From the NCBI GenBank assembly GCA_014654115.1, contig JACWDO010000001.1, positions 1 through 64,000 on the forward strand: a stretch of 64,000 nucleotides of DNA, given 5' to 3'. The translations under genes and the position numbers were made by a program. Below, in pieces: positions 1-64,000 of the stretch. Under the pieces are notes generated by a model. It ran no database searches, had not been told where the DNA came from, and was given only the letters and a program-made list of their open reading frames with translations. Positions within the stretch are counted from its first letter, which is position 1. Each line of letters starts with the position of its first letter. The DNA is from Pelagibacterales bacterium SAG-MED17 (GTDB lineage: Bacteria > Pseudomonadota > Alphaproteobacteria > Pelagibacterales > Pelagibacteraceae).

Positions 1-152
1 TGGCATAGGCCCTAGATAATCTTTTAAAATAAGCCAGCAAAAATATTAAATATTGTTCCATAAACAAAAAATGAGAATATTACAGGAAAAACACCATCTG
101 TTTTTGTAACTTCTAAACGCACTAAGCCAGCTCCAAAAAGTACACCTCCCAC
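1..152. repeat. Direct duplicate of 21210-21362 at the window's left end
   Basis: These bases repeat 21210-21362, an internal part of a DMT-transporter gene, in the same orientation. The match is base for base except for one missing A after position 30. It stops sharply at about 152, where the text changes in mid-frame to a GcvT-like gene. The lost base would frameshift the transporter, and the segment has neither a start nor an end of a gene. The simplest reading is a chimeric read or contig end; a real short duplication is possible. Confidence 0.85.
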
Positions 153-154
153 AA

Positions 155-964
155 GCAGATGGAGATCTTTTTTCTTGGTACAAAGCTTATTCTAAAAATC
201 TAGATGTTGAAATTAAAGATCCTGAAGTATGGGTTAGTCAAGTACAAGGTCCACTTTCTATGAAGCTACTTGAAAATATAGCTGAAGGTTTTTCTGAAAA
301 TGACTGGAAATATTTTGATTGGAGAGAGCTGCAAATTTTAGATCAAAAAGTAATAGTAAGTCGAAGCGGTTTTACGAATGAACTTGGTTGGGAAATTTAT
401 TTTCGTCCAGAAAATGAAACTGAAAAAATTGGAGATTATATACTTGAGGAAGGGAAAAAGTTAGGAATGATTTTAGTTGCCACACCTGGTTTTAGATGTA
501 GAAGAATTGAGGCGGGTCTACTATCTGCAGGTCAAGACTTTTCAAAAAAAACAAATCCTTTTTCAGTTGGGCTCGGACGTTTTATAAATTTTGACAAGGA
601 AGATTTTATTGGGAAAGAAGCTCTAATGAATTCAGACAAAAAATGTAAAACATGGGGAATAAGAGTAGCAGATGGAACAGCGATAAAAGGAGAGAGTATT
701 AAAATAAATGAAAAAAATATTGGCAAAATAACTTCTAGCACTTGGTCACCATATCAAGTTTGTGGTGTTGGAATTATACATCTTGATAATAATGAAAATG
801 GACCAGGAGATGTTGTTGATGTTAAATGTACAGATGGAAAAGTGCACAAAGGTGAAATCTGTAAATTACCTATGTACGATGCTCAAGGCGAAATAGTCAG
901 AGGTGTAAATAGAAATATTCCTAGTGAGCCTAATCCTTGGTCTGGGATTAAAGTCTCAAATTAA
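155..964 (+). CDS. GcvT/DmdA-family aminomethyl- or methyltransferase, 5'-truncated
   Basis: This is the C-terminal two thirds of a tetrahydrofolate-dependent GcvT-fold protein, the family of aminomethyltransferase and DMSP demethylase DmdA. The frame is open and family-like well upstream of the first ATG (260): the residues around 230-259 match the stretch before the QGP motif of the intact paralogue at 4908. It therefore starts left of the junction at about 152 and has lost its N-terminus. The RRIEAGLLSAG segment (about 503-538) and the C-terminal barrel (about 640-880) are present, followed by a proline-rich tail. It is the first gene of a tight operon that ends at 7215. The methylated substrate is unknown. 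Confidence 0.75.
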   Translation, partial: ADGDLFSWYKAYSKNLDVEIKDPEVWVSQVQGPLSMKLLENIAEGFSENDWKYFDWRELQILDQKVIVSRSGFTNELGWEIYFRPENETEKIGDYILEEGKKLGMILVATPGFRCRRIEAGLLSAGQDFSKKTNPFSVGLGRFINFDKEDFIGKEALMNSDKKCKTWGIRVADGTAIKGESIKINEKNIGKITSSTWSPYQVCGVGIIHLDNNENGPGDVVDVKCTDGKVHKGEICKLPMYDAQGEIVRGVNRNIPSEPNPWSGIKVSN

Positions 965-976
965 AAAAATTATTTA

Positions 977-1669
977 GTGAAGAGTAAAAAACAAATAATT
1001 ACAGTTGGTGGTGGAGGTTTCACACACAACCAAGATAAAGATCTAGATCAATTTTTATTAGATCAAATAAATAAGGAAAACTGCTCTATAGGATTTTTAC
1101 CAACTGCTAGCAGTGATGACTCAAAAAAAACTGAGCTTTTCTACAAAAGATTTGAAAACACTGACCTAAAAGTTTCCCATTTCAATCTTGTATCTAACGT
1201 CAAGGGTTTTGAAAACTGGCTTTCAAATTTAGATGCTGTTTATATTGGAGGAGGAAATACTAAATTTATGCTCAACTTATGGAAAAAAAATAATTTAATT
1301 GAGATTTTTAAAGAAATTTATAATTCAGGCATAATTCTATCTGGCGTAAGCGCAGGTGCTGCTTGTTGGTTTGATTGTTTTCTTACAGACTCAGATGGGC
1401 CTGGCTTTAAGCCCTTAAATGGTATTGGGCTTATATCTGGAAGTTTTACACCACATTATTCAGATGTAATAAGAGCAGATAAATATAGAGAAAGTATAAA
1501 AAATAAAACTTTGCCTAATGGTATAGCTGTTGATGATGGAGTTGCAGTACTTTTTATTGACGGAAAACCAACTGAGGTTTATTCTTCTCGAGAAAGCCAT
1601 AATGCTTATTTTGTAAATCAAAATAAACAATTTAATTTAAAAGAATATATTAAAGTTAATAATGAGTGA
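977..1669 (+). CDS. pepE: Peptidase E-like dipeptidase (family S51)
   Basis: A 230-residue cytoplasmic serine peptidase of the PepE/cyanophycinase fold, whose characterised members release N-terminal Asp from dipeptides. The nucleophile elbow GVSAGA carries Ser125, GGGNT lies at 91-95, and His160 (in FTPH) with Asp138 or Asp140 would complete the triad at the spacing of the E. coli enzyme. The start is GTG, 12 bases after the preceding stop, with no clear Shine-Dalgarno. The 3' end overlaps the next gene by 8 bases. A peptidase among demethylase and lyase genes is unusual; it may hydrolyse an aspartyl or other amide conjugate, which is inference. Confidence 0.85.
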   Translation: MKSKKQIITVGGGGFTHNQDKDLDQFLLDQINKENCSIGFLPTASSDDSKKTELFYKRFENTDLKVSHFNLVSNVKGFENWLSNLDAVYIGGGNTKFMLNLWKKNNLIEIFKEIYNSGIILSGVSAGAACWFDCFLTDSDGPGFKPLNGIGLISGSFTPHYSDVIRADKYRESIKNKTLPNGIAVDDGVAVLFIDGKPTEVYSSRESHNAYFVNQNKQFNLKEYIKVNNE

Positions 1670-2825
1670 TAATATTTTACCAAGCCAAAAAATTTTTAGC
1701 ATTAAAGATGCAAGAGAACTGTCACGGAAACGTCTCCCTAAATTAGTTTTTGATTTTATCGATGGAGCATCTGGAGATGAAAAACTAGCTGAAATAAATA
1801 GCAGAGCATTAGATCAAATTAGACTTGAACCTAAAGTTTTAAGAAATGTTGAGAAGAGATCTCTTAAAAAAAAAGTATTAGGTTATGAGTTTAATTTTCC
1901 TTTTGGTTTTGCTCCAATGGGAATGACAAATTTATCATGGCCTGGCGCAGACTCTATGTTAGCAGCAGAAAGCGCAAGAAATAATATACCTACGTGTGTT
2001 TCAATGGCTTCTACAACAACTTTAGAAAAAATGTATGAACTGTCAGAAGGTCATTCATGGATGCAGTTATATATTTTTCAGGATGAAAACTTTGTTATGG
2101 AACTTTTAGATAGAGCTAAGAATACTGGATACGAAGTTGCAATATTAACTGTAGATGTTCCAGTACTATCTAGAAGAACTAGAGATGATAAAAATGGTTT
2201 CTCCTATCCTTTTAAAATAGGTCCAAAACAATTTTTTGATTTTGCAACTCACCCTACTTGGTCTCTTTCTACTTTACTTAGTGGCATTCCTAAACCGATG
2301 AACTATGTAACATCTAAAAGCGGAGATGGTATTTTTAAAAGAAAAGAAAGTAGGGGCTCCACAGATTGGGATACACTTAAGAGAGTAAGAGATAAATGGA
2401 AGGGTAAACTTATAATTAAAGGAGTAATGTCTCCTGATGATGCAAAGCTAATAAAAGATGCAGGTGCAGATGCAATTCAAGTTTCAAATCATGGAGGCAG
2501 ACAATTAGACAGCGCAACAGCAGCAATAAATATGCTTCCACTGATTAGAAAATCAGTAGGAAGCGAATTTCCTTTAATCTTTGATAGTGGAATAAGAAGT
2601 GGAAGTGATATTGTAAGAGCGCTCGCATTTGGTGCTGATTATGCAATGATTGGTAGGCCCGTAATGTACGCAATGGGAGCTGATGGAAGAAAAGGATTAA
2701 GAAGAATTGTTGAAATAATTAAAGAAGAAGCTAGCACGACGCTCGGGTTAGTAGGATTAAATGATATTAATGATATAACTTCTAATATAGTAATAGATAG
2801 TACTGTGAATAAGGTAAATTACTAA
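1662..2825 (+). CDS. FMN-dependent 2-hydroxyacid dehydrogenase/oxidase (LldD/glycolate oxidase family)
   Basis: A 387-residue TIM-barrel flavoenzyme that oxidises L-2-hydroxyacids to 2-oxoacids. The signature SNHGGRQLD supplies catalytic His277 and Arg280, QLY gives Tyr137, and the VDVP segment gives Asp165. The residue aligned to the substrate-binding Tyr24 of spinach glycolate oxidase is Phe32 (in VFDFIDG), so substrate range may differ from lactate or glycolate. It starts on ATG inside the peptidase gene and its stop abuts the ThDP lyase start. An oxidase making a 2-oxo acid next to a ThDP enzyme suggests sequential steps on one substrate. Confidence 0.85.
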   Translation: MSDNILPSQKIFSIKDARELSRKRLPKLVFDFIDGASGDEKLAEINSRALDQIRLEPKVLRNVEKRSLKKKVLGYEFNFPFGFAPMGMTNLSWPGADSMLAAESARNNIPTCVSMASTTTLEKMYELSEGHSWMQLYIFQDENFVMELLDRAKNTGYEVAILTVDVPVLSRRTRDDKNGFSYPFKIGPKQFFDFATHPTWSLSTLLSGIPKPMNYVTSKSGDGIFKRKESRGSTDWDTLKRVRDKWKGKLIIKGVMSPDDAKLIKDAGADAIQVSNHGGRQLDSATAAINMLPLIRKSVGSEFPLIFDSGIRSGSDIVRALAFGADYAMIGRPVMYAMGADGRKGLRRIVEIIKEEASTTLGLVGLNDINDITSNIVIDSTVNKVNY

Positions 2826-4568
2826 ATGAGTGAAAATAAAATTAGAGGTGGAGCATTACTTGCTAGAGCTCTAAAAGATAAAGGAATTAGCAAAGTTTTC
2901 ACTCTTTCTGGAGGTTTTTGTAATCCAGCAATTGAAGGTTTTGCTGAATGCCAAATTGAAGTTATAAATACTCCTCATGAGCAGATTGCTGGTCATTTAG
3001 CAGATGGCAATACAAGAATTACTCGTAAACCATCAGTATGTTTAGTTGGACCTGAAGGATTTACTAACGCAGTTCCTTCAATGATGGAAGCTTGGGGTGA
3101 GAGAAGTCCCATTATTTACATTACAGGATCTAGCAGTCTTAAAAGACAAGGTTCAGGTGGTTTTAAAGAAATAGATGATGTTTCAATTGCAGCACCTTTA
3201 ACTAAACACAGCGCAAGTATTACAGATGGAACTAGAATAAGAGAATTTGTAGATAAAGCATATCATATTGCAACTAACGGTTATCCTGGTGCTGTACATC
3301 TAAGTCTTCCAGTTGATATAATGTTTTCATCTTTTGAGGAAGATGTTGGGTTAGAAGAAAGACCATTCTCTCAAAAAGCAAAGCCTTTAGCGAAAGCTTG
3401 GCCAGATCCAAATTCACTTGCAGAAGTTTTAGAGCTTGCTTCAAATTCAAAAAAACCAATTATAATTGGTGGACATGGTGTTTGGTGGTCACACTCAGAA
3501 AAAAATCTAGAAGCTGCTGGTAATAATTTAAATATACCAATTTTTAATATTCCATATCATCAAAAGCTATTAGGAGAAGAGGCAAACGCTTATATGGGGT
3601 TGGCTGATATACATCAATATCCTCCTTCAGAATTTGCATTACATAATTCAGATTTGGTTCTTGTTGTTGGAGCACGATTGGATAATCAAATGAATTTTGG
3701 AAATCCACCTTTTATTCCAAAATCAGCAAAATTAGTTTGTGTAAATGGTTCCCATGAAGAATTAGAACTTAATAGAGCTGCAGATTTAAGTTTACTAAGT
3801 GACCCTGGTGTTTTTTTAGATACATTATCTAACTTAAAAAAAAATAATAAATGGTCTTTAGGCACAACTTGGTTTGAGGAGAATAAAAAAAAGAAAAATG
3901 AATGGGTAGATAAATCATTGAAAGATTTAAAAATTGAAGCTGAAGCATCAAAGAAAAATGGAGGAAAAATTCATCCTCTACAACTTTCATTAGATGTCCA
4001 AGAAGCAATGGGTGAAAATGATTGGCTTGTAATCGACGGAGGAAATACTCATTTCTGGTCAGAAATAGCAATCAATATTGCTGGTGCCAAAGGAAAAAAA
4101 TTAAAAGGAATTTTGCACCCTGGAACTTTTAGTATGTTGGGTGTTGGAGTTTCATTTGCTTTATCTGCAAAAAACCACAGTCCAGACTCAAATGTTGTTC
4201 TCATTAGTGGAGATGGTGCATTTTTATCCGGAGGAATGTCTATTGAAAGTGTATTTTATGAGAAAAAAGCTATTACAGTTGTAATAGATAATAACGGCGG
4301 TCTTGCTTCAATTGGTCAACAACAAGAAAGGTTATTTAAAAGTGGAAAAAGTGTAGGAACTGATTTTCGTGATATCCCTTTCCATAAGATATTTGAAGGA
4401 TTTGGAGGGCATGGAGAATTAGTTAATAAAAGAGAAGAATTAGGCCCAGCGCTTAAAAGAGCAATGGAAAGTGGAAAACCTGCGTGCGTTAATGTCAAAG
4501 CAAAACCTGTATTAAGTCCAATAGTCTCAGCAGTTGCAAGTAAAAGAGAGAAATCATCAATAGAATAA
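2826..4568 (+). CDS. Thiamine-diphosphate-dependent lyase/decarboxylase (acetolactate synthase superfamily)
   Basis: A 580-residue enzyme with the three domains of the acetolactate synthase/oxalyl-CoA decarboxylase/2-hydroxyacyl-CoA lyase family. The cofactor-activating Glu is present (Glu52 in TPHEQIAGH), and the ThDP/Mg motif begins with GDG at 462-464 and ends in DNN. The retained Glu argues against glyoxylate carboligase. The C-terminal tail resembles 2-hydroxyacyl-CoA lyases more than anabolic IlvB, and no regulatory IlvN is nearby. It follows the hydroxyacid oxidase with no gap and is followed two bases later by the transthyretin-like gene. The substrate is not assignable from sequence. 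Confidence 0.8.
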   Translation: MSENKIRGGALLARALKDKGISKVFTLSGGFCNPAIEGFAECQIEVINTPHEQIAGHLADGNTRITRKPSVCLVGPEGFTNAVPSMMEAWGERSPIIYITGSSSLKRQGSGGFKEIDDVSIAAPLTKHSASITDGTRIREFVDKAYHIATNGYPGAVHLSLPVDIMFSSFEEDVGLEERPFSQKAKPLAKAWPDPNSLAEVLELASNSKKPIIIGGHGVWWSHSEKNLEAAGNNLNIPIFNIPYHQKLLGEEANAYMGLADIHQYPPSEFALHNSDLVLVVGARLDNQMNFGNPPFIPKSAKLVCVNGSHEELELNRAADLSLLSDPGVFLDTLSNLKKNNKWSLGTTWFEENKKKKNEWVDKSLKDLKIEAEASKKNGGKIHPLQLSLDVQEAMGENDWLVIDGGNTHFWSEIAINIAGAKGKKLKGILHPGTFSMLGVGVSFALSAKNHSPDSNVVLISGDGAFLSGGMSIESVFYEKKAITVVIDNNGGLASIGQQQERLFKSGKSVGTDFRDIPFHKIFEGFGGHGELVNKREELGPALKRAMESGKPACVNVKAKPVLSPIVSAVASKREKSSIE

Positions 4569-4570
4569 TT

Positions 4571-4906
4571 GTGACAACTTTCTCTTCTCACCTCTTGGAT
4601 GCAACAAATGGTTCTCACGCTGGAAATATTGAAGTAATTATTTACCAAGTTAAAGAAAATGGAGAGAAAAATGTTTTCTGTGAAACTAAATCTGATGATG
4701 GCGGTAGAATACTTCAAGAGTTTGAATTAAGTGTAGAGGACTGTAAGAGTGAATATGAAATGGTTTGTAAAACTGGAAATTATTTTGCAGAAAAAAAAAT
4801 AATCTCAGAAATTAATATTAAGTTTAGAATGGAAGATCCAAATAAAAAATATCATATTCCAATTATAATTTCTAAAAATAGTTATACTGTGTGGTGGTCT
4901 AAATAA
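4571..4906 (+). CDS. Transthyretin/5-hydroxyisourate hydrolase-like protein without the YRGS tail
   Basis: A 111-residue protein of the transthyretin/HIU hydrolase fold. The N-terminal SSHLLD motif (His7), Arg46 in GGR, and YHIPIIIS (His95) match the catalytic His-Arg-His set of 5-hydroxyisourate hydrolase. The invariant C-terminal tetrapeptide YRGS is replaced by an ending of VWWSK. No uricase, OHCU decarboxylase or allantoinase gene is in the window. It starts on GTG two bases after the ThDP gene and ends one base before the DmdA-like gene, so it is an integral operon member. It may hydrolyse a different cyclic intermediate; true HIU hydrolase activity is doubtful. Confidence 0.75.
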   Translation: MTTFSSHLLDATNGSHAGNIEVIIYQVKENGEKNVFCETKSDDGGRILQEFELSVEDCKSEYEMVCKTGNYFAEKKIISEINIKFRMEDPNKKYHIPIIISKNSYTVWWSK

Positions 4907-4907
4907 A

Positions 4908-6074
4908 ATGAGTAATGAAAATTTAATGCCACAAAAAAGTATAAAACTAAATATGTCGAGAAGAATAAGACGTACTCCATTTACAAATAAAGTTGAAGAG
5001 TGTGGTGTATCCGATTTTACAGTAGTAAATCACATGCTACTCCCAAAAGGATTTAAGAATACGGTTGAAGAAGATTATTGGCATCTAAGAGAACAAGTTC
5101 AAGTTTGGGATGTCTCTTGCCAAAGGCAGGTACAAATTACAGGTCCAGATGCTGAAAAACTTGTTCAAAAAATGACTCCAAGATCCATAAAAAAAATGGA
5201 GACCGGCAAATGTTTTTATATTCCTATCATAGATGAAACTGCAGGTATGATTAATGATCCAGTATTACTAAAGCTTGATGATGACATGTTTTGGATCTCT
5301 ATAGCTGATTCAGATATTTTACTTTGGGCAAAAGGAATTGCATTAGGATCTGAACTTAATGTTGAGATTGTAGAACCAGATGTATATCCTCTAGCAATTC
5401 AAGGTCCAAAATCTGAAGATCTTCTAATTTCAATTTTTGGAGAAGATATAAAAAAAATAAAATTTTTTAATTTTAAAGTTTTTGACTTCCTGGGTACTAA
5501 GCAAATTATTGCAAGATCAGGATACAGCAAACAAGATGGATTTGAGATATACTTTAAAGGATTTGAAACACATTTTAATGAAATAGAACTTGGAGAGAAA
5601 CTCTGGGATACTGTTTGGGAAAGTGGAAAAAAATTTAATATTTCTCCTGGATGTCCAAATTTAATTGATAGAATTGAAGCGGGATTAATGTCCTATGGAA
5701 ACGACTTTACAAGAAAAAATAACCCTTTGGAGTGTAATCTTGAAAAATATTGTAAACAAGAGGATGATCACGACTTTATTGGTAAAAAAGCATTGAGAAA
5801 GATCCAATCTGAGGGAATTACTCAAAAAATGAGGGGAATAATATTTGATGGTGATCCATGCAAACCAACCGGTGTGCCTTTACCAGTATACTCAAAAGAT
5901 AATACAAAAATTGGGCAAATTGCTTCTGGTATATATTCTCCAAGATTCAGAAAGAATATAGGTCTTTCTATGATTTTAAAAGATTACTGGGAAATTGGAA
6001 ATGAGGTTTTTGTAAATACTTTCAATGGAAAAAATAGAAAAGGCATTATAACTTCTTTACCATTTCCAGATTAA
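4908..6074 (+). CDS. DmdA-like tetrahydrofolate-dependent demethylase (GcvT family)
   Basis: A complete 388-residue GcvT-fold protein. From residue 17 the N-terminus reads like DMSP demethylase DmdA: SRRxRRTPFT, NHMLL at 41-45, then QVWDV at 65-69 and a VNDP-like INDP at 115-118. DmdA moves a methyl group from dimethylsulfoniopropionate to tetrahydrofolate; close relatives act on other methylated compounds, so I do not assign the symbol. Glu and Arg of RIEAGLMSYGNDF are conserved, and the C-terminal barrel is intact. It is paralogous to the truncated gene at 155-964 in the same operon. The first ATG is chosen because it follows the previous stop by one base. Confidence 0.75.
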   Translation: MSNENLMPQKSIKLNMSRRIRRTPFTNKVEECGVSDFTVVNHMLLPKGFKNTVEEDYWHLREQVQVWDVSCQRQVQITGPDAEKLVQKMTPRSIKKMETGKCFYIPIIDETAGMINDPVLLKLDDDMFWISIADSDILLWAKGIALGSELNVEIVEPDVYPLAIQGPKSEDLLISIFGEDIKKIKFFNFKVFDFLGTKQIIARSGYSKQDGFEIYFKGFETHFNEIELGEKLWDTVWESGKKFNISPGCPNLIDRIEAGLMSYGNDFTRKNNPLECNLEKYCKQEDDHDFIGKKALRKIQSEGITQKMRGIIFDGDPCKPTGVPLPVYSKDNTKIGQIASGIYSPRFRKNIGLSMILKDYWEIGNEVFVNTFNGKNRKGIITSLPFPD

Positions 6075-6090
6075 CCTTATATTTATTATT

Positions 6091-7215
6091 ATGTTTAAAC
6101 CTGTAATCGCCGGCTTCTCTAGATCACCTTTTACAATGGCGAGAAAAGGTGCGCTCATTGATACAAAACCAGTAAATTTATTGGCAGAGGTGATTAAAAA
6201 TTTAGTTTCTAAATCCAATGTTAAAAAAGATGATATTGAAGATATTGTTGTTGGTTGTGCATTCCAAACTGGAGAACAGTCATTTAATATTGGAAAGCTA
6301 ACAACATTTTTAACTAATATGGATGTCAAAACTTCAGGAATGACAGTTGATAGATGGTGTGGTTCTTCAATGGAAGCTATTCATATTGCTGCAGGTAAAA
6401 TTTCATTAGGTGCAGGAAAAGTATTTATATGTGGGGGAGTAGAAAGTATGACCAGAGTTAATACAGGATTTGATCCCATACCTTATCCTGAAAATAAAAA
6501 CGATAATCCTCATGTATATTTTTCAATGGGAACTACCGCAGAAAATGTTGCAAAAAAATATAATATCTCAAGACATAAACAGCAGGAATTTGCTATCTCA
6601 AGTCATCAAAAAGCACATGAAGCTCAAACAAAAGGGAATTTTAAAAATGAAATAGTATCTATAGGTGATTGTGATACTGATGGAAATATTAGACCAGGTA
6701 GTACAATGGAAAAGTTAGATGGATTAAAACTTGCATTTGACGAAAATGGTACTGTTACAGCAGCAACTTCTTCACCTCTAACTGATGGTGCAGCTGCAAC
6801 ATTAATTTGCGAAGAAAATTATGCAAAAGAAAATAATTTAAATATTCTGGGAAGAATTGTTTCTACTGCAGTGCAAGGCTGTGATCCTGACTATATGGGA
6901 TTAGGTCCAATTGGAGCGTCAAGGAAAGCTTTGGAGAGAGCTAATTTGTCAGCGGATAAAATTGATATTGTTGAATTGAATGAGGCTTTCGCTTCTCAAT
7001 CTTTAGCATGCATTAAAGATTTAGGCATAGATAAAGATAAAGTTAATTTAGATGGTGGAGCACTTGCTCTTGGACATCCTCTTGGAGCAACAGGTGCAAG
7101 AATTACAGGGAAAGCTGCTGAATTACTTCAGAGAGAAAATAAAAAGTATGCTTTGTCCACTCAATGTATTGGTTTGGGTATGGGAATTGCTACAGTAATC
7201 GAGTCTGTAAACTAA
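6091..7215 (+). CDS. Thiolase (acetyl-CoA acyltransferase family)
   Basis: A 374-residue thiolase with all catalytic elements: nucleophile Cys90 (DRWCGSS), the GHPLG motif with His329, and the CxGxG motif beginning at Cys359. Thiolases split 3-oxoacyl-CoA with CoA, or run in reverse to condense acetyl-CoA. It is slightly shorter than typical (about 390) but complete. It is the last gene of the operon, 16 bases after the DmdA-like gene, and its stop lies one base from the convergent transporter operon. In this setting it could release acetyl-CoA from the carbon skeleton left after demethylation, which is inference. Confidence 0.85.
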   Translation: MFKPVIAGFSRSPFTMARKGALIDTKPVNLLAEVIKNLVSKSNVKKDDIEDIVVGCAFQTGEQSFNIGKLTTFLTNMDVKTSGMTVDRWCGSSMEAIHIAAGKISLGAGKVFICGGVESMTRVNTGFDPIPYPENKNDNPHVYFSMGTTAENVAKKYNISRHKQQEFAISSHQKAHEAQTKGNFKNEIVSIGDCDTDGNIRPGSTMEKLDGLKLAFDENGTVTAATSSPLTDGAAATLICEENYAKENNLNILGRIVSTAVQGCDPDYMGLGPIGASRKALERANLSADKIDIVELNEAFASQSLACIKDLGIDKDKVNLDGGALALGHPLGATGARITGKAAELLQRENKKYALSTQCIGLGMGIATVIESVN

Positions 7216-7216
7216 A

Positions 7217-8071
7217 CTATCTATTTATTCCTCTTAATCTCTCAGATCTTCTTCTTAAAAGCTCAGCTGTAAGTAAAATTAATATTGATAAAACAATTAA
7301 ACATGTTGCTACAGCTAAAATTGTAGGACTAAGTTGTTCTCTAAGACCAGTCCACATTTGAACTGGTATTGTAGTATTATCTAAGCCTGCTAAGAATAAT
7401 ACAACTACTACCTCATCGAAAGATGTGACAAATGCAAACAAACCACCAGAAATTACACCAGGTAAAATTAAAGGCAGAGTAATTTTCATAAATGTATTAA
7501 AAGGATTGCTACCTAAACTAGATGCAGCTCTAGTTATGCTATGATCAAACCCTGATAGTGTTGCGGTAACTGTGATTACCACAAATGGAGTTCCTAAAAT
7601 AATGTGGGCTAAAATTATACCTAAATGTGTTGCGGCTAATCCTGCTTTTGCCATAAAAAAGAAAATTGCAACACCTGAAATAATTAAGGGAACTATCATG
7701 GGAGAAATTAAAATCGCCATAATCAAACCTTTGTAAGGCATGTGCCTACTGCTCAAGCCGAGAGCAGCTAAAGTTCCTAGTATAATTGAACCAATGGTTG
7801 CAAATATTGCAATTATAAAACTATTTTTTGCAGCCAAACCCCAAGGATTTTTGGTTCCATAGACCATATCTTTGTACCATCTTGTAGAAAATGCATCTGG
7901 ATCAAGTCTCTTCATTCCATCTGTAAAAACTAAAAATTCTTCTGCATTAAATGATAATGGAAAAATTACAAACAATGGTGCAATTAAAAAGAAAAATACA
8001 CATCCACATACAAAAAGATAAAAATAATGCCAGATTCTATAATGGGGTTCAGTATATTTTGGTAAAGCCAT
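7217..8071 (-). CDS. ABC transporter permease, spermidine/putrescine type (PotC-like)
   Basis: A 284-residue inner-membrane permease with about six hydrophobic helices and the cytoplasmic coupling loop (the AASSLGSNPFNTFMKITLP segment, around residues 182-200) that docks with the ATPase. It pairs with the PotB-like permease two bases upstream and is the last gene of the six-gene minus-strand operon that starts at 13655. The imported compound is unknown. The operon's EutA-like and ectoine-hydrolase-like enzymes suggest a small cyclic or amide osmolyte rather than a polyamine. Confidence 0.88.
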   Translation of the reverse strand: MALPKYTEPHYRIWHYFYLFVCGCVFFFLIAPLFVIFPLSFNAEEFLVFTDGMKRLDPDAFSTRWYKDMVYGTKNPWGLAAKNSFIIAIFATIGSIILGTLAALGLSSRHMPYKGLIMAILISPMIVPLIISGVAIFFFMAKAGLAATHLGIILAHIILGTPFVVITVTATLSGFDHSITRAASSLGSNPFNTFMKITLPLILPGVISGGLFAFVTSFDEVVVVLFLAGLDNTTIPVQMWTGLREQLSPTILAVATCLIVLSILILLTAELLRRRSERLRGINR

Positions 8072-8073
8072 AA

Positions 8074-9324
8074 TTATCCTAGTTTGATATTATCAACTCC
8101 TACAAGTTTGTTATAAATCCAATAAATAACTAACACTCCAGTCAGCAACATTAATCCCATTGCCGAAGCAAAACTCCAATCTAAAGTACTCTTCATGTGA
8201 TAGGCTATCTGATTGCTTATGAGCGTTCCAGAAGCTCCCCCTACTAAGGCTGGAGTTATGTAATAACCAATTGCAAGTATAAATACTAATAAACAACCCG
8301 CTCCAATTCCAGGTATTGTAAGTGGGAAATATATTTTAAAAAAAGCCACTCCAGGAGTTGCGCCTAAAGATTTTCCAGCTCTCATTAAACTTGGAGAGAT
8401 TGTTTTCATGACACTATATAAAGGTAGCACCATAAATGGTAAAAGTATTTGTGTCATTGCAACATAAGTCCCAGTTTTATTGTACATCATCTCTGGCCTA
8501 TTATCGTTTGTCACTAAACCAATCCAAACAAAAAAATCATTAACTAATCCTTGTTGCTGCAATAAAATCATCCAACTAGCAGTTCTTACAAGTAATGAGG
8601 TCCAAAATGGAAGCAGCACACAAATCATGAGCAAGTTACTATACTTCATTGGAAGAGTTGCTAATAAATGTGCAATTGGATAAGCCATTAAAAAACAAAA
8701 AAAAGTTACAAAAAAAGCTACCTCTAACGTTCGTGACCATAAAATTCTATGAATTCTTCTATTCTCAGCAACTTGTATAATTTTACCCTCTTCATTTGAG
8801 TACATATCTACGCCCTTTAAATACTTTGAATATGTATAAGATGGAGCTCTTCTTTTAATTGCTCTCCAATAATCTACATTTCTCCACCTTTTATGCACTT
8901 TCATGATTTGCTCTTTATAGTTTCCTTCCTCAAACTTCTTCTGTTTTCTTGCAAGTTTTTTAAGAACACTCTTAAAGCCATTTTTTTCATAATTTAGTTG
9001 GGTTTGTAACTTTCCTGCTGTCTTATTCTCTACTAAAATTTTGTAATCTAAATAAAAAGCTTTAAACACTTCTTCGGATGGAAGTTCTTTTCCATCCCAC
9101 TGCTCCATGGCTTTATATGTTTTGGGTAGCATATTGGTAACCATTTTGTCATCTATACTTCTAGAGAACATGTCTGCGATAGGAATGATGTAAGTAATAA
9201 TTAGAAATAAGAGTAATGGTGTTACTAAAAGAAAAGCTTTTATTTTATTTTTTTTTTCTGCTTGCTTAAGGCTTTCCTCTAAAGGAATTCCATCGGTAGA
9301 TAATATTTTTTGTTCTGAGCTCAT
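8074..9324 (-). CDS. ABC transporter permease, PotB-like, with enlarged periplasmic loop
   Basis: A 416-residue permease, much longer than the usual 280 or so. After a first helix (about 32-52) comes a charged, lysine-rich stretch of about 140 residues that must face the periplasm. Five more helices and the coupling loop (SLGATPGVAFFKIYFPL) follow from about residue 200. The ATG directly abuts the T-tract of the hairpin at 9325-9355, leaving no room for a normal Shine-Dalgarno, so expression depends on read-through from the binding-protein gene. The extra domain may shape contact with the binding protein. Confidence 0.87.
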   Translation of the reverse strand: MSSEQKILSTDGIPLEESLKQAEKKNKIKAFLLVTPLLLFLIITYIIPIADMFSRSIDDKMVTNMLPKTYKAMEQWDGKELPSEEVFKAFYLDYKILVENKTAGKLQTQLNYEKNGFKSVLKKLARKQKKFEEGNYKEQIMKVHKRWRNVDYWRAIKRRAPSYTYSKYLKGVDMYSNEEGKIIQVAENRRIHRILWSRTLEVAFFVTFFCFLMAYPIAHLLATLPMKYSNLLMICVLLPFWTSLLVRTASWMILLQQQGLVNDFFVWIGLVTNDNRPEMMYNKTGTYVAMTQILLPFMVLPLYSVMKTISPSLMRAGKSLGATPGVAFFKIYFPLTIPGIGAGCLLVFILAIGYYITPALVGGASGTLISNQIAYHMKSTLDWSFASAMGLMLLTGVLVIYWIYNKLVGVDNIKLG

Positions 9325-9355
9325 AAAAAAAGGGCGGTTAAAAGTAACCGCCCTT
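9325..9355 (-). terminator. Intrinsic terminator/attenuator between binding-protein and permease genes
   Basis: A perfect 11-base-pair GC-rich stem (9330-9340 with 9345-9355) with a 4-base loop is followed, reading leftwards, by a T-tract (9325-9331). It lies 35 bases after the binding-protein stop and directly before the permease start. This should stop or slow most transcripts after the binding-protein gene and allow limited read-through to the permeases. Confidence 0.9.
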
Positions 9356-9390
9356 AATATAATATAAAATTAAAGTGTTTAAAACTCTAA

Positions 9391-10509
9391 TTATTTAATA
9401 CTAGCTTTCATAGCTTCCCACTGTTCACCAAGCTCTGTTCCATTATCAGCCCAGTACTCAGCGTTCACTAAGAAGTATTTTTTAAGGTTAGCTGGTGCTG
9501 TTGGCATATGTGGAACCATATTAGTTTTTCCATCTTTATACCAAGGCTCTCCTGCTTCCATAACTGCAATTGATGATTTTCTCCATGGAGCATATGCAAT
9601 ATATTTTGCACTTCCTGCTAACATTTCAGTATTTGTCATCATTGCTAAAGCTTTTTTAGCATCCGCTTCGTTTGGTCCACCTTTAACTAATGCAAAATAT
9701 TCGTAGTCAAGACCTTGTCCGTCCCAAACTTGAACTATTGGAGCACCTTCTCCTGTTGCAGCATTGAAAAATCTACCATTCCAACCAGTTGCCATTACAA
9801 CTTCACCACTCATTAATAATTCTGGTGGTTGAGCACCTGCTGACCAAAATACACATCCGCCATTTGGATCTTCACAAAGTGCTTTGATTTTATCCATAGC
9901 TCTAGTTACGTAAGCTGGGTCCTCTAATTTTTGGTAAATAAATTCACCACCTTTACCCATTTTTACACCATCTGCTGCTAAAGCAATTTCTAGGTTTGTA
10001 AGAGCACTTTTGTAAATAGCTCTTTTTCCAGGAAATCTTTTTGTGTTAAAGAAATCTTTAATAGTTGATGGAGTGCTTTTTAAAAGGTCGCTGTTGTAAG
10101 CATAGTTCCATGAATATAAAATATTTCCTACAGCACATTTACTAGGCATGTCTGTAAAGAAGTCCTCACTTGCAGGTGTACCATCTGGAGCTGGTGGAAA
10201 GTCTTTGTCAAAATCAAATTCAACAAAAATACCTTCGTCACATCCATTAATAGTATCGTAAGCAAATACATCAATAATATCCCATGTAATTGCTCCTGCT
10301 TCTTTTTGGGCTTTGATTTCTGATAATCCACCAGAATAATCTACCCACTCGATTGGTATACCCAATGCTTTTGCAGTTGGATCACCATATCCTAGCTTTT
10401 GACTTTCTGTGTAAGCTCCACCCCATGATGCAACAACCACTGCAAATGCTGATGAAGATACTGAGATAGCAAAAGTTACGGCAAGTAATAATTTACTTAA
10501 TTTTTTCAT
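9391..10509 (-). CDS. Periplasmic substrate-binding protein, PotD-like
   Basis: A 372-residue exported binding protein. The signal peptide (about residues 1-23) ends in SSAFA, followed directly by the mature VVVASWGGAYTE, the usual opening of spermidine/putrescine and related family-1 binding proteins. A strong Shine-Dalgarno (GGAGG) lies 6 bases before the ATG. It has its own probable promoter (10547-10575) and is closed by a strong hairpin (9325-9355), consistent with expression above that of the membrane components. The ligand is not identifiable. Neighbouring EutA- and DoeA-like genes hint at an ectoine-like compound. Confidence 0.9.
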   Translation of the reverse strand: MKKLSKLLLAVTFAISVSSSAFAVVVASWGGAYTESQKLGYGDPTAKALGIPIEWVDYSGGLSEIKAQKEAGAITWDIIDVFAYDTINGCDEGIFVEFDFDKDFPPAPDGTPASEDFFTDMPSKCAVGNILYSWNYAYNSDLLKSTPSTIKDFFNTKRFPGKRAIYKSALTNLEIALAADGVKMGKGGEFIYQKLEDPAYVTRAMDKIKALCEDPNGGCVFWSAGAQPPELLMSGEVVMATGWNGRFFNAATGEGAPIVQVWDGQGLDYEYFALVKGGPNEADAKKALAMMTNTEMLAGSAKYIAYAPWRKSSIAVMEAGEPWYKDGKTNMVPHMPTAPANLKKYFLVNAEYWADNGTELGEQWEAMKASIK

Positions 10510-10546
10510 TTATCCTCCGTTTAAACGTTTTTTTTATAAAAAAGGG

Positions 10547-10575
10547 AGTACAGCAACATAGGAAAAGAGAGTCAA
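10547..10575 (-). promoter_or_regulatory. Predicted sigma-70 promoter of the PotD-like gene
   Basis: On the minus strand, TTGACT (10570-10575) is separated by 17 bases from TGTACT (10547-10552), with an extended-minus-10 TG one base upstream. The gene starts about 38 bases further on. A 10-base palindrome (10518-10527) overlaps the region just upstream of the Shine-Dalgarno and could be an operator. The pattern fits an internal promoter giving extra binding protein. Confidence 0.5.
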
Positions 10576-10607
10576 CAGCGGATTTTGGAAATTATATTAT
10601 AATTGGC

Positions 10608-11693
10608 TTATTTTGGGTCTAAAGCTCTTGCATCATGACTATTCCAGCCAATATTAATCTCGTTGCCTAATTTGATATCTAGATTTTGAGAACTATTTGG
10701 CACTTTTAAGATAAATTCTGAATTTCCGAGCAAGTTTAGCCTAACTCTAGTGTGATCGCCATGATAAATAACTTCTTCGATTTTGCCTTTTTGATTATTA
10801 TCCATTTTATCTTTTGGATTTATTAAAGCTCTTTCAGGCCTGATAGATACTGTAGTTTTTTCTCCAACAGATTTAACTGATATTGGATTTGCGATTATTT
10901 CACCTTTGTCTAGTTTAACTTTGCAGGATCCATTTGATATATCTGAGATTTCTCCAGCGAAAGTGTTATTCTCTCCTATAAATTCGGCAACAAATGAATT
11001 TACTGGCTCTTCATACAACTTATCTGGACTTGAAAGTTGCTGAACTTTACCATCATTAAATACTGCAATTCTGTTTGACATTGTTAATGCCTCACCTTGA
11101 TCATGTGTAACATACACAACTGTTACACCAATACTCTCATGAATATGTTTAATTTCATACTGCATACTCTCTCTTAAATTTTTATCTAAAGCACCTAGAG
11201 GCTCGTCCATTAAAACAACGGATGGATCGAATACCAATGCTCTTGCAACGGCTACTCTTTGTTGTTGGCCACCAGAAAGTTGTCCTGGCATTCTATTACC
11301 GAATCCTGATAATGAAACCATTGATAATGCTTTTTCTACTTTTTTGTCTATATCGTCTTTTGAAATTTTTCTTACCCTTAAAGGAAACGCTAAATTTTCA
11401 TAAACTGTCATATGTGGAAAAAGAGCATAATTTTGAAAAACCATTCCAATACCTCTTTTGTGTGGAGGAATGTTTGAAATTGGATTTTTATCTAAATAGA
11501 TTTCTCCATTAGTTGGGGTTTCAAAACCTGCAAGCATCATTAAGCACGTTGTTTTGCCTGAACCAGAAGGTCCAAGCATTGTTACAAACTCACCTTCTTC
11601 AATATCTAAATTCAAATCTTTAACTACTAATACTTTTCCATCGTAGCTTTTGTCGACTTTATCAAATTTTACGAAATCTTCTTTTTTTGACAT
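10608..11693 (-). CDS. ABC transporter ATP-binding protein, PotA-like
   Basis: A 361-residue ATPase with Walker A GPSGSGKT at 41-48, signature LSGGQ at 139-143, Walker B VVLMDE at 159-164, and a C-terminal TOBE-type domain from about 270. It energises the importer formed with the PotB- and PotC-like permeases and the PotD-like protein downstream. It lies 45 bases after the ectoine-hydrolase-like gene and about 100 bases before the binding-protein gene, which has its own promoter signals. Confidence 0.92.
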   Translation of the reverse strand: MSKKEDFVKFDKVDKSYDGKVLVVKDLNLDIEEGEFVTMLGPSGSGKTTCLMMLAGFETPTNGEIYLDKNPISNIPPHKRGIGMVFQNYALFPHMTVYENLAFPLRVRKISKDDIDKKVEKALSMVSLSGFGNRMPGQLSGGQQQRVAVARALVFDPSVVLMDEPLGALDKNLRESMQYEIKHIHESIGVTVVYVTHDQGEALTMSNRIAVFNDGKVQQLSSPDKLYEEPVNSFVAEFIGENNTFAGEISDISNGSCKVKLDKGEIIANPISVKSVGEKTTVSIRPERALINPKDKMDNNQKGKIEEVIYHGDHTRVRLNLLGNSEFILKVPNSSQNLDIKLGNEINIGWNSHDARALDPK

Positions 11694-11738
11694 AGATTAG
11701 TTTTTAAAACACTTAGTTAAGTTGTTTGCAACAGTTAA

Positions 11739-12908
11739 TTAGCTTTTAACATGTAACTCTTTTGAAAAATTACAAAATAATTCACATCCTTTATCTGTAA
11801 CTCGTATAGCTTCAGATGCCTCAACTCCCCAATCACCAAACTGCATTACAGCTATCATATGAAAACATGCATTCGGTACTAGTTCAGTCATTTCTCCTTT
11901 ATATATATTAAGAGTATGCTCGCCCCAATCTGGAGGGTAACCTATACCAATGGAATAACCAGTTCTTGATTTTTTCTCAATGCCATATTTATCTAGAATA
12001 CCCCAAAAAGCCTGGGCCACATCATTTGCTGTATTTCCTGGTTTAGTGGCATCTATTCCAGCTTGAAGAGCTTCAATAGTTTTATTCATTGTGTCTATTT
12101 TTAATTGATCTGGTTTTCCAAGTAAGACTGTTCTGGCCATTGGCGCATGATATCTTTTATAAACTCCAGATAATTCAACGATTGTCGCCTCACCTTCAAC
12201 AAACTTATCTTGAGTTGCTGTTAAATGTGAAGCAGATGTTCCTTTTCCTGTTGGGAGAAGTGTGGCGATACTAGAATACTCTCCTCCAAACTCAGGTGTT
12301 CCATAAAATAAAGTTTTTTGTATTTCTCCAACTGCATCGCATTGTCTTACCCCAGGTTTAATTACTTCCATTGCAGTTTGCATTCCTTTTTCTGAAATTA
12401 GTGCTGCAGTTTTCATATAATTAATTTCTGCGTCAGATTTTGCAAATCTTGCCCAATTAACTAATCTTTCTGAGTCTTTTATTTTTGCATTTGGCAAACC
12501 TTGTTTTATCTTTTCATAGCAAAAAGCAGTGAAGTAATGAGCATCCATTTCAACCCCAACTGAAAGCTTATCCCAATTTCTATCTTTTATAATTTGAACT
12601 AAATAATCATAAGGATGTTTTGGCCATGTATGAATATAATTTTCATCATACACAATTATATTTTCATCTCTAAGATAAGTTTTAATATACGCACCTCCTG
12701 AGTCTTGAGCTCTTACAAAACATAAAGGTTCATCAGCGTTAACATGAACAATTGCACACTGAGCATAATAAAAAGACCATGCATCATAACCAGTTAAATA
12801 ATTCATGTTATTTGTGTCGTGAGAAATTAATAGTTCAATTCCTTTATCCTGCATCATTGACTGAACTTTTTTTAATCTTTGTTTATATTCGTCTTTAGTA
12901 AATGACAT
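11739..12908 (-). CDS. doeA: M24-family hydrolase, ectoine hydrolase (DoeA/EutD)-like
   Basis: A 389-residue pita-bread-fold protein related to Xaa-Pro dipeptidase and creatinase. The N-terminal NYLTGYDAWSFY and the segment GYSIGIGYPPDWGEH are typical of the DoeA/EutD group, which opens the ectoine ring. Metal ligands of true M24 peptidases are missing: the usual VDxG and SDxTRT become VELS and APMART, as in the metal-independent creatinase/DoeA branch. It lies 6 bases after the EutA-like gene, the pairing known from ectoine-use (eut) clusters. DoeB, EutB, EutC and EutE are absent here, so the real substrate could be another cyclic amide or N-acyl compound. Confidence 0.68.
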   Translation of the reverse strand: MSFTKDEYKQRLKKVQSMMQDKGIELLISHDTNNMNYLTGYDAWSFYYAQCAIVHVNADEPLCFVRAQDSGGAYIKTYLRDENIIVYDENYIHTWPKHPYDYLVQIIKDRNWDKLSVGVEMDAHYFTAFCYEKIKQGLPNAKIKDSERLVNWARFAKSDAEINYMKTAALISEKGMQTAMEVIKPGVRQCDAVGEIQKTLFYGTPEFGGEYSSIATLLPTGKGTSASHLTATQDKFVEGEATIVELSGVYKRYHAPMARTVLLGKPDQLKIDTMNKTIEALQAGIDATKPGNTANDVAQAFWGILDKYGIEKKSRTGYSIGIGYPPDWGEHTLNIYKGEMTELVPNACFHMIAVMQFGDWGVEASEAIRVTDKGCELFCNFSKELHVKS

Positions 12909-12914
12909 AAATTT

Positions 12915-13655
12915 CTATCTAAATAATTTACCAAAACCTTCTACAAGGTTATTTTTATTTATTTGGACAAGAGTATCCCAAATTAAAGCCTGATTACTTG
13001 ATAAAACAATCGTGTTGAGTTTTTTTTCAAGTTTATCAATTATTGGCAATACAGGAAGAGCTGTACAAGATACAAATAGTGCGTCCGCCCCATTTAAATC
13101 TATTTTAGATAAGACATCATACAAATAATTTTGGTCTACTTTACCAATGTCGTAATCTGCCTCTATATCAAAGTATGAATTGGATGTTATCTCAAATCCC
13201 TCTGACTTAAAATATCCCATAACTTCATCATTAAGTTTTTTGCTGTAGGGGGTAAATAGTGAAAGCTTTTTAATATTTAACTTTTTTAACGCTTTTATTG
13301 CGGCTGTACTTGGTGTTGTAACCTGAGCCATTGGTTTTGCTGCTTTTACCTTTTGCTCAATAGAGTTATAGCCTGCAGCAATAGTTCCAGAAGTACATCC
13401 GTAGACAACACAATCAATATCTTGATCAGGCAAAATATCTTTTGTTACAATGGTTACTTTATTAGACATTTTGATCAAATTTTCTTTAGTTAAAGGATTA
13501 TAACACTCAATTCTATTTACAAAAAAATCTATATCACGATCTTTAATTACATTTATAAAATCTCTCTCAATCATAAAATCACTTGCGAGTGCAATAAGAC
13601 CGACCCGTGGATTTGATTTACTTATGTATTTAGGTTCTATTTTTATTGAATTCAT
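12915..13655 (-). CDS. eutA: EutA-like Asp/Glu-racemase-superfamily protein
   Basis: A 246-residue protein of the Asp/Glu racemase, maleate isomerase and arylmalonate decarboxylase fold. Two cysteines in the expected places (Cys87 in YGCTSG and Cys197 in VSCTAL) suggest isomerase or racemase chemistry rather than the single-Cys decarboxylase. The opening VGLIALASDFMIERDF and the VNRIE segment follow the ectoine-utilisation EutA pattern as I recall it. It is the first gene of the minus-strand operon and reads divergently from the DMT gene across 51 bases. Maleate isomerase is the main alternative. Confidence 0.65.
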   Translation of the reverse strand: MNSIKIEPKYISKSNPRVGLIALASDFMIERDFINVIKDRDIDFFVNRIECYNPLTKENLIKMSNKVTIVTKDILPDQDIDCVVYGCTSGTIAAGYNSIEQKVKAAKPMAQVTTPSTAAIKALKKLNIKKLSLFTPYSKKLNDEVMGYFKSEGFEITSNSYFDIEADYDIGKVDQNYLYDVLSKIDLNGADALFVSCTALPVLPIIDKLEKKLNTIVLSSNQALIWDTLVQINKNNLVEGFGKLFR

Positions 13656-13706
13656 ATTTTAAAAGAGTGAATATATCATAAGTTCTTAATTAATCATTAT
13701 TATAAA

Positions 13707-14570
13707 ATGAATCTAAAAGACACTTTAATTGCATCTCTTGTTCCAATTTTTTTAGGATTTGGATTTGTAATCGCAAAACCTGCTTTTGAATCTTTTCCTC
13801 CAATTCTTTTAATGGGGTTAAGATTTTCATTTGCTGCAGCTATTTTAATCTGGTGGTTTCCAATCCCAAGAGGTTATTTAATAAAAATTTTAATTGCTTC
13901 ATTTATAGCAAATACACTGCAATATAGTATTACCTATACAGGATTAAATCATATCGATGCGTCTGCAGCAGTTCTGTTGGTACAAACAGAGGTTCCATTT
14001 GGAGTTATATTTGCTTTTTTTATGTTAAGTGAAAAACCAACCTTTAGAGCTTTGATTGGTATTGGAATAGCATTCATAGGTGTTTATATTTTAACAGGCT
14101 CACCAAATTTAGATGGAAAGATATTTGGTATCTCACTTACAATTTTAGGATCTGCAATTTGGGCTTTTGGGCAAGTAATCGTAAAACCACTAAGTAAAGA
14201 AATTAATCCTTTGGCATTAGTTGCATGGCTAGCACTATTTTCTGGACCAACTTTAATTTTTATTTCTGCAATCATTGAGGGTGATACGATATCTCATCTA
14301 ACAACAGCTGAAATCAATCATTGGATAATTGCATTTTATTTGGGATTTATGATGCAGCCAATAACATATGGTTGTTTTTATTATGTGCTAAAAAATAACC
14401 CATTATATAAAGTATTGCCGATAGTAACTATGGGCATACCGCCTACTGGATTACTAGCAGCAATATTTTTATTAGGTGAAAAGCCAACATCAGAATTATT
14501 TATTGGTGGAACTGTGATTATATTTGGAGTGATAATGATACTGTATAAAAATAAGAAGGAGGTTACATAA
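13707..14570 (+). CDS. DMT-superfamily (EamA) transporter
   Basis: A 287-residue integral membrane protein with ten predicted helices arranged as two EamA repeats, the drug/metabolite-transporter pattern. Members move amino acids, nucleosides, osmolytes or metabolites, and the direction cannot be told from sequence. It reads divergently from the EutA-like operon. Its stop overlaps the next start (TAATG), coupling it to the hydroxyacid dehydrogenase. It is one of five intact DMT genes in this window. Confidence 0.85.
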   Translation: MNLKDTLIASLVPIFLGFGFVIAKPAFESFPPILLMGLRFSFAAAILIWWFPIPRGYLIKILIASFIANTLQYSITYTGLNHIDASAAVLLVQTEVPFGVIFAFFMLSEKPTFRALIGIGIAFIGVYILTGSPNLDGKIFGISLTILGSAIWAFGQVIVKPLSKEINPLALVAWLALFSGPTLIFISAIIEGDTISHLTTAEINHWIIAFYLGFMMQPITYGCFYYVLKNNPLYKVLPIVTMGIPPTGLLAAIFLLGEKPTSELFIGGTVIIFGVIMILYKNKKEVT

Positions 14571-15511
14571 TGAAAATAGGTTTTGTTGGTTTAGGAAATG
14601 TTGGAGGAAAACTTGCTGGAAGTTTATTAAGAAATAATTTTGATTTAACAGTGAGAGACTTGGATGAAAACTTAACGAGCTCATTTAAAGATTTGGGAGC
14701 TAAAATTGCAAACTCCGCAAAGGAATTGGCTGAAGAAGTTGATCTAATAATAACATGTCTTCCTTCTCCTAAAATTTGTGCACAAGTTATGGAAGGAGAA
14801 GATGGAATATTGGAAGGTCTTTCTGAAAATAAAATTTGGTTAGAAATGAGCACTACTGATGAGGCAGAAGTTAAAAGAATAGGAGAGAAAGTTATTGAAA
14901 AAAAAGCTATCCCATTAGATGGTCCAGTAAGCGGTGGCTGTCATAGAGCTGCAACAGGAAACATAGCAATATTTATTGGTGGAGATAGAGAAACATTTGA
15001 GAAAATATTACCTGCTTTAACAACTATGGGAAGAAAAATATTACATACAGGTGAATTAGGTACTGCTTCGGTATTGAAGGTAATTACAAATTATCTAGCG
15101 TCTGCACACTTAGTTGCACTTGGTGAAGCATGGACAATTGCAAAAAAATCAAACCTAGATCTTGCAAAAACCTACAAAGGAATCGCAGTTTCCTCAGGTA
15201 ATTCATTTGTGCATGAGACCGAAAGCCAAGTTATATTAAATGGTTCTTACAATATTAACTTTACTATGGATCTTGTTTTAAAAGATACAGGTCTATTTGA
15301 TGAGCTAGCAAAAAAATTAAATGCACCTTTAGAAATTTCTCCAAAAATTGTTGAAATATTTAAGGATGGTCAAAAAAAATATGGATCAAGAGCTTGGTCC
15401 TCGATGATAGTAAAAAGAATGGAAGACTTAAATAAAATTAATTTTAGAGCTGAAGGTTTTCCTGAGGAGTTAATTGACAATGAGCCTGAAGAAAAAGGTT
15501 ATGAAATTTAA
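14570..15511 (+). CDS. NAD(P)-dependent 3-hydroxyacid dehydrogenase (3-hydroxyisobutyrate dehydrogenase family)
   Basis: A 313-residue beta-hydroxyacid dehydrogenase. The Rossmann motif GFVGLGNVG starts at residue 4, the substrate loop DGPVSGG is at 118-124, and catalytic Lys170 lies in VLKVITNY. Relatives oxidise 3-hydroxyisobutyrate, tartronate semialdehyde or 3-hydroxypropionate-type substrates to semialdehydes. An aldehyde dehydrogenase follows 21 bases downstream, so a two-step hydroxyacid to semialdehyde to acid route is likely. The exact substrate is open. Confidence 0.85.
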   Translation: MKIGFVGLGNVGGKLAGSLLRNNFDLTVRDLDENLTSSFKDLGAKIANSAKELAEEVDLIITCLPSPKICAQVMEGEDGILEGLSENKIWLEMSTTDEAEVKRIGEKVIEKKAIPLDGPVSGGCHRAATGNIAIFIGGDRETFEKILPALTTMGRKILHTGELGTASVLKVITNYLASAHLVALGEAWTIAKKSNLDLAKTYKGIAVSSGNSFVHETESQVILNGSYNINFTMDLVLKDTGLFDELAKKLNAPLEISPKIVEIFKDGQKKYGSRAWSSMIVKRMEDLNKINFRAEGFPEELIDNEPEEKGYEI

Positions 15512-15532
15512 ATTTTATGCTACAATAAGTTT

Positions 15533-16963
15533 ATGATTGAAAAGAAACATTTTTATATAGATGGAAAGTGGGTTTCTCCCACTAAGCCAAATGACTTTGA
15601 AGTAATTAATCCCTCAACTGAGGAAGCTTTTGCAATAATATCTTTAGGCTCTGCTGAAGATGCAGATAAAGCAATAAAAGCAGCGAGAATTGCGCTTGAG
15701 ACCTGGAGAGAAACCACAAAAGAAGAAAGATTAGCTTTGCTTGAAAAGTTTGATGAAATTTATAAAAGAAGATGGAATGAAATGGTTGAGGCTCAATCTA
15801 AAGAAATGGGTGCACCACTAGATTTTGCATCAGAAACTCATACTAAAATGGGTGCTGATATTTGCAGGAACAACATTGAAATTTTAAAAGATTTTAATTT
15901 TGAACATCAATTTGATCCTAAATCTAATAACCATATCAGATATGAACCAATTGGAGTTTGTGGATTAATTACGCCATGGAATTATCCAATGAACCAAATC
16001 ATTTTAAAAGTTATTCCAGCTTTAGCTGCTGGATGTACAATGATTTTAAAACCGTCTGAAATTGCTCCAGTGTCAGCTGTATTGTTTGCTGAGATGATTG
16101 ACGAAGCTGGCTTTCCTGCTGGAGTTTTTAACTTAGTGAATGGAAATGGAGAAGTTGTTGGAAATCATATGTCTGGTCATCCGGACATTGATATGGTCTC
16201 ATTCACAGGATCAACAAGAGCTGGAAAACTAATTCAGAAAAATGCAGCTGATACTATAAAAAAAGTAACACTTGAGTTAGGTGGTAAAGGTGGAAATATA
16301 GTTTTCGCAGACTCGTATCCTGATGCTGTTAGAGATGGTGTGAGGAATATAATGAGTAACTCAGGGCAATCATGTGATGCCCCGACAAGAATGTTGGTTG
16401 AAAAACCAATCTATGAAAGAGCTGTTAAAGAGGCTGTTGATGAGGCAAACAAAATTAAAGTTGATCTTGCATCTAAAAAAGGTGATCACATTGGACCTGT
16501 AGTTTCAAAAGTACAATACGATAAAGTTGTAAATCTTATTAATGAAGGAATTAAAGAAGGTGCAACGTTAGCTGCGGGTGGACCAGATTTGCCAAATGGA
16601 CTTAACAAAGGTTATTTTGTTAAACCAACAATTTTTTCAAATGTAAATAATGATATGAAAATTGCAAGAACTGAAATTTTTGGACCTGTACTTTCAATTA
16701 TACCATTTGAAACTGAGGAAGAGGCAATAGCAATTACAAATGATACATCTTATGGACTTGGTAATTATCTACAAACTGAAGATAAAGAAAAAGCAAAAAG
16801 GGTTGCTAGAAAAGTAAAAGCTGGAACAGTTTATATTAATGGTCAAGCCACAGATACTGGGATGCCGTTTGGTGGTTATAAACAATCTGGCAATGGTCGT
16901 GAAGGTGGTGTCTGGGGTTTCACTGAATTTTTAGAAGTTAAAGCAATTACCGGTTGGAATTAA
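15533..16963 (+). CDS. NAD(P)-dependent aldehyde dehydrogenase
   Basis: A 476-residue ALDH-superfamily enzyme that oxidises an aldehyde to a carboxylate. The general base Glu248 (LELGGK) and nucleophile Cys281 (GQSC) are present. It is of the non-acylating type and resembles broad-specificity betaine-aldehyde or semialdehyde dehydrogenases without a clear subfamily signature. It follows the hydroxyacid dehydrogenase in the same operon. A promoter for the next gene appears to overlap its 3' end. Confidence 0.88.
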   Translation: MIEKKHFYIDGKWVSPTKPNDFEVINPSTEEAFAIISLGSAEDADKAIKAARIALETWRETTKEERLALLEKFDEIYKRRWNEMVEAQSKEMGAPLDFASETHTKMGADICRNNIEILKDFNFEHQFDPKSNNHIRYEPIGVCGLITPWNYPMNQIILKVIPALAAGCTMILKPSEIAPVSAVLFAEMIDEAGFPAGVFNLVNGNGEVVGNHMSGHPDIDMVSFTGSTRAGKLIQKNAADTIKKVTLELGGKGGNIVFADSYPDAVRDGVRNIMSNSGQSCDAPTRMLVEKPIYERAVKEAVDEANKIKVDLASKKGDHIGPVVSKVQYDKVVNLINEGIKEGATLAAGGPDLPNGLNKGYFVKPTIFSNVNNDMKIARTEIFGPVLSIIPFETEEEAIAITNDTSYGLGNYLQTEDKEKAKRVARKVKAGTVYINGQATDTGMPFGGYKQSGNGREGGVWGFTEFLEVKAITGWN

Positions 16964-16983
16964 TAGTTTAAATAACTTATAAT
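16954..16983 (+). promoter_or_regulatory. Predicted promoter for the VOC/homocysteine-methyltransferase genes
   Basis: TTGGAA (16954-16959), an 18-base spacer and a perfect TATAAT (16978-16983) lie just before the VOC gene start at 17006. A purine-rich GAGG ribosome site follows at about 16996. The perfect minus-10 box stands out even in AT-rich DNA, but the minus-35 is only a 4/6 match. Confidence 0.4.
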
Positions 16984-17005
16984 CAGAATTAGTTTAGAGG
17001 TTTAT

Positions 17006-17392
17006 ATGATTGGTTATGTGATGGTAGGCACTAATAATTTAGATGATGCTATTAAATTTTACGATAAAGTTTTAGAAGTAATTGGTTTAGATAGAAACGA
17101 GACAATAGAAGATGATTATGCTGCATATGGAGCAAAAGGTACCAAAGATATTGAATTTTACGTCACCAAACCTTTCAATAAAAAAGATGCTTCCTTTGGA
17201 AATGGAACGCAGATAACATTTTTAACTACATCAAGATCTCACGTAGATAAATTTCATGAGATAGGTTTAAAAGCTGGTGGAACTAGTGAGGGATCTGGTG
17301 GTGAAAGACCAGAAGGCTCAGGAGTTTATTATTCTTATCTTCGTGATTTAGATGGAAATAAAATTTGTGCCTTTACAAATAGTAGAGAATAA
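17006..17392 (+). CDS. VOC-family (glyoxalase/bleomycin-resistance fold) protein
   Basis: A 128-residue protein with the paired beta-alpha-beta-beta-beta modules of the vicinal-oxygen-chelate fold: an N-terminal LDDAIKFYDKVL helix and a C-terminal YLRDLDGNKICAF strand. Such proteins are metal-dependent lyases, isomerases or dioxygenases, or bind small ligands. No specific activity can be assigned. It stands five bases before the homocysteine methyltransferase gene and probably starts that transcript. Confidence 0.8.
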   Translation: MIGYVMVGTNNLDDAIKFYDKVLEVIGLDRNETIEDDYAAYGAKGTKDIEFYVTKPFNKKDASFGNGTQITFLTTSRSHVDKFHEIGLKAGGTSEGSGGERPEGSGVYYSYLRDLDGNKICAFTNSRE

Positions 17393-17397
17393 AATTT

Positions 17398-18312
17398 ATG
17401 TCATACGACTCAATCAAGACAAAATTAGAAAACAATAAAATCATTATTTTAGATGGAGGTATGGGCGCAGAACTAGAAAAAAATGGTGCTCACATGGATA
17501 AGCATATGTGGTGTGGGAAGTGCTCTGTTGATCATCCTGAATTAGTTAGAAAAGTACATGAGGATTATATAAATGCTGGAGCCGATGTAATTACAACTAA
17601 TACTTATAGCACTACCCCAATATCAATGAGACAGTATGGTTATGAGGACTCAATAGAAAAATTTAATCAAAAAAGTGTTAAGATTGCAAGAGAAGCAATA
17701 GAAAATACAAATAAAGAAACTGCATTAGCTGGAAGTGTATCAACTTTTGGAAACTTTTATAAACTTGGTATCAAAGCGATGATACCTGGTTTTCATGAAC
17801 AACTAAAAATTTTATCTGAAGCTGGAGTAGACTTAATTATTTTAGAAGCCATGTCTTCACAAGCTGACATAGTTGAAGCAATGTTAAATTGTTCCACAAA
17901 AGTAAATATACCTGTTTGGTTATCAGTATCTTGTGTAATGGATGATCAAAAAAATATAATGCTTGGATACAATGATACAATTGACTCTGATACACATGTA
18001 TATGAAAACTTTGGGACATCCATAAAAAATTTTAAAAAATTACACAGAGGTCCAATATTGGTTGCTCATTCAGATATAAATATTACAGGAAAAGCAATCA
18101 AAACTGCGAAGAAAAATTATGATGGGATAGTAGGAGCGTATCCAAATAAAGGTTATTATGAAAAACCACATTGGCGATTTGTAGATGACATGACGGCAAC
18201 TGGATATTTAAATGAAGTTAAGTCATGGATTAAAAATGGAGCTCAGATCATAGGTGGATGTTGTGGAATTGGAGTAGATGAAATTAAAGCAATTTCAGTT
18301 TTAAAAAACTAA
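17398..18312 (+). CDS. Homocysteine S-methyltransferase family protein (BHMT/MmuM-like), altered zinc site
   Basis: A 304-residue barrel of the family that transfers a methyl group from betaine or S-methylmethionine to homocysteine. The C-terminal GGCCG motif supplies two zinc cysteines (Cys288, Cys289). The third ligand, normally Cys in a GINC motif about 65 residues earlier, is replaced by His224 (VAHSD). The paralogue at 19944-20939 has the same change with identical spacing. It lies between the VOC and MsrA genes. Betaine-dependent methionine formation would fit the carnitine/betaine genes further right, but the altered site leaves the methyl donor open. Confidence 0.82.
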   Translation: MSYDSIKTKLENNKIIILDGGMGAELEKNGAHMDKHMWCGKCSVDHPELVRKVHEDYINAGADVITTNTYSTTPISMRQYGYEDSIEKFNQKSVKIAREAIENTNKETALAGSVSTFGNFYKLGIKAMIPGFHEQLKILSEAGVDLIILEAMSSQADIVEAMLNCSTKVNIPVWLSVSCVMDDQKNIMLGYNDTIDSDTHVYENFGTSIKNFKKLHRGPILVAHSDINITGKAIKTAKKNYDGIVGAYPNKGYYEKPHWRFVDDMTATGYLNEVKSWIKNGAQIIGGCCGIGVDEIKAISVLKN

Positions 18313-18329
18313 AGTATATTTTGAGTATT

Positions 18330-18782
18330 ATGAAAACATTTATTGGCGGTATTGGCTGTTTTTGGGACGAAAAGAAATATGAGGGCATCAAAGGTATAGT
18401 CTCAACAGAGTGCGGTTATTGTGGAGGGGACGATCCAAACGTCACTTACAAAGCTGTTTGTGGCGGAGATACAGGTCATATAGAAGTGGTCAAAGTTGAG
18501 TATGATGAAAAAGAAAAGTCATATGAAGATATGGTCAATTTATTTTTTGAATTGCACGACTCAACCCAAGTAAATCGACAAGGTACATATGTAGGAATTC
18601 AATATCGTTCTGAAATATTTTATAGTACAGAGGAAGAAAAACAGATTGCAGAAAAAGTTTTAAACGAGGTAAACAGCAAATTAAATGGAAAAGTTTCGAC
18701 TAAAGTATCAAAAGAAAAAAATTACTGTAAAGCCGAAGGTTATCACCAAAAGTACGAACAAAAAAAATCATTAAAATATTGA
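18330..18782 (+). CDS. msrA: Peptide-methionine (S)-S-oxide reductase MsrA
   Basis: A methionine sulfoxide reductase A of about 150 residues that repairs oxidised methionine. The catalytic Cys lies in the GCFW motif near the N-terminus, GYCGG follows, and the HDSTQVNRQG and AEGYHQKY segments are standard. I chose the ATG at 18330; a TTG at 18321 in the same frame would add three residues. It follows the methyltransferase by 17 bases and overlaps the serine hydrolase by four (TTGA). Confidence 0.92.
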   Translation: MKTFIGGIGCFWDEKKYEGIKGIVSTECGYCGGDDPNVTYKAVCGGDTGHIEVVKVEYDEKEKSYEDMVNLFFELHDSTQVNRQGTYVGIQYRSEIFYSTEEEKQIAEKVLNEVNSKLNGKVSTKVSKEKNYCKAEGYHQKYEQKKSLKY

Positions 18783-19942
18783 AGAAACAAAAATTACTCT
18801 CTGTTAGAAATCCAGAATTAACAACAGTTAAAGACAACAAAGCCTTATGGAACCTTCCGAAAACAAGAAGGTCTGGTTATAAAAATTTACATAAAATTAA
18901 TAGATACAGTATTTTTTTAAGATCTGACTTAATTCTAAAACTAAAGTCTAAACCAAATAAAACTATCAGTAATCTTCCTCTAGTTAAGAAGATGACTAAA
19001 AATAAATCTTTTTGCTCTTTAATTGTTGGCAATCATCAAAATATATTATTTGAAAAATACGCCAAAGATTTTAAAAAAAACCAACCTCAAACAATTATGT
19101 CCATTACAAAAATGTTCGTTAATTTATTTGTTGGAGAATTGGTAAGTACTAAATTAATAGAACTTAATAAAAAAATTTCTTACTATTTGCCAAAAATTGG
19201 AAGTGGATATGCAAATGCAAAGATCCAAGATGTTTTAAACATGAATGTTATAAACTCTTATACTGAAGATTATACTAAGGCATACTCATCTTCATTTATG
19301 CACGAACCTGTTGGAGGATGGAGACTTCCTAAAAATCTTAAAAATCATCTAAGCCAAGAGGAGTATTTAAATACAATTAAAAGATCTAAAAATAAAAGTT
19401 TAATTAATAATTCTGCATATGCTTTTTATAAATCTGCAAATACAGATGTAGTTGGATTAATTATTGAAAAAGTAAGCGGTAGAACTTTAAGAGATTGGGT
19501 TTTATCAGCAGTTGAGGCGGCTGGATTTGAAGATGGATTATATATTGCATCAGATAGATATGGTATGCCTTGGATGTCTGGAGGTGGTTGCTTAATTACA
19601 AGAGACTTTTTACGAATGGGTTTACTTTTCGCAAGGAAAGGTATGGGTGTTGGGAATAGAAAAGTTGGATCTTCATCTTTTTTTAATAAAACAATTAATA
19701 ATGTAGGGCCAAAATATATGGATTTATCTAAAGACAAATATTTATATTATTCAAATTCTACAATGGTTTCAGGCAACATGATTGGGCACTCAGGATATGG
19801 TGGTCAATTTCTAGCAACAAATTTTAAAACTGGCAATGTAGCTGCTTTTTTTTCTGTTCTAGAAACAAAATCAGCAACGAAAGAAAGTTATAAAACCGAT
19901 ATGATCAACATGCTGATAGATTTAGTTAATAAAAAATATTAA
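18779..19942 (+). CDS. Serine hydrolase of the beta-lactamase/6-aminohexanoate-dimer hydrolase family
   Basis: A 387-residue protein of the S12/class C beta-lactamase fold. The SxxK motif is Ser108-Ile-Thr-Lys111, and a late HSGYGG segment matches the HxG motif. The usual YxN appears as SANTD, so the Tyr is replaced by Ser, a pattern closer to NylB-like amidases and esterases than to antibiotic-degrading enzymes. No clear signal peptide is seen, so a cytoplasmic place is likely. It starts on TTG inside the msrA stop. The substrate is unknown. Confidence 0.75.
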   Translation: MKKQKLLSVRNPELTTVKDNKALWNLPKTRRSGYKNLHKINRYSIFLRSDLILKLKSKPNKTISNLPLVKKMTKNKSFCSLIVGNHQNILFEKYAKDFKKNQPQTIMSITKMFVNLFVGELVSTKLIELNKKISYYLPKIGSGYANAKIQDVLNMNVINSYTEDYTKAYSSSFMHEPVGGWRLPKNLKNHLSQEEYLNTIKRSKNKSLINNSAYAFYKSANTDVVGLIIEKVSGRTLRDWVLSAVEAAGFEDGLYIASDRYGMPWMSGGGCLITRDFLRMGLLFARKGMGVGNRKVGSSSFFNKTINNVGPKYMDLSKDKYLYYSNSTMVSGNMIGHSGYGGQFLATNFKTGNVAAFFSVLETKSATKESYKTDMINMLIDLVNKKY

Positions 19943-19943
19943 A

Positions 19944-20939
19944 TTAAGAATATCTTTCAATTAAACTTTTTAAATGTTTGTCTGTAACACCACAGCATCC
20001 CCCAATAATTTGAATTTGTTTATCAATTAACTTTTCACATTCATTAGCAAATTCTTCCTCGGTAGAAGTCACAATAGCTTTATGGGATTTTGTATCAAAC
20101 TTATGAATCTCAGGATAAAACATCATCGGACCATTCCAATTATTTTTGATTACATTCAATCCATCAAAAGAGTCAACTAACCAGGTATGCATGATACCAT
20201 AAACATCTCCACCCATACTTGTAAGTGATTTTACAATATCATTTAGCAGTATAATTTTGTCATCAGGAATAAATTTTGGTTGCTCTTCATATTTGGTTTC
20301 ATCATAAATTAACGAATTTTCTTTTTCCGCGCTAAAATTTCTTCCAATAACACTGTTATCAAATTTGCTTATACAACAACTTAATCCTACCCAAACTGGT
20401 AATTCAGTTTCTAAAGCGGCATTCAATAAAATTTTTGCATGATCAATATCAAGTAACATTTCTAAAATTAAAATATCAGCTCCCTCCTCTTTTAAAATTT
20501 TAGCAGCTTCTTTATAATTTTGTTCCTCTTGTTTAAAAGAAGGTATGTACTTTGGATTTGGCACAAATTCATTTTCTTTTAATGAAAAAAAATTTGATAA
20601 ACTTCCAGCAACCCCAATTTTATTTTCTTTACCTTTATTTTTTATTGCCTGTCTAGCTAATTTGACTGATTGGATAATAAATTCTTTAGTTTCTGCTCCA
20701 CGATTAATGCTTTCAAGATTATGTCTCGTTGAACTAAAAGTATTTGCTGTAATCAAATCAGAACCAGCATCAATAAACTTTTCATGAACTTTAATTACTA
20801 TGTCTTGTGAAATTATTGAAGCTAAGGCAGAAAAAGCAGAGGACATTTTGCCTCCCAATTTTGCAATTTCAGAACCATTTCCACCGTCTAAAAATATTTT
20901 TGATTTTGATTTTGATTTTAATTTTTCCTTAAAATGCAT
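19944..20939 (-). CDS. Homocysteine S-methyltransferase family protein, second paralogue
   Basis: A 331-residue member of the BHMT/MmuM family, clearly paralogous to the protein at 17398-18312. GGCCG gives Cys315 and Cys316, and the expected first zinc Cys is His251 (GIMHT). It has an extra acidic insertion around residues 205-230. Its gene runs opposite to the first copy, and it starts where the DMT gene ends. Together the two genes suggest methyl transfer from two different donors, or two partners of one complex; neither can be settled from sequence. Confidence 0.8.
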   Translation of the reverse strand: MHFKEKLKSKSKSKIFLDGGNGSEIAKLGGKMSSAFSALASIISQDIVIKVHEKFIDAGSDLITANTFSSTRHNLESINRGAETKEFIIQSVKLARQAIKNKGKENKIGVAGSLSNFFSLKENEFVPNPKYIPSFKQEEQNYKEAAKILKEEGADILILEMLLDIDHAKILLNAALETELPVWVGLSCCISKFDNSVIGRNFSAEKENSLIYDETKYEEQPKFIPDDKIILLNDIVKSLTSMGGDVYGIMHTWLVDSFDGLNVIKNNWNGPMMFYPEIHKFDTKSHKAIVTSTEEEFANECEKLIDKQIQIIGGCCGVTDKHLKSLIERYS

Positions 20940-21833
20940 TTATTTTTCATTTTTTGGAGCAAGTACTACAGCTAAAATTCCTCCTAACACAATCATTGTA
21001 CTTCCCACAACTTCACGCCAACCAAATGTTTCATCTGTTAAAATTCCCGCTGATATAACTCCAACAACTACTTCGCTCAAATATAATATAGCGCAAAGAC
21101 CTGCTCCTAAAACTGAGGGTGACCACATGATAACTACCCCTGTTGGAATAAAATAAAATACTGAAATAAGAACTAAAAAAGTAAACATTGATGTAAAAGC
21201 TTCAATTGGTGGCATAGGCCCTAGATAATCTTTTAAAATAAAGCCAGCAAAAATATTAAATATTGTTCCATAAACAAAAAATGAGAATATTACAGGAAAA
21301 ACACCATCTGTTTTTGTAACTTCTAAACGCACTAAGCCAGCTCCAAAAAGTACACCTCCCACTAGCGCCAGTAAATCTCCTGCATTTTGTGGTAATGGTA
21401 TAATATTAGATTGACTGAAAACAACCCACAGACCTCCAAGCGCTAAACTTAGAGTTAAAACCCTTTCTAAACCTGGTCTTTTCTTTAAAAAAAATATTTC
21501 AAATATGGTTGTCCAGATAGGTATCATGTAAAACATGATCAATGCTCGAACAACATCTGTTAATAAAAAACTTAGAGCGTAACATATAAAACCACTACCT
21601 GTTAAAAAACCAACAAAGGGAATTTCTAATCCTGATGTTCGACCTTTAAATTTTCTCCATAAAGATAAAGGTGTAAGCAATATAATACCAATCATCATTT
21701 GAGAAATAGTTCCCCAACCTCCAGTAAGTCCACCATCCTCTAAAATTCTTTGTGGAAGCCAATAAACTCCCCATGATCCAGCAGCTATGGCTAATGCAAA
21801 AGCTATTTTAAAATGATGTTTGTGTCTGACCAT
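20940..21833 (-). CDS. DMT-superfamily transporter
   Basis: A 297-residue membrane protein with about ten helices in two EamA-like halves. It overlaps the amidase start by one base and abuts the second homocysteine methyltransferase, so the three form one minus-strand unit. An internal 153-base part of this gene (21210-21362) is the segment duplicated at the window's left end; this copy is intact and in frame. The substrate is unknown. Confidence 0.83.
   Translation of the reverse strand: MVRHKHHFKIAFALAIAAGSWGVYWLPQRILEDGGLTGGWGTISQMMIGIILLTPLSLWRKFKGRTSGLEIPFVGFLTGSGFICYALSFLLTDVVRALIMFYMIPIWTTIFEIFFLKKRPGLERVLTLSLALGGLWVVFSQSNIIPLPQNAGDLLALVGGVLFGAGLVRLEVTKTDGVFPVIFSFFVYGTIFNIFAGFILKDYLGPMPPIEAFTSMFTFLVLISVFYFIPTGVVIMWSPSVLGAGLCAILYLSEVVVGVISAGILTDETFGWREVVGSTMIVLGGILAVVLAPKNEK
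21210..21362. repeat. Intact source copy of the duplicated segment found at 1-152
   Basis: This internal part of the DMT-transporter gene recurs at 1-152 in the same orientation with one base missing. No inverted ends, tRNA or integrase accompany it, so it does not look like a mobile-element boundary. Confidence 0.85.
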
Positions 21834-23251
21834 TAATTTAGTTTTGGTTTATGATTAGAAAAATTAAAAATTTCCTCATATCTTTTTGCAAAAGATATCA
21901 CTTTTAAATCTTCTTTTTGTTTAGCTATAATTTGTATACCAATTGGAAATCCATTCTTATTAAACCCTATTGGTAAAGAAATTGATGGTAAGTAAAAAAG
22001 ACTAGCAAATATGTGTATTTCAATCCATCTATGGTATGTATCCATTAGCTGATCATTAATTTTTTCAGGATGTCTTAAGTTTTTATCAAAAGGGAATGAT
22101 TGTTGAGATGGTAAAGCTAAAAAATCAAAACTGCCAAACAAACTATTTGTATCATTTGATAATTCAATTCTTGAATTAAGAGCTAATTTCACATCTTCCT
22201 CTGTGAGCTTAATGCCTTTATTATATTCCCATGTCGCCTGCGGTGTCATTTCATTAATATCTTCAATGTTCATTGTAATTATATCTTCATAAATACTTTT
22301 AGCTCTCAATGTTCCCCAACAATTCCATAACTTGTGAGCATCTATTTTTGGTTTTAAATATTCAATTATTACTTTATTCTTTTCAAGACTGTTTAATTGT
22401 TTATTACACATTTCAATTAACTCAGGATCATATTGATAATTACCATTCATATCAGATAACCATCCGATCTTTATTTTTGAAAATTCTTGATCACTAATGT
22501 TGGTATCTTTAAATGAGTTTGTTAAACTAAAAGAAATTGGATCATCTTTATGTTTTCCAGCTATCACATCTAAAAGAATAGCCATATCATCTGGTGTTCT
22601 TGCAAGACATCCAGGCGTTGAGATAATTGGAAGATTCTTTTTTTTATCATTTGTTAGATAATCAGGCAAAAGTCCCGGTGTTGGTCTAAAACCATAGACA
22701 TTTGCATAAGCTGCTGGCGTTCTGCAAGAACCCATCATATCTGTTCCATCTGCAAACGGTAGTAGTTCGGCTGCAACAGCTACACCAGCTCCACCACTTG
22801 ATCCTCCTGATGATTGTGTATTACCATAAATATTTGGCGTAATTCCAAACAGTCTATTTGCCGTATGTGCACCTACACCCAGTTCAGCAGTATTAGTTTT
22901 ACCTATCATAATGCCACCAGCATCTAATTGACGGTCAACAATTAAAGAATTTTTTTTTGGAAAATAATCTTTATATCCTGGAAAACCATAAGTGGTTGGA
23001 AAATCAACTACATCTAATAAATCTTTTGATGCTAAAGGTAGACCAAATAATGGCTTGATGTCATCAAAATTTTCATCTTTGTGTTTAGCCTCATTTATTA
23101 TTTGCTCTTCGTCTTTAATTGAGACTATAGCATTTAAAGATGGGTTATATTTTTTTATTCTATCTAGGTAAAAACTTACAACTTCACTCACAGAAATCTC
23201 TTTTTTATGAATTAAAGAAATAATTTCTTTTACTGATTTGTTTTCGAGCAT
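21833..23251 (-). CDS. Amidase (amidase-signature family)
   Basis: A 472-residue cytoplasmic amidase with the Ser-cisSer-Lys triad: Lys76 (ASKD), the GGSSGG segment around Ser151-Ser152, and Ser175 (GSCRTPA). Relatives include GatA and aryl- or aliphatic amidases. No GatB or GatC neighbours are present and the nucleophile region GSCRTP departs from GatA, so a catabolic role is more likely than tRNA charging. It follows the iron alcohol dehydrogenase by 12 bases on the same strand. Confidence 0.87.
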   Translation of the reverse strand: MLENKSVKEIISLIHKKEISVSEVVSFYLDRIKKYNPSLNAIVSIKDEEQIINEAKHKDENFDDIKPLFGLPLASKDLLDVVDFPTTYGFPGYKDYFPKKNSLIVDRQLDAGGIMIGKTNTAELGVGAHTANRLFGITPNIYGNTQSSGGSSGGAGVAVAAELLPFADGTDMMGSCRTPAAYANVYGFRPTPGLLPDYLTNDKKKNLPIISTPGCLARTPDDMAILLDVIAGKHKDDPISFSLTNSFKDTNISDQEFSKIKIGWLSDMNGNYQYDPELIEMCNKQLNSLEKNKVIIEYLKPKIDAHKLWNCWGTLRAKSIYEDIITMNIEDINEMTPQATWEYNKGIKLTEEDVKLALNSRIELSNDTNSLFGSFDFLALPSQQSFPFDKNLRHPEKINDQLMDTYHRWIEIHIFASLFYLPSISLPIGFNKNGFPIGIQIIAKQKEDLKVISFAKRYEEIFNFSNHKPKLN

Positions 23252-23263
23252 TGAGGTTAATTA

Positions 23264-24454
23264 TTATCTAGCTTTTTTAATTGATGCTAGAGTAATTTCC
23301 TTTGTTTCTTCTAAGGTTGCAATTCTTGGATTGGTTGCAAATGCTTGATCTTTCATTGCTTTTTCAGCGATTCTATCTACACAATCTTCAGGCACACCAA
23401 TTTCACTTAAGCTTTTGGGAATTTTAATCCTATCAAGAATTTTTTCAACATTTGATATAAAGGCATCTACAGAGTGGTCTTCAAATTGCATAGCCTCAGA
23501 CATTCTTTTAACTTTTTCTTCCATGCCAGGTAAATTATATTTTAAAACAACAGGTAATATTATTGCGTTGGTTAAACCATGATGTGTATTATATTCAGCT
23601 CCAACCATATGAGCAATTGCATGAACTAATCCTAAACCTTTTAAAAAAGAAATTCCTGCCAAGCAAGATCCAACATGCATTCCACCTCTCGCAACTATAT
23701 TGCTCGGGTCTTCAACAGCGGTGACCAAAGATTTTGATATCAAAGATAATCCTTCTAAAGCTGCACCATCACACATAGGATTAAAACCAGGAACGCAATA
23801 CCCTTCTATGCCATGTATTAAAGCATCTGCACCAGTCCAAGCTGTAAGGTTTGCTGGAAGACCAACGGTCAATTCAGGATCTAGTAATGCTAAAGAAGGT
23901 CTAACATCTGGATGCCACATGCAAAATTTCATTCCTTCTTTTAAGTATGTAACCATTGCTGTGATTTCTGTTTCTGCACCAGTGCCTGCTGTAGTTGGAA
24001 TGGTTATGATTTTTGGAAAAGGATTATCTTTACTAATTTTGGGTGGCGTTAGTTCAAATTCAAAATCTCTGAGTGGCACGTCATTATTTGCAGTAAGGCA
24101 TATTAATTTGCCACCATCCATTGCACTTCCTCCACCGATTGCAATTATAGAGTCGTGATTTCCCTCTTTAAATTTTTTTACCCCATTTGAAATTTCGTCT
24201 TCTCGGGGGTTTGGAGATATGTCAAAAAATAAATCCGATTTTACACTAGAGCTATTTAAATAAGTTTTTAAATTTATAATAAATGGTAATTTTGGACTTC
24301 CTTTATCTGTAACTATTAATGGATTTTTAATATCTAAATTATTACAGATACTTCCTATTTCTTTTAATCTGCCAGGGCCATAAGCAATGTTAGTAGGAAA
24401 TGTCCAATCTTGGTTGGATAAAATATCAGCTTCGTTAAGTTTAAAACTTTGCAT
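23264..24454 (-). CDS. Iron-dependent alcohol dehydrogenase (Fe-ADH family)
   Basis: A 396-residue group III alcohol dehydrogenase that interconverts alcohols or hydroxyacids with aldehydes using NAD(P). The dinucleotide motif GGGS is at 107-110, and metal ligands Asp210, His214, His278 and His292 have the spacing of E. coli FucO. It starts the minus-strand unit shared with the amidase and reads divergently from a DMT gene over 36 bases. The substrate is not predictable. Confidence 0.88.
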   Translation of the reverse strand: MQSFKLNEADILSNQDWTFPTNIAYGPGRLKEIGSICNNLDIKNPLIVTDKGSPKLPFIINLKTYLNSSSVKSDLFFDISPNPREDEISNGVKKFKEGNHDSIIAIGGGSAMDGGKLICLTANNDVPLRDFEFELTPPKISKDNPFPKIITIPTTAGTGAETEITAMVTYLKEGMKFCMWHPDVRPSLALLDPELTVGLPANLTAWTGADALIHGIEGYCVPGFNPMCDGAALEGLSLISKSLVTAVEDPSNIVARGGMHVGSCLAGISFLKGLGLVHAIAHMVGAEYNTHHGLTNAIILPVVLKYNLPGMEEKVKRMSEAMQFEDHSVDAFISNVEKILDRIKIPKSLSEIGVPEDCVDRIAEKAMKDQAFATNPRIATLEETKEITLASIKKAR

Positions 24455-24490
24455 TTTTTTTATAAAGTATACAATTTTAAAAATTTATAA

Positions 24491-25423
24491 ATGAATATTT
24501 CCACTCAAAACGCAGATTTAAAAAAAACTTATATAGCAATAATTACAATGCTCTTAGCAATTTTATGTGTGGATATGTATATGGTTGTAATAAAGTTCTT
24601 AGGTGATGAGTACACTGTAATTCAGCTTGCCGTATTTAGAAATATTGCAGGTGTAATACCTTTATTTATCCTTATTTTATTTACTAAAGAGTACCTATCT
24701 GTTTTTAAGAATTTAAGTAATAAATTTTTAGTTTTAAGTTTTTTTAGAGGTTTAGGTTTTTTATCAATGAATATTTTTATATTTATTTCAGTAATCAATC
24801 TCGAATTTGCCACTGCCATGGTGCTTACTTTTTCATCTCCTTTTTTTATCGTAATTTTATCAATTATTTTTTTAAAGGATAAAGTTGGTATTTATAGATG
24901 GTCTGCAATTTTTATTGGATTTTTTGGTGTGGTTCTTATTATGCAACCCACAAGTGACATATTTAATTATTACTCTATTTTTCCAATTTTAACTGCAATT
25001 GCATGGGCTTTCACAGTTATAATATTAAAATTTATTCCCCAAGGTCACTCAACAGCTAAAATACAACTTTATACTTTAATATTTAATGTAACTGGCGCAG
25101 TAATTTTATTTTTAATAACTACTGGACATACAGAGATAAAAAGCACTCAAGATTTTTTATTAATGATATTAACTGGAATTTTAGGTGGGACTGCCGCAAT
25201 ACTTTTCATTTATGCTTACAGACTAATTTCTGCAAGTAAGATGGCTTCTTTTGAATATTTTGGTATTCCATCATCTTTTGTTTTGGGTTGGTTGTTTTTC
25301 AATGAGGCACCTTGGGAACAATTATTTCCTGGAGTTTTTGTAATTGTTTTTGCTGGGATGATAATTATTTGGAGAGATAAAGTTAAACAAAAAAGTACTA
25401 AAGTAAGTAGAGAAATTAATTAG
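24491..25423 (+). CDS. DMT-superfamily (EamA) transporter
   Basis: A 310-residue protein with ten predicted helices. The motif following helix five (RWSAIFIGFFGVVLIMQP) is the usual EamA repeat. It strongly resembles the DMT protein at 42611-43561, suggesting two paralogues with related cargo. It converges on the ProV gene with an 8-base overlap of coding ends and no terminator between them. Confidence 0.86.
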   Translation: MNISTQNADLKKTYIAIITMLLAILCVDMYMVVIKFLGDEYTVIQLAVFRNIAGVIPLFILILFTKEYLSVFKNLSNKFLVLSFFRGLGFLSMNIFIFISVINLEFATAMVLTFSSPFFIVILSIIFLKDKVGIYRWSAIFIGFFGVVLIMQPTSDIFNYYSIFPILTAIAWAFTVIILKFIPQGHSTAKIQLYTLIFNVTGAVILFLITTGHTEIKSTQDFLLMILTGILGGTAAILFIYAYRLISASKMASFEYFGIPSSFVLGWLFFNEAPWEQLFPGVFVIVFAGMIIIWRDKVKQKSTKVSREIN

Positions 25424-26462
25424 CCGATTTCATTGACTTCATAACTATTGCTCTATCGATTTCACCAATCAGTTTTCCTGTTTGTGTATCTACTACTGGA
25501 AACTTCTGATCTGTATCAACTAGTTTGTCAATTAATGTTTCAATTTTAGAGTCGTGTGGAATATTATGAGATCCATTTTCAAACAATTTTTGTGTATCGT
25601 CACAACATTTCTCTCTCATTACTTTACTCGCACTTAAAACTTTATATTTTGGAACATCCTCGCAAAAATCTTTCACATACTGATCCTTAGGATTTGCAAC
25701 AATTTCCTCTGGAGTACCAACTTGCGAAACCTCTCCATCTTTCATAATTGCGATATGATCTCCCATCTTTATTGCTTCTAAAAAATCGTGAGTAATAAAA
25801 ACCATTGTCTTTTGAAGTTTTTCTTGAATATTTAATAATTCATCCTGCATTTCTCTTCTAATTAGTGGGTCGAGCGCTGAAAAGGGCTCATCAAAAATTA
25901 AAATTTCTGGATCAACTGCTAATGCCCTTGCTAGACCAACTCTTTGTTGCATTCCACCAGATAGTTCTCGTGGATAATTATTATGCCAACCCTCCAAACC
26001 AACCATCTTTAGAACTTCCATGGATTTTTCTATTCTGTCATTTTTTTTATTACCTCTGATCTCTAACCCATATCCAATATTTTCAATAACTGTTCTATGC
26101 GGGAATAATCCAAAGTGTTGAAAAACCATACTCATCTTATTTCTTCTTAAATCTAATAAATCTCTTCCATTCATTTTTGTAACATCTACATCATCCATTT
26201 TAACTGTACCAGAGGTCGGTTCAATTAGTCTTGAAATGCATCTGACTAAAGTTGATTTTCCACTTCCAGATAAACCCATCACTACAAATGTTTCACCTTT
26301 CTCAATTGAAAAGCTAACATCTTTAACAGCAACAACATGTCCAGTTTTTTCTTGAACTTCTTTAATTGATAAATTTTTATCTAAATTTTTAATAATTCTT
26401 TTTTCGTCTGGCCCAAATAATTTCCAAACGTTAGTACAAGTTATTTTTGCTTGATTACTCAT
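25416..26462 (-). CDS. proV: Betaine/carnitine-type ABC transporter ATPase with CBS region (ProV/OpuAA-like)
   Basis: A 348-residue ATPase of the quaternary-amine-uptake class. An N-terminal extension typical of ProV precedes Walker A GLSGSGKS (63-70). The signature LSGGMQQR and Walker B FDEPFSALDP follow, and a single CBS-like region near the C-terminus (KFPVVDTQTGKLIGE) may sense ionic strength or nucleotides. It is transcribed away from the ProW-ProX pair, sharing a 79-base promoter region, and presumably energises it. A second ProV-type gene lies at 31688. Confidence 0.9.
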   Translation of the reverse strand: MSNQAKITCTNVWKLFGPDEKRIIKNLDKNLSIKEVQEKTGHVVAVKDVSFSIEKGETFVVMGLSGSGKSTLVRCISRLIEPTSGTVKMDDVDVTKMNGRDLLDLRRNKMSMVFQHFGLFPHRTVIENIGYGLEIRGNKKNDRIEKSMEVLKMVGLEGWHNNYPRELSGGMQQRVGLARALAVDPEILIFDEPFSALDPLIRREMQDELLNIQEKLQKTMVFITHDFLEAIKMGDHIAIMKDGEVSQVGTPEEIVANPKDQYVKDFCEDVPKYKVLSASKVMREKCCDDTQKLFENGSHNIPHDSKIETLIDKLVDTDQKFPVVDTQTGKLIGEIDRAIVMKSMKSAN

Positions 26463-26466
26463 ATTT

Positions 26467-26482
26467 TGTTATTTTAATAACA
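26467..26482. promoter_or_regulatory. Inverted repeat in the proV/proW divergent region
   Basis: A perfect 6-base inverted repeat (TGTTAT, 4 bases, ATAACA) lies 5 bases upstream of the minus-strand proV start and beside the forward promoter. It could be an operator or a leader hairpin of proV. In AT-rich DNA, chance is a real alternative. Confidence 0.35.
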
Positions 26483-26488
26483 TAAAAA

Positions 26489-26517
26489 TAGACAATATTT
26501 TTCTTTAAAAGTAAAAT
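26489..26517 (+). promoter_or_regulatory. Predicted sigma-70 promoter of proW
   Basis: TAGACA (26489-26494, 5/6 match) and TAAAAT (26512-26517, 5/6 match) are separated by the ideal 17 bases. The permease starts 24 bases downstream. Confidence 0.5.
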
Positions 26518-26541
26518 TATTTATTTTAAATTTCTAGAATT

Positions 26542-28659
26542 ATGTCATCTGAAGTCTCTAGTATCCAAGGAAAATCAATTTCATCTAAAAATATAATTAC
26601 ATATTCTTTAGTCTTATTAACTTTTTTAGTTGCTTTGTGGTTATCTTTTCAAAGCGATGGTCCTTCAAAAATGCCAAAAGTAGTAACTGATCAATTTACA
26701 TTTACAGCATGGGTTAATGAAGGTGAGGATTACTTAAAAAAAAATTATAGATGGATTACAAAAATAATAGCCAGTTACATTAAAAATATTTATTATTTTG
26801 TTGAAGACTTTCTTCTCGACTCACCTTGGCTTTTAATTGCAGCGTTAGTTTTTTTACCCTGCTTAATTGCAGGTGGCTTAAGATTGGGGCTTTACTCTTT
26901 GTTTGTAATTTATTTTTGGGGGGCTACAGGCATGTGGGAACCGTCTCTTCAAACTGTAGCATTAATGGGTTTATCAGTATTGATGTGCGTAGTTGTTGGT
27001 GTAACTTTAGGTGTTATGTGCTCTCAAAGCGATCGTTTTGAAAATTTTATGAAACCTATTTTAGATACAATGCAAGTTATGCCGGCTTTTGTTTATCTTT
27101 TTCCTGCTCTATTTTTTTTTGGTATTGGAGGAGCTCCAGCAATATTAGCTACTATGATTTATTCTATGCCTCCAATAATAAGATTAACAAATACAGGAAT
27201 TAGACAAGTTTCAGCGGAGACAATAGAGTCTGCAACTTCATTTGGCTCAAGCAAATTACAGCTTTTGTTTAAAATTAAAATTCCACTTTCATTACCCAGT
27301 ATAATGATGGGGATTAACCAAGTTATAATGATGGCATTGGCACTTGTAGTTCTTGCATGTTTTATTGGGGCCGAAGGAATTGGCGGTCAAGTGTGGCAAG
27401 CAATTAGAAGACTTGACGTTGGATGGGCGATGGAAGGCGGACTATGTATTCTTTTTATGGCAATAATGTTTGATAGATTTAGTATGTCTTTCAGTAAAAC
27501 TGAACAATCTCTACCCTCAAATGTTCAAAAATTTTATTTACTCCCTCAATCTTGGGAAAAATATTTAATTGCTAGAGTTATAGAAAAACCTTTAGAATTT
27601 TTAAGTGGATTAACTAATTTTATATGTATTAATTTAACAAGGTCAATTGCTTATGTATTTGAATTTTGTATTTCATTATCAAATAAAAATACTGCGAGAG
27701 ATATAGGCGAAGCTATAACAAGAAGATATTATATCATACCTTCTTTTTTTCTTGTTCTAGCTATATCATTTGTAGACTCTTATTTAATTAGTATTGGATC
27801 ATTCCCTGAAGAGTGGAGACTGTCAATTAGGCAACCAATTTCTAATGCTGTAGATGCCTTAACAGTCAACCCAGGCTTTATTGCATTTACAAAAGCGCTT
27901 AGAGCATTTGTTTATCTTAAGCTTTTACGACCACTTGATATATTCTTAACTCACGTGCCATGGTGGTATACATTAGGAGTATTCTCAGCGATTGGATATT
28001 TTACTGTTGGTATAAGATTTGCAATTATTACTGCATTATTATTACTTTTTATTGGTGCTTGTGGGATTTGGCCTCAGTCAATGATAACACTATCGTCTGT
28101 TTTGGTGTCAGTAGCTTTATGTTTTATGATTGGAGTTCCACTTGGAATAATTGCTTCTTATAATGAGAGATTTAGAAATATTCAAAATGTTGTTTTAGAT
28201 GCTATGCAGACATTACCTTATTTCTGTTATTTAATTCCAGTATTGATGTTTTTTGGAGGAGGTGTTGTTTCAGCTATATTAGCAACAGTTATATACTCGA
28301 TACCACCTATAATAAGATTAACTTCTTTAGGTTTAACACAAGTTTCCGGAACTTATTCAGAGGTTTCGCGTTCATTTGGTGGTACGTTATTGCAAACATT
28401 AAACAAAATTAAATTCCCATTAGCAATACCAAGTTTAGTGATTGGATTTAATCAAACAGTAATTATGGCTTTTGCTATGCAGATTGTTACTCCTTTAATT
28501 GGTGGAAAGGGTCTAGGTCTTGAAGTATTTAATGGATTGGCAAGATCAGATACTGGTAGAGGTTTGGCCGCAGGTATAGGAATTGTACTATTAGCAATAA
28601 TTATAGACAGAATATCACTCGCTTGGACAAAAAAACAAAGAGAAGCATTAGGTTTATAA
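26542..28659 (+). CDS. proW: Betaine-type ABC transporter permease, fused double ProW
   Basis: A 705-residue permease carrying two complete binding-protein-dependent transport domains. Both halves have the same core: a first around residues 130-310 and a second around 510-700, each with an ILDTMQxxP-like helix, the YSxPPIIRLT segment and the coupling loop before KIKxPL. One polypeptide can therefore replace the usual permease dimer. Ordinary ProW has about 280-350 residues. It is followed 91 bases later by the binding-protein gene. Substrate by family: glycine betaine, proline betaine, carnitine or similar. Confidence 0.9.
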   Translation: MSSEVSSIQGKSISSKNIITYSLVLLTFLVALWLSFQSDGPSKMPKVVTDQFTFTAWVNEGEDYLKKNYRWITKIIASYIKNIYYFVEDFLLDSPWLLIAALVFLPCLIAGGLRLGLYSLFVIYFWGATGMWEPSLQTVALMGLSVLMCVVVGVTLGVMCSQSDRFENFMKPILDTMQVMPAFVYLFPALFFFGIGGAPAILATMIYSMPPIIRLTNTGIRQVSAETIESATSFGSSKLQLLFKIKIPLSLPSIMMGINQVIMMALALVVLACFIGAEGIGGQVWQAIRRLDVGWAMEGGLCILFMAIMFDRFSMSFSKTEQSLPSNVQKFYLLPQSWEKYLIARVIEKPLEFLSGLTNFICINLTRSIAYVFEFCISLSNKNTARDIGEAITRRYYIIPSFFLVLAISFVDSYLISIGSFPEEWRLSIRQPISNAVDALTVNPGFIAFTKALRAFVYLKLLRPLDIFLTHVPWWYTLGVFSAIGYFTVGIRFAIITALLLLFIGACGIWPQSMITLSSVLVSVALCFMIGVPLGIIASYNERFRNIQNVVLDAMQTLPYFCYLIPVLMFFGGGVVSAILATVIYSIPPIIRLTSLGLTQVSGTYSEVSRSFGGTLLQTLNKIKFPLAIPSLVIGFNQTVIMAFAMQIVTPLIGGKGLGLEVFNGLARSDTGRGLAAGIGIVLLAIIIDRISLAWTKKQREALGL

Positions 28660-28688
28660 GCCCCATAAAATTTATCATATTTACATAG

Positions 28689-28718
28689 TTTACAAATGAG
28701 TATGTTTTGTTTTAAGAT
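28689..28718 (+). promoter_or_regulatory. Weak predicted promoter of proX
   Basis: TTTACA (28689-28694) and TAAGAT (28713-28718) are separated by 18 bases in the 91-base gap before the binding-protein gene, which has a good GAGAGGA ribosome site. This is plausible but not strong. Confidence 0.3.
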
Positions 28719-28750
28719 ATATTTTTAATTAATTAAAAGAGAGGAAATAA

Positions 28751-29761
28751 ATGAGGTTATCAAAAACAATATCAGCTCTATTTTTATCTTTCGTAATTTT
28801 ATTTGCTAGTCTTACTCAGGCAAACGCAAAAAGATTGCATGCTGCTATTGCTGACTGGACAGGTGGAATAATTACTTGTGAAGTTGCAGTAGGAATTCTT
28901 GAAAGAGAAATGGGCTACAAAGTTAAACAAACAGTTTTCCCATCAGGAACTGGGTTATGGGAAGCAATTGCAGCTGGAGAACTTGATTTCGCTTGTGAAA
29001 GCTGGCCAAGTTATGCAGAAGCAGATGATGTTATGTTTAACGAAGATTTAATTTACGATGGTAAAGTTGTAAAATCTTACAAAGGAGACGGAACAGTGGA
29101 TCTGTTAGGAACTACTGGAATTGTTGGAATGTCTGATTACTGGATCCCAAGATATGCAGCTGAAAAATTTGGAATTAAATCTTGGAAAGATTTAAACAAA
29201 CATAAAAAAGAGTTCGCTACTATTGAGACAGGAGGCAAAGGAAGATTAATTGGATGTCCTGTTGCTGGTTGGAACTGTCATGACCAAAAAAGATTAGATC
29301 TTTTAGGAATTGACTTTCAAGCAGACGAACTTGGTACAGAAGCTGCTGCAGTTGCAGAAGCTAAAGCTGCTTACATGAGAAATGAGCCATTCTTATTATA
29401 CCTTTGGTCACCACACTGGTTCTTTGGTGAGTTTGATATGGTAGGAGTAGGTCTTCCTGACTACGCGACTTGTGCAGGAGATACATTTACTGAAGCAAAC
29501 AACTGGAAAACTTGTGGTACAGATGGATGGCCAGCAACTGGTTGGGATAAAGATTACACCATGAACTACGGAAATCCTGATACGTTTGCAAAACCAGAAC
29601 ATGCTAAAGCAAAAGCTTTTTTTGAAAGAATGAAATTAGACAACTTAGATCAAGCAAAGATGCTTGTTGAAGTTGACATCAAAAAAAGAGACGTAAAAGA
29701 AGTTGTGAATGAGTGGTTAGACAACAATCCAGACAAGTGGAAAAGTTGGTTACCTAACTAA
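28751..29761 (+). CDS. proX: Periplasmic binding protein for betaine/carnitine-type compounds (ProX/OpuAC-like)
   Basis: A 336-residue exported binding protein. The signal peptide ends at about residue 26 (TQANA). The mature protein is rich in Trp, including ADWTGG, ESWPSY, and PHWFFG near residue 225, as expected for the aromatic cage that holds a quaternary ammonium group. It forms the importer with the double ProW and ProV. A strong terminator follows, so this gene ends the plus-strand unit. Confidence 0.9.
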   Translation: MRLSKTISALFLSFVILFASLTQANAKRLHAAIADWTGGIITCEVAVGILEREMGYKVKQTVFPSGTGLWEAIAAGELDFACESWPSYAEADDVMFNEDLIYDGKVVKSYKGDGTVDLLGTTGIVGMSDYWIPRYAAEKFGIKSWKDLNKHKKEFATIETGGKGRLIGCPVAGWNCHDQKRLDLLGIDFQADELGTEAAAVAEAKAAYMRNEPFLLYLWSPHWFFGEFDMVGVGLPDYATCAGDTFTEANNWKTCGTDGWPATGWDKDYTMNYGNPDTFAKPEHAKAKAFFERMKLDNLDQAKMLVEVDIKKRDVKEVVNEWLDNNPDKWKSWLPN

Positions 29762-29784
29762 AAATTAAACTTTAAAAAATAATT

Positions 29785-29817
29785 AAGGGCTTTGTGAAAA
29801 CAGAGCCCTTTTTTTTT
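29785..29817 (+). terminator. Intrinsic terminator after the ProX-like gene
   Basis: A 10-base-pair stem (29785-29794 with 29801-29810, one G-T pair) with a 6-base loop is followed by nine T. The next gene's ATG begins only two bases after the T-tract. Confidence 0.9.
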
Positions 29818-29819
29818 AC

Positions 29820-30443
29820 ATGCATATAATTCATAGAGGAATTGTAAATAAAAATTACAAAGAAAATTGCCTAGATTCATTTATAGAATCCTTCAAAAGA
29901 AAATTTGGTATTGAAACTGATATTCACACAACTAAAGATAATGAATTTGTCTGCTTTCATGATTTTACTTTAAGAAGAATTTTCAAAATAAATAAAAGTA
30001 TTAAAAATATTAATTACAAAGATTTAAAAAAATTTAAAATACCTCTGCTAAATGAAGTGTTAGAGCTATCGAATAATAAATTTCCTATATTTATAGAAAT
30101 AAAACCATTGTTAAATAAAAAGCTCTTATCTAAGCTAATAAATGAGACTAAGAAATTTAAAAAATGTATTTTTATATCTTTTAAGCATGAAAATATCCAA
30201 AATCTTTTAAAAATTAATTCAAAAGTTAAAGTTGGTATATCATTTTCTAATAAAGACAGTGTTAAGTCGATTTTAAAATATAGGTTAAATAAAAAAATAA
30301 AATATCTAATATTAGATAAGAGGTTTTTAGATAATAAGAAAGTGCAACTGATGAGTAAGGAAAAATATTACTACACAATTAAAACTAGAAAAGAATTTTT
30401 TAAATATAACAAAAATAATAATCTTATATTTGAAAATTTATGA
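29820..30443 (+). CDS. Glycerophosphodiester phosphodiesterase-like protein
   Basis: A 207-residue lysine-rich protein of the GDPD barrel family, which splits glycerophosphodiesters to glycerol-3-phosphate and an alcohol such as choline. His5-Arg6, Glu32, Asp34 and His47 match the active site. The N-terminal catalytic His fixes the start at the ATG directly behind the terminator T-tract, where there is no room for a Shine-Dalgarno. It is somewhat shorter than typical members and has no signal peptide. Release of choline from glycerophosphocholine would suit the betaine theme, as inference. Its end overlaps the convergent dioxygenase by 6 bases. Confidence 0.8.
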   Translation: MHIIHRGIVNKNYKENCLDSFIESFKRKFGIETDIHTTKDNEFVCFHDFTLRRIFKINKSIKNINYKDLKKFKIPLLNEVLELSNNKFPIFIEIKPLLNKKLLSKLINETKKFKKCIFISFKHENIQNLLKINSKVKVGISFSNKDSVKSILKYRLNKKIKYLILDKRFLDNKKVQLMSKEKYYYTIKTRKEFFKYNKNNNLIFENL

Positions 30444-31571
30444 TTTATATTGTTTAAGATATTCCAATCTGCCAATTATCTCATCTCTGTCTAGATAGTA
30501 GCCTTGGAGATGACGATGACCTGAATTTGGATCAAAAGCTGTTCTACCATGCAAAACACGTCTATTATTAAAAGAAAATATATCTCCTGGCCCTAGTCTA
30601 AATTTTATCTGAAATTTATCATCATGCAAAAGATTTCCAAATCTATGGTGAGCTTTATAAACTTGGTCCATTTTGTCGGGGTGGCAGTCCAGAGCATCCA
30701 TAGTTGCTACACTAAACCTAATATCATGAAAATCTTTATCTTTTGTTAAACTAATTGCTGGGGCATGAAAGCTTCGATGAGATTCTTGAGTATAATCCTT
30801 ATCTCTAAATTTTAGTGGGACAGAGATTAGTGTTTCAAATATATCTTTTTCATATTTTCTTAAATAATCAGCAACAGCAAATCCATCAATGGCAGAGGAG
30901 TCTCCGCCCTTTGCATCATTTACCAAACAATGCAAAAACTGGTAACCAGGAGGTAATTCAAACCAAGGTAAATCCATGTGGTTTCTTAAAGCATGTGCTG
31001 TATATGCAGAATTATTTGGTTTTGGAATATTGATAACTTCAAAAGGAGTTTTAAAAAAAGTTTCTCTTACGTGACTTATCCTGTGAAGAATTTCAAAACC
31101 CGATTTTTTTTCAGTCGGTGAATTTTTTACAATTGCAATGCCTTTATGATGTAGAAGCTCTAACCATTTTATTAATCCTTCATCGGAATTAATTACTTCA
31201 TCATGTTCAATACAAATTGATTCAAAATCTTGTTCTAAATTATTTTTCCAAAGTTGATAAGGCGAAATAAATTGTTGTTTATTTTTAATAGTATAGCAAT
31301 TTTCTCTCAACCAGTTAAGATCGTAATAACTGGTGTGGTCTCCTTCACTCCACTCTATTTCTAATTTACCATCACCATTTAAAGAATATTTTTTAGGATT
31401 TATTTCTTTAGATACCTCTAAAATGTTAAACATTCTATGTCTGGAGTCTCTATCATGTGCTGTCGGACAATTATCTCTTAACCACATGTAATTAAATTTA
31501 CTTTCTTCACCATCGTTCCAGGTAATTTGTAAATAAGTGCTGTTTTTTGCGATTTTAGAAATCGAATTCAT
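30438..31571 (-). CDS. Gamma-butyrobetaine dioxygenase-like Fe(II)/2-oxoglutarate oxygenase
   Basis: A 377-residue enzyme with the two-domain layout of gamma-butyrobetaine hydroxylase, which makes L-carnitine. The N-terminal DUF971-like zinc domain shows WLRDNCPTAHD and a later H79; the catalytic TauD domain has the HxD pair His198/Asp200, distal His341 and the 2-oxoglutarate Arg near 353. The zinc site has fewer Cys than the human enzyme (Cys35 with nearby His). It sits beside betaine-type transport genes and near carnitine-degradation genes, supporting the function. The 116 bases upstream, shared with the second ProV gene, hold only AT-rich promoter-like sequence. Confidence 0.82.
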   Translation of the reverse strand: MNSISKIAKNSTYLQITWNDGEESKFNYMWLRDNCPTAHDRDSRHRMFNILEVSKEINPKKYSLNGDGKLEIEWSEGDHTSYYDLNWLRENCYTIKNKQQFISPYQLWKNNLEQDFESICIEHDEVINSDEGLIKWLELLHHKGIAIVKNSPTEKKSGFEILHRISHVRETFFKTPFEVINIPKPNNSAYTAHALRNHMDLPWFELPPGYQFLHCLVNDAKGGDSSAIDGFAVADYLRKYEKDIFETLISVPLKFRDKDYTQESHRSFHAPAISLTKDKDFHDIRFSVATMDALDCHPDKMDQVYKAHHRFGNLLHDDKFQIKFRLGPGDIFSFNNRRVLHGRTAFDPNSGHRHLQGYYLDRDEIIGRLEYLKQYKS

Positions 31572-31687
31572 AGTAAATAATTATATAAAATCAAAAAAAA
31601 TTCAATTCAATTAATAGTTGTATTTAATAAAGTTATTTTATTGTTGATTTGCTTTGATGTATTAAAAGAACTAAACTTTAATAAAAT

Positions 31688-32713
31688 ATGTCTAAAATCG
31701 AAATTAATAACGTATACAAAATTTTTGGTCCTAAGCCCGAAAGCGTTCTTAAAATGGTACAAGAGGGGGCTAAAAAAGAGGATGTTCTTGAAAAAACTGG
31801 ACATACTGTTGGATTAGATAATGTATCCCTAAAAATTGAAGAAGGAGAGACATTTGTTTGTATGGGCTTGTCGGGATCAGGGAAGTCTACATTAATTAGA
31901 CATTTAAATAGATTAATTGATCCGACTGCTGGAGAAATTTTAGTAGAAGGTAAAGATGTTACAACTTTAAATAAAGAACAGTTAATAGAATTTAGAAGAC
32001 AGAAAATGAGTATGGTATTCCAAAGATTTGGGCTATTTCCTCATAAAACAGTTTTGCAAAATGTTGGCTATGGACTTGAAATGCAAGGTATGGAGGTTGA
32101 GAAGAGAAATTCTATTGCGATGGAAAAAATTGAGTCAGTTGGTTTAACTGGATTTGAAAATCAGTATCCTGCACAGCTTTCAGGGGGTATGCAACAACGA
32201 GTAGGTCTTGCTAGAGCTTTAGCTACTGACACAGATATTATGCTAATGGATGAAGCTTTTTCTGCATTAGATCCTTTGATTAGAAGTGATATGCAAAAAC
32301 AACTAATAGACCTCCAATCAGAATTAAAAAAAACCATAGTATTTATTACTCATGATCTTGATGAATCTTTAAGGTTAGGAGATCATATTGGAATTTTGAA
32401 TGCAGGAAAACTTGTGCAGGTAGGAACTCCTGTAGAAATTATAATGAACCCTGCTGATGAATATGTTGAGGCATTTGTAAAAGACGTAAATAGAACAAAA
32501 GTTATTAAAGCAAAAATTATAATGAAACCAGTAAATCAATCAGATGATATTGATAAATCAAACTTGATTAAAGTAGGAGAAGATCAATTTGTAGAGGAGT
32601 TTCTACCTCAAGTTGTTTGTAGTAATTCTAATTGTGAAGTAGTCGATAAAGAAGGAAATGCTAAAGGGTATATATCTAATAAAGAATTACAAGAATCGCT
32701 CTCAAACTCATAA
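31688..32713 (+). CDS. Second betaine-type ABC transporter ATPase (ProV-like)
   Basis: A 341-residue ProV-class ATPase with the characteristic N-terminal extension, Walker A GLSGSGKS at 60-67, LSGGMQQR, and Walker B LMDEAFSALDP. The C-terminal part retains only a short CBS-like segment. It has no own permease or binding protein nearby, so it may share the double ProW with the first ProV or serve another importer. The following oxygenase gene starts 15 bases on. It reads divergently from the gamma-butyrobetaine dioxygenase gene. Confidence 0.88.
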   Translation: MSKIEINNVYKIFGPKPESVLKMVQEGAKKEDVLEKTGHTVGLDNVSLKIEEGETFVCMGLSGSGKSTLIRHLNRLIDPTAGEILVEGKDVTTLNKEQLIEFRRQKMSMVFQRFGLFPHKTVLQNVGYGLEMQGMEVEKRNSIAMEKIESVGLTGFENQYPAQLSGGMQQRVGLARALATDTDIMLMDEAFSALDPLIRSDMQKQLIDLQSELKKTIVFITHDLDESLRLGDHIGILNAGKLVQVGTPVEIIMNPADEYVEAFVKDVNRTKVIKAKIIMKPVNQSDDIDKSNLIKVGEDQFVEEFLPQVVCSNSNCEVVDKEGNAKGYISNKELQESLSNS

Positions 32714-32728
32714 TTAGATTACACAGTT

Positions 32729-33580
32729 ATGGAAAAAAGCCTAACTAATATTGTTGATTTAGATAAATATCCAATTCACGATTTAGACTCACCAAAGATT
32801 AAGAAAATAATTGAAAAATGTAAAACTGAATTAGATAGCGATAGCTGTTCAGTAATTCCCAATTTTATTTTACCAAATTCTTTAAATGTAATGAAAAAAG
32901 AATTAGAACAACAGCTTGATGAAGTCTTTATGTCTAAAGAAAGTATAAACGCTTACCTTTACGCAAAAGACGACCCCACTCTTCCTAAAGATCATCCAAA
33001 AAGAATATTTATGGACAGATTTAATGGATATTTAAATTCTGACTGTTTTGCAAAAAATTCGGAGATGAAATTTCTTTACGAAACTGAGGAATTATTAAAA
33101 TTTGTATCTGCTTGCCTAGGGATTGCGCCTATATATAGATGGGCTGATCCTTTAGCCTGTCATGCATATAATGTTATGGAGCCTGATGGAATATTGCCTT
33201 GGCATTTTGATAGTTGTGAATTTACTTTAAGTCTAATGATTCAAAAACCAGAAAAAGGTGGAATATTTGAATATTGTCCCAACATAAGAGAACCGGGTAA
33301 AGAAAAATTTGATGATGTGAAGAAAGTCTTAGATGGAGACCGATCAAGAGTAAAACAGCTTGAGCTTGAACCTGGTGATTTGCAGATATTTAAAGGTAGA
33401 TTTACTATGCATAGAGTAACTAAAATTATAGGCAAAACATCGCGTTATATGTGCATACCTGCATACGTATTAGATCCATGGAGAGTAAATACACCTGAGC
33501 ATTCAAAAGCAATTTACGGAAAAGTATTGCCCATACATTTAGAAAGAAATAATGTTAGATCTGACGGATTAACAGATTAA
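32729..33580 (+). CDS. Fe(II)/2-oxoglutarate oxygenase of the HalD/BesD-ArpA-like family, with a hydroxylase-type HxD
   Basis: A 283-residue oxygenase. The iron triad appears as His159, Asp161 (WHFD) and His228 (TMHRVT), with Arg239 (SRY) for 2-oxoglutarate. Radical halogenases of this family replace the Asp by Gly; here Asp is kept, so a hydroxylase is expected. Known relatives act on free amino acids such as lysine or ornithine. It sits between the second ProV and an SDR, overlapping the latter by one base, suggesting hydroxylation of an imported osmolyte or amino acid followed by oxidation of the new alcohol. Confidence 0.72.
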   Translation: MEKSLTNIVDLDKYPIHDLDSPKIKKIIEKCKTELDSDSCSVIPNFILPNSLNVMKKELEQQLDEVFMSKESINAYLYAKDDPTLPKDHPKRIFMDRFNGYLNSDCFAKNSEMKFLYETEELLKFVSACLGIAPIYRWADPLACHAYNVMEPDGILPWHFDSCEFTLSLMIQKPEKGGIFEYCPNIREPGKEKFDDVKKVLDGDRSRVKQLELEPGDLQIFKGRFTMHRVTKIIGKTSRYMCIPAYVLDPWRVNTPEHSKAIYGKVLPIHLERNNVRSDGLTD

Positions 33581-34365
33581 TGTCGTACAATTTTAAAAAT
33601 AAAAAAATAATTATCTCTGCTGGAGCTTCAGGAATTGGATGGGCAACAGCAAAAGAGTGTCTTGAACAAGGTGCTAAGGTATTCGTTTGTGATGTTGATA
33701 AAAAATCTATAAATAAATTAAAGAAAAATCCTTTAAATAATAAAAGGTTGTTCTCTTTTCATTGCGATGCCTCAAATGAAAATGATGTAATAAATTTTTT
33801 TAAAGAAATTAAAAAAAAAACACAAAAAATTGATGCACTAATTAATAATGTTGGGGTTGCGGGCCCAACAGGAACTATGGACAAACTTAAAACAAAAGAT
33901 TGGGAACAAACTTTAAAGATAAATGTAATTAGTCATTTTATTTTTTCAAAATTAGCAATCCCAATGTTAAAAAAAAACAAAGGTGGTTCAGTAGTCAATC
34001 TATCTTCTACAGCAGGTATATTTGGGTTTCCATTAAGGTCTCCTTACTCAGCAAGCAAATGGGCGGTAGTTGGAATGACTAAAACTTTAGCAATGGAATT
34101 AGGAAAGTTTAAAATTAGAGTAAATGCAATATGTCCTGGAACTGTCAAAGGAGATAGAATGGGAAGAGTTATTAGAGATAAAGCTAAATTTTTGAAAATT
34201 TCAAAAAAAGCTGTGGAGAGTGAGTTTGTTTCTATGACATCTCTTAATACGTGGGTTTATGAAAAAGATATTGGTAAAATGTGTTGCTATTTAATTTCTG
34301 ACGAGTCTTCTAGAATTTCTGGTCAAGTAGTTGGCGTTGATGGGAATACTTTAAGAATGCATTAG
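33580..34365 (+). CDS. Short-chain dehydrogenase/reductase
   Basis: A 261-residue classical SDR. The cofactor motif GASGIG lies at 15-20, Asn114 and the catalytic Ser142/143, Tyr156 and Lys160 are all present (SPYSASK). Its start overlaps the oxygenase stop (TAATG), so the two are translationally coupled. It probably oxidises the alcohol made by that oxygenase, which is inference from coupling. It ends 4 bases from the convergent hydrolase gene. Confidence 0.88.
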   Translation: MSYNFKNKKIIISAGASGIGWATAKECLEQGAKVFVCDVDKKSINKLKKNPLNNKRLFSFHCDASNENDVINFFKEIKKKTQKIDALINNVGVAGPTGTMDKLKTKDWEQTLKINVISHFIFSKLAIPMLKKNKGGSVVNLSSTAGIFGFPLRSPYSASKWAVVGMTKTLAMELGKFKIRVNAICPGTVKGDRMGRVIRDKAKFLKISKKAVESEFVSMTSLNTWVYEKDIGKMCCYLISDESSRISGQVVGVDGNTLRMH

Positions 34366-34369
34366 AGTT

Positions 34370-35140
34370 TTAAATATTTTCAATGAATTCTATTAAGTTA
34401 TTTGCTATTTGGTCAGGAGCTTCTATCAAAAAAGAGTGTTTTACCTCTGGTATAATAACCAATTTAGAATCTTTTATCTCATTAGACATTTTTTTGTTAT
34501 GGACAGGAGTACATCCACCATCATTTTCTCCTGTCATAAATAGACAGGGTTTCTTTATATCTTTTAGCCAAGAGATCATCTCAGTTTCTGCATAAATTTT
34601 AAAAACATTTATAAATACATCTTTATCTGTATCTATTACCTGTTTTAATCTTCTAGATACTAGGTCTGGATTTTTTTCAATAAAATTATCTGTAAACCAT
34701 CTGTTAGTAAGATTTTTTAATGTTTGTTCAACCCCCTTATCTTTTAGATCTAAAATTACATTCCAAACTTTTTGTTTATCTTCATCAGATCTTCCTGCAA
34801 CTGTTGATAATAAGCCTACTGACAAAACTCTTTCAGGAAACTTTTTGGCATAAGCAGGGGCAATCATGCCCCCTAAAGAATGCCCCATAAAATGGGCTTT
34901 TTGGATGTTTGTCTTTTCTCTTACTCTTTCAAGATCTAATACAAGATCGTCTAAATTAAAATCTTTATTATCCACAGGTGATTTTCCATGACCTCTTAAA
35001 TCGTATGTCACAATTGTAAACCTATCTTTAAGTTTTGGAGCTATAAATCTCCATGCATCTTCTGCGCCTCCAACTCCATGAGTTAAAAATATTGCAGGTC
35101 CTGATCCTGTGACTGAGTAATTGCAATCTATGATGCCCAT
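34370..35140 (-). CDS. Alpha/beta-fold hydrolase
   Basis: A 256-residue hydrolase with oxyanion motif HGVGG (21-25), nucleophile Ser88 (GHSLGG), and catalytic His near residue 235 (VKHSF). It resembles 3-oxoadipate enol-lactonase and RutD-like hydrolases, but the exact reaction is open. It is the last gene of the minus-strand unit with an LLM monooxygenase, carnitine dehydrogenase and BKACE. The 48082-48855 hydrolase, also paired with an LLM gene, is a distant relative. Confidence 0.83.
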   Translation of the reverse strand: MGIIDCNYSVTGSGPAIFLTHGVGGAEDAWRFIAPKLKDRFTIVTYDLRGHGKSPVDNKDFNLDDLVLDLERVREKTNIQKAHFMGHSLGGMIAPAYAKKFPERVLSVGLLSTVAGRSDEDKQKVWNVILDLKDKGVEQTLKNLTNRWFTDNFIEKNPDLVSRRLKQVIDTDKDVFINVFKIYAETEMISWLKDIKKPCLFMTGENDGGCTPVHNKKMSNEIKDSKLVIIPEVKHSFLIEAPDQIANNLIEFIENI

Positions 35141-35146
35141 AGATAT

Positions 35147-36181
35147 TTATGCGACTTGTATATTAGATTTTTTGAAATATGGGATTACGTTTTCACCAAT
35201 TCTATACATTGACTCTATTAGATCTTCTTGTGATTGTCCAAAACTTGAGCTAAGAATTACCTCGTCAACTCCTGCTTCGGCATAAACGCTAAGTTTATCG
35301 ATCATTTCATTTAAAGGACAAATTAAAAGATTTTCTTTTAATTCTTCTAACGTTTGTGTTCTTGGTAAAGCTTCTATATTCCCCTCTTTTACCTTACCTG
35401 GTCCTGTAAACATATTATCAAATCTTTTGTAATACTCATAAGCAAGTTTTGTTTTCTCTCTTGCCTCATTTTCGTCCTTTGCTAAATAAGCCATCCTTTG
35501 CATTGAAAGTTTGAGTAATTTACCTTTTTCACCTAATTGAACACAGCCTTCTTTAAATGCATTAACTCTACTTAATAAAAGATCTTTTGTTCCTGATAGC
35601 ACTGTTGACTGAACATGAAATCCTCTTGAAGCTGCATCTTTTATACTTTCTAAATTCATTGCAGCAACCATCATTGGTATAGGATTGCTTAGAGGTCGAG
35701 GCATTATAGTTAAAGGTTCGAAGTCATAGTATTTTCCCTTGTACGAAACTTCTTTATTTTTTAATAACAATTGTAGAACTTCTAGAGACTCTACAAATTT
35801 TTCTTTTGATTGTTCTATTGGTGTTCCAAGTCTTTTCATTTCCCATGGAAATGCTCCTCTTCCTACACCCAATATTAATCTTCCATCAGTTAATATATCA
35901 GCAGTAGCCACTTCACCAGCATATGTTCTCATATCGTGAAGAGGCAAAACAACTATCCCAGTTGTTATTTTAATATTTTTTGTAACTGATGCAATTTTTA
36001 CAGCCATCTGCAAAGGTGATGGCATCATTAGCAAGTTTATTAAATGATGCTCTGGTATTGACACAGTTGCATACCCAAGTTTTTCAGCAGTCACACATTC
36101 TTCAAGCATATTTTTAAAATGCTGCTTTGAACCAATGCTTGTATCTGGCATGTAACTTGTTAAAAAATGATTAAAATCCAT
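35147..36181 (-). CDS. LLM-class (bacterial-luciferase-like) flavin-dependent oxidoreductase
   Basis: A 344-residue TIM-barrel protein of the luciferase-like monooxygenase family. Family marks are the GVGRGAFPWEM segment near residue 108 and the PHD-like substrate loop after it. Such enzymes use reduced flavin from a separate reductase, or F420, and no reductase gene is in the window. It lies 6 bases before the hydrolase and 36 bases after carnitine dehydrogenase on the same strand. In bacteria, LLM and hydrolase pairs often open N- or O-containing chains. Confidence 0.83.
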   Translation of the reverse strand: MDFNHFLTSYMPDTSIGSKQHFKNMLEECVTAEKLGYATVSIPEHHLINLLMMPSPLQMAVKIASVTKNIKITTGIVVLPLHDMRTYAGEVATADILTDGRLILGVGRGAFPWEMKRLGTPIEQSKEKFVESLEVLQLLLKNKEVSYKGKYYDFEPLTIMPRPLSNPIPMMVAAMNLESIKDAASRGFHVQSTVLSGTKDLLLSRVNAFKEGCVQLGEKGKLLKLSMQRMAYLAKDENEAREKTKLAYEYYKRFDNMFTGPGKVKEGNIEALPRTQTLEELKENLLICPLNEMIDKLSVYAEAGVDEVILSSSFGQSQEDLIESMYRIGENVIPYFKKSNIQVA

Positions 36182-36217
36182 ATAACTAAATTACCATTTT
36201 AAGTTTTCTTTAGATAT

Positions 36218-37162
36218 CTATTTTCTAATTTTATTTTCATATTTTTTTCTAAGATTTTGAAGTTCAACTAAATACTCATCTCTTATATTTGATAATTGAT
36301 TGATTGATTTTCCTTTTGCTTGCTTTTTTGTACCAGAAATCAACCTTTCTGAGAGCTTTTTTGACAACTTTGGAGCTTTAAGCTTAGTCCAAGGAAGTTT
36401 TAATGCAGGCCCAAATTGTTCAAGCATATGCTTCATTCCGGCTTTTCCTCCTGCTAAATGAAAAGTTAAAAATGTTCCCATTAGTGAGTATCTTAAGCCC
36501 GGACCGTCCTCAATAGCTCTATCTAAATCCTCTGTTGAGGCATACCCATCATTTATAATATGAAGTGCTTCTCTCCACAAAGCTTCTTGAAGTCTATCAG
36601 ATAGATAGCCTGGTAGCTCCTTTTTAAGTATAATTGGGTTCATTGAGATCGATTTATAAAATTTATTTGCCTCATTTAATGATTTAGAACTAGTTTTTTT
36701 TCCTGGGACTATTTCAACTAAAGGTAGTAAATAAACAGGATTAAATGGATGGGCAATGATACCCCTTTCATTATTTTTACATTTTGAAAAAATTCTTGAG
36801 GGCAATAATCCAGACGAGCTAGAAGATATCAAGACCTCAGGTTTACAATTATTTGAAATTTTAGTTATTAATTGAGTTTTAAGTTTATAGTTTTCAGGAG
36901 CACATTCTTGAATTAGGTCTGCATCTTTAACAGCACTCTCTAATGAAGAAAAAAATTTTAAATTATTTAAATTTATTTTTTTTTTATTAAATAATTTTTT
37001 TACAAATGGTATGGCTCTTTTTATTTCTTGGATTAAATTATGTCTTTGAATTAAATTTTTATCGTATGCTAAAACTTTTATGTTATGAGCCAAAAGTCTT
37101 ATAGTCCACCCCACTCCAATTACACCTGTGCCAATTACTGCAACTTTTTTAATTCTGGACAT
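36218..37162 (-). CDS. cdhA: L-carnitine dehydrogenase-like 3-hydroxyacyl-CoA-dehydrogenase-family enzyme
   Basis: A 314-residue NAD enzyme with Rossmann motif GTGVIGVGW at 11-19. The segment HPFNPVYLLPLVEIV (catalytic His138, Asn141, Glu150) is the pattern of bacterial L-carnitine dehydrogenases rather than of fatty-acid enzymes. It would oxidise carnitine to 3-dehydrocarnitine. Its start overlaps the stop of the BKACE gene, whose product is the next enzyme in the known pathway, which strengthens the call. A generic 3-hydroxybutyryl-CoA dehydrogenase is the alternative. Confidence 0.8.
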   Translation of the reverse strand: MSRIKKVAVIGTGVIGVGWTIRLLAHNIKVLAYDKNLIQRHNLIQEIKRAIPFVKKLFNKKKINLNNLKFFSSLESAVKDADLIQECAPENYKLKTQLITKISNNCKPEVLISSSSSGLLPSRIFSKCKNNERGIIAHPFNPVYLLPLVEIVPGKKTSSKSLNEANKFYKSISMNPIILKKELPGYLSDRLQEALWREALHIINDGYASTEDLDRAIEDGPGLRYSLMGTFLTFHLAGGKAGMKHMLEQFGPALKLPWTKLKAPKLSKKLSERLISGTKKQAKGKSINQLSNIRDEYLVELQNLRKKYENKIRK

Positions 37163-38049
37163 TACTTGTGTTTTACAAGCTTTAGTTTTTTCCTTGTTTC
37201 TTCTGCAGTCATTATTGATGCTCCTAGATCAGTTACAATTCTAATCGCTTTTTCAACTAACTGAGCATTTGTTGCAAGTTTACCTTTTGATATATACAAA
37301 TTATCTTCTAAGCCAACTCTTGGATTTCCACCCATAACAACTGTTTGTGCTACAAAAGGCATTTCATTTTTTGATATAGCAAAGCCTGACCACACTCCTT
37401 GTTCTGGCATTATATCCTTCATTGCTTGCATTGCTAACGGAGTAGCTGGAGCTCCCCAAGGAATACCTAAACACATTTGGAACATTGGAGGATCATCTAG
37501 CAATCCTTCTTTATACAATTGAGAGCCAAACCACATATTTCCTAAATCGAATGCCTCTATCTCTGGTTTTACTTTAATTTCCTTTAATTTTTTTGCAGCT
37601 TTTCTTAAATCATTTGGAGTATTAACTGTAATTACTGACCCATCACCAAAGTTTAATGTTCCAGCATCTAATGTGCAAATTTCAGGCAAGAATTGTTCTG
37701 CGTTAGCTATTCTTTCCATAACATTTGCCATGTCAGTCATAGGGCCAAAATCTAGAGGATTTTTTCCCTGTCCAATATCCAAATCTCCACCCATACCAGT
37801 TGTTAAGTTTAAAATTACATCAGTTTCACTTGATCTAATTCTATCAACTACTTCTTTATATAATTCCAACCTTCTACTTGGTGTTCCATCCTCTTCTCTT
37901 ACATGAATATGTGCAATTGCTGCTCCAGCTTTTGCTGCCTCTATTGCTGATTTAGCGATTTGTTCTGGTGTTTTAGGCAAGTCAGGGTGTTTGCTTGCAG
38001 TATCTCCTGACCCTGTTACAGCACATGATACAAAAACGTTGTTGTTCAT
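37162..38049 (-). CDS. cdhC: BKACE (DUF849) beta-keto acid cleavage enzyme, probably 3-dehydrocarnitine-cleaving
   Basis: A 295-residue zinc enzyme of the beta-keto acid cleavage family. HIHVRE gives zinc ligands His47 and His49, a VGLEDN segment near 245-250 supplies the Glu, and the CTLDAGTLNFGD loop (about 125-136) is typical. Family members condense a beta-keto acid with acetyl-CoA to give acetoacetate and a new acyl-CoA. With dehydrocarnitine the product is betainyl-CoA. Overlap with the carnitine-dehydrogenase-like gene supports that substrate. It reads divergently from the class II aldolase gene over 29 bases. Confidence 0.82.
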   Translation of the reverse strand: MNNNVFVSCAVTGSGDTASKHPDLPKTPEQIAKSAIEAAKAGAAIAHIHVREEDGTPSRRLELYKEVVDRIRSSETDVILNLTTGMGGDLDIGQGKNPLDFGPMTDMANVMERIANAEQFLPEICTLDAGTLNFGDGSVITVNTPNDLRKAAKKLKEIKVKPEIEAFDLGNMWFGSQLYKEGLLDDPPMFQMCLGIPWGAPATPLAMQAMKDIMPEQGVWSGFAISKNEMPFVAQTVVMGGNPRVGLEDNLYISKGKLATNAQLVEKAIRIVTDLGASIMTAEETRKKLKLVKHK

Positions 38050-38078
38050 AATTTATTTTTCAACTATATTTTAAAATC

Positions 38079-38810
38079 ATGCAAATGGAAATATCAGAAT
38101 TACAGAAAGATTTAGCTGCAACTTTTAGATGGACAGCTAGACTTGATATGCATGAAGGTGTTGCAAACCATTTTAGTGCATGCATACCTGGTACATCTGA
38201 TTTTTACTGCAATAAAGCAGGTATTCATTTTAGCAGAATAAAGGCTAGTGATTTGATCTTAGTAACTAAAGAAAACAAAGACGAGCTAAAAAATAAACCA
38301 GACATTATTGATCCGACAGCCTTGTATATCCATGGTGCAATTCACGAAAAAGCTTCACACGCAAGATGTATTTTTCATGTCCATTCTAAATATGCTACTG
38401 CCCTTTCTACTCTAAAAGACCCAGTCTTAAAACCAATAGATCAAAATACGATGATGTTTTATAATAGAGTATCTATATACAATGAATTTGGAGGTTTAGG
38501 TCTTGAAGATGAAGCTATTAAAATGGCAAATTCTCTTGGGAATAAACAACACATGTTACTTGCAAATCATGGCATTTTAACAACAGGAGCAAGTGTTGCT
38601 GAAGGTTTTAATTCCCTTTATTATTTTGAAAGAGCGGCACAAACATATCTTATAGCTCTTTCAACAAACCAAGAACTTAATGTGGTCAGCCATGAAGTGG
38701 CAGAGAAAACTGCAGAAGAACATGCAAACTTTCCAACTGACTTTCCCAATCTATTCCTATCTCAAATAAGATTAATTTTAGATAAAGAAGAACCTGATTA
38801 TAAAAATTAA
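38079..38810 (+). CDS. Class II aldolase/adducin-domain protein
   Basis: A 243-residue protein of the zinc-dependent class II aldolase fold. Metal-binding histidines are visible in FHVHSKY (about residue 108-110) and in the LLANHGILT segment near 158. Relatives include fuculose-phosphate aldolase and decarboxylases, but many catabolic members are uncharacterised. Its stop directly abuts the start of the CitE-like lyase, so the two are cotranscribed. An in-frame ATG six bases after the first is an alternative start. Confidence 0.82.
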   Translation: MQMEISELQKDLAATFRWTARLDMHEGVANHFSACIPGTSDFYCNKAGIHFSRIKASDLILVTKENKDELKNKPDIIDPTALYIHGAIHEKASHARCIFHVHSKYATALSTLKDPVLKPIDQNTMMFYNRVSIYNEFGGLGLEDEAIKMANSLGNKQHMLLANHGILTTGASVAEGFNSLYYFERAAQTYLIALSTNQELNVVSHEVAEKTAEEHANFPTDFPNLFLSQIRLILDKEEPDYKN

Positions 38811-39671
38811 ATGAACTTGGACAAATTAAAAGTAAGACGAAGTTTTATTTTTACGCCTGGCCTTCATCCTGAAATGTTTCCTAAAGCAATTGCATCAGGT
38901 GCAGATATGGTCTGTATTGAATTAGAAGATGGGATAGCAATTAATGATAAAGCAGAAGCTAGAAAAAATACTATAGAGGCACTGAAAACTCTCGAAGTAA
39001 AAAATGATGTAGAATTAGTTGTAAGACTTAATAATCAAAGAACAAAGTTTGGTCTTTTAGATTTAGAAGCTTTCATATCTAGCAAAATAAATTTAAAGGC
39101 TATCATGTTACCGAAGGTTAAAACTCCAGATGAAATAACGTTTATAGATGATCTTTTAACAGACTGTAATTTAGATACGGATCTTCACGTAATAATGGAA
39201 ACAAATGAGGCTTTAGAAAATATTTATAATATTGCTCATGCCAGTAAAAGAATAGTTGCTCTATATTTTGGTGGAGTTGATATGGCAGCTGAGCTTAGAG
39301 TAGAAAATAAATGGGAAAATCTTATTCATGCAAGATCTAAATTAGTGCATGCGGGTGCAAGTGTTGGTATAGATGTAATAGATGTACCCTATTTAGATTT
39401 AGAGAATATGGGAGGAATGAAGAAGGAGGCTGAACAGGTGAGAAACTTAGGTTTTACTGGAAAAGGTTCTATTCATCCAAAACAAATTGAAATTTTAAAT
39501 GAAGTATTTACACCACCCCAAGATGAAATTATCAAGGCTAAAAAAATTTTAGAAGAATTTAATAATTCAAATACAGGTCTAGTAGTCATAGACGGTAAAC
39601 TTATAGAAAAGCCTGTCCTTCGAGAAATGAAAAGAAAAATATTGATAGCAGATAAAATAAATAAAGCTTAA
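38811..39671 (+). CDS. HpcH/HpaI aldolase / citrate-lyase-beta-like lyase
   Basis: A 286-residue TIM-barrel lyase of the CitE/malyl-CoA lyase group. Family features are RRSFIFTPG near the N-terminus, IELEDG (about 42-47) for magnesium binding, and FGGVDMAAEL near 160. The reaction is cleavage or condensation of a hydroxyacyl-CoA or hydroxyacid. Its length fits CitE-like (CLYBL) proteins. In this operon it could process acetoacetate- or malate-derived CoA esters from the carnitine route, which is speculation. Confidence 0.8.
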   Translation: MNLDKLKVRRSFIFTPGLHPEMFPKAIASGADMVCIELEDGIAINDKAEARKNTIEALKTLEVKNDVELVVRLNNQRTKFGLLDLEAFISSKINLKAIMLPKVKTPDEITFIDDLLTDCNLDTDLHVIMETNEALENIYNIAHASKRIVALYFGGVDMAAELRVENKWENLIHARSKLVHAGASVGIDVIDVPYLDLENMGGMKKEAEQVRNLGFTGKGSIHPKQIEILNEVFTPPQDEIIKAKKILEEFNNSNTGLVVIDGKLIEKPVLREMKRKILIADKINKA

Positions 39672-39674
39672 ATA

Positions 39675-40142
39675 ATGTCATATCATCTTGCCACTAGAAA
39701 AGTTTTAAAGGAATGGACGGATTACAATGAACATATGAATATGGCATACTATGTTCTTATTTTTGATCAAGCTTGGGAAACAATGCTAAATAAATTTCAT
39801 ATGGGTGGTTCAAACGCACAAATCAATAAAAGAAGTACTATGGTTGTGGATACAAGAACGACCTATGACAATGAAGTGAAAGAAAATGATGAAGTAGATG
39901 TGTATTGTACTTTTTTTGATCATGATAAAAAAAGATTACATTTAAAATGTGAAATGTATGAAAAGAAGTCAAATAAACTTGCTGCAACTATTGAGAGTTT
40001 ATCGCTTTATATTGATCTTGATAAAAGAAAGGTCACAGAATTTGAACAAGATAAAATCCAGATTATGGATGACTTTATAAATAAAAATAAGGTTTCTTTT
40101 AACTCAGAAAATTTAGTGTTTTCTGGTAAGCTAAAAAAATAA
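39675..40142 (+). CDS. cdhB: Betainyl-CoA thioesterase-like 4HBT-family protein
   Basis: A 155-residue hot-dog-fold thioesterase. The N-terminal segment EWTDYNEHMNMAYYVLIFD matches the WxDYNxHMN signature of carnitine-operon thioesterases that release glycine betaine from betainyl-CoA, the step after BKACE cleavage. It lies 3 bases after the CitE-like gene and 3 before a TauD-family gene. Carnitine dehydrogenase and BKACE are encoded on the other strand 1.6 kb to the left. Another acyl-CoA substrate cannot be excluded. Confidence 0.78.
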   Translation: MSYHLATRKVLKEWTDYNEHMNMAYYVLIFDQAWETMLNKFHMGGSNAQINKRSTMVVDTRTTYDNEVKENDEVDVYCTFFDHDKKRLHLKCEMYEKKSNKLAATIESLSLYIDLDKRKVTEFEQDKIQIMDDFINKNKVSFNSENLVFSGKLKK

Positions 40143-40145
40143 GTT

Positions 40146-40979
40146 ATGGAAATTAAACTTTTGTCAGGTGCGCTAGGTGCAGAAATAAGAGGGATAGATC
40201 TTAAAGATACCTCTGAGCAAAACATCAAGGAAATCAATAATTTATTATTAGAACACAAAGTTATTTTCTTTAGAGACCAAAAAATTAATGCTGAACAACA
40301 TATAGCCCTAGCTGAAAAATTTGGACCATTAGAAACACATGCGTATGTAAAAGGATTAAATGATCATCCTGAAATTGTCAGAATAATTAAAGCAGAAGAT
40401 GAAAAAAACCAATGGGGAGAGAATTGGCATAGCGATGTTAGTTACAATGAAAAACCAACGAAAGCAGTAATATTGAAATCAATTAAAATTCCTCCAGTTG
40501 GTGGTGATACATGTTTTGCAAACATGGAGCTTGCGTGGGAAACATTAGATGAAGACATAAAAGAAAAGATAAAAGATAAAAAAGCAATCCATAGTTCTCT
40601 TGGTGCAGAATTTTTTATTGAAAGTTACAAAAAAATGGAAGGAAATGATAAAAGAAATTTTGATGAATATTCTAATGAACATCCGATTGTTAGAACACAT
40701 CCTGAGACTGGAAAAAAGATCCTATTTGTAAATTGGACATATACAAAAAAAATAATTGGTTTGGAAGAAAAAGAAAGTGACGAAATTTTAAAAAAAATAT
40801 TTGAACATCAGGCTAGGTTAGAATTAACTTGTAGATTTACTTGGACGGAAAATACTGTTTGTATATGGGATAATAGAAGTGTTATTCATTTTGCAATTGC
40901 TGACTTTTACCCAGGCAGAGGTTTAGGTCATGAACGAATAATGGATAGAATTGCCATCGAAGGCGATCATCCTCAATAA
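40146..40979 (+). CDS. TauD/TfdA-family Fe(II)/2-oxoglutarate dioxygenase
   Basis: A 277-residue oxygenase with iron ligands His95 and Asp97 (WHSD) and His248, and 2-oxoglutarate Arg264 or Arg268. Spacing is close to E. coli TauD. The family covers taurine, other sulfonates, and choline-like or aromatic ethers. Neighbours (thioesterase before, choline-dehydrogenase-like flavoprotein 5 bases after) point to quaternary amine or sulfonate metabolism. I cannot choose a substrate. Confidence 0.85.
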   Translation: MEIKLLSGALGAEIRGIDLKDTSEQNIKEINNLLLEHKVIFFRDQKINAEQHIALAEKFGPLETHAYVKGLNDHPEIVRIIKAEDEKNQWGENWHSDVSYNEKPTKAVILKSIKIPPVGGDTCFANMELAWETLDEDIKEKIKDKKAIHSSLGAEFFIESYKKMEGNDKRNFDEYSNEHPIVRTHPETGKKILFVNWTYTKKIIGLEEKESDEILKKIFEHQARLELTCRFTWTENTVCIWDNRSVIHFAIADFYPGRGLGHERIMDRIAIEGDHPQ

Positions 40980-40984
40980 TTACC

Positions 40985-42565
40985 TTGAAATTTGATTATT
41001 TAATAATTGGTGCAGGAACAGCAGGCTGTGTATTAGCCAACAGACTATCCGAGCAAAGCCAAAATAATGTTGCTATTTTTGAAGCTGGAAAAGATAGCGA
41101 TATATGGAAAGTGAACATGCCTCTTGCAATACTTTATGCAATGCATGATCCAAAATATAATTATAAGTATTATTCTGAACCTGAGCCTTATTTAAATAAT
41201 AGAAAATTATTCTGCCCTAGAGGTAAAATGATAGGTGGATGTTCCGCACACAATGGGATGGTTTACGTAAGAGGAAATAAAAATGATTATGAAAGATGGT
41301 CTTCTTTTGGATTAAAAAATTGGTCTTACGAAAATGTCTTACCTTTTTTTAAAAAAATTGAAACATGGTCGGGTGGAGAAAATAGATATAGAGGTGGGAG
41401 CGGTATACTTCCAATAAATCAGTCAGAAAATAAAAACCCACTTTTTAAAGCTTTTTTAAATTCTGCTCAGGAGGCTGGACATAGTAAAAATGAAGATATG
41501 AATGGAGAAGATCAAGAAGGTTTTGGAATGTATGATGTTACAATTCACAAAGGTGAAAGAGCTAGTGCATCCAAGTACTATTTAAAACCTGCAAAAAGTA
41601 GGAAAAACCTTAAGGTATTTACTGAGTCTTTTGTAGAAAAAATTATTTTTGAGGGAAAAAAAGCTGTTGGAATAAGGGTAAAAATTAAAAATAAAGTACA
41701 AACAATTTATGCAAACAAAGAAGTTATTTTAAGTGGAGGATCAATTAATTCGCCTCAATTATTAATGGTTTCGGGTGTAGGTCCTGCTGATCATTTAAAA
41801 GACAAGGGAATTGAAATAATTCACGAATTGAAAGGTGTTGGTAAAAATTTACAAGACCATTTAGAAACTTATATTCAACAAGAATGCAAAACTCCAGATA
41901 CATTATATTCATATGTAAATAAACTAAGTATGATGAAAATTGGTATACAATGGTTTTTAAACAAAAGTGGTCCCTGCTCAACTTCATTTTTAGAAGCTGG
42001 AGGTTTTTGCAAATCATCAACTGATAAAGAGTATCCAAATATACAATTTCATTTTTTTCCAGCCTTTGTGATTGATCATGGTTTAGTGGATCCAGATAGA
42101 CATGGGTTTCAATTACATGCAAGTCTTAATCAACCTAAAAGCCGTGGTGAAATTACTTTAAATAGTTCAAACCCATATGATTATCCTAAAATTCAGTTTA
42201 ATTATTTAAAAGAAGAGTATGATCTTGAAGAAACTGTTAAATGTGTACATGTTGCAAGAGAAATTCTAAAGCAAAACTCTATGAAGCCTTATGCTGGAAG
42301 AGAAATTGGACCAGGAGAAAAAGCAAATTCAGATGAAGAGATAAGGGAATATATAAGATCAAAAGCTGAAACTGCTTATCATCCCTCTTGTACTTTAAAA
42401 ATGGGCATAGATGATATGGCGGTTGTGGATGAAAAATTGAAAATACACGGTCTTCAAAATATTAGAGTGGCAGATGCATCAATTATGCCAGAAATAACGA
42501 GTGGAAACTTAAATGCCCCAACATTAATGATTGGCGAGAGAGCTGCTGATTTTATTCAAAATTAA
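40985..42565 (+). CDS. GMC-family FAD oxidoreductase (choline dehydrogenase-like)
   Basis: A 526-residue flavoprotein with the FAD motif GAGTAG (8-13), the CSAHNGMVYVRG segment near residue 89, catalytic His466 (YHPSC) and the C-terminal GNLNAPTLMIGE. Choline dehydrogenase BetA, which makes betaine aldehyde, is the best-known relative; other alcohol dehydrogenases share the fold. The start is TTG, 5 bases after the TauD gene. Aldehyde dehydrogenases at 15533 or 48848 could finish oxidation to betaine if choline is the substrate. Confidence 0.83.
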   Translation: MKFDYLIIGAGTAGCVLANRLSEQSQNNVAIFEAGKDSDIWKVNMPLAILYAMHDPKYNYKYYSEPEPYLNNRKLFCPRGKMIGGCSAHNGMVYVRGNKNDYERWSSFGLKNWSYENVLPFFKKIETWSGGENRYRGGSGILPINQSENKNPLFKAFLNSAQEAGHSKNEDMNGEDQEGFGMYDVTIHKGERASASKYYLKPAKSRKNLKVFTESFVEKIIFEGKKAVGIRVKIKNKVQTIYANKEVILSGGSINSPQLLMVSGVGPADHLKDKGIEIIHELKGVGKNLQDHLETYIQQECKTPDTLYSYVNKLSMMKIGIQWFLNKSGPCSTSFLEAGGFCKSSTDKEYPNIQFHFFPAFVIDHGLVDPDRHGFQLHASLNQPKSRGEITLNSSNPYDYPKIQFNYLKEEYDLEETVKCVHVAREILKQNSMKPYAGREIGPGEKANSDEEIREYIRSKAETAYHPSCTLKMGIDDMAVVDEKLKIHGLQNIRVADASIMPEITSGNLNAPTLMIGERAADFIQN

Positions 42566-42610
42566 ATTTAATAAATATAAAGTTCAAATTTTATTTGATA
42601 TATATGTGAA

Positions 42611-43561
42611 ATGAATATTGAAAATAATAATCCTAAGGGAATAATATTTGTTCTTACTGGAATGGCATTATTTTCAATTCAAGACTCTCTAATAAAATAT
42701 ATATTTAATGATGTAGCTTTATATGAGCTGTATTTTGGCAGAACTATTATTGCAGCGGCCTTATTGATTATTTTTTTATATTTTAAAAAAGAAAAAATAG
42801 TATTTAAAACAGAATTTCCACTTTTAACTGGATTAAGAGTTACATTATTTTTTTTAGGATTTAGTTTCTTTTATATTTCTTTGACATTTATGACTTTAGC
42901 CATGGCAAATGCGTTATTTTTTTCTAGCCCTTTTTTTATGTCAATTTTTGCAAAATTCTTTTTAAAAGAAGAAATAGGCATTAGAAGATGGTCTGCTATT
43001 TTTGTTGGTTTTATTGGTGTTTATATTGTTTTAAACCCAGATTTCAGTGACTTTAATTATTACAAACTCGCACCAGTCGCTTGTGCATTATGTTATGCCT
43101 CTTCAATGACAATAACTAAATATACTTCTGTAAAAGACAATGTTTATACACAGATGATATGGATGTATGCCACAGCAATATCTTTTAGCTTGGCTTTATA
43201 CTTTTTTACAGGAGACGGTAGAATGAATACTTTCTCAAATCCTACAATGCAATTTATTACTAGGGAGTGGTTTTCAAACCCTTCATATGCATGGCCTTTT
43301 ATAGTTGCAATGGGTTTTGTCGGAGCTGCAGCTTTCTTCTGTGTATTTTCAGCTTATAGTATTGCCTCGCCATCTGTAGTCTCTCTATTTGAATATTCGT
43401 TAATTATATGGGCAATGCTTATTGGTTATTTTTTATTTCAAGATGTTCCAACTTATAGAACTTTTATAGGAGTAGTCTTAATTATTGGTGCTGGTATCTA
43501 TATTTATATAAGAGAAAAAGCTAGAGACCAAATGATTGCAACTGATACACCAAATAGATGA
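42611..43561 (+). CDS. DMT-superfamily (EamA) transporter
   Basis: A 316-residue membrane protein with ten predicted helices and the RRWSAIFVGFIGVYIVL repeat motif, closely resembling the protein at 24491-25423. It follows the GMC oxidoreductase by 45 bases and overlaps the next oxygenase gene by four (ATGA), so it belongs to the same unit. Likely role: import or export of a metabolite of this pathway. Confidence 0.85.
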   Translation: MNIENNNPKGIIFVLTGMALFSIQDSLIKYIFNDVALYELYFGRTIIAAALLIIFLYFKKEKIVFKTEFPLLTGLRVTLFFLGFSFFYISLTFMTLAMANALFFSSPFFMSIFAKFFLKEEIGIRRWSAIFVGFIGVYIVLNPDFSDFNYYKLAPVACALCYASSMTITKYTSVKDNVYTQMIWMYATAISFSLALYFFTGDGRMNTFSNPTMQFITREWFSNPSYAWPFIVAMGFVGAAAFFCVFSAYSIASPSVVSLFEYSLIIWAMLIGYFLFQDVPTYRTFIGVVLIIGAGIYIYIREKARDQMIATDTPNR

Positions 43562-44526
43562 ATAAAAATTATATTCCAACAATTGATGTTTCTAAAATAT
43601 TAAATAATAAGTTTAATTCAATAGCCTCTAAAAATATAATTAATAAAATTAATAAAGCCTGTGTTGAGGTGGGTTTTTTTCAAATTATTGGTCATGGAAT
43701 AAAACTCAGTAATATTAATAAAATTTGTACAATTGGTGAAAAATTTTTTGAAACAAGTTTTCAAAATAAATTAAAGTTAGCACCCAGAAAGTGGAATAAA
43801 AAAAACAAAAATTTTTATAGAGGATATTTTCCAAATGATGTAAATGGCAAAGAAGGCTTAGATTTGGGTGATCTAAGAGTAACTAAAAATTATTCTGAAA
43901 AATTAAACAATCAATATATCGAATACTTGAATATTAAAAAATCGTTAAGTAAAAAATCAACAGAAGAATTATCAAAATATTTTGACAATATATTTAATTT
44001 AAGTGAAACTATTTTTAAAGCTATTATAAAATTATATAATAAAGATACAGATATTTCTAAAAAAGCATTTTCTAGATTAAAAACTCTAAGTACATTGAGA
44101 TTTAACTATTATCCCAACCAAACCAAACCTGTTGAAATTTCTGAACAAGATGGTGTTGCGCTTGGTTGTGAAACTCACGTAGATAGTGGTATTTTTACTA
44201 TTCTTTATCAAAATAAAAAAGGTGGACTGCAAGTTCAAAATCGAAAATCAAAAAAGTGGTATGATGTGCCTTTTAATAAAAAAGCACTAGTAGTAAATAC
44301 GGGAAGAGCGCTTGAATATTTGAGTAAAGGTAAATTTAAGGCAACAAATCATAGAGTTTTATGGAATAAGCAAAAAAGGCTATCTGTTCCTTTCTTTTTT
44401 GAACCCTCTTATGACTTTAAGATGAATCATGGCTTCTTAAATCAACCAAAAACAAATAGTTCAGGGCAAAGTTATGAAAAATTTCTAAATAAATCTCTTA
44501 AAAAATTCATTGAATATCAAAGGTAA
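43558..44526 (+). CDS. Isopenicillin-N-synthase-like Fe(II)/2-oxoglutarate oxygenase
   Basis: A 322-residue, lysine- and asparagine-rich oxygenase of the DIOX/IPNS family. Iron ligands are His207 and Asp209 (THVDSG) and His265 (NHRVL); Arg near 275 with following Ser (RLSVP) is the 2-oxoglutarate site. Such bacterial proteins hydroxylate or desaturate small molecules, and ethylene-forming enzyme is one relative. It is the last gene of the unit that begins at 38079 and is coupled to the DMT gene. Confidence 0.83.
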   Translation: MNKNYIPTIDVSKILNNKFNSIASKNIINKINKACVEVGFFQIIGHGIKLSNINKICTIGEKFFETSFQNKLKLAPRKWNKKNKNFYRGYFPNDVNGKEGLDLGDLRVTKNYSEKLNNQYIEYLNIKKSLSKKSTEELSKYFDNIFNLSETIFKAIIKLYNKDTDISKKAFSRLKTLSTLRFNYYPNQTKPVEISEQDGVALGCETHVDSGIFTILYQNKKGGLQVQNRKSKKWYDVPFNKKALVVNTGRALEYLSKGKFKATNHRVLWNKQKRLSVPFFFEPSYDFKMNHGFLNQPKTNSSGQSYEKFLNKSLKKFIEYQR

Positions 44527-44628
44527 GAATATTATTATCATCCTATAAAGCGATACATAACTCATCGTAATATCTTATACGAAAGTGGGATCGGTCGTCT
44601 TTTTTAAATTATATTTAAAGGAGGCAAA
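44527..44628 (+). promoter_or_regulatory. 102-base leader with a strong ribosome site before the LLM operon
   Basis: Between the oxygenase stop and the LLM gene lies an untranslated stretch ending in a near-perfect Shine-Dalgarno (AAAGGAGG, 44617-44624) 4 bases before the ATG. The strength stands out here, where most genes have weak or no such site. A 4-base stem (44579-44582 with 44595-44598) followed by six T is too weak to call a terminator. I recognise no riboswitch. Confidence 0.5.
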
Positions 44629-45798
44629 ATGAATTTTGGATATTTTTGTAACACTACAAACTGGACGCATAAACCTTATCACAAACTTTTAGATGAAACT
44701 CGAGAAATCACTGAGTACTGTGATCAGGGTGATTGGAATTCTATATGGTATACAGAACACCATTTTAATCATGAAGGGATGGAGTCATTAACAAATCCTT
44801 TGATGATGGGTGTTGATGCAGCGGCAAGAACAAAAAATATTAGAATAGGTCAAGCTTGTAACGTAATTACTTTCCATAATCCAATTAGAATGGCTGAAGA
44901 TATAGCTTTATTAGATCAGCTTTCAAAAGGAAGAGTAGAGATAGGAATTGGTAGAGGAATATATGGACGAGAAGCAATCAATCTAAATAAAGAAGCAGAC
45001 ATGAAAGACCAAGCTAAAAATTTTAGATTGTTTGAAGAAACTTTAACTATTTTAAAAAAAGCCTGGTCAGAAAAATTTTTTAATCATAAGGGTGAATTTT
45101 ATACTTATCCTGCTCCAGATTATGTTTGGCAGCATGATATGAGTCCGCCTAATAAAGATTTAGTTAACCTTAATACTGATGTGATGGAAAATATTAGCGT
45201 TGTGCCAAAACCTTACCAAGAGCCGTTTCCTCCAATACATCAAGTCGTTGATGGAATAAGATCAATTGAATGGGCAGCCGCACAGGGATTAAATGTTATT
45301 ATGTGGATACCCACGGTCAAAGCATTAAAAGTTAAATTTGAAGCTTTTAAGAACGCTAAATCAGTTGCAGAAAAAAGAAATGTGCCAATGGGTGAAGGAA
45401 TTTCATTAGTAAGAGACATGTTTGTTGCTGATACAATGGAAGAAGCTAGAGAAAAAGCTGGCGAGCATATGGTGAACTATATGAGATGGGTTTGTCATTG
45501 GAGAGGGCTAGGAAATCATATGGATCCAGGTGAAGAATTGCCAGTTACAAAAGGTAAATTAGATTTATTGAGTTATGATTTTTTACATAAACGTAACATG
45601 CTCTTTGGAACACCAGAATATGTTATTGATAAAATTCATGAACTAAAATCTGAACTAAACTTACAAAATCTTCAGGTTTGGTCTAATTTTCCAGGTGTAA
45701 AACATGAGGATTGTATGAAAAGTATTAAGTTATTCACTGAAAAGGTCATGCCTCATTTTAAAGATGATTTAGATACTGAAGTTAAAAAAGTTTCGTGA
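44629..45798 (+). CDS. LLM-class flavin-dependent monooxygenase (luciferase-like)
   Basis: A 389-residue luciferase-like enzyme. EHHF near residue 45, NPIRMAEDIALLDQLSKGRVEIGIGRG (about 84-110) and the flavin-binding barrel are clear. The group includes monooxygenases that cleave C-S, C-N or C-C bonds with FMNH2. It has the strongest ribosome site seen here and heads a six-gene operon; the next gene overlaps by four bases (GTGA). No flavin reductase is in the window, so reduced flavin must come from elsewhere. Confidence 0.86.
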   Translation: MNFGYFCNTTNWTHKPYHKLLDETREITEYCDQGDWNSIWYTEHHFNHEGMESLTNPLMMGVDAAARTKNIRIGQACNVITFHNPIRMAEDIALLDQLSKGRVEIGIGRGIYGREAINLNKEADMKDQAKNFRLFEETLTILKKAWSEKFFNHKGEFYTYPAPDYVWQHDMSPPNKDLVNLNTDVMENISVVPKPYQEPFPPIHQVVDGIRSIEWAAAQGLNVIMWIPTVKALKVKFEAFKNAKSVAEKRNVPMGEGISLVRDMFVADTMEEAREKAGEHMVNYMRWVCHWRGLGNHMDPGEELPVTKGKLDLLSYDFLHKRNMLFGTPEYVIDKIHELKSELNLQNLQVWSNFPGVKHEDCMKSIKLFTEKVMPHFKDDLDTEVKKVS

Positions 45799-47495
45799 AT
45801 AAGGCTAAAGGTCTCTTGACGGGAGGTCAAGCTGCAGTCAAATCATTAAAAAGAGAGAAAGTTAAACACGTATTTGGTTTAATTGGTTCAGCGACCATGG
45901 AAATGTTCGATGCTCTTTATCATGAAAAAAAAATAAAGTTTATTGGTGTAAGAGATGAGAGAACAGGAACACACATGGCAGACGGTTATGCCAGAGCATC
46001 TAATCAACCTGGAGTTATTATTGCCGGTCAAAATGGTCCAGGAGCAACAAATCTAGTAACAGGGATAGCGCAAGCAAAAGCCGCATTTTCTCCAGTAGTT
46101 TCAATAGCAGGATTATATTCTACCAAAGATAAAATGGAGGATGCGTTTCAAGGTCTAGACCAACAGTCATTATTTGAGCCTATTACTAAAAAAACTATTA
46201 CAGTTAAAAATGTAAAAAATATTCCACAATCATTTTCAAATGCATTTAATGTTGCTATGTCACCAAGAAGAGGACCTGTTTGCATAAATGTTCCAAGAAA
46301 TATACTCTCAGATACCTCTAAATTTAATATTAATGAAAATAAAAAATCTTTTAAGAGTGAAAGTAATTTAAAAAGTAAACAAAACTTAATTGAAAAAACC
46401 TCTAAACTTATTTTAAACTCAAAAAGAATAGTGATTATTGCTGGAGGTGGAATTAAATATAATTCTAAATTTAAAGAAGTTACTAATCTTGCTGAATATT
46501 TAAATATTCCTATTGTAACAGCAGCTGGACATGGTGATGCAATCCCATTTAGTCATAAATTATATGCTGGGCAAATGGGACCTAGAGGAAATATTGTTGC
46601 AACAAACTTAGTAAAAGAAGCAGATCTTATTGTTGCCCTAGGTACAAGACTGGGTTTTAATTCTACTTTTTATTCGTATGATAATATAAATAAACATGCG
46701 AAAATTATTCAAGTAGAACTAGAAAAAAAAATGTTAGGTAAATATTTTCCTATAAATATTGGAATACATGGAGATGCCGCAACAGTTACAAATCAAATTT
46801 TAAATAATTTAAAAAAAAATAAAAAAATATCAAATTTTAAGGATTGGACGAATAAATTTTTAAAAGAAAGATCGAAATTTCTTTTTAATAGAGACAATTT
46901 AAAATCTAAAAATTTTCCAATTCAACCAAATGGTCTATTTAGAGAACTAAGAAAAGTACTACCAAAGAATACAGCAATAACACTTGATGCTGGTACTCTT
47001 TGCCTTCAGGCAACTGATGCCTTAGAATATTACAATCCTCCTGCTCTTTTCACGCCTCTTGATTTTGGGCTGGTAGGTTTCTCTTTTGCTTGTGGTTTGG
47101 GGATTAAGGTTGCAAAACCTAATAAAACTGTCGTTAGTTTGATGGGTGATGGCGGATTTGGAATGACTATTTCTGAATTAAGTACAGCTGTAGAACATGG
47201 AATTAACACAATTACAATAGTAATGAATAATAAAAGTTGGGGAGCAGAAAAAGCTTATCAAAAAGATTTTTATGGTGAAAGATATTTAGGAGCTGATATT
47301 CAAAGCCCTCCTTTTGATGAAGTTGCTAAACTATATGGTGCTAAAGGAATTAAAGTTAAAAAATTATCAGAAGTTAATGAAGCAGTAAAAAGTGCATTAA
47401 AAGTAAATAAACCAGTTGTTATAGATGTTGATGTAGATCCAAAAGCGTTATACAGTTTTAGAAGAGATAGCTTTACACATAGAATTAAAAAATGA
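45795..47495 (+). CDS. ThDP-dependent enzyme resembling sulfoacetaldehyde acetyltransferase (Xsc)
   Basis: A 566-residue ThDP enzyme with activating Glu55 (RDERTGTHMADGYA) and GDG at 451-453. The C-terminal run, with NNKSWGAEKAYQKDFYGER and the ending FRRDSF, resembles sulfoacetaldehyde acetyltransferase rather than acetolactate synthase. Xsc converts sulfoacetaldehyde and phosphate to acetyl phosphate and sulfite. The protein is a little shorter than Xsc, so a different aldehyde or oxo substrate is possible. It starts on GTG and overlaps both neighbours by four bases. Confidence 0.75.
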   Translation: MNKAKGLLTGGQAAVKSLKREKVKHVFGLIGSATMEMFDALYHEKKIKFIGVRDERTGTHMADGYARASNQPGVIIAGQNGPGATNLVTGIAQAKAAFSPVVSIAGLYSTKDKMEDAFQGLDQQSLFEPITKKTITVKNVKNIPQSFSNAFNVAMSPRRGPVCINVPRNILSDTSKFNINENKKSFKSESNLKSKQNLIEKTSKLILNSKRIVIIAGGGIKYNSKFKEVTNLAEYLNIPIVTAAGHGDAIPFSHKLYAGQMGPRGNIVATNLVKEADLIVALGTRLGFNSTFYSYDNINKHAKIIQVELEKKMLGKYFPINIGIHGDAATVTNQILNNLKKNKKISNFKDWTNKFLKERSKFLFNRDNLKSKNFPIQPNGLFRELRKVLPKNTAITLDAGTLCLQATDALEYYNPPALFTPLDFGLVGFSFACGLGIKVAKPNKTVVSLMGDGGFGMTISELSTAVEHGINTITIVMNNKSWGAEKAYQKDFYGERYLGADIQSPPFDEVAKLYGAKGIKVKKLSEVNEAVKSALKVNKPVVIDVDVDPKALYSFRRDSFTHRIKK

Positions 47496-48079
47496 AATTA
47501 GAATTACGTAAGTTTACTAAATTTGTAGATAAGACTTTTATTGAGGGAGGAAAGGAGGCCAAAGAACCTGTTTTAATGGTTTCTGTTGCTGCAGTTTTTA
47601 AAAATCCTTGGGATGGAAAAGGTTTTGTAGAAGACTTAAAACCCATTATTTTAGATCTAGCTCCTAAACTTGGAAATTTACTGGTTCCTGAACTAATAAA
47701 AGAAATAGGTTCCCCGGATAAAATATTAGCATATGGAAAAGCGGGTGTAGTTGGGCTAAACGGAGAAATAGAGCATGCATCAGCATTTATTCATACATTA
47801 AGATTTGGTAATAAATTCAGAGATGCTGTTGGAGGAACTTCTTATTTAAGTTTTACAAATACAAGAGGCACCGCTGGATCAAAAATATCCATTCCAATGA
47901 TGCATAAAACAGACTCTGGATTAAGACCTTATTATTTAACACATGAGTTTACTATTCACGATGCACCATTTGATAATGAAATCGTTATCGCAATTGGAGG
48001 AGCTTCAACTGGAAGAGCCCACGCGAGAACAGGTGACAGGTACCAAGACATGAAAGAGATGGGCATTGAACCAAAGTAA
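47492..48079 (+). CDS. AA_synth (DUF1185) family protein
   Basis: A 195-residue protein of Pfam AA_synth/DUF1185, known from a few structures but without a firmly assigned reaction. Landmarks are LAYGKAGVVGLNGEIEHASA near residues 90-108 and GRAHARTGDRY near the C-terminus, which carry conserved His and Arg. It lies inside a six-gene operon between a ThDP enzyme and a hydrolase, overlapping the former by four bases (ATGA). The tight pairing suggests a catalytic step of the same pathway, possibly amide or ring chemistry. Confidence 0.75.
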   Translation: MKLELRKFTKFVDKTFIEGGKEAKEPVLMVSVAAVFKNPWDGKGFVEDLKPIILDLAPKLGNLLVPELIKEIGSPDKILAYGKAGVVGLNGEIEHASAFIHTLRFGNKFRDAVGGTSYLSFTNTRGTAGSKISIPMMHKTDSGLRPYYLTHEFTIHDAPFDNEIVIAIGGASTGRAHARTGDRYQDMKEMGIEPK

Positions 48080-48081
48080 TA

Positions 48082-48855
48082 ATGATCAATGCAACAGATT
48101 CTAATAATACTTTTTACAAATTAAATAAAAAAAAAGGAATCCCAATAATTTTTATCCATGGTGTAGGACTTGATAATAGTATTTGGGACCCTCAGATTGA
48201 TGCATTTGAAAATACTGTTTTAATCTATGATATTCTTGGCCATGGCAGAACCCCTTTAAATAAAGATAATGTCAGTTTTGATGATTTTTCTGATCAGTTA
48301 TTAAGTTTGATTAACGAATTAAAAATAGAAAAAATGCATTTAGTTGGATTTTCTATTGGATCTCTAATTGCTAGAAATTTTGCAACAAGATTTAATAAAA
48401 GACTTCAGTCACTTACATTGCTATGCTCAATATTTAATAGATCAAAAGAGCAGCAAAAAATAGTAAATGATAGGTTTGAACAGACAAAAAAAGAGAATAT
48501 TCTGCCAAAAACATCCTTAAGAAGATGGTTCACTTATGAATATTTAGATAAATATCCAAAAATATCGGAGAAAATTGGATCAATCCTTGAAAAAAATAAT
48601 ATGGCCAACTTTATTAAAATATATTCTTTATTTGTTAATCATAAAGATGATGAAAGATTTGAGGATATAAAGGCAAAAACCCTAGTAATGACAGGTGAAG
48701 GAGATGTCGGGTCAACTCCAGAAATGTCAAATAATTTGAGTAAAAAAATTAAAAACTCTATTGTAAAAATAATACCAGTTGGAAAACATCTATGTAGTAT
48801 TGAATGTTCAGATGATGTAAATAGTAAGCTAAAAGATCACATTCTAAATGCCTGA
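48082..48855 (+). CDS. Alpha/beta-fold hydrolase
   Basis: A 257-residue hydrolase with oxyanion motif HGVGLDNS, nucleophile Ser in GFSIGS (near residue 93), and a late GKHLCSIE carrying the likely catalytic His. It resembles enol-lactonase and RutD-type enzymes. It sits 2 bases after the DUF1185 gene and overlaps the aldehyde dehydrogenase by 8. By position it would hydrolyse an ester, lactone or carbamate made earlier in the pathway. Confidence 0.83.
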   Translation: MINATDSNNTFYKLNKKKGIPIIFIHGVGLDNSIWDPQIDAFENTVLIYDILGHGRTPLNKDNVSFDDFSDQLLSLINELKIEKMHLVGFSIGSLIARNFATRFNKRLQSLTLLCSIFNRSKEQQKIVNDRFEQTKKENILPKTSLRRWFTYEYLDKYPKISEKIGSILEKNNMANFIKIYSLFVNHKDDERFEDIKAKTLVMTGEGDVGSTPEMSNNLSKKIKNSIVKIIPVGKHLCSIECSDDVNSKLKDHILNA

Positions 48856-50329
48856 ATTAAAAAAATATAAAATGTTTATTGGTGGTGAGTGGTTAGACTC
48901 TGATACAAAAAAAACATTTGAAACACTAAACCCAGAAAATAATAAACCATGGGCAATTGTACCAGAGGCAAGTGCTAATGATGTCGACAAAGCTGTTAAA
49001 TCTGCACAAAAAGCTTTTGAGGGAGGTTGGCCAAAACTTTTACCACGAGAAAGAGGGAAATTTTTAAGAGCGATTGGAAATAAATTAAGAGAAAATGCAG
49101 AATTACTTGGAAGAATTGAAACTATAGATACTGGAAAAATATTTAGAGAAACAAATCAACAAGCAAATTATATTGCAGAGTATTATGATTATTATGCTGG
49201 ATTAGCTGATAAAGTTGAAGGTACTGTACTTCCAATAGATAAACCAAATATACAAGCGATTACCTCTAGAATACCAATTGGTGTTATTGCAGCAATAGTT
49301 CCTTGGAACTCGCAAATGTTTTTAACTGCTACCAAATTAGCTCCAGCTTTAGCCATGGGGAATACTGTTGTAATTAAATCATCAGAACTTGCCCCAGCAG
49401 TAATGTTTGAGTTTGCAAAATTAATTGAAGAAACTGGAATTCCTAAAGGTGTTGTAAATGTCATAACTGGGTTTGGTGATCCATGTGGCAAAGCGTTAAC
49501 TACACATAATTTAGTGGAAAAAGTTGCTTTCACAGGTGGCCCTGAAACTGCGAGACATATCATAAGGAATTCAGCAGAAAATTTATCAGAGGTTAGCTTA
49601 GAGTTAGGTGGAAAAAGCCCAGTAGCAGTTTTTAATGATGCTCATCAAGAAAATGCAATCAATGGAATTACAGCAGGTATCTTTGGTGCAAGTGGACAAA
49701 GCTGTATAGCAGGATCAAGACTATATTTACAAAAAGGAATTTATGATGAATTTATTGATAAACTTACAAAAAGAGCTGAAAGAATAAAAATTGGAGCCCC
49801 AATGGACAAAGATACAGAAATGGGACCTCTAAGTAATTTTAAACAACTAGAAGTGATAGAAAAAAATATAAAAAAGACTATTGAGCAAGGTGGAAAAGTA
49901 AGATGTGGTGGGAAAAGACATCCATTTTCTAATGAAGGCTATTATTTTCCTCCTACTATAATTGAATGTGATAACCATAACCTTCCTACAGCAGAAAATG
50001 AGCTTTTTGGACCAGTTTTATCAGTTATGAAATTTGATTCTGAAAAAGAGGTAATAGAGAAAATGAATGACAATCAATATGGTCTATCCTCAGGAGTTTA
50101 CACTAGTGATTTTTCAAGAGGTCTTAGAGTTTCTAACGCAGTGAGAGCAGGAATAACATTTGTAAATACTTATCGACTAATTTCCCCTTCAGCACCTTTT
50201 GGTGGAATTAAAGATAGTGGATATGGAAAGGAAGCAGGAATGGACTCAATTAAAGATTATACTAGAGTTAAAACAACTTGGTATTATACATCTGATGAAC
50301 CAACTTTAGATCCTTTCTCTATAAGATAA
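48848..50329 (+). CDS. NAD(P)-dependent aldehyde dehydrogenase
   Basis: A 493-residue ALDH with general base Glu in SLELGGKSP (near 252) and nucleophile Cys286 (GQSCIAGSR). The CIAGSRL context is common in betaine-aldehyde, gamma-glutamyl-gamma-aminobutyraldehyde and similar catabolic dehydrogenases. It is the fifth gene of the LLM operon. Its substrate should be the aldehyde released by the hydrolase or ThDP step. A separate role in betaine formation with the GMC enzyme at 40985 is also possible. Confidence 0.87.
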   Translation: MPELKKYKMFIGGEWLDSDTKKTFETLNPENNKPWAIVPEASANDVDKAVKSAQKAFEGGWPKLLPRERGKFLRAIGNKLRENAELLGRIETIDTGKIFRETNQQANYIAEYYDYYAGLADKVEGTVLPIDKPNIQAITSRIPIGVIAAIVPWNSQMFLTATKLAPALAMGNTVVIKSSELAPAVMFEFAKLIEETGIPKGVVNVITGFGDPCGKALTTHNLVEKVAFTGGPETARHIIRNSAENLSEVSLELGGKSPVAVFNDAHQENAINGITAGIFGASGQSCIAGSRLYLQKGIYDEFIDKLTKRAERIKIGAPMDKDTEMGPLSNFKQLEVIEKNIKKTIEQGGKVRCGGKRHPFSNEGYYFPPTIIECDNHNLPTAENELFGPVLSVMKFDSEKEVIEKMNDNQYGLSSGVYTSDFSRGLRVSNAVRAGITFVNTYRLISPSAPFGGIKDSGYGKEAGMDSIKDYTRVKTTWYYTSDEPTLDPFSIR

Positions 50330-50332
50330 TTT

Positions 50333-51190
50333 TTGTCTGCAAAACACACTTTACTTATTTTATTCGTAGTATTTTTGTTAGGAAGTGCTTACCCAACTGG
50401 TAAACTGGGGCTGAATGATACAATACCACCAATACTATTTGGGGCTTTAAGAATGTCAGTTGTATTTATTTGTTTAATTCCATTTTTCAAATTTCAAACA
50501 GTTGAAAAAAAATACATTATACCTTTGATTGGATTTTCAGTATGTTTTGGAGTTGCTGTAAATATGTTTTTATATTTATCTATAAATGCCTCTAGTATTC
50601 TTGCCCCGATTACTATAGGTGCGCAGCTCTCAATTCCTTTTGGAATAATACTAAGTTCAGTATTTTTAAATGAAAAGATAAGTTATAAAAAATGGTTATT
50701 AATTGCTACTTCATTTTTTGGAATTGTTTTACTTGCATTTGACCCAAAAGTAGTTGAAGAAATATTAGGCTCGCTATTAATTTGTGGTATGGCTTTTTTT
50801 TACGGAATGTCGCAAGTTTTTTCGAGATACTTAAAAGATTTAGATATTAAATTTACAAATACAATAATGAGTTTAACAGGATTTTTAATTTTAATAATTC
50901 TGTCTTCAATATTTGAAAAAAATACTTTTGAAACTATTAGAAATATTAGTTTAGGAAGTTGGTTTACAGTTTTGTATGCTGGAGCAATAATTTCTTTGCT
51001 GGGACATTTAATGATGTTTTACCTTTATAAATTTTATCCAGTTGATATGGTTCTGCCCTTCTATGCTTTATTTCCTGTTTTTGGTTTAATACTCACTTAT
51101 TTCATCTTTGGAGAAATTCCCTCTTTAATAACAGTTACCGGGGGTATAATTGTAATTACATCTGTGTTTTTTGCTCAAAAAATTAGATAA
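50333..51190 (+). CDS. DMT-superfamily (EamA) transporter
   Basis: A 285-residue membrane protein with ten predicted helices. It starts on TTG three bases after the aldehyde dehydrogenase and closes the LLM operon, so it likely exports a by-product or imports the substrate of that pathway. Start with a hydrophobic helix (LLILFVVFLLGSAYPTGKLG) is usual for EamA proteins. Confidence 0.83.
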   Translation: MSAKHTLLILFVVFLLGSAYPTGKLGLNDTIPPILFGALRMSVVFICLIPFFKFQTVEKKYIIPLIGFSVCFGVAVNMFLYLSINASSILAPITIGAQLSIPFGIILSSVFLNEKISYKKWLLIATSFFGIVLLAFDPKVVEEILGSLLICGMAFFYGMSQVFSRYLKDLDIKFTNTIMSLTGFLILIILSSIFEKNTFETIRNISLGSWFTVLYAGAIISLLGHLMMFYLYKFYPVDMVLPFYALFPVFGLILTYFIFGEIPSLITVTGGIIVITSVFFAQKIR

Positions 51191-51208
51191 TTTTCTCGTT
51201 GAAAAAAA

Positions 51209-51252
51209 TTGCTATTAAGATTTACTTACAATTATATAAATTGTTAACAATT
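51209..51252 (+). promoter_or_regulatory. Weak promoter and 14-base palindrome before livJ
   Basis: TTGCTA (51209-51214), an 18-base spacer and TATATA (51233-51238) form a weak promoter. A perfect 14-base palindrome (AATTGTTAACAATT, 51239-51252) follows immediately, just before the GAGGA ribosome site. Its place over the expected transcript start suggests an operator or a 5' hairpin. Confidence 0.4.
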
Positions 51253-51263
51253 AGAGGAAATAT

Positions 51264-52454
51264 ATGAAAAAACTAGTATTAGCGATGTTTGTATTCGTTT
51301 CTTGCTTTGTATCAAAAGCTTATTCGGACGGACATGGCATAAAAATGGGAATTATTTTAGGATTTACAGGACCTATTGAATCCCTAACTCCAGCAATGGC
51401 TGCATCAGCTGAACTTGCGTTTAAAGAAGCTTCAGATTCTGGTTCACTTCTTGGAGGAAAGAAAATTTCTGTTGAAAGAGCAGACTCAACGTGTGTTGAC
51501 TCAGCTGCTGCTACTGCAGCTGCTGAAGGTTTGATCTCTAACGGTGTAGTAGCGATTATGGGAGCTGATTGTTCAGGTGTAACTGGAGCAATAGCAACTA
51601 ATGTTGCTGTACCAAACGGCGTTGTTATGATTTCACCATCAGCTACATCTCCAGGATTAACTGATCTAAATGATAATGGATATTTTTTTAGAACAGCACC
51701 TTCAGATGCAAGAGGTGGTCAAATATTAGCAGATATAACTAAAGACAGAAAAGTAAAAAGTATTGCAGTAACACATACAAATAATGATTATGGTAAGGGT
51801 TTGGCTGATGTTTACGTTGCAGCAGTAAAAGCTCATGGAATAAATGTAACAGTTGTTACAGCTCATGAAGAAGGAAAAGGTGATTACGGTGCTGAAGTTG
51901 CTACATTAGCAGCAGCTGGTGGTGATGCTTTAGCAGTTTTAGGTTACTTAGACCAAGCGGGTGGAAGTATCATTGATGGTTCATTAGACTCAGGTGCATT
52001 TGATGTATTTGTGCTTTCTGATGGAATGATAGGTGACTCTTTAACTGATAGATTTGGAAATGATCTAAATAAATCATTTGGTTCATTACCTGGATCAATG
52101 GGTAAAGGAGCTTCAATATTTAAGGGCGTAGCAGGTGGCGCAGGTATTGATTCATCTGGACCTTATACTTCAGAATCTTACGATGCAGCAGCATTGATAG
52201 TTTTAGCAATGCAAGCTGGTGGTAAAGCTGATAGAGCTACTGTTCAAGCAAATGTAATGTCAGTTGCAAATGCTCCAGGAGAAAAAATATATCCAGGAGA
52301 ATTAAAAAAAGCATTAGATTTACTTGCTAGTGGTAAAGCAGTTAACTACGAAGGTGCATCTAGTGTTGAATTAACTGATGTTGGAGAAGCATCAGGTGCC
52401 TTTATTGAAAAAGAAATTAAAGGTGGAAAATTCAAAGACAAAAAACAAAGATAA
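51264..52454 (+). CDS. livJ: Branched-chain-amino-acid-type periplasmic binding protein (LivJ-like)
   Basis: A 396-residue exported family-1 binding protein. The signal peptide spans about residues 1-22. The mature protein opens with GIILGFTGPIESLTP, and DSTCVDSAAATAAAEGL with GADCSGVTGAIA form the usual ligand cleft. The family binds leucine-type amino acids, amides or ureas. It stands alone on the plus strand, closed by a strong terminator, and faces the minus-strand LivFGHM genes at 53118-57002, which have no binding protein of their own and are its likely partners. Confidence 0.9.
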   Translation: MKKLVLAMFVFVSCFVSKAYSDGHGIKMGIILGFTGPIESLTPAMAASAELAFKEASDSGSLLGGKKISVERADSTCVDSAAATAAAEGLISNGVVAIMGADCSGVTGAIATNVAVPNGVVMISPSATSPGLTDLNDNGYFFRTAPSDARGGQILADITKDRKVKSIAVTHTNNDYGKGLADVYVAAVKAHGINVTVVTAHEEGKGDYGAEVATLAAAGGDALAVLGYLDQAGGSIIDGSLDSGAFDVFVLSDGMIGDSLTDRFGNDLNKSFGSLPGSMGKGASIFKGVAGGAGIDSSGPYTSESYDAAALIVLAMQAGGKADRATVQANVMSVANAPGEKIYPGELKKALDLLASGKAVNYEGASSVELTDVGEASGAFIEKEIKGGKFKDKKQR

Positions 52455-52466
52455 TATTTGTTAAAT

Positions 52467-52501
52467 AAAACTCCAGCGGTGAAAGCTGCTGGAGTTTTTT
52501 T
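52467..52501 (+). terminator. Intrinsic terminator after livJ
   Basis: A perfect 11-base-pair stem (52467-52477 with 52488-52498) with a 10-base loop ends in seven T. It also lies at the end of the convergent lysE gene and may serve both strands. Confidence 0.9.
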
Positions 52502-53108
52502 ATTTTAGAATACTCATTAAAACATAAACTGACAGCAAGGACATGAAGAGCACTATAGAATAATTGATTATTTTCCATAGTCTTTCACTGCCTATATAGT
52601 TTGATAAAAACTTTGAAAGATACCCTAGTATAAAAAAGAAAAGAAATGATGATAACGATGCTCCAATACCAAAAAGGTATTTTTGAGTTATTAAAAAGTC
52701 TTTAGAAAAGTTACCTAAGAAGAAGACCGTATCTGAATAAACATGCGGATTTAAGTACGTAAAGCCCAATGTTTTTAAAACTGTTGAGATTAATGTATTG
52801 CTGCCAGAGTTTTCATTAATAAAAATTTTATTATTAATCGATTTTAACTTTCTCCAGATAAAATTAATTAAAAATAAAAGAAGTAGTAAATTTAATATTA
52901 ACTCTACTGATGGTGAAAAAAAGCTCTGAAAATGGTGGAATAAGAATATTCCTAAGAAAATAAGTATTAAATCAGATGATGAACAAATTAAACAAACAAT
53001 AAAAACATGTTTCTTTTTAAGACCTTGTTCAATCACAAATATATTTTGAGCTCCAATTGCTAAGATCAAGCTCAAGCCAGTAAGAAAACCGAAAAATATA
53101 TAGCTCAC
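52500..53108 (-). CDS. LysE/ArgO-family amino-acid exporter
   Basis: A 202-residue membrane protein with six helices. The opening FLTGLSLILAIGAQNIFVIEQGL with the GAQN motif marks the LysE/ArgO group, which exports basic amino acids. It is the last gene of the long minus-strand operon, 9 bases after livM, and ends in the shared terminator region. An exporter behind an importer fits control of internal lysine or arginine levels. Confidence 0.87.
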   Translation of the reverse strand: MSYIFFGFLTGLSLILAIGAQNIFVIEQGLKKKHVFIVCLICSSSDLILIFLGIFLFHHFQSFFSPSVELILNLLLLLFLINFIWRKLKSINNKIFINENSGSNTLISTVLKTLGFTYLNPHVYSDTVFFLGNFSKDFLITQKYLFGIGASLSSFLFFFILGYLSKFLSNYIGSERLWKIINYSIVLFMSLLSVYVLMSILK

Positions 53109-53117
53109 TTTATAAGA

Positions 53118-54488
53118 TTATTGTTTAATAATCTTTTCTGGAATTATTCCCTGAGGTCTAAATCTCATTATAAAAAGAAGGCCTATCCCAACTAATAAGA
53201 ATCTGAAATATGGTGCACTATTTATTAAATGAATTTTTATCTCATTTGTTTCTGGAAGATGTGCTGTAAATAGATTTATAAAAAATAATGCAATTGGTGC
53301 AGCTTCTACCCATAAAAACCAAACTACAAAACCTCCAAGAATTGCTCCAAAATTATTACCTGTTCCACCCACGATTACCATCACCCATATAACAAATGTA
53401 TATCTCATCGGTCTATAGCTTCCGGGTGTAAATAATCCATCATTTGTAACCATCATTGCTCCTGCTATACCAACAATAGCTGAGCCTAAAATAAATATAA
53501 ACAAATGTTGTTTAACAACATTTTTACCCATTGCACTTGCCGCTTCCTCATTGTCTCTGATTGCTCTCATCATTCTTCCCCAAGGTGAATATAGGGCTTT
53601 TTGTGTAACTAATAATAAAATAACAACTACAACTAAAAATAATCCTGCAAAACAAAGTTTTACATAGATTGAAGATGAATCTATAACTAACTGGTTTAAT
53701 AGATCTTGTCTTTCAGTAAGTGAATTAGTTAATGAAAGTTTTGAGGAGTGAAATTTTTCGACTAGATTTATAAACCATGGAGATGTCTGTAAATCTATTT
53801 CATATGGAGCGGGCCGCTTTAACCCTATTACATTTTTTACTCCCCTAGCTAACCAATCCTCATGTTTTATAATTGAAACAACAATTTCTGCAATTAACAA
53901 AGTTGCTATTGCGAGATAATCAGCTCTTAAACCTAATGCTACTTTTCCAACTATGAATGCTAAACCTGCTGCAAAAAAACCACCCACAATCCAAGAAAAT
54001 AAAATCGGCATGCCTAACCCACCTAAAAAACCAGTTTTGGCTGGCTCTACGGCCTCAATTAATTCTATTGCTGGTCCTGAAATAATTTTGACAAGAAAAA
54101 GTCCAACTATAATAATTGCAGCAATGATATAGTTTCTTTTTTTTGATTTTTCGGTGTTTTTAAGCACATATCTTATAAAAAAAATCATTAGAGCTATTAG
54201 TATAAGACTCATAATCATATTTATTCCCCCAACACTCCATGCTTCAGAAACTGGAGCAACAGAAACAAGTACCACTGCTAAACCACCCAAAGCTGTATAA
54301 CCCATTATTCCAAAATTTATTAAGCCTGCATATCCCCATTGAATATTTGCTCCCATTGTCATTACAGCTGAAATCATACAATAATTGAAAATAGTTAAAG
54401 CAATTGACCAAGACTGAAAAATACCTACTAAAATTATTAGCCCTAACATTATTGAGTAAGCAATAATTATATTTAAGTAATTTCTCAT
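53118..54488 (-). CDS. livM: Branched-chain-type ABC permease LivM (first set)
   Basis: A 456-residue permease, longer than the usual 320-420. Extra length lies in a hydrophobic N-terminal part and in a soluble loop around residues 225-275. The LRADYLAIATLLIAEIV segment and the late EEAASAMGKNV coupling loop are standard. It overlaps livH by four bases (ATGA). With LivH, LivF and LivG at 54485-57002 it forms one complete importer core. Confidence 0.88.
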   Translation of the reverse strand: MRNYLNIIIAYSIMLGLIILVGIFQSWSIALTIFNYCMISAVMTMGANIQWGYAGLINFGIMGYTALGGLAVVLVSVAPVSEAWSVGGINMIMSLILIALMIFFIRYVLKNTEKSKKRNYIIAAIIIVGLFLVKIISGPAIELIEAVEPAKTGFLGGLGMPILFSWIVGGFFAAGLAFIVGKVALGLRADYLAIATLLIAEIVVSIIKHEDWLARGVKNVIGLKRPAPYEIDLQTSPWFINLVEKFHSSKLSLTNSLTERQDLLNQLVIDSSSIYVKLCFAGLFLVVVVILLLVTQKALYSPWGRMMRAIRDNEEAASAMGKNVVKQHLFIFILGSAIVGIAGAMMVTNDGLFTPGSYRPMRYTFVIWVMVIVGGTGNNFGAILGGFVVWFLWVEAAPIALFFINLFTAHLPETNEIKIHLINSAPYFRFLLVGIGLLFIMRFRPQGIIPEKIIKQ

Positions 54489-55495
54489 ATTTTCTTTCCC
54501 TCAAATATCCCTGATGGTCGAAATACCAAAACGATAACCAAAATTGAGAATGATATTGCAAACTTGTAATCTGTAGATAAAAGCTGCATCAAAGAATTTG
54601 GTTCCAGTTGTTCAGGTAAAATGTAAATAAAAAATTTTTTATAGGCATATGTGAGAAATATTTCTGCGAATGCAATTAAATATCCACCAAGAAATGCTCC
54701 ATATGGATTACCGATACCCCCAGCTATAGCTGCAGCAAATATAGGAAGCATATTGTTAAAATATACAAAAGGTCTATAACTTTTGTCTAAACCGTATAAT
54801 ACACCCCCAATAGTTGCTAGTATTCCCGCTATAATCCAAGTGATAAGAACTACTTTCTTTGGATCGATTCCAGAGAGTAATGCCAAATCTTCATTATCGG
54901 AATAAGCTCTCATACTTGTTCCTGTTTTTGTTTTGTTTAAAAACCAAAATAAGATTGCAACTAAAACAATAGTTACTAAAATAGTAATAATTTGTGTAGA
55001 CTTTATTGTTAATCCTTCAGCGAGTCCCGTCATATCTTTAAATTCCGAAGCTTTTATAATAAATTTTTCTCCATCCATAAATCTTCTATCTGTTGGGCCA
55101 ATGATAATTCTAATAATTGCTTGAGTAACAAACATTACACCAATACTAACCATTGCTAATTGCACAGGAGGACTTTTTTTAATTCTATAATAACTAAAAA
55201 CTGTTTTATCTATTAGGAGCATATAAAATATCATCATCGAAACAGCAAACGGTATAGTAAGCAAAGCTGTAGGCAAAAAACCAAAGCTTATTCCTTTTGA
55301 TTGCAGGTAATAAGTAAATAACACAGCAAACATTGTACCAAAGGACATCATGTCTCCAGTTGCAAAATTAGCAAATCTTAAAATTCCATAAATTAGAGTT
55401 ACAAAAATTGCCCCAAGAGCTAATTGTGACCCATATGTTAATGCAGGAAATATAGTGTAATTTAGTAATAAAATAATTGCGTTGATAAAATCCAT
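54485..55495 (-). CDS. livH: Branched-chain-type ABC permease LivH (first set)
   Basis: A 336-residue permease of the LivH class with about eight helices. GILRFANFATGDMMSFG near residue 37 and the EDLALLSGIDPKKV coupling loop near 200 are the family marks. It lies 2 bases after livF on the same strand and overlaps livM by four. Confidence 0.9.
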   Translation of the reverse strand: MDFINAIILLLNYTIFPALTYGSQLALGAIFVTLIYGILRFANFATGDMMSFGTMFAVLFTYYLQSKGISFGFLPTALLTIPFAVSMMIFYMLLIDKTVFSYYRIKKSPPVQLAMVSIGVMFVTQAIIRIIIGPTDRRFMDGEKFIIKASEFKDMTGLAEGLTIKSTQIITILVTIVLVAILFWFLNKTKTGTSMRAYSDNEDLALLSGIDPKKVVLITWIIAGILATIGGVLYGLDKSYRPFVYFNNMLPIFAAAIAGGIGNPYGAFLGGYLIAFAEIFLTYAYKKFFIYILPEQLEPNSLMQLLSTDYKFAISFSILVIVLVFRPSGIFEGKKI

Positions 55496-55497
55496 AA

Positions 55498-56205
55498 TTA
55501 AGCCCCTAAAAATGACCTTCTTACCTCTGGGTCATTTAATAATTCCTTTCCAGAACCTTCAAATTTATTTTCTCCGGTGACTAAAACATAACCACGATCT
55601 GATATACTAAGTGCTTGTTTTGCATTTTGCTCAACCATTATAATTGCAACTCCAGTTTTTTTAACTTGAACAATATGTTCAAATAACTCATCCATCACAA
55701 TAGGAGAAACGCCTGCAGTTGGTTCGTCTAACATTAAAACTGATGGCTGTATCATCAAAGCTCTTCCTAAAGCTACTTGTTGTCTTTGACCACCTGATAA
55801 TTGTCCAACTATTTGATCTCTCTTATTTGCTAGAATTGGAAATAATTCATAGATCTGATTAATAACTATATCAATATTATCTTTTCTAAGAAATCCTCCT
55901 ATTTCTAAGTTCTCTCTAACTGTCAATTCTGAAAAAACATTTTTTGTTTGTGGCACAAAAGAAACTCCCCTTTGAACTCTTGCTTGTGGAGAAAGATTAG
56001 ATATGTCTTGATCTTCTATAACCACACTTCCAGATTTTAATTTTAATAAACCCAGCATTGCTTTCATTGCGGTGGATTTTCCCGCACCATTTGGACCTAG
56101 GATTGCAACAATCTCTCCTTTTTCAACATTTATCGAACAAGAATTAATAATATCAGGACCATCTCCATAACCACCTGTCATATTATTTCCTTCAAAAAAT
56201 GCCAT
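55498..56205 (-). CDS. livF: Branched-chain-type ABC ATPase LivF (first set)
   Basis: A 235-residue ATPase with Walker A GPNGAGKS at 37-44, LSGGQRQQ, Walker B MLDEPTAGVSP, and the C-terminal IIMVEQNAKQAL that marks LivF. It overlaps livG by one base. It is paralogous to the LivF at 60246-61031. Confidence 0.92.
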   Translation of the reverse strand: MAFFEGNNMTGGYGDGPDIINSCSINVEKGEIVAILGPNGAGKSTAMKAMLGLLKLKSGSVVIEDQDISNLSPQARVQRGVSFVPQTKNVFSELTVRENLEIGGFLRKDNIDIVINQIYELFPILANKRDQIVGQLSGGQRQQVALGRALMIQPSVLMLDEPTAGVSPIVMDELFEHIVQVKKTGVAIIMVEQNAKQALSISDRGYVLVTGENKFEGSGKELLNDPEVRRSFLGA

Positions 56206-57002
56206 TAACTATCTTCCCCACTAATTTTTTTTCCCCTACCTAGATAACTTTCTATAACTTGCTCATTTTTTTTTACTTCATCAGAAGTTCCTTCAAATAA
56301 AACAGAACCTTCAGACATTACAATTACCGGATCACACATTCTGCTAATAAATTCCATATCATGCTCAATCATACAAAAAGTATAATTCTTCTCTTTATTA
56401 AGTCTTAAAATTGCAGTACCAAGATCTTTTAATAATGTTCTATTAACACCCGCTCCTACTTCATCTAATAAAACTAATTTTGCGTCCACCATCATAGTTC
56501 TTCCCAATTCTAGCAATTTTTTTTGACCTCCCGATAGATTTCCTGCTCTTTCGTTAGCTAAATGTTTTAAATTTAAGAATTCTGCCACTTCATAGGCTTT
56601 AAGTCTGATTTGCTCTTCTTCTTCTTTTATAAGTTTAGGCTTTATAAATGCATTTAATAAGGTTTCACCAGTCTGGTTTCCTGGGACCATCATTAAATTT
56701 TCTAAAACAGTAAGATTAGAAAATTCATGTGCAATTTGAAAAGTTCTTAGAAGACCTTTTGAGAACAATTCGTATGAGGGTACATCGGTTATATTTTCAC
56801 TATTGAAGTAAACATTTCCTTTAGAAGATTTTAGATTTCCTGCAATAAGGTTAAAAAGAGTAGTTTTTCCCGAGCCATTAGGACCAATAATTCCAGTTAT
56901 CGTTCCTCTTTTAATAGTTAGTGAACAATTAGAAACTGCAGCAAGACCTCCAAAATATTTTGAAATATTTTCTATTTTCAGAATATTTAAATCTGATGGC
57001 AT
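56205..57002 (-). CDS. livG: Branched-chain-type ABC ATPase LivG (first set)
   Basis: A 265-residue ATPase with Walker A GPNGSGKT at 40-47, LSGGQKKL, and the switch His in CMIEHDMEF, as in LivG. The Walker B Asp-Glu is in VLLDEVGAGVN, slightly off the usual DEPxAG. It lies 6 bases after the ProC-like gene and overlaps livF, so the reductase and transporter are cotranscribed. Confidence 0.92.
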   Translation of the reverse strand: MPSDLNILKIENISKYFGGLAAVSNCSLTIKRGTITGIIGPNGSGKTTLFNLIAGNLKSSKGNVYFNSENITDVPSYELFSKGLLRTFQIAHEFSNLTVLENLMMVPGNQTGETLLNAFIKPKLIKEEEEQIRLKAYEVAEFLNLKHLANERAGNLSGGQKKLLELGRTMMVDAKLVLLDEVGAGVNRTLLKDLGTAILRLNKEKNYTFCMIEHDMEFISRMCDPVIVMSEGSVLFEGTSDEVKKNEQVIESYLGRGKKISGEDS

Positions 57003-57008
57003 AGGGAA

Positions 57009-57779
57009 TTATACTTTGTTAAGCCTTTTAAGAATACTATTTAATGTTTTCTCTGTAGACTTATAAAAACCCGCTTTTTTTAATTCCTTTACTCCCTGTT
57101 CATTTAAACCTTTGGGTGTTTGAGATTCTTTAACTAAAAGTTTAAGATCTTTGCCAGAGTTTTTTAACGCATCTTCAGATAATGCAACAAACAATGAGGT
57201 TATATATTTTTGGGCTTTATCCTTTTCAACACCACGCTCTACAAGCCAATTAGACATTGTATTTAATAATTCGTAAAATGGAGCCATCATACCTGATGTT
57301 GACCAAAAATTTTTAGATAACTTTTCATTTTTAATTTCAACTGTTGTTCCAAGTTTATCAAAAAAGTTCTTAACTACTTTATTTGGTGGAAAAACTGGAA
57401 CTGGTCCCTTTCTAAATGATATTGGTGGAAGTGGTATGGCACGAAAAATTTTAGCTTTTACACTAATTAATTTTTTTAACCTTGGTAAAGTAATAGTGGA
57501 TATAAAACTTATTACAGTCTGATTTGATTTAAATTTTAGTGTTTTTATGATCTCCTCACCAACAGTCGGCGTAACCGCAAGAAAAATCCAATCACAAGTA
57601 TTAATAATTTCTTGATTTGACTTTCCAATACTTACCTTTTTAATTTTTTTAGATAATGTTTTTGCGATAGACAAATTTCTAGGTGAAACTAAAATCTTGG
57701 AATATTTGATCTTGGATGAAGAAATACCAGTTACAACCGATTCAGTAATTTTTCCTGTTCCTATAAAACCAAGTTTCAT
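57009..57779 (-). CDS. ProC-like pyrroline-5-carboxylate-reductase-family protein, divergent
   Basis: A 256-residue NAD(P)-binding protein with the N-terminal LGFIGTGKI motif and the two-domain layout of pyrroline-5-carboxylate reductase. The usual RAMPNTPA is RAIPLPPI, and the C-terminal SPGGTT motif is TPKGLN, so substrate specificity has probably shifted. It sits between CsiD and a Liv importer. Reduction of a cyclic imine from lysine or a related amino acid would fit, but this is inference. Confidence 0.75.
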   Translation of the reverse strand: MKLGFIGTGKITESVVTGISSSKIKYSKILVSPRNLSIAKTLSKKIKKVSIGKSNQEIINTCDWIFLAVTPTVGEEIIKTLKFKSNQTVISFISTITLPRLKKLISVKAKIFRAIPLPPISFRKGPVPVFPPNKVVKNFFDKLGTTVEIKNEKLSKNFWSTSGMMAPFYELLNTMSNWLVERGVEKDKAQKYITSLFVALSEDALKNSGKDLKLLVKESQTPKGLNEQGVKELKKAGFYKSTEKTLNSILKRLNKV

Positions 57780-57796
57780 AGGGGTAATTACTATAC

Positions 57797-58717
57797 TTAA
57801 TTATTAAAAAAGGAACCTCTAATTCTGAGCAGTTCTCTTGATAAATTTTTATTTTCTTTAAATGGTTTTCTACCATGTAACCAAAAGTAATTATTTGCTA
57901 TTATAGCACTACCCACAGGTAGAGAGGTTATAATTTTATTTTGACTTCCCTCTAAAGCATCAGATAATTTTTGAAGAAATAGACCTTGTTTCATATTTTT
58001 TGGTTCAGGAAATTGGTCTATATAAGAAATTGTAGGTTTGCCATTATAGTCTTTTGAAAAAACTGGGTGTTCAACTTTATAACTTATATTTTTACTCTTG
58101 GGAGATCCCCAAATAAAATCTTGCTTACCTACATCATCGTTTGCTAAATCTGATAAATGCTCCCAATCATCTAAATGCAACAAAGCTGTCTCACCGCCGT
58201 CTACATTTTCTTCCTCTAATTTTGACATCAATATCCAGTCAGTAGTCTCTTTAACATAAGTACCATCAGTATGGAGGTCCATATTTATATATGCTTTTCT
58301 AAGATATGAATCGCTATTGTCTTCATGCTTTACATGAAATCTAGCATAATACTTCCCGGCCATGGAGTCATGATTAGGGTTACCAATCAAATGTGTTATG
58401 GCTGTAGATAGTTTTATCAAAAATGTTTGATCAGTTTTAGATGAAATATTTTTAGGTCCTATTATCAAACAACCCGTATTTCTATTTTTTAAAATAAGGT
58501 TTAAAAAATTACTTAACTTATGTGATGTAGTCTCATCTAAACTTTTTGCAATTGTGAAACGTGTAAAAGGTTTATATTCAAGTGCTGTGATATCAAATTT
58601 TTTAAATGGAAATATAAGTCTATCTATTATCTGATCCTCTATTTTAATGTTTATAATTCTTTTTGACTTTTCATGATAGCTAATTTCAAAACCATCTAAA
58701 TGTTGAAGTTCTTGCAT
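57797..58717 (-). CDS. csiD: CsiD/GlaH-like glutarate 2-hydroxylase (Fe(II)/2-oxoglutarate)
   Basis: A 306-residue oxygenase of the CsiD family. The ALEYKxFxRF segment near residue 46, YYARFHVK, His149 and Asp151 (LHTDGTYV), and His281 (WLHGR) follow E. coli CsiD, including the 132-residue distance between the first and second His; Arg298 or Arg300 binds 2-oxoglutarate. The reaction is glutarate to L-2-hydroxyglutarate, a late step of lysine breakdown. LhgO and GabDT are not in the window. It overlaps the pentapeptide gene by one base and lies inside the amino-acid transport operon. Confidence 0.87.
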   Translation of the reverse strand: MQELQHLDGFEISYHEKSKRIINIKIEDQIIDRLIFPFKKFDITALEYKPFTRFTIAKSLDETTSHKLSNFLNLILKNRNTGCLIIGPKNISSKTDQTFLIKLSTAITHLIGNPNHDSMAGKYYARFHVKHEDNSDSYLRKAYINMDLHTDGTYVKETTDWILMSKLEEENVDGGETALLHLDDWEHLSDLANDDVGKQDFIWGSPKSKNISYKVEHPVFSKDYNGKPTISYIDQFPEPKNMKQGLFLQKLSDALEGSQNKIITSLPVGSAIIANNYFWLHGRKPFKENKNLSRELLRIRGSFFNN

Positions 58718-59229
58718 TAGTTTGTTTTATTACAAACACCTATAGAGTCTGGCCCACAAATTTCACCATTAGTCCAGACTGCACCTATTAAATTAGCTCC
58801 ATCAAAATTTGCATTTAGAATATTTGAAGATGTAAAGTTTGCCTCCATTAAGTTTGAGTTTTGGAAATTTGTATCAATCAATGTAGATCCCATAAAGTCA
58901 ACTCTTGTTAAATTAGCACTTGAAAAGTTTGAAAGTTCAAGATTTGCGCCTGTCAAAATTGACTCATACAAATTTGCTCTAATAAATGATGACTCTGAAA
59001 AAGTACCAAATGATAGATTTGAGTTCATCATTATACTCTTATCAAAATTTACTTGGATAAAACTTGCAAAAGATAAATTTGAATTAGGAAGATAACTACC
59101 TTGTAAATCTTGACCATCTGAAAATTTACACTTTGTATAGTCTACACCATCAGTTATAGGGTCATCGCATCCAGCGTTTACATTGCTACTAAAAATTAAA
59201 AAAAATATAATAAAAATAAGTTTTTTCAT
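58717..59229 (-). CDS. Exported pentapeptide-repeat protein
   Basis: A 170-residue protein with a signal peptide (about 1-19) followed by 20-odd pentapeptide repeats of the A(N/D)Lxx or (S/A)NFxx type from about residue 40 to 150, forming a right-handed quadrilateral beta-helix. Cysteines flank the repeats (20, 34, 157 and 165 or so) and may form disulfides, fitting a periplasmic place. Function is unknown. It is joined to azlD and csiD by 4- and 1-base overlaps. Confidence 0.83.
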   Translation of the reverse strand: MKKLIFIIFFLIFSSNVNAGCDDPITDGVDYTKCKFSDGQDLQGSYLPNSNLSFASFIQVNFDKSIMMNSNLSFGTFSESSFIRANLYESILTGANLELSNFSSANLTRVDFMGSTLIDTNFQNSNLMEANFTSSNILNANFDGANLIGAVWTNGEICGPDSIGVCNKTN

Positions 59230-59552
59230 ACCGCAAAACTATTTAATGCACCTAAAATTATAGCAGATAATACTGTTGGATAAACTAAATTTCTTTTTGT
59301 TATATAAAAAATTAATATTGATAATAAAATTACTACTATCCTTAACAAATAGTTCACTTCAGAAAGGTCTCCAGAAGGAAATATAAGCATTCTGGAAATT
59401 AAGGCAGCTAATGTTGAATAAGCTATACAATTAAACCATCTATAAATTTTAGATTTTTCACTAATTTTCTCCGATGTAAAAGCTCCAAGAAACCTGGATA
59501 AATATGTAGCTAAAGAAGTTGCTAATATTGCAAGAACTACACTAGTTGCCAT
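59226..59552 (-). CDS. azlD: AzlD-family branched-chain amino-acid exporter subunit
   Basis: A 108-residue protein with four predicted helices, the small partner of AzlC. The opening ATSLATYLSRFLGAF and the NCIAYSTLAALISRML segment are typical. It overlaps azlC by 11 bases. The pair exports leucine-type amino acids or analogues. Confidence 0.85.
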   Translation of the reverse strand: MATSVVLAILATSLATYLSRFLGAFTSEKISEKSKIYRWFNCIAYSTLAALISRMLIFPSGDLSEVNYLLRIVVILLSILIFYITKRNLVYPTVLSAIILGALNSFAV

Positions 59553-60246
59553 ATTTTTCTCCTATAAAATATGAGATTGTGCCACCAACAATTCCTCCAA
59601 TAAGCACGCTCCATTCAGGTGAAACAAAATAAAAAATTGGACCAAGCGCTGCACCAATTAATATTGCAGATGATAACTGAACAGTTTTCATCACTCCTAT
59701 CATTGCACACATAAAATAAATTGGATTAATAATAGCAAGAGCAATAATCATGTCTCTATTTAAAAAGTCAGAAGCATAATAACCGACTATAGTTGAAAAG
59801 ATTGCAACCAACCAAGTTGCTGTTCCAATTCCAATCCAAAAATCTATTCTATATTTCTTTTCTATTTCCTCATAATTACTTTTCAAAATTAACCACGAAG
59901 AAACAGCAACAAAGTGACACGATAGATAATATTTCCATCTTGGTTGGCTTTCATGTTTTAATAATGGCATGATTGAAACTGTCATTGGATAAAGTCTTGA
60001 GTTGACTAACCATACAGCAAGAAAAATATTTACAAGCGAAGCACCAATTACCATGGATTCTGCCATAACTAAAGATCCTGGAAGAGCATAAGTTAGTAAA
60101 GTTGAAAAAATACTTTCTTGAATAGTAAAACCTAAATTTTTAAGTAGAGCACCTATTGCTACAAAACTTGCACCTAAAGCAATGGCTGGGCTATCGAATT
60201 TTTTCGACGAAAGTATTCCTTTAAGAAAATATTTGTAGTTAACCAT
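59542..60246 (-). CDS. azlC: AzlC-family branched-chain amino-acid exporter subunit
   Basis: A 234-residue membrane protein with about eight helices. ALGASFVAIGALLKNLGFTIQES and the SMVIGASLVNIFLAVWLVNSRL segment match AzlC. It overlaps livF by one base. An exporter coupled to an importer in one transcript would let the cell trade or balance amino acids. Confidence 0.87.
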   Translation of the reverse strand: MVNYKYFLKGILSSKKFDSPAIALGASFVAIGALLKNLGFTIQESIFSTLLTYALPGSLVMAESMVIGASLVNIFLAVWLVNSRLYPMTVSIMPLLKHESQPRWKYYLSCHFVAVSSWLILKSNYEEIEKKYRIDFWIGIGTATWLVAIFSTIVGYYASDFLNRDMIIALAIINPIYFMCAMIGVMKTVQLSSAILIGAALGPIFYFVSPEWSVLIGGIVGGTISYFIGEKYGN

Positions 60247-61031
60247 TAACCGCCTAGAAATAGACGGCCTACATCTGGATTATTTAAAAGTTCATCTCCT
60301 TTTCCAGCAATTGCTGTTTGACCTGAAACTAAAACATATCCTATGTCAGCAAACTCTAAACCTTTTTTTGCATTTTGCTCAACCAGTATAATTGTTTTTT
60401 TCTCATTTTTTTGAAGATCTTCTAAAATTTCAAAGACCATTTGAATATATCTAGGCTCTAAACCAATTGATGGTTCGTCTACCAGCAATATAGATGGTTT
60501 CATTACTAAAGCTCTTGATATTTCTAATAATCTCCTTTCACCACCAGATAAAACTTTTGCTGGCTGGTTTCTTCTGTTTCTTAATCTTTCATATTTTTGA
60601 AGCACTCTCTCTGCCTCTTCAAAAGATTCTTCTGTTTTATCCTTAATATATCCACCCATTAAGAGGTTTTCTTCAACAGTCATGTCTGGAAACACTGAGT
60701 TATCTTGTAGAATATAAGCTATTCCTTGAGATTTTAATTTTTCTGCAGGACTAAGATTTGTAATTTCCTTACCCTCTATTTCTATTTTTCCTGAAAAGAT
60801 ATTTGTAAAACCATATATTGAATGAAGTATCGTTGATTTGCCAGCACCATTAGGACCTATTAAACATAATGATTGGGCCTTACTGACAAATAAATCTAAA
60901 TTATGTAAAATTTCCATTTTACCATAGCCTGCTGATAAACCTTTAATGGTTAAATGAATATCATCTTGAGAAAGCTTTTTTAAATCTTCTGCATCTGGTG
61001 CTTTGCCAAGCACTTCATATTGATTTGACAT
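60246..61031 (-). CDS. livF: Branched-chain-type ABC ATPase LivF (second set)
   Basis: A 261-residue ATPase with a 30-residue N-terminal extension, Walker A GPNGAGKS at 59-66, signature LSGGERRL, and ILVEQNAKKGL near the end. It overlaps livG and azlC by one base each. It is paralogous to the LivF at 55498-56205, with the extension as the main difference. Confidence 0.92.
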   Translation of the reverse strand: MSNQYEVLGKAPDAEDLKKLSQDDIHLTIKGLSAGYGKMEILHNLDLFVSKAQSLCLIGPNGAGKSTILHSIYGFTNIFSGKIEIEGKEITNLSPAEKLKSQGIAYILQDNSVFPDMTVEENLLMGGYIKDKTEESFEEAERVLQKYERLRNRRNQPAKVLSGGERRLLEISRALVMKPSILLVDEPSIGLEPRYIQMVFEILEDLQKNEKKTIILVEQNAKKGLEFADIGYVLVSGQTAIAGKGDELLNNPDVGRLFLGG

Positions 61032-61771
61032 TATTGTGCTCCTAGATAAGCGTCTATTACACGTTTATCATTTTTAATTTCATCTGGTGTACCATTTGCA
61101 AGCATCTTGCCATGGGCTAAACAAAATATGCTCTCAGCTAATTGCATAATTACTCTCATATTGTGTTCTATTACTAGAAGTGTAATACCAAAATCTTGGT
61201 TTACTTTGATAAGTCTATCAATAATACCGTTAATTAATGTAGGGTTTATACCAGCTGTTGGCTCATCCAACAATAACATCTCTGGCTCATTCATAAGTGC
61301 CATTGCAAGTTCAAGTAATTTCTGTTGTCCAAATGATAGGTCACCCGCTCTTAATTTTCTTTTTTGAAAAAGTCCAACAAAGTTCAATAAATTTTCAGCT
61401 TTATCAGTTAACTCTTTTGGGATAGTTGAAAATATAGAGACTAAACTTTCGTCACTTGCTTTATGACTTATCAGCATGTTGTCTACACAATTTAATTTTC
61501 CATATATTCTTGTTTGTTGAAATGTTCTTAACAAACCAAGTTTTGCAATAACTGGTACTGGTAACTCCGAGACCTCTTTATCATTAAATTTTATTGATCC
61601 TTGATCAATTGGGTATGTTCCAACTATAGAGTTAAACAAAGTAGTTTTTCCAGATCCATTAGGTCCTATTAATCCAACAATCTTTCCTTTTTCGACTGAC
61701 ATTGAGATATCAACATTAGCCTGAACTCCTCCAAAAGATTTGCTCACATTGTTTACTTCAAGAATACTCAT
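61031..61771 (-). CDS. livG: Branched-chain-type ABC ATPase LivG (second set)
   Basis: A 246-residue ATPase with Walker A GPNGSGKT at 36-43, a signature reading LSFGQQKL, Walker B LLLDEPTAGINP, and LVIEHNMRVI. It overlaps livM by four bases (ATGA) and livF by one. Confidence 0.92.
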   Translation of the reverse strand: MSILEVNNVSKSFGGVQANVDISMSVEKGKIVGLIGPNGSGKTTLFNSIVGTYPIDQGSIKFNDKEVSELPVPVIAKLGLLRTFQQTRIYGKLNCVDNMLISHKASDESLVSIFSTIPKELTDKAENLLNFVGLFQKRKLRAGDLSFGQQKLLELAMALMNEPEMLLLDEPTAGINPTLINGIIDRLIKVNQDFGITLLVIEHNMRVIMQLAESIFCLAHGKMLANGTPDEIKNDKRVIDAYLGAQ

Positions 61772-62820
61772 TTGAGTTCTACCTGTGCTTTTCGATCTGC
61801 CTCATCAACAACTTCTCCAAATCTTTCAGGATATTTTTCTCTCAACCATCCCATTATCCCTTCAGGGAAATAGATGACTATTACGATAATTAGTACTCCA
61901 AGCGCAACATACTGCCATCCTAGGAAAAATGTCCAGAAACCCTCTTTAAATATATGAAAAACAGTCGCTCCAATAACTGGGCCCCACAAAGTTCCTTTAC
62001 CGCCTAATATTGCCATCAGAACCATAAACACTCCCATTTCTCTTCCATCAAAAGCAACATCAGTTGAGTCTATATACCCAACCAGACCTCCCATAATACC
62101 GCCAGCAAGACCACAGAAAAATGCAGAGATCATCCAACCAATAATTTTATATTTCATTGTTTGAATTCCCATAGCTTCAGCCTTGTCTTCATTATCTCTA
62201 ATTGCGTTGAGGACTAATTTAAATCTTGTTGTATAAATTGCTTTAATTGCAACAAAGGTAAGAACTAAAACAATAAAGCTGCAAAAATAGAAGAATTCAC
62301 CTCTTGCTTCTAGGCTTCCAATATTGGGAAACGGAGGGGTTGTAAAACCTTGTCCTGCTCCAATAATTTCTATTCCACCAGAAATTTCACCAGCAGCAAC
62401 TCCTAATCCTAATGTACAGATTGCAAAATAATGGCCTCTTAAACCTAAAATTGAATAACCTATAAGCCCTGCTACTATAGCGGGTACAATTGCTGCAACA
62501 GCTAAACCTGCAGCCATTCCTTGAAAAAATTGTGTCGGTGTATGAACAAAAGTTTTCTCTCCTCCACCTTCAGTCCATTCTGCTAATGGAAAAAACATTC
62601 CCACTTGGACCGATGCACAAAGATACATTCCCAGTCCATAAAAAAGAATGTTACCAAAAGTATTGTATCCCATTTCTCCACCCTGAACATTCCAAGTAAG
62701 AGCTAGAATTATTAAAATGCAAAGAATTGATAACTGAACTTTAAAAGCTGGAAATATAAATGGTGCAGCTATCCCAAAAGTTAAAATAAATAAATATAAA
62801 ATTAAATTATTCTTGTTCAT
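61768..62820 (-). CDS. livM: Branched-chain-type ABC permease LivM (second set)
   Basis: A permease of about 350 residues from the start I chose at 62820 (MNKNNLILYLF), where the first helix begins. An upstream in-frame ATG at 62913 would add 31 residues, but that stretch is the shadow of the small gene at 62807-62989. The LRGHYFAICTLGLGVAAGEI and DNEDKAEAMGIQ segments are typical of LivM. The C-terminus has a charged tail of about 25 residues. Confidence 0.87.
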   Translation of the reverse strand: MNKNNLILYLFILTFGIAAPFIFPAFKVQLSILCILIILALTWNVQGGEMGYNTFGNILFYGLGMYLCASVQVGMFFPLAEWTEGGGEKTFVHTPTQFFQGMAAGLAVAAIVPAIVAGLIGYSILGLRGHYFAICTLGLGVAAGEISGGIEIIGAGQGFTTPPFPNIGSLEARGEFFYFCSFIVLVLTFVAIKAIYTTRFKLVLNAIRDNEDKAEAMGIQTMKYKIIGWMISAFFCGLAGGIMGGLVGYIDSTDVAFDGREMGVFMVLMAILGGKGTLWGPVIGATVFHIFKEGFWTFFLGWQYVALGVLIIVIVIYFPEGIMGWLREKYPERFGEVVDEADRKAQVELK

Positions 62821-62989
62821 AAAGATTTTTAATTTTCTCTCTAAATAATTTATTAATTGTAAAATAATGTCCTTTTTCCTCATGAATACTTGAGCCATTT
62901 GGGTGGTATTCATCTAGATGGTTTTTAAATTTTTTTACATCAACCTCAACATTATTTCCTTTATCATCAGTAATTTTAACCTTCCTCAT
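62807..62989 (-). CDS. Small unknown protein between livH and livM (60 residues)
   Basis: A 60-residue charged, soluble protein with no recognised family. Its ATG overlaps the livH stop (ATGA) and its end overlaps the livM start by 14 bases, exactly the coupling used by the true genes around it. The translated sequence has an alternating strand-like start (KVKITDDKGNNVEVDV), a His-rich centre (HLDEYHPNGSSIHEEKGHYF) and a helical end. It may be a cytoplasmic accessory of the importer. Evidence is position and composition only. Confidence 0.65.
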   Translation of the reverse strand: MRKVKITDDKGNNVEVDVKKFKNHLDEYHPNGSSIHEEKGHYFTINKLFREKIKNLYEQE

Positions 62990-63879
62990 TTTAAATATTC
63001 TCTTTTTTTCGAAAGTTTAAATCTTCTGTAAACTAAAATTAAAACTAATAATAAAAATACAGAACCTATTCTAAATTCCGTTCCTAGAATATAATCTGCA
63101 AATTCTTCGAACATACCAAGGCCCATTCCAGACATTGCGACACCTGGTAGGTTTCCTAATCCTGCTACAATTACAATCATGAAAGATCTGATTGTATAAG
63201 GTAATCCCATATATGGGTGAATTGTAAAGGTGATTGAGATTAATGCTCCGGCTACACCACATAAAGCTGCATTAATTCCAAATGTAGCTGCATAAACTTT
63301 TTCTGTATCTACACCTAATATCTTTGCTGCTCTTGCATTTTGAGCAGTAGCCCTAATAGCTCGACCTAATTTTGATTTTTTCATATAAATCACTAATCCA
63401 ATAGCAAATACAATACTTATAAATGCAGAGAAAATCTTAGAATTTGGCAATGTCACAGAATTATCAAACAACATAGTTGTTCCATAGCCTGAATTTGCAA
63501 GAACGACATCTGCTCCAAATGCAAAGTTCATTAATTGCATAAATAAAATACTTATTCCAAATGTTGCAAGAATTGAGATGAACAAATCTCTATCTACTAC
63601 CTTGTTAATTACTAATTTGTAGATAATTACTCCAACAAAGTACATGATGATTGGAGAAACAATCACTCCCCACGCTGGATGGATTCCATAAAGATACATA
63701 AAGTATGCAATGTATCCACCTAATATAACTAGATCGCCTTGAGCAATATTAATTATATTCATAACTCCCCATTGAAGAGCCATTCCATATGCAATTAATG
63801 CGAATAAGATACCAAGCAATACTCCATCTAGAGTAGCTTGGACCATCAGTATTGGAACTTGAAATATTAAAAAATCCAT
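62986..63879 (-). CDS. livH: Branched-chain-type ABC permease LivH (second set)
   Basis: A 297-residue LivH-class permease. The QWGVMNIINIAQGDLVILGGY segment near residue 31 and ARAAKILGVDTEKV near 187 are family marks. It follows the binding-protein terminator by 18 bases, so it is read by read-through or from a weak nearby promoter. It is coupled to the small gene downstream. Confidence 0.91.
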   Translation of the reverse strand: MDFLIFQVPILMVQATLDGVLLGILFALIAYGMALQWGVMNIINIAQGDLVILGGYIAYFMYLYGIHPAWGVIVSPIIMYFVGVIIYKLVINKVVDRDLFISILATFGISILFMQLMNFAFGADVVLANSGYGTTMLFDNSVTLPNSKIFSAFISIVFAIGLVIYMKKSKLGRAIRATAQNARAAKILGVDTEKVYAATFGINAALCGVAGALISITFTIHPYMGLPYTIRSFMIVIVAGLGNLPGVAMSGMGLGMFEEFADYILGTEFRIGSVFLLLVLILVYRRFKLSKKREYLK

Positions 63880-63897
63880 AAATCTTTAAATGCTTAT

Positions 63898-63929
63898 AAA
63901 AAAAAGCCCCCTATTACTAGGGGGCTTTT
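63898..63929 (-). terminator. Intrinsic terminator between the right-edge binding-protein gene and livH
   Basis: A perfect 12-base-pair stem (63902-63913 with 63918-63929) with a 4-base loop, followed leftwards by eight T (63898-63905, partly in the stem). It lies 10 bases after the binding-protein stop. Confidence 0.92.
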
Positions 63930-63939
63930 CACAACTATT

Positions 63940-64000
63940 TTATCTTGATGACCACTTAGGAATTGGGTGAATTAATTCTGCTGAAGCCCATTTTAATGGA
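63940..64000 (-). CDS. Binding protein of the second Liv importer, C-terminal end only
   Basis: The last 19 codons of a minus-strand gene cut by the window edge: an in-frame reading with LKWASAELIHPIPKWSS and a stop at 63940-63942. This matches the C-terminal IPKW ending of LivJ/urea-type binding proteins. It is followed by a strong terminator and livH, the usual order of a Liv operon. Confidence 0.7.
   Translation of the reverse strand, partial: PLKWASAELIHPIPKWSSR

Follow-up and report, generated by a model that had tools for sequence, protein, structure and literature searches.

An LLM Monooxygenase–ThDP Operon of SAR11 Bacteria and Its Possible Role in the Oxidative Breakdown of an N-Heterocyclic Compound

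The analyzed stretch of SAR11 DNA (64,000 nucleotides; hereafter, the window) contained a compact operon that may well serve to open an N-heterocyclic compound oxidatively and to dismantle it along a trigonelline-like route with an added ThDP step, the compound being probably N-methylated (betaine type); judged from gene content, conservation and relationships, the chances of this reading, with homarine as the leading candidate substrate, were considered about even. The first-pass annotation had placed a six-gene operon at 44629-51190, and all six ORFs were found there, tightly packed on the plus strand (Table 1). The assignments to the LLM, ThDP, DUF1185, alpha/beta hydrolase, ALDH and EamA families were upheld by Pfam domains, while the four gene overlaps counted earlier were corrected to three overlaps and two short gaps (junctions of −4, −4, +2, −8 and +3 bases).

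Table 1. Position and proposed identity of the operon genes and their neighbors in the window.
Position	Strand	Feature	Basis
43558..44526	+	2OG-Fe(II) oxygenase, directly upstream; frequent but not constant neighbor, membership uncertain	Pfam
44629..45798	+	LLM-class flavin monooxygenase, own subfamily; proposed ring-opening oxygenase	PF00296; no NCBIfam cut-off reached
45795..47495	+	ThDP enzyme, own clade on the Xsc side; GTG start	domains, scores, tree, ortholog operons
47492..48079	+	DUF1185/AA_synth, TgnF-like subfamily	PF06684; 54.5% to tgn-cluster DUF1185
48082..48855	+	alpha/beta hydrolase, perhaps TgnD-like; proposed N-formyl/enamide hydrolase	Pfam; 30.8% over 250 aa to tgn-cluster hydrolase (common fold)
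48848..50329	+	aldehyde dehydrogenase, closer to TgnC than to tgn-cluster SSADH	Pfam; 50.5% vs 31.7% (only these two tgn ALDHs compared)
50333..51190	+	EamA/DMT transporter, optional member	Pfam; whole in 33/62 complete SAR11 operons
51264..52454	+	periplasmic binding protein of a Liv-type ABC system; possible uptake system	Pfam; whole in 56/62 loci
53118-57002	minus	Liv-type ABC permeases and ATPases	same Liv-type system as the binding protein at 51264..52454

Since gene spacing in a streamlined genome is weak evidence, it is the conservation of the arrangement that counts. Among the 80 SAR11 loci closest to the window LLM (the best 80 of at least 378), the ThDP ORF directly followed the LLM in 79; in the remaining locus, L143, which is probably chimeric where its contig ends, the first ~43 ThDP residues were followed by hydrolase and DUF1185 fragments in inverted orientation. 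A DUF1185 ORF was found in 75 of these 80 loci (inverted in L156), and the five loci in which it was missing comprised four that ended inside or just after the ThDP gene and L143 itself. Of the loci in which the five core genes were all whole (62), 61 had an LLM–ThDP overlap of 4 bases, and DUF1185 had the highest mean identity of the operon proteins across the SAR11 copies. Six more distant copies from the SAR11 order, with LLM identities of 76-78% (five copies) and 58% (one copy), had no ThDP gene, and the complete genome G300 carried the operon without such a gene; thus, the ThDP gene is optional, which fits a late step replaceable by other enzymes. A 2OG-Fe(II) oxygenase lay no more than 500 bases upstream of the LLM in 40 of the 76 loci with more than 1.2 kb before that gene, and none was found beside the four ThDP-less SAR11 copies with upstream sequence (L064, L065, L067 and L068). 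It should be noted that a basic ORF-calling script, with labels taken from blastp, was used for the neighboring genes, so that some ORFs were misplaced or missed.

With the SsuD and SfnG models, the window LLM reached 20.9 and 46.8 bits (cut-offs 518.2 and 382.95, respectively), and its identity as a sulfonate or sulfone monooxygenase was rejected on these values, which are far below both cut-offs. With 25% identity to TgnB, it is not an ortholog of that protein either. Fourteen other matches at 31-52% were obtained in 289 genomes of the class, and only one of them, L108 from outside SAR11, stood in such an operon (flavin reductase–LLM–DUF1185–hydrolase–ALDH); L086 had DUF1185, hydrolase and ALDH genes on the opposite strand, and no DUF1185 was found near the other matches. 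No relative of the LLM was found in the viral contigs searched, and a plasmid search returned three Peribacillus records (33% at E 1e-30). A PF01613 flavin reductase was found neither in the window genome (61% complete) nor in eight other genomes of the genus, including the complete, operon-bearing G300.

The ThDP protein had been described as ending like Xsc, and it does fall on the Xsc side and not among the acetolactate synthases, yet in a clade of its own. It shares the WGAEK and QNGPG stretches with Xsc, the first of these standing where the acetolactate synthase rows have GMVRQWQ; its scores were 395.5 bits against the Xsc model TIGR03457 (cut-off 676.4) and 398.2 bits against the acetolactate synthase model TIGR00118 (cut-off 538.35), whereas true Xsc genes, found in 11 of 15 genomes, reached 878-971 bits. 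In the phylogeny against Xsc suggested earlier, which was midpoint-rooted and for which the tool warned of long branches, the protein fell into a separate clade of 25 rows (support 100/98), and six Xsc rows grouped with L224 apart from it (100/100). A true Xsc gene was present elsewhere in the genome in six of the eight genomes of the genus searched; the window's own assembly (61% complete) yielded none. Consequently, identity as true Xsc was rejected on the score, the separate clade and the presence of true Xsc as a separate gene in relatives, and identity as acetolactate synthase on the score, the lack of GMVRQWQ and the tree placement.

These data bear on an organosulfonate route, in which the LLM would desulfonate or oxidize a sulfonate and the Xsc-like ThDP enzyme would release sulfite and acetyl phosphate. 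The position of the ThDP protein on the Xsc side and its WGAEK motif speak for such a route, as does a ThDP protein of Ruegeria, related more distantly, whose neighbors are an aminotransferase and two FAD oxidoreductases; however, the LLM and ThDP scores, the separate Xsc gene of the relatives and partner genes like those of the trigonelline route make it very improbable. The earlier view of an oxidative route for an organosulfur or nitrogen compound held as regards an oxidative catabolic operon, and its organosulfur part was not supported in view of the SsuD, SfnG and Xsc scores and the separate Xsc gene.

The closest annotated system found was the trigonelline (tgn) cluster. Trigonelline is a plant compound, and Perchat et al. 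(2018) reportedly described the cluster for its degradation in Acinetobacter. A tgn cluster with RefSeq names has the core DUF1185–hydrolase–tgnA–tgnB–tgnC, which is the same core as in the window; DUF1185, an alpha/beta hydrolase, an LLM oxygenase and an ALDH, in the window perhaps of the TgnC type, occur together in both, whereas the window has a distant LLM, an extra ThDP gene and neither a TgnA-type reductase nor a second ALDH beside the operon. In a quick tree without bootstrap (SH-aLRT 88), the window ALDH grouped with the ALDHs of ThDP operons apart from TgnC.

The DUF1185 gene-neighbor survey, from which the window's own hit, one hit below the cut-off (G056) and one fragment (G079) were left out, revealed two subfamilies, and the expected link to LLM, ALDH and hydrolase genes held in one of them (8 of 15 loci) and not in the other (0 of 67). 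A general DUF1185–LLM link was rejected, as no same-strand LLM lay within 6 kb of any of the 67 distant members; Liv-type ATPase genes were near 20 of these 67. The window protein is of the TgnF type according to its identity to the tgn-cluster member, its place in the LLM-linked subfamily and its HTLxFGN stretch, and its AlphaFold model (pLDDT 49) was too poor for use. Contrary to the first-pass annotation, which saw no firm biochemical role for the family, a lead exists in print: TgnF, a DUF1185 member, reportedly has a stimulating effect on TgnE during the breakdown of trigonelline (PMC7913881).

A further alternative is a Baeyer–Villiger ketone route, in which the LLM would be a type II oxygenase, the hydrolase would open the ester or lactone, and the ALDH would oxidize the freed aldehyde. 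In its favor, diketocamphane monooxygenase is among the solved LLM relatives (4uwm, E 5.8e-12), and the hydrolase is similar to enol-lactonases (118.7 bits for PcaD, cut-off 255.85); however, such a route leaves unexplained both the TgnF-like DUF1185 and the ThDP operons whose LLM is TgnB-like, and it is regarded as unlikely.

The latter operons were found outside SAR11, where the ThDP ortholog mostly ended a LysR|[flavin reductase]-ALDH-TgnB-like LLM-[DUF1185]-hydrolase-ThDP operon (16 of 21 loci examined; in the order of G213, 10 of the 22 ThDP-bearing genomes were covered). DUF1185 was present in 10 of the 16 loci with ALDH, LLM and hydrolase beside the ThDP gene, and an eleventh occurred in L334, which has no LLM. 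A divergent LysR gene was found in 15 and a flavin reductase in 5 of the 21 loci; partner genes were absent nearby in three, and in a fourth they were limited to the hydrolase and part of a DUF1185 gene. Betaine-type ABC transporter genes lay near the operon in three loci (above the ProV cut-off in L319 and L335; in L331 a betaine-type permease below its cut-off). The operons of SAR116 and of an alphaproteobacterial family share with the window an orthologous ThDP enzyme (57-63%), the ALDH (50-55%, three compared) and the function set, but their LLM is TgnB-like (38.6 and 39.7% to TgnB, two compared; 23-25% to the window LLM, three compared), and they have LysR and, in the five loci given above, a flavin reductase. 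Thus, the set of LLM, ALDH, hydrolase, ThDP and often DUF1185 recurs with two dissimilar LLM types, and both operon types are contained in the single ThDP clade (100/98). No name for the LysR-linked operons was found in the literature searched.

In the proposed trigonelline-like route, the LLM, with FMNH2 from some reductase, would open the ring to an aldehyde-bearing N-formyl enamine, the aldehyde of which would be oxidized by the TgnC-like ALDH. The hydrolase would then cleave the product into formate, an amine and a carbonyl acid, with DUF1185/TgnF assisting, and the carbonyl fragment left by hydrolysis is proposed as the substrate that the ThDP enzyme would decarboxylate or cleave. Homarine is N-methylpicolinate, and enzymes of this ThDP superfamily usually act on 2-oxo acids; homarine leads among the candidates because its C2 carboxylate would leave a 2-oxo acid. 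The same pathway kind acting on another nitrogen heterocycle (trigonelline, pyridinium, pyrrole or imidazole) draws on the same gene evidence, and the two LLM types may act on different substrates. No decisive point stands against this possibility, which is nevertheless considered rather improbable, homarine being favored only on marine occurrence and the expected 2-oxo acid. Matches to an N-methylglutamate dehydrogenase query occurred in 57 of the 61 genomes, with identities of about 33-39%, which cannot separate this enzyme from sarcosine oxidase. The proposed route draws support from the tgn-like core, the operons around the ThDP orthologs, the single ThDP clade, L108 and the betaine-type transporter genes. 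Against it stand the low identity of the window LLM to TgnB, the rarity of such operons among the 14 other LLM matches, the grouping of the ALDH apart from TgnC, the missing PF01613 flavin reductase in the genomes searched and the ThDP orthologs with few or no partner genes. The ThDP step is not needed by homarine chemistry as drawn, which is a further point against this reading.

The literature search found nothing on SAR11 with LLM, ThDP and ALDH genes. Ferrer-Gonzalez et al. (Nat Microbiol, 2026) reportedly described a homarine catabolic operon (homABCDER) that occurs in Rhodobacterales, SAR11 and SAR116; this distribution fits the one seen here, and that study may already cover the present operon. 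Marine particles, Synechococcus and diatoms have been reported to contain homarine (PMC8269262), at concentrations that a later correction describes as overstated (PMC10134881). On steric grounds, Heal et al. considered it unlikely that TgnAB acts on homarine (PMC8269262), which also speaks against the proposed reading.

It is conceivable, if only tentatively, that SAR11 mineralizes a common marine N-heterocycle by means of an LLM from outside the TgnB subfamily and a ThDP enzyme of a new type, an Xsc relative expelling or decarboxylating a nitrogen-linked fragment, and that the ThDP gene joined the pathway more than once. The LLM-linked DUF1185 subfamily is now separated from the rest of the family, and an uncharacterized ThDP enzyme family is marked out, to which a cultured SAR116 strain offers experimental access. 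If the operon serves a ring-type nitrogen compound, it would link SAR11 to compounds made by phytoplankton, such as homarine (PMC8269262).

The six-gene operon of the first-pass annotation was confirmed as an observation: all six genes lie on the plus strand, belong to the families listed (see table), and are separated, in order, by −4, −4, +2, −8 and +3 bases. The host assembly is 905 kb in size and 61% complete. In a scan of named genomes, the window LLM was matched at 100% in the Pelagibacteraceae genome AG-447-E20. Among the best 80 of at least 378 LLM loci, names were of Pelagibacter type in 79 and of a Gammaproteobacteria MAG in one (L137). The window accordingly belongs to SAR11. In the same best 80, a ThDP ORF directly followed the LLM in 79 loci and a DUF1185 ORF was found in 75, inverted in L156. 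The exception for ThDP was L143, in which the LLM is followed by a short fragment of ThDP, with 43 residues aligned, and then by inverted pieces, an arrangement that is probably chimeric; four of the five loci without a DUF1185 ORF stop inside or just past ThDP, and the fifth is L143. The inverted pieces at the SAR11 contig ends of L143 and L156 are probably amplification chimeras. An ORF of about 209 aa lay between ThDP and DUF1185 in 11 of these best 80 loci, and the only one tested (L058) was a class I methyltransferase. Mean identity to the window in 62 complete copies was 93.2% for DUF1185, the most conserved of the five compared proteins, 88.7% for LLM, 88.2% for ALDH, 79.4% for ThDP and 65.7% for the hydrolase.

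Coordinates of the operon and of other features in the window and in loci of other genomes (L-numbers)
Sequence	Positions	Strand	Feature
Window	44629-51190	+	LLM monooxygenase, three-domain ThDP enzyme, DUF1185, alpha/beta hydrolase, aldehyde dehydrogenase (ALDH), EamA transporter
Window	25416-40142		Betaine/carnitine neighbourhood
Window	34370-36181	−	Second LLM gene and alpha/beta hydrolase, adjoining carnitine-type genes
Window	57009-58717	−	GlaH/CsiD and pyrroline-5-carboxylate reductase genes, beside Liv-type genes
L058	10334-10963		ORF between ThDP and DUF1185, class I methyltransferase
L065	11415-13331		Ectoine-type genes (EutA-like, DoeA-like) and an ABC system, in divergent orientation to the LLM operon
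L143	10185-10660		Inverted operon pieces
L156	3292-3876		Inverted operon pieces
L225 (Ruegeria sp. THAF33 plasmid)	353-9662		Run with a more distant ThDP relative
L334	5625-11666		LysR|flavin reductase-ALDH-DUF1185-hydrolase-ThDP

Since these 80 loci are the nearest relatives, a broader sample was also taken. The LLM was present in 19 of 61 genomes (that of the window and 60 relatives), with ThDP in 12, without it in six, and cut by a contig end in one. In the ThDP-less copies, DUF1185, hydrolase and ALDH, in this order, directly follow the LLM. Quick trees of LLM and ALDH separated the ThDP-bearing from the ThDP-less copies of the window's family, one ThDP-less LLM (L064) being left unplaced. 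G300, a complete genome of the window's genus, carries the operon, and its only matches to the Xsc (sulfoacetaldehyde acetyltransferase) model are true Xsc and an acetolactate-synthase-like protein. A 2OG-Fe oxygenase, DMT transporters and a Liv-type system were common, not constant, neighbours.

An organosulfur or nitrogen compound had been proposed as the substrate on account of the LLM class, which includes sulfonate monooxygenases, and of the Xsc-like end of the ThDP enzyme. The organosulfur reading was not supported, since the ThDP protein scored 395.5 bits against the Xsc cut-off of 676.4 and true Xsc is a separate gene in relatives (above cut-off in 11 of 15 genomes searched, including 6 of the 8 from its genus, but not detected in the 61% complete window assembly). 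The acetolactate synthase model gave 398.2 bits (cut-off 538.35). In the alignment, the ThDP glutamate and the GDG...NN stretches are conserved in the window protein, which has WGAEK and QNGPG in common with Xsc at positions where acetolactate synthases show GMVRQWQ and TSGPG; in the FQE stretch, glutamate is replaced by glycine in the three window-family rows shown and retained in both rows from the second family of the SAR11 order. In a midpoint-rooted tree of 44 rows, for which the tool warned that long branches meet, the window protein fell within a clade of 25 rows (branch support 100/98), to which six more distant relatives attach (97/98); Xsc adjoins this group, and a split supported at 100/98 sets all of these apart from the acetolactate synthases. 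The likeness to Xsc thus held as to the side of the tree and the shared motifs, but the protein belongs to a clade of its own. For the second SAR11-order family (f159), the ThDP rows branched outside the group of SAR11 and SAR116 type at a weak fork (90/88, starred by the tool); the LLMs of the two families are alike (56–58%). This pattern would fit if LLM operons had gained ThDP two or more times, or if the LLM had been exchanged.

Orthologs of the ThDP protein (57–63%) were found in G213, probably a SAR116 genome, in its order (22 of 136 genomes), in G176 and G279, and in the family of G641, probably Rhodobacteraceae, where 12 of 198 genomes matched and nine of these reached at least 58%. 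Of the 21 ortholog loci read (L324–L326, at 41–42% and of another clade, being excluded), 16 combine ALDH, LLM and hydrolase with a ThDP gene that closes the set, and DUF1185 was also present in 10 of those 16; flavin reductase was found in five of the 21 and a divergent LysR gene in 15. No LLM was detected in the L334 run by tblastn with two LLM queries, L333 retained the hydrolase and a DUF1185 piece, and L220, L327 and L328 had none of the partner genes. The LLMs of these operons had 38.6 and 39.7% identity to TgnB, the LLM of the trigonelline degradation (tgn) cluster (two compared), and 23–25% to the window LLM (three compared). Two unlike LLMs therefore accompany one ThDP-ALDH-hydrolase(-DUF1185) set, and no other finding speaks more strongly for a joint function of these genes. 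The L225 run, with a ThDP relative at 39.5%, also holds a trimethylamine methyltransferase family protein, a class III aminotransferase and two FAD oxidoreductases, and looks like quaternary amine demethylation and transamination ahead of an Xsc-like step.

Among 289 genomes of the class, 57 had DUF1185 (PF06684). The 82 gene copies read split into 15 with at least 53% identity to the window protein and 67 with 37% or less; all three partner genes (LLM, ALDH and hydrolase) were on the same strand and no more than 6 kb away in 8 of the 15 and in none of the 67, so that the expected repeated linkage held for the close group and failed for the distant one. Neighbouring DUF1185 gene pairs occur in the distant subfamily (L088, L226–L231, L233 and L238–L241 among others). 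The solved members BB2672 and SPO0826 (PMC2954203) are without the HTLxFGN stretch of the close group. The window LLM was matched at E 1e-40 or better in 12 of 289 genomes of the class (15 matches including its own). Only L108 of the 14 others lies in a flavin reductase-LLM-DUF1185-hydrolase-ALDH run; in L086 DUF1185, hydrolase and ALDH lie on the strand opposite to the LLM, and the remaining matches had no DUF1185 close by. Thus, the operon link is a property of closer LLMs. Neither the 61% complete window genome nor eight other genomes of its genus, of which five have the operon, yielded a PF01613 flavin reductase.

According to the RefSeq annotation of an Acinetobacter plasmid, the tgn cluster has the order DUF1185-hydrolase-tgnA-tgnB-tgnC, with succinate-semialdehyde dehydrogenase (SSADH), sarcosine-oxidase-like genes, purU and folD close by. 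The window ALDH had 50.5% identity to TgnC and 31.7% to SSADH; identity to the tgn counterpart was 54.5% for DUF1185, 30.8% for the hydrolase and 25% for the LLM (27% for the second window LLM). In quick trees, the window ALDH clustered with those of the ThDP operons (SH-aLRT 88), whereas DUF1185 of the ThDP operons clustered with tgn and that of the window did not (99); this disagreement indicates mixed histories of the operon parts. According to PMC7913881, TgnF, homologous to the PF06684 protein HcdD of that paper, stimulates TgnE-dependent oxidation of succinate semialdehyde, and no such stimulation could be seen for HcdD. The hope of the first-pass annotation that the operon could assign a function to DUF1185 therefore stands for the TgnF-like group, for which a lead already exists, and not for the rest of the family.

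The betaine/carnitine neighbourhood of the window holds a ProV-type ABC ATPase (362.6 bits, cut-off 326.6) and gamma-butyrobetaine dioxygenase-like, L-carnitine dehydrogenase-like and beta-keto-acid cleavage-like proteins, these three scoring below their cut-offs. Glutarate dioxygenase GlaH/CsiD scored 449.9 bits (cut-off 333) and pyrroline-5-carboxylate reductase 330.1 (cut-off 254). The ectoine-type genes of L065, the one locus tested, encode proteins that are both below the NCBIfam cut-offs; similar genes occur in L067 and L144.

By analogy with trigonelline, the LLM would open a ring, the ALDH would oxidise the product, and hydrolysis of an N-formyl enamine would follow, with the ThDP step last. 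The TgnB/C/D reactions behind this scheme are those reportedly described by Perchat et al. 2018. Homarine is the favoured substrate because its carboxylate at C2 would yield a 2-oxo acid, which would be 2-oxoglutarate if the C5–C6 bond were cut; the main weakness of this reading, however, is that the ThDP step is superfluous in that drawing. That the step is optional, as in G300, agrees with a late step replaceable by other enzymes. Against homarine, Heal et al. (PMC8269262) judged it an improbable substrate of TgnAB and saw poorer growth of Ruegeria pomeroyi on it than on trigonelline, and their homarine concentrations were later corrected as overstated (PMC10134881). A role of N-methylglutamate dehydrogenase in the breakdown of homarine is described in a 2026 report that PMC13390433 cites. 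The operon is best read as a variant of the ring-opening operons of trigonelline type, to which a ThDP enzyme related to Xsc and so far uncharacterised is added. The 2026 report reportedly describes a homarine operon, homABCDER, in Rhodobacterales, SAR11 and SAR116, which fits the distribution seen here, and the operon of the window is possibly this homarine operon already in print.
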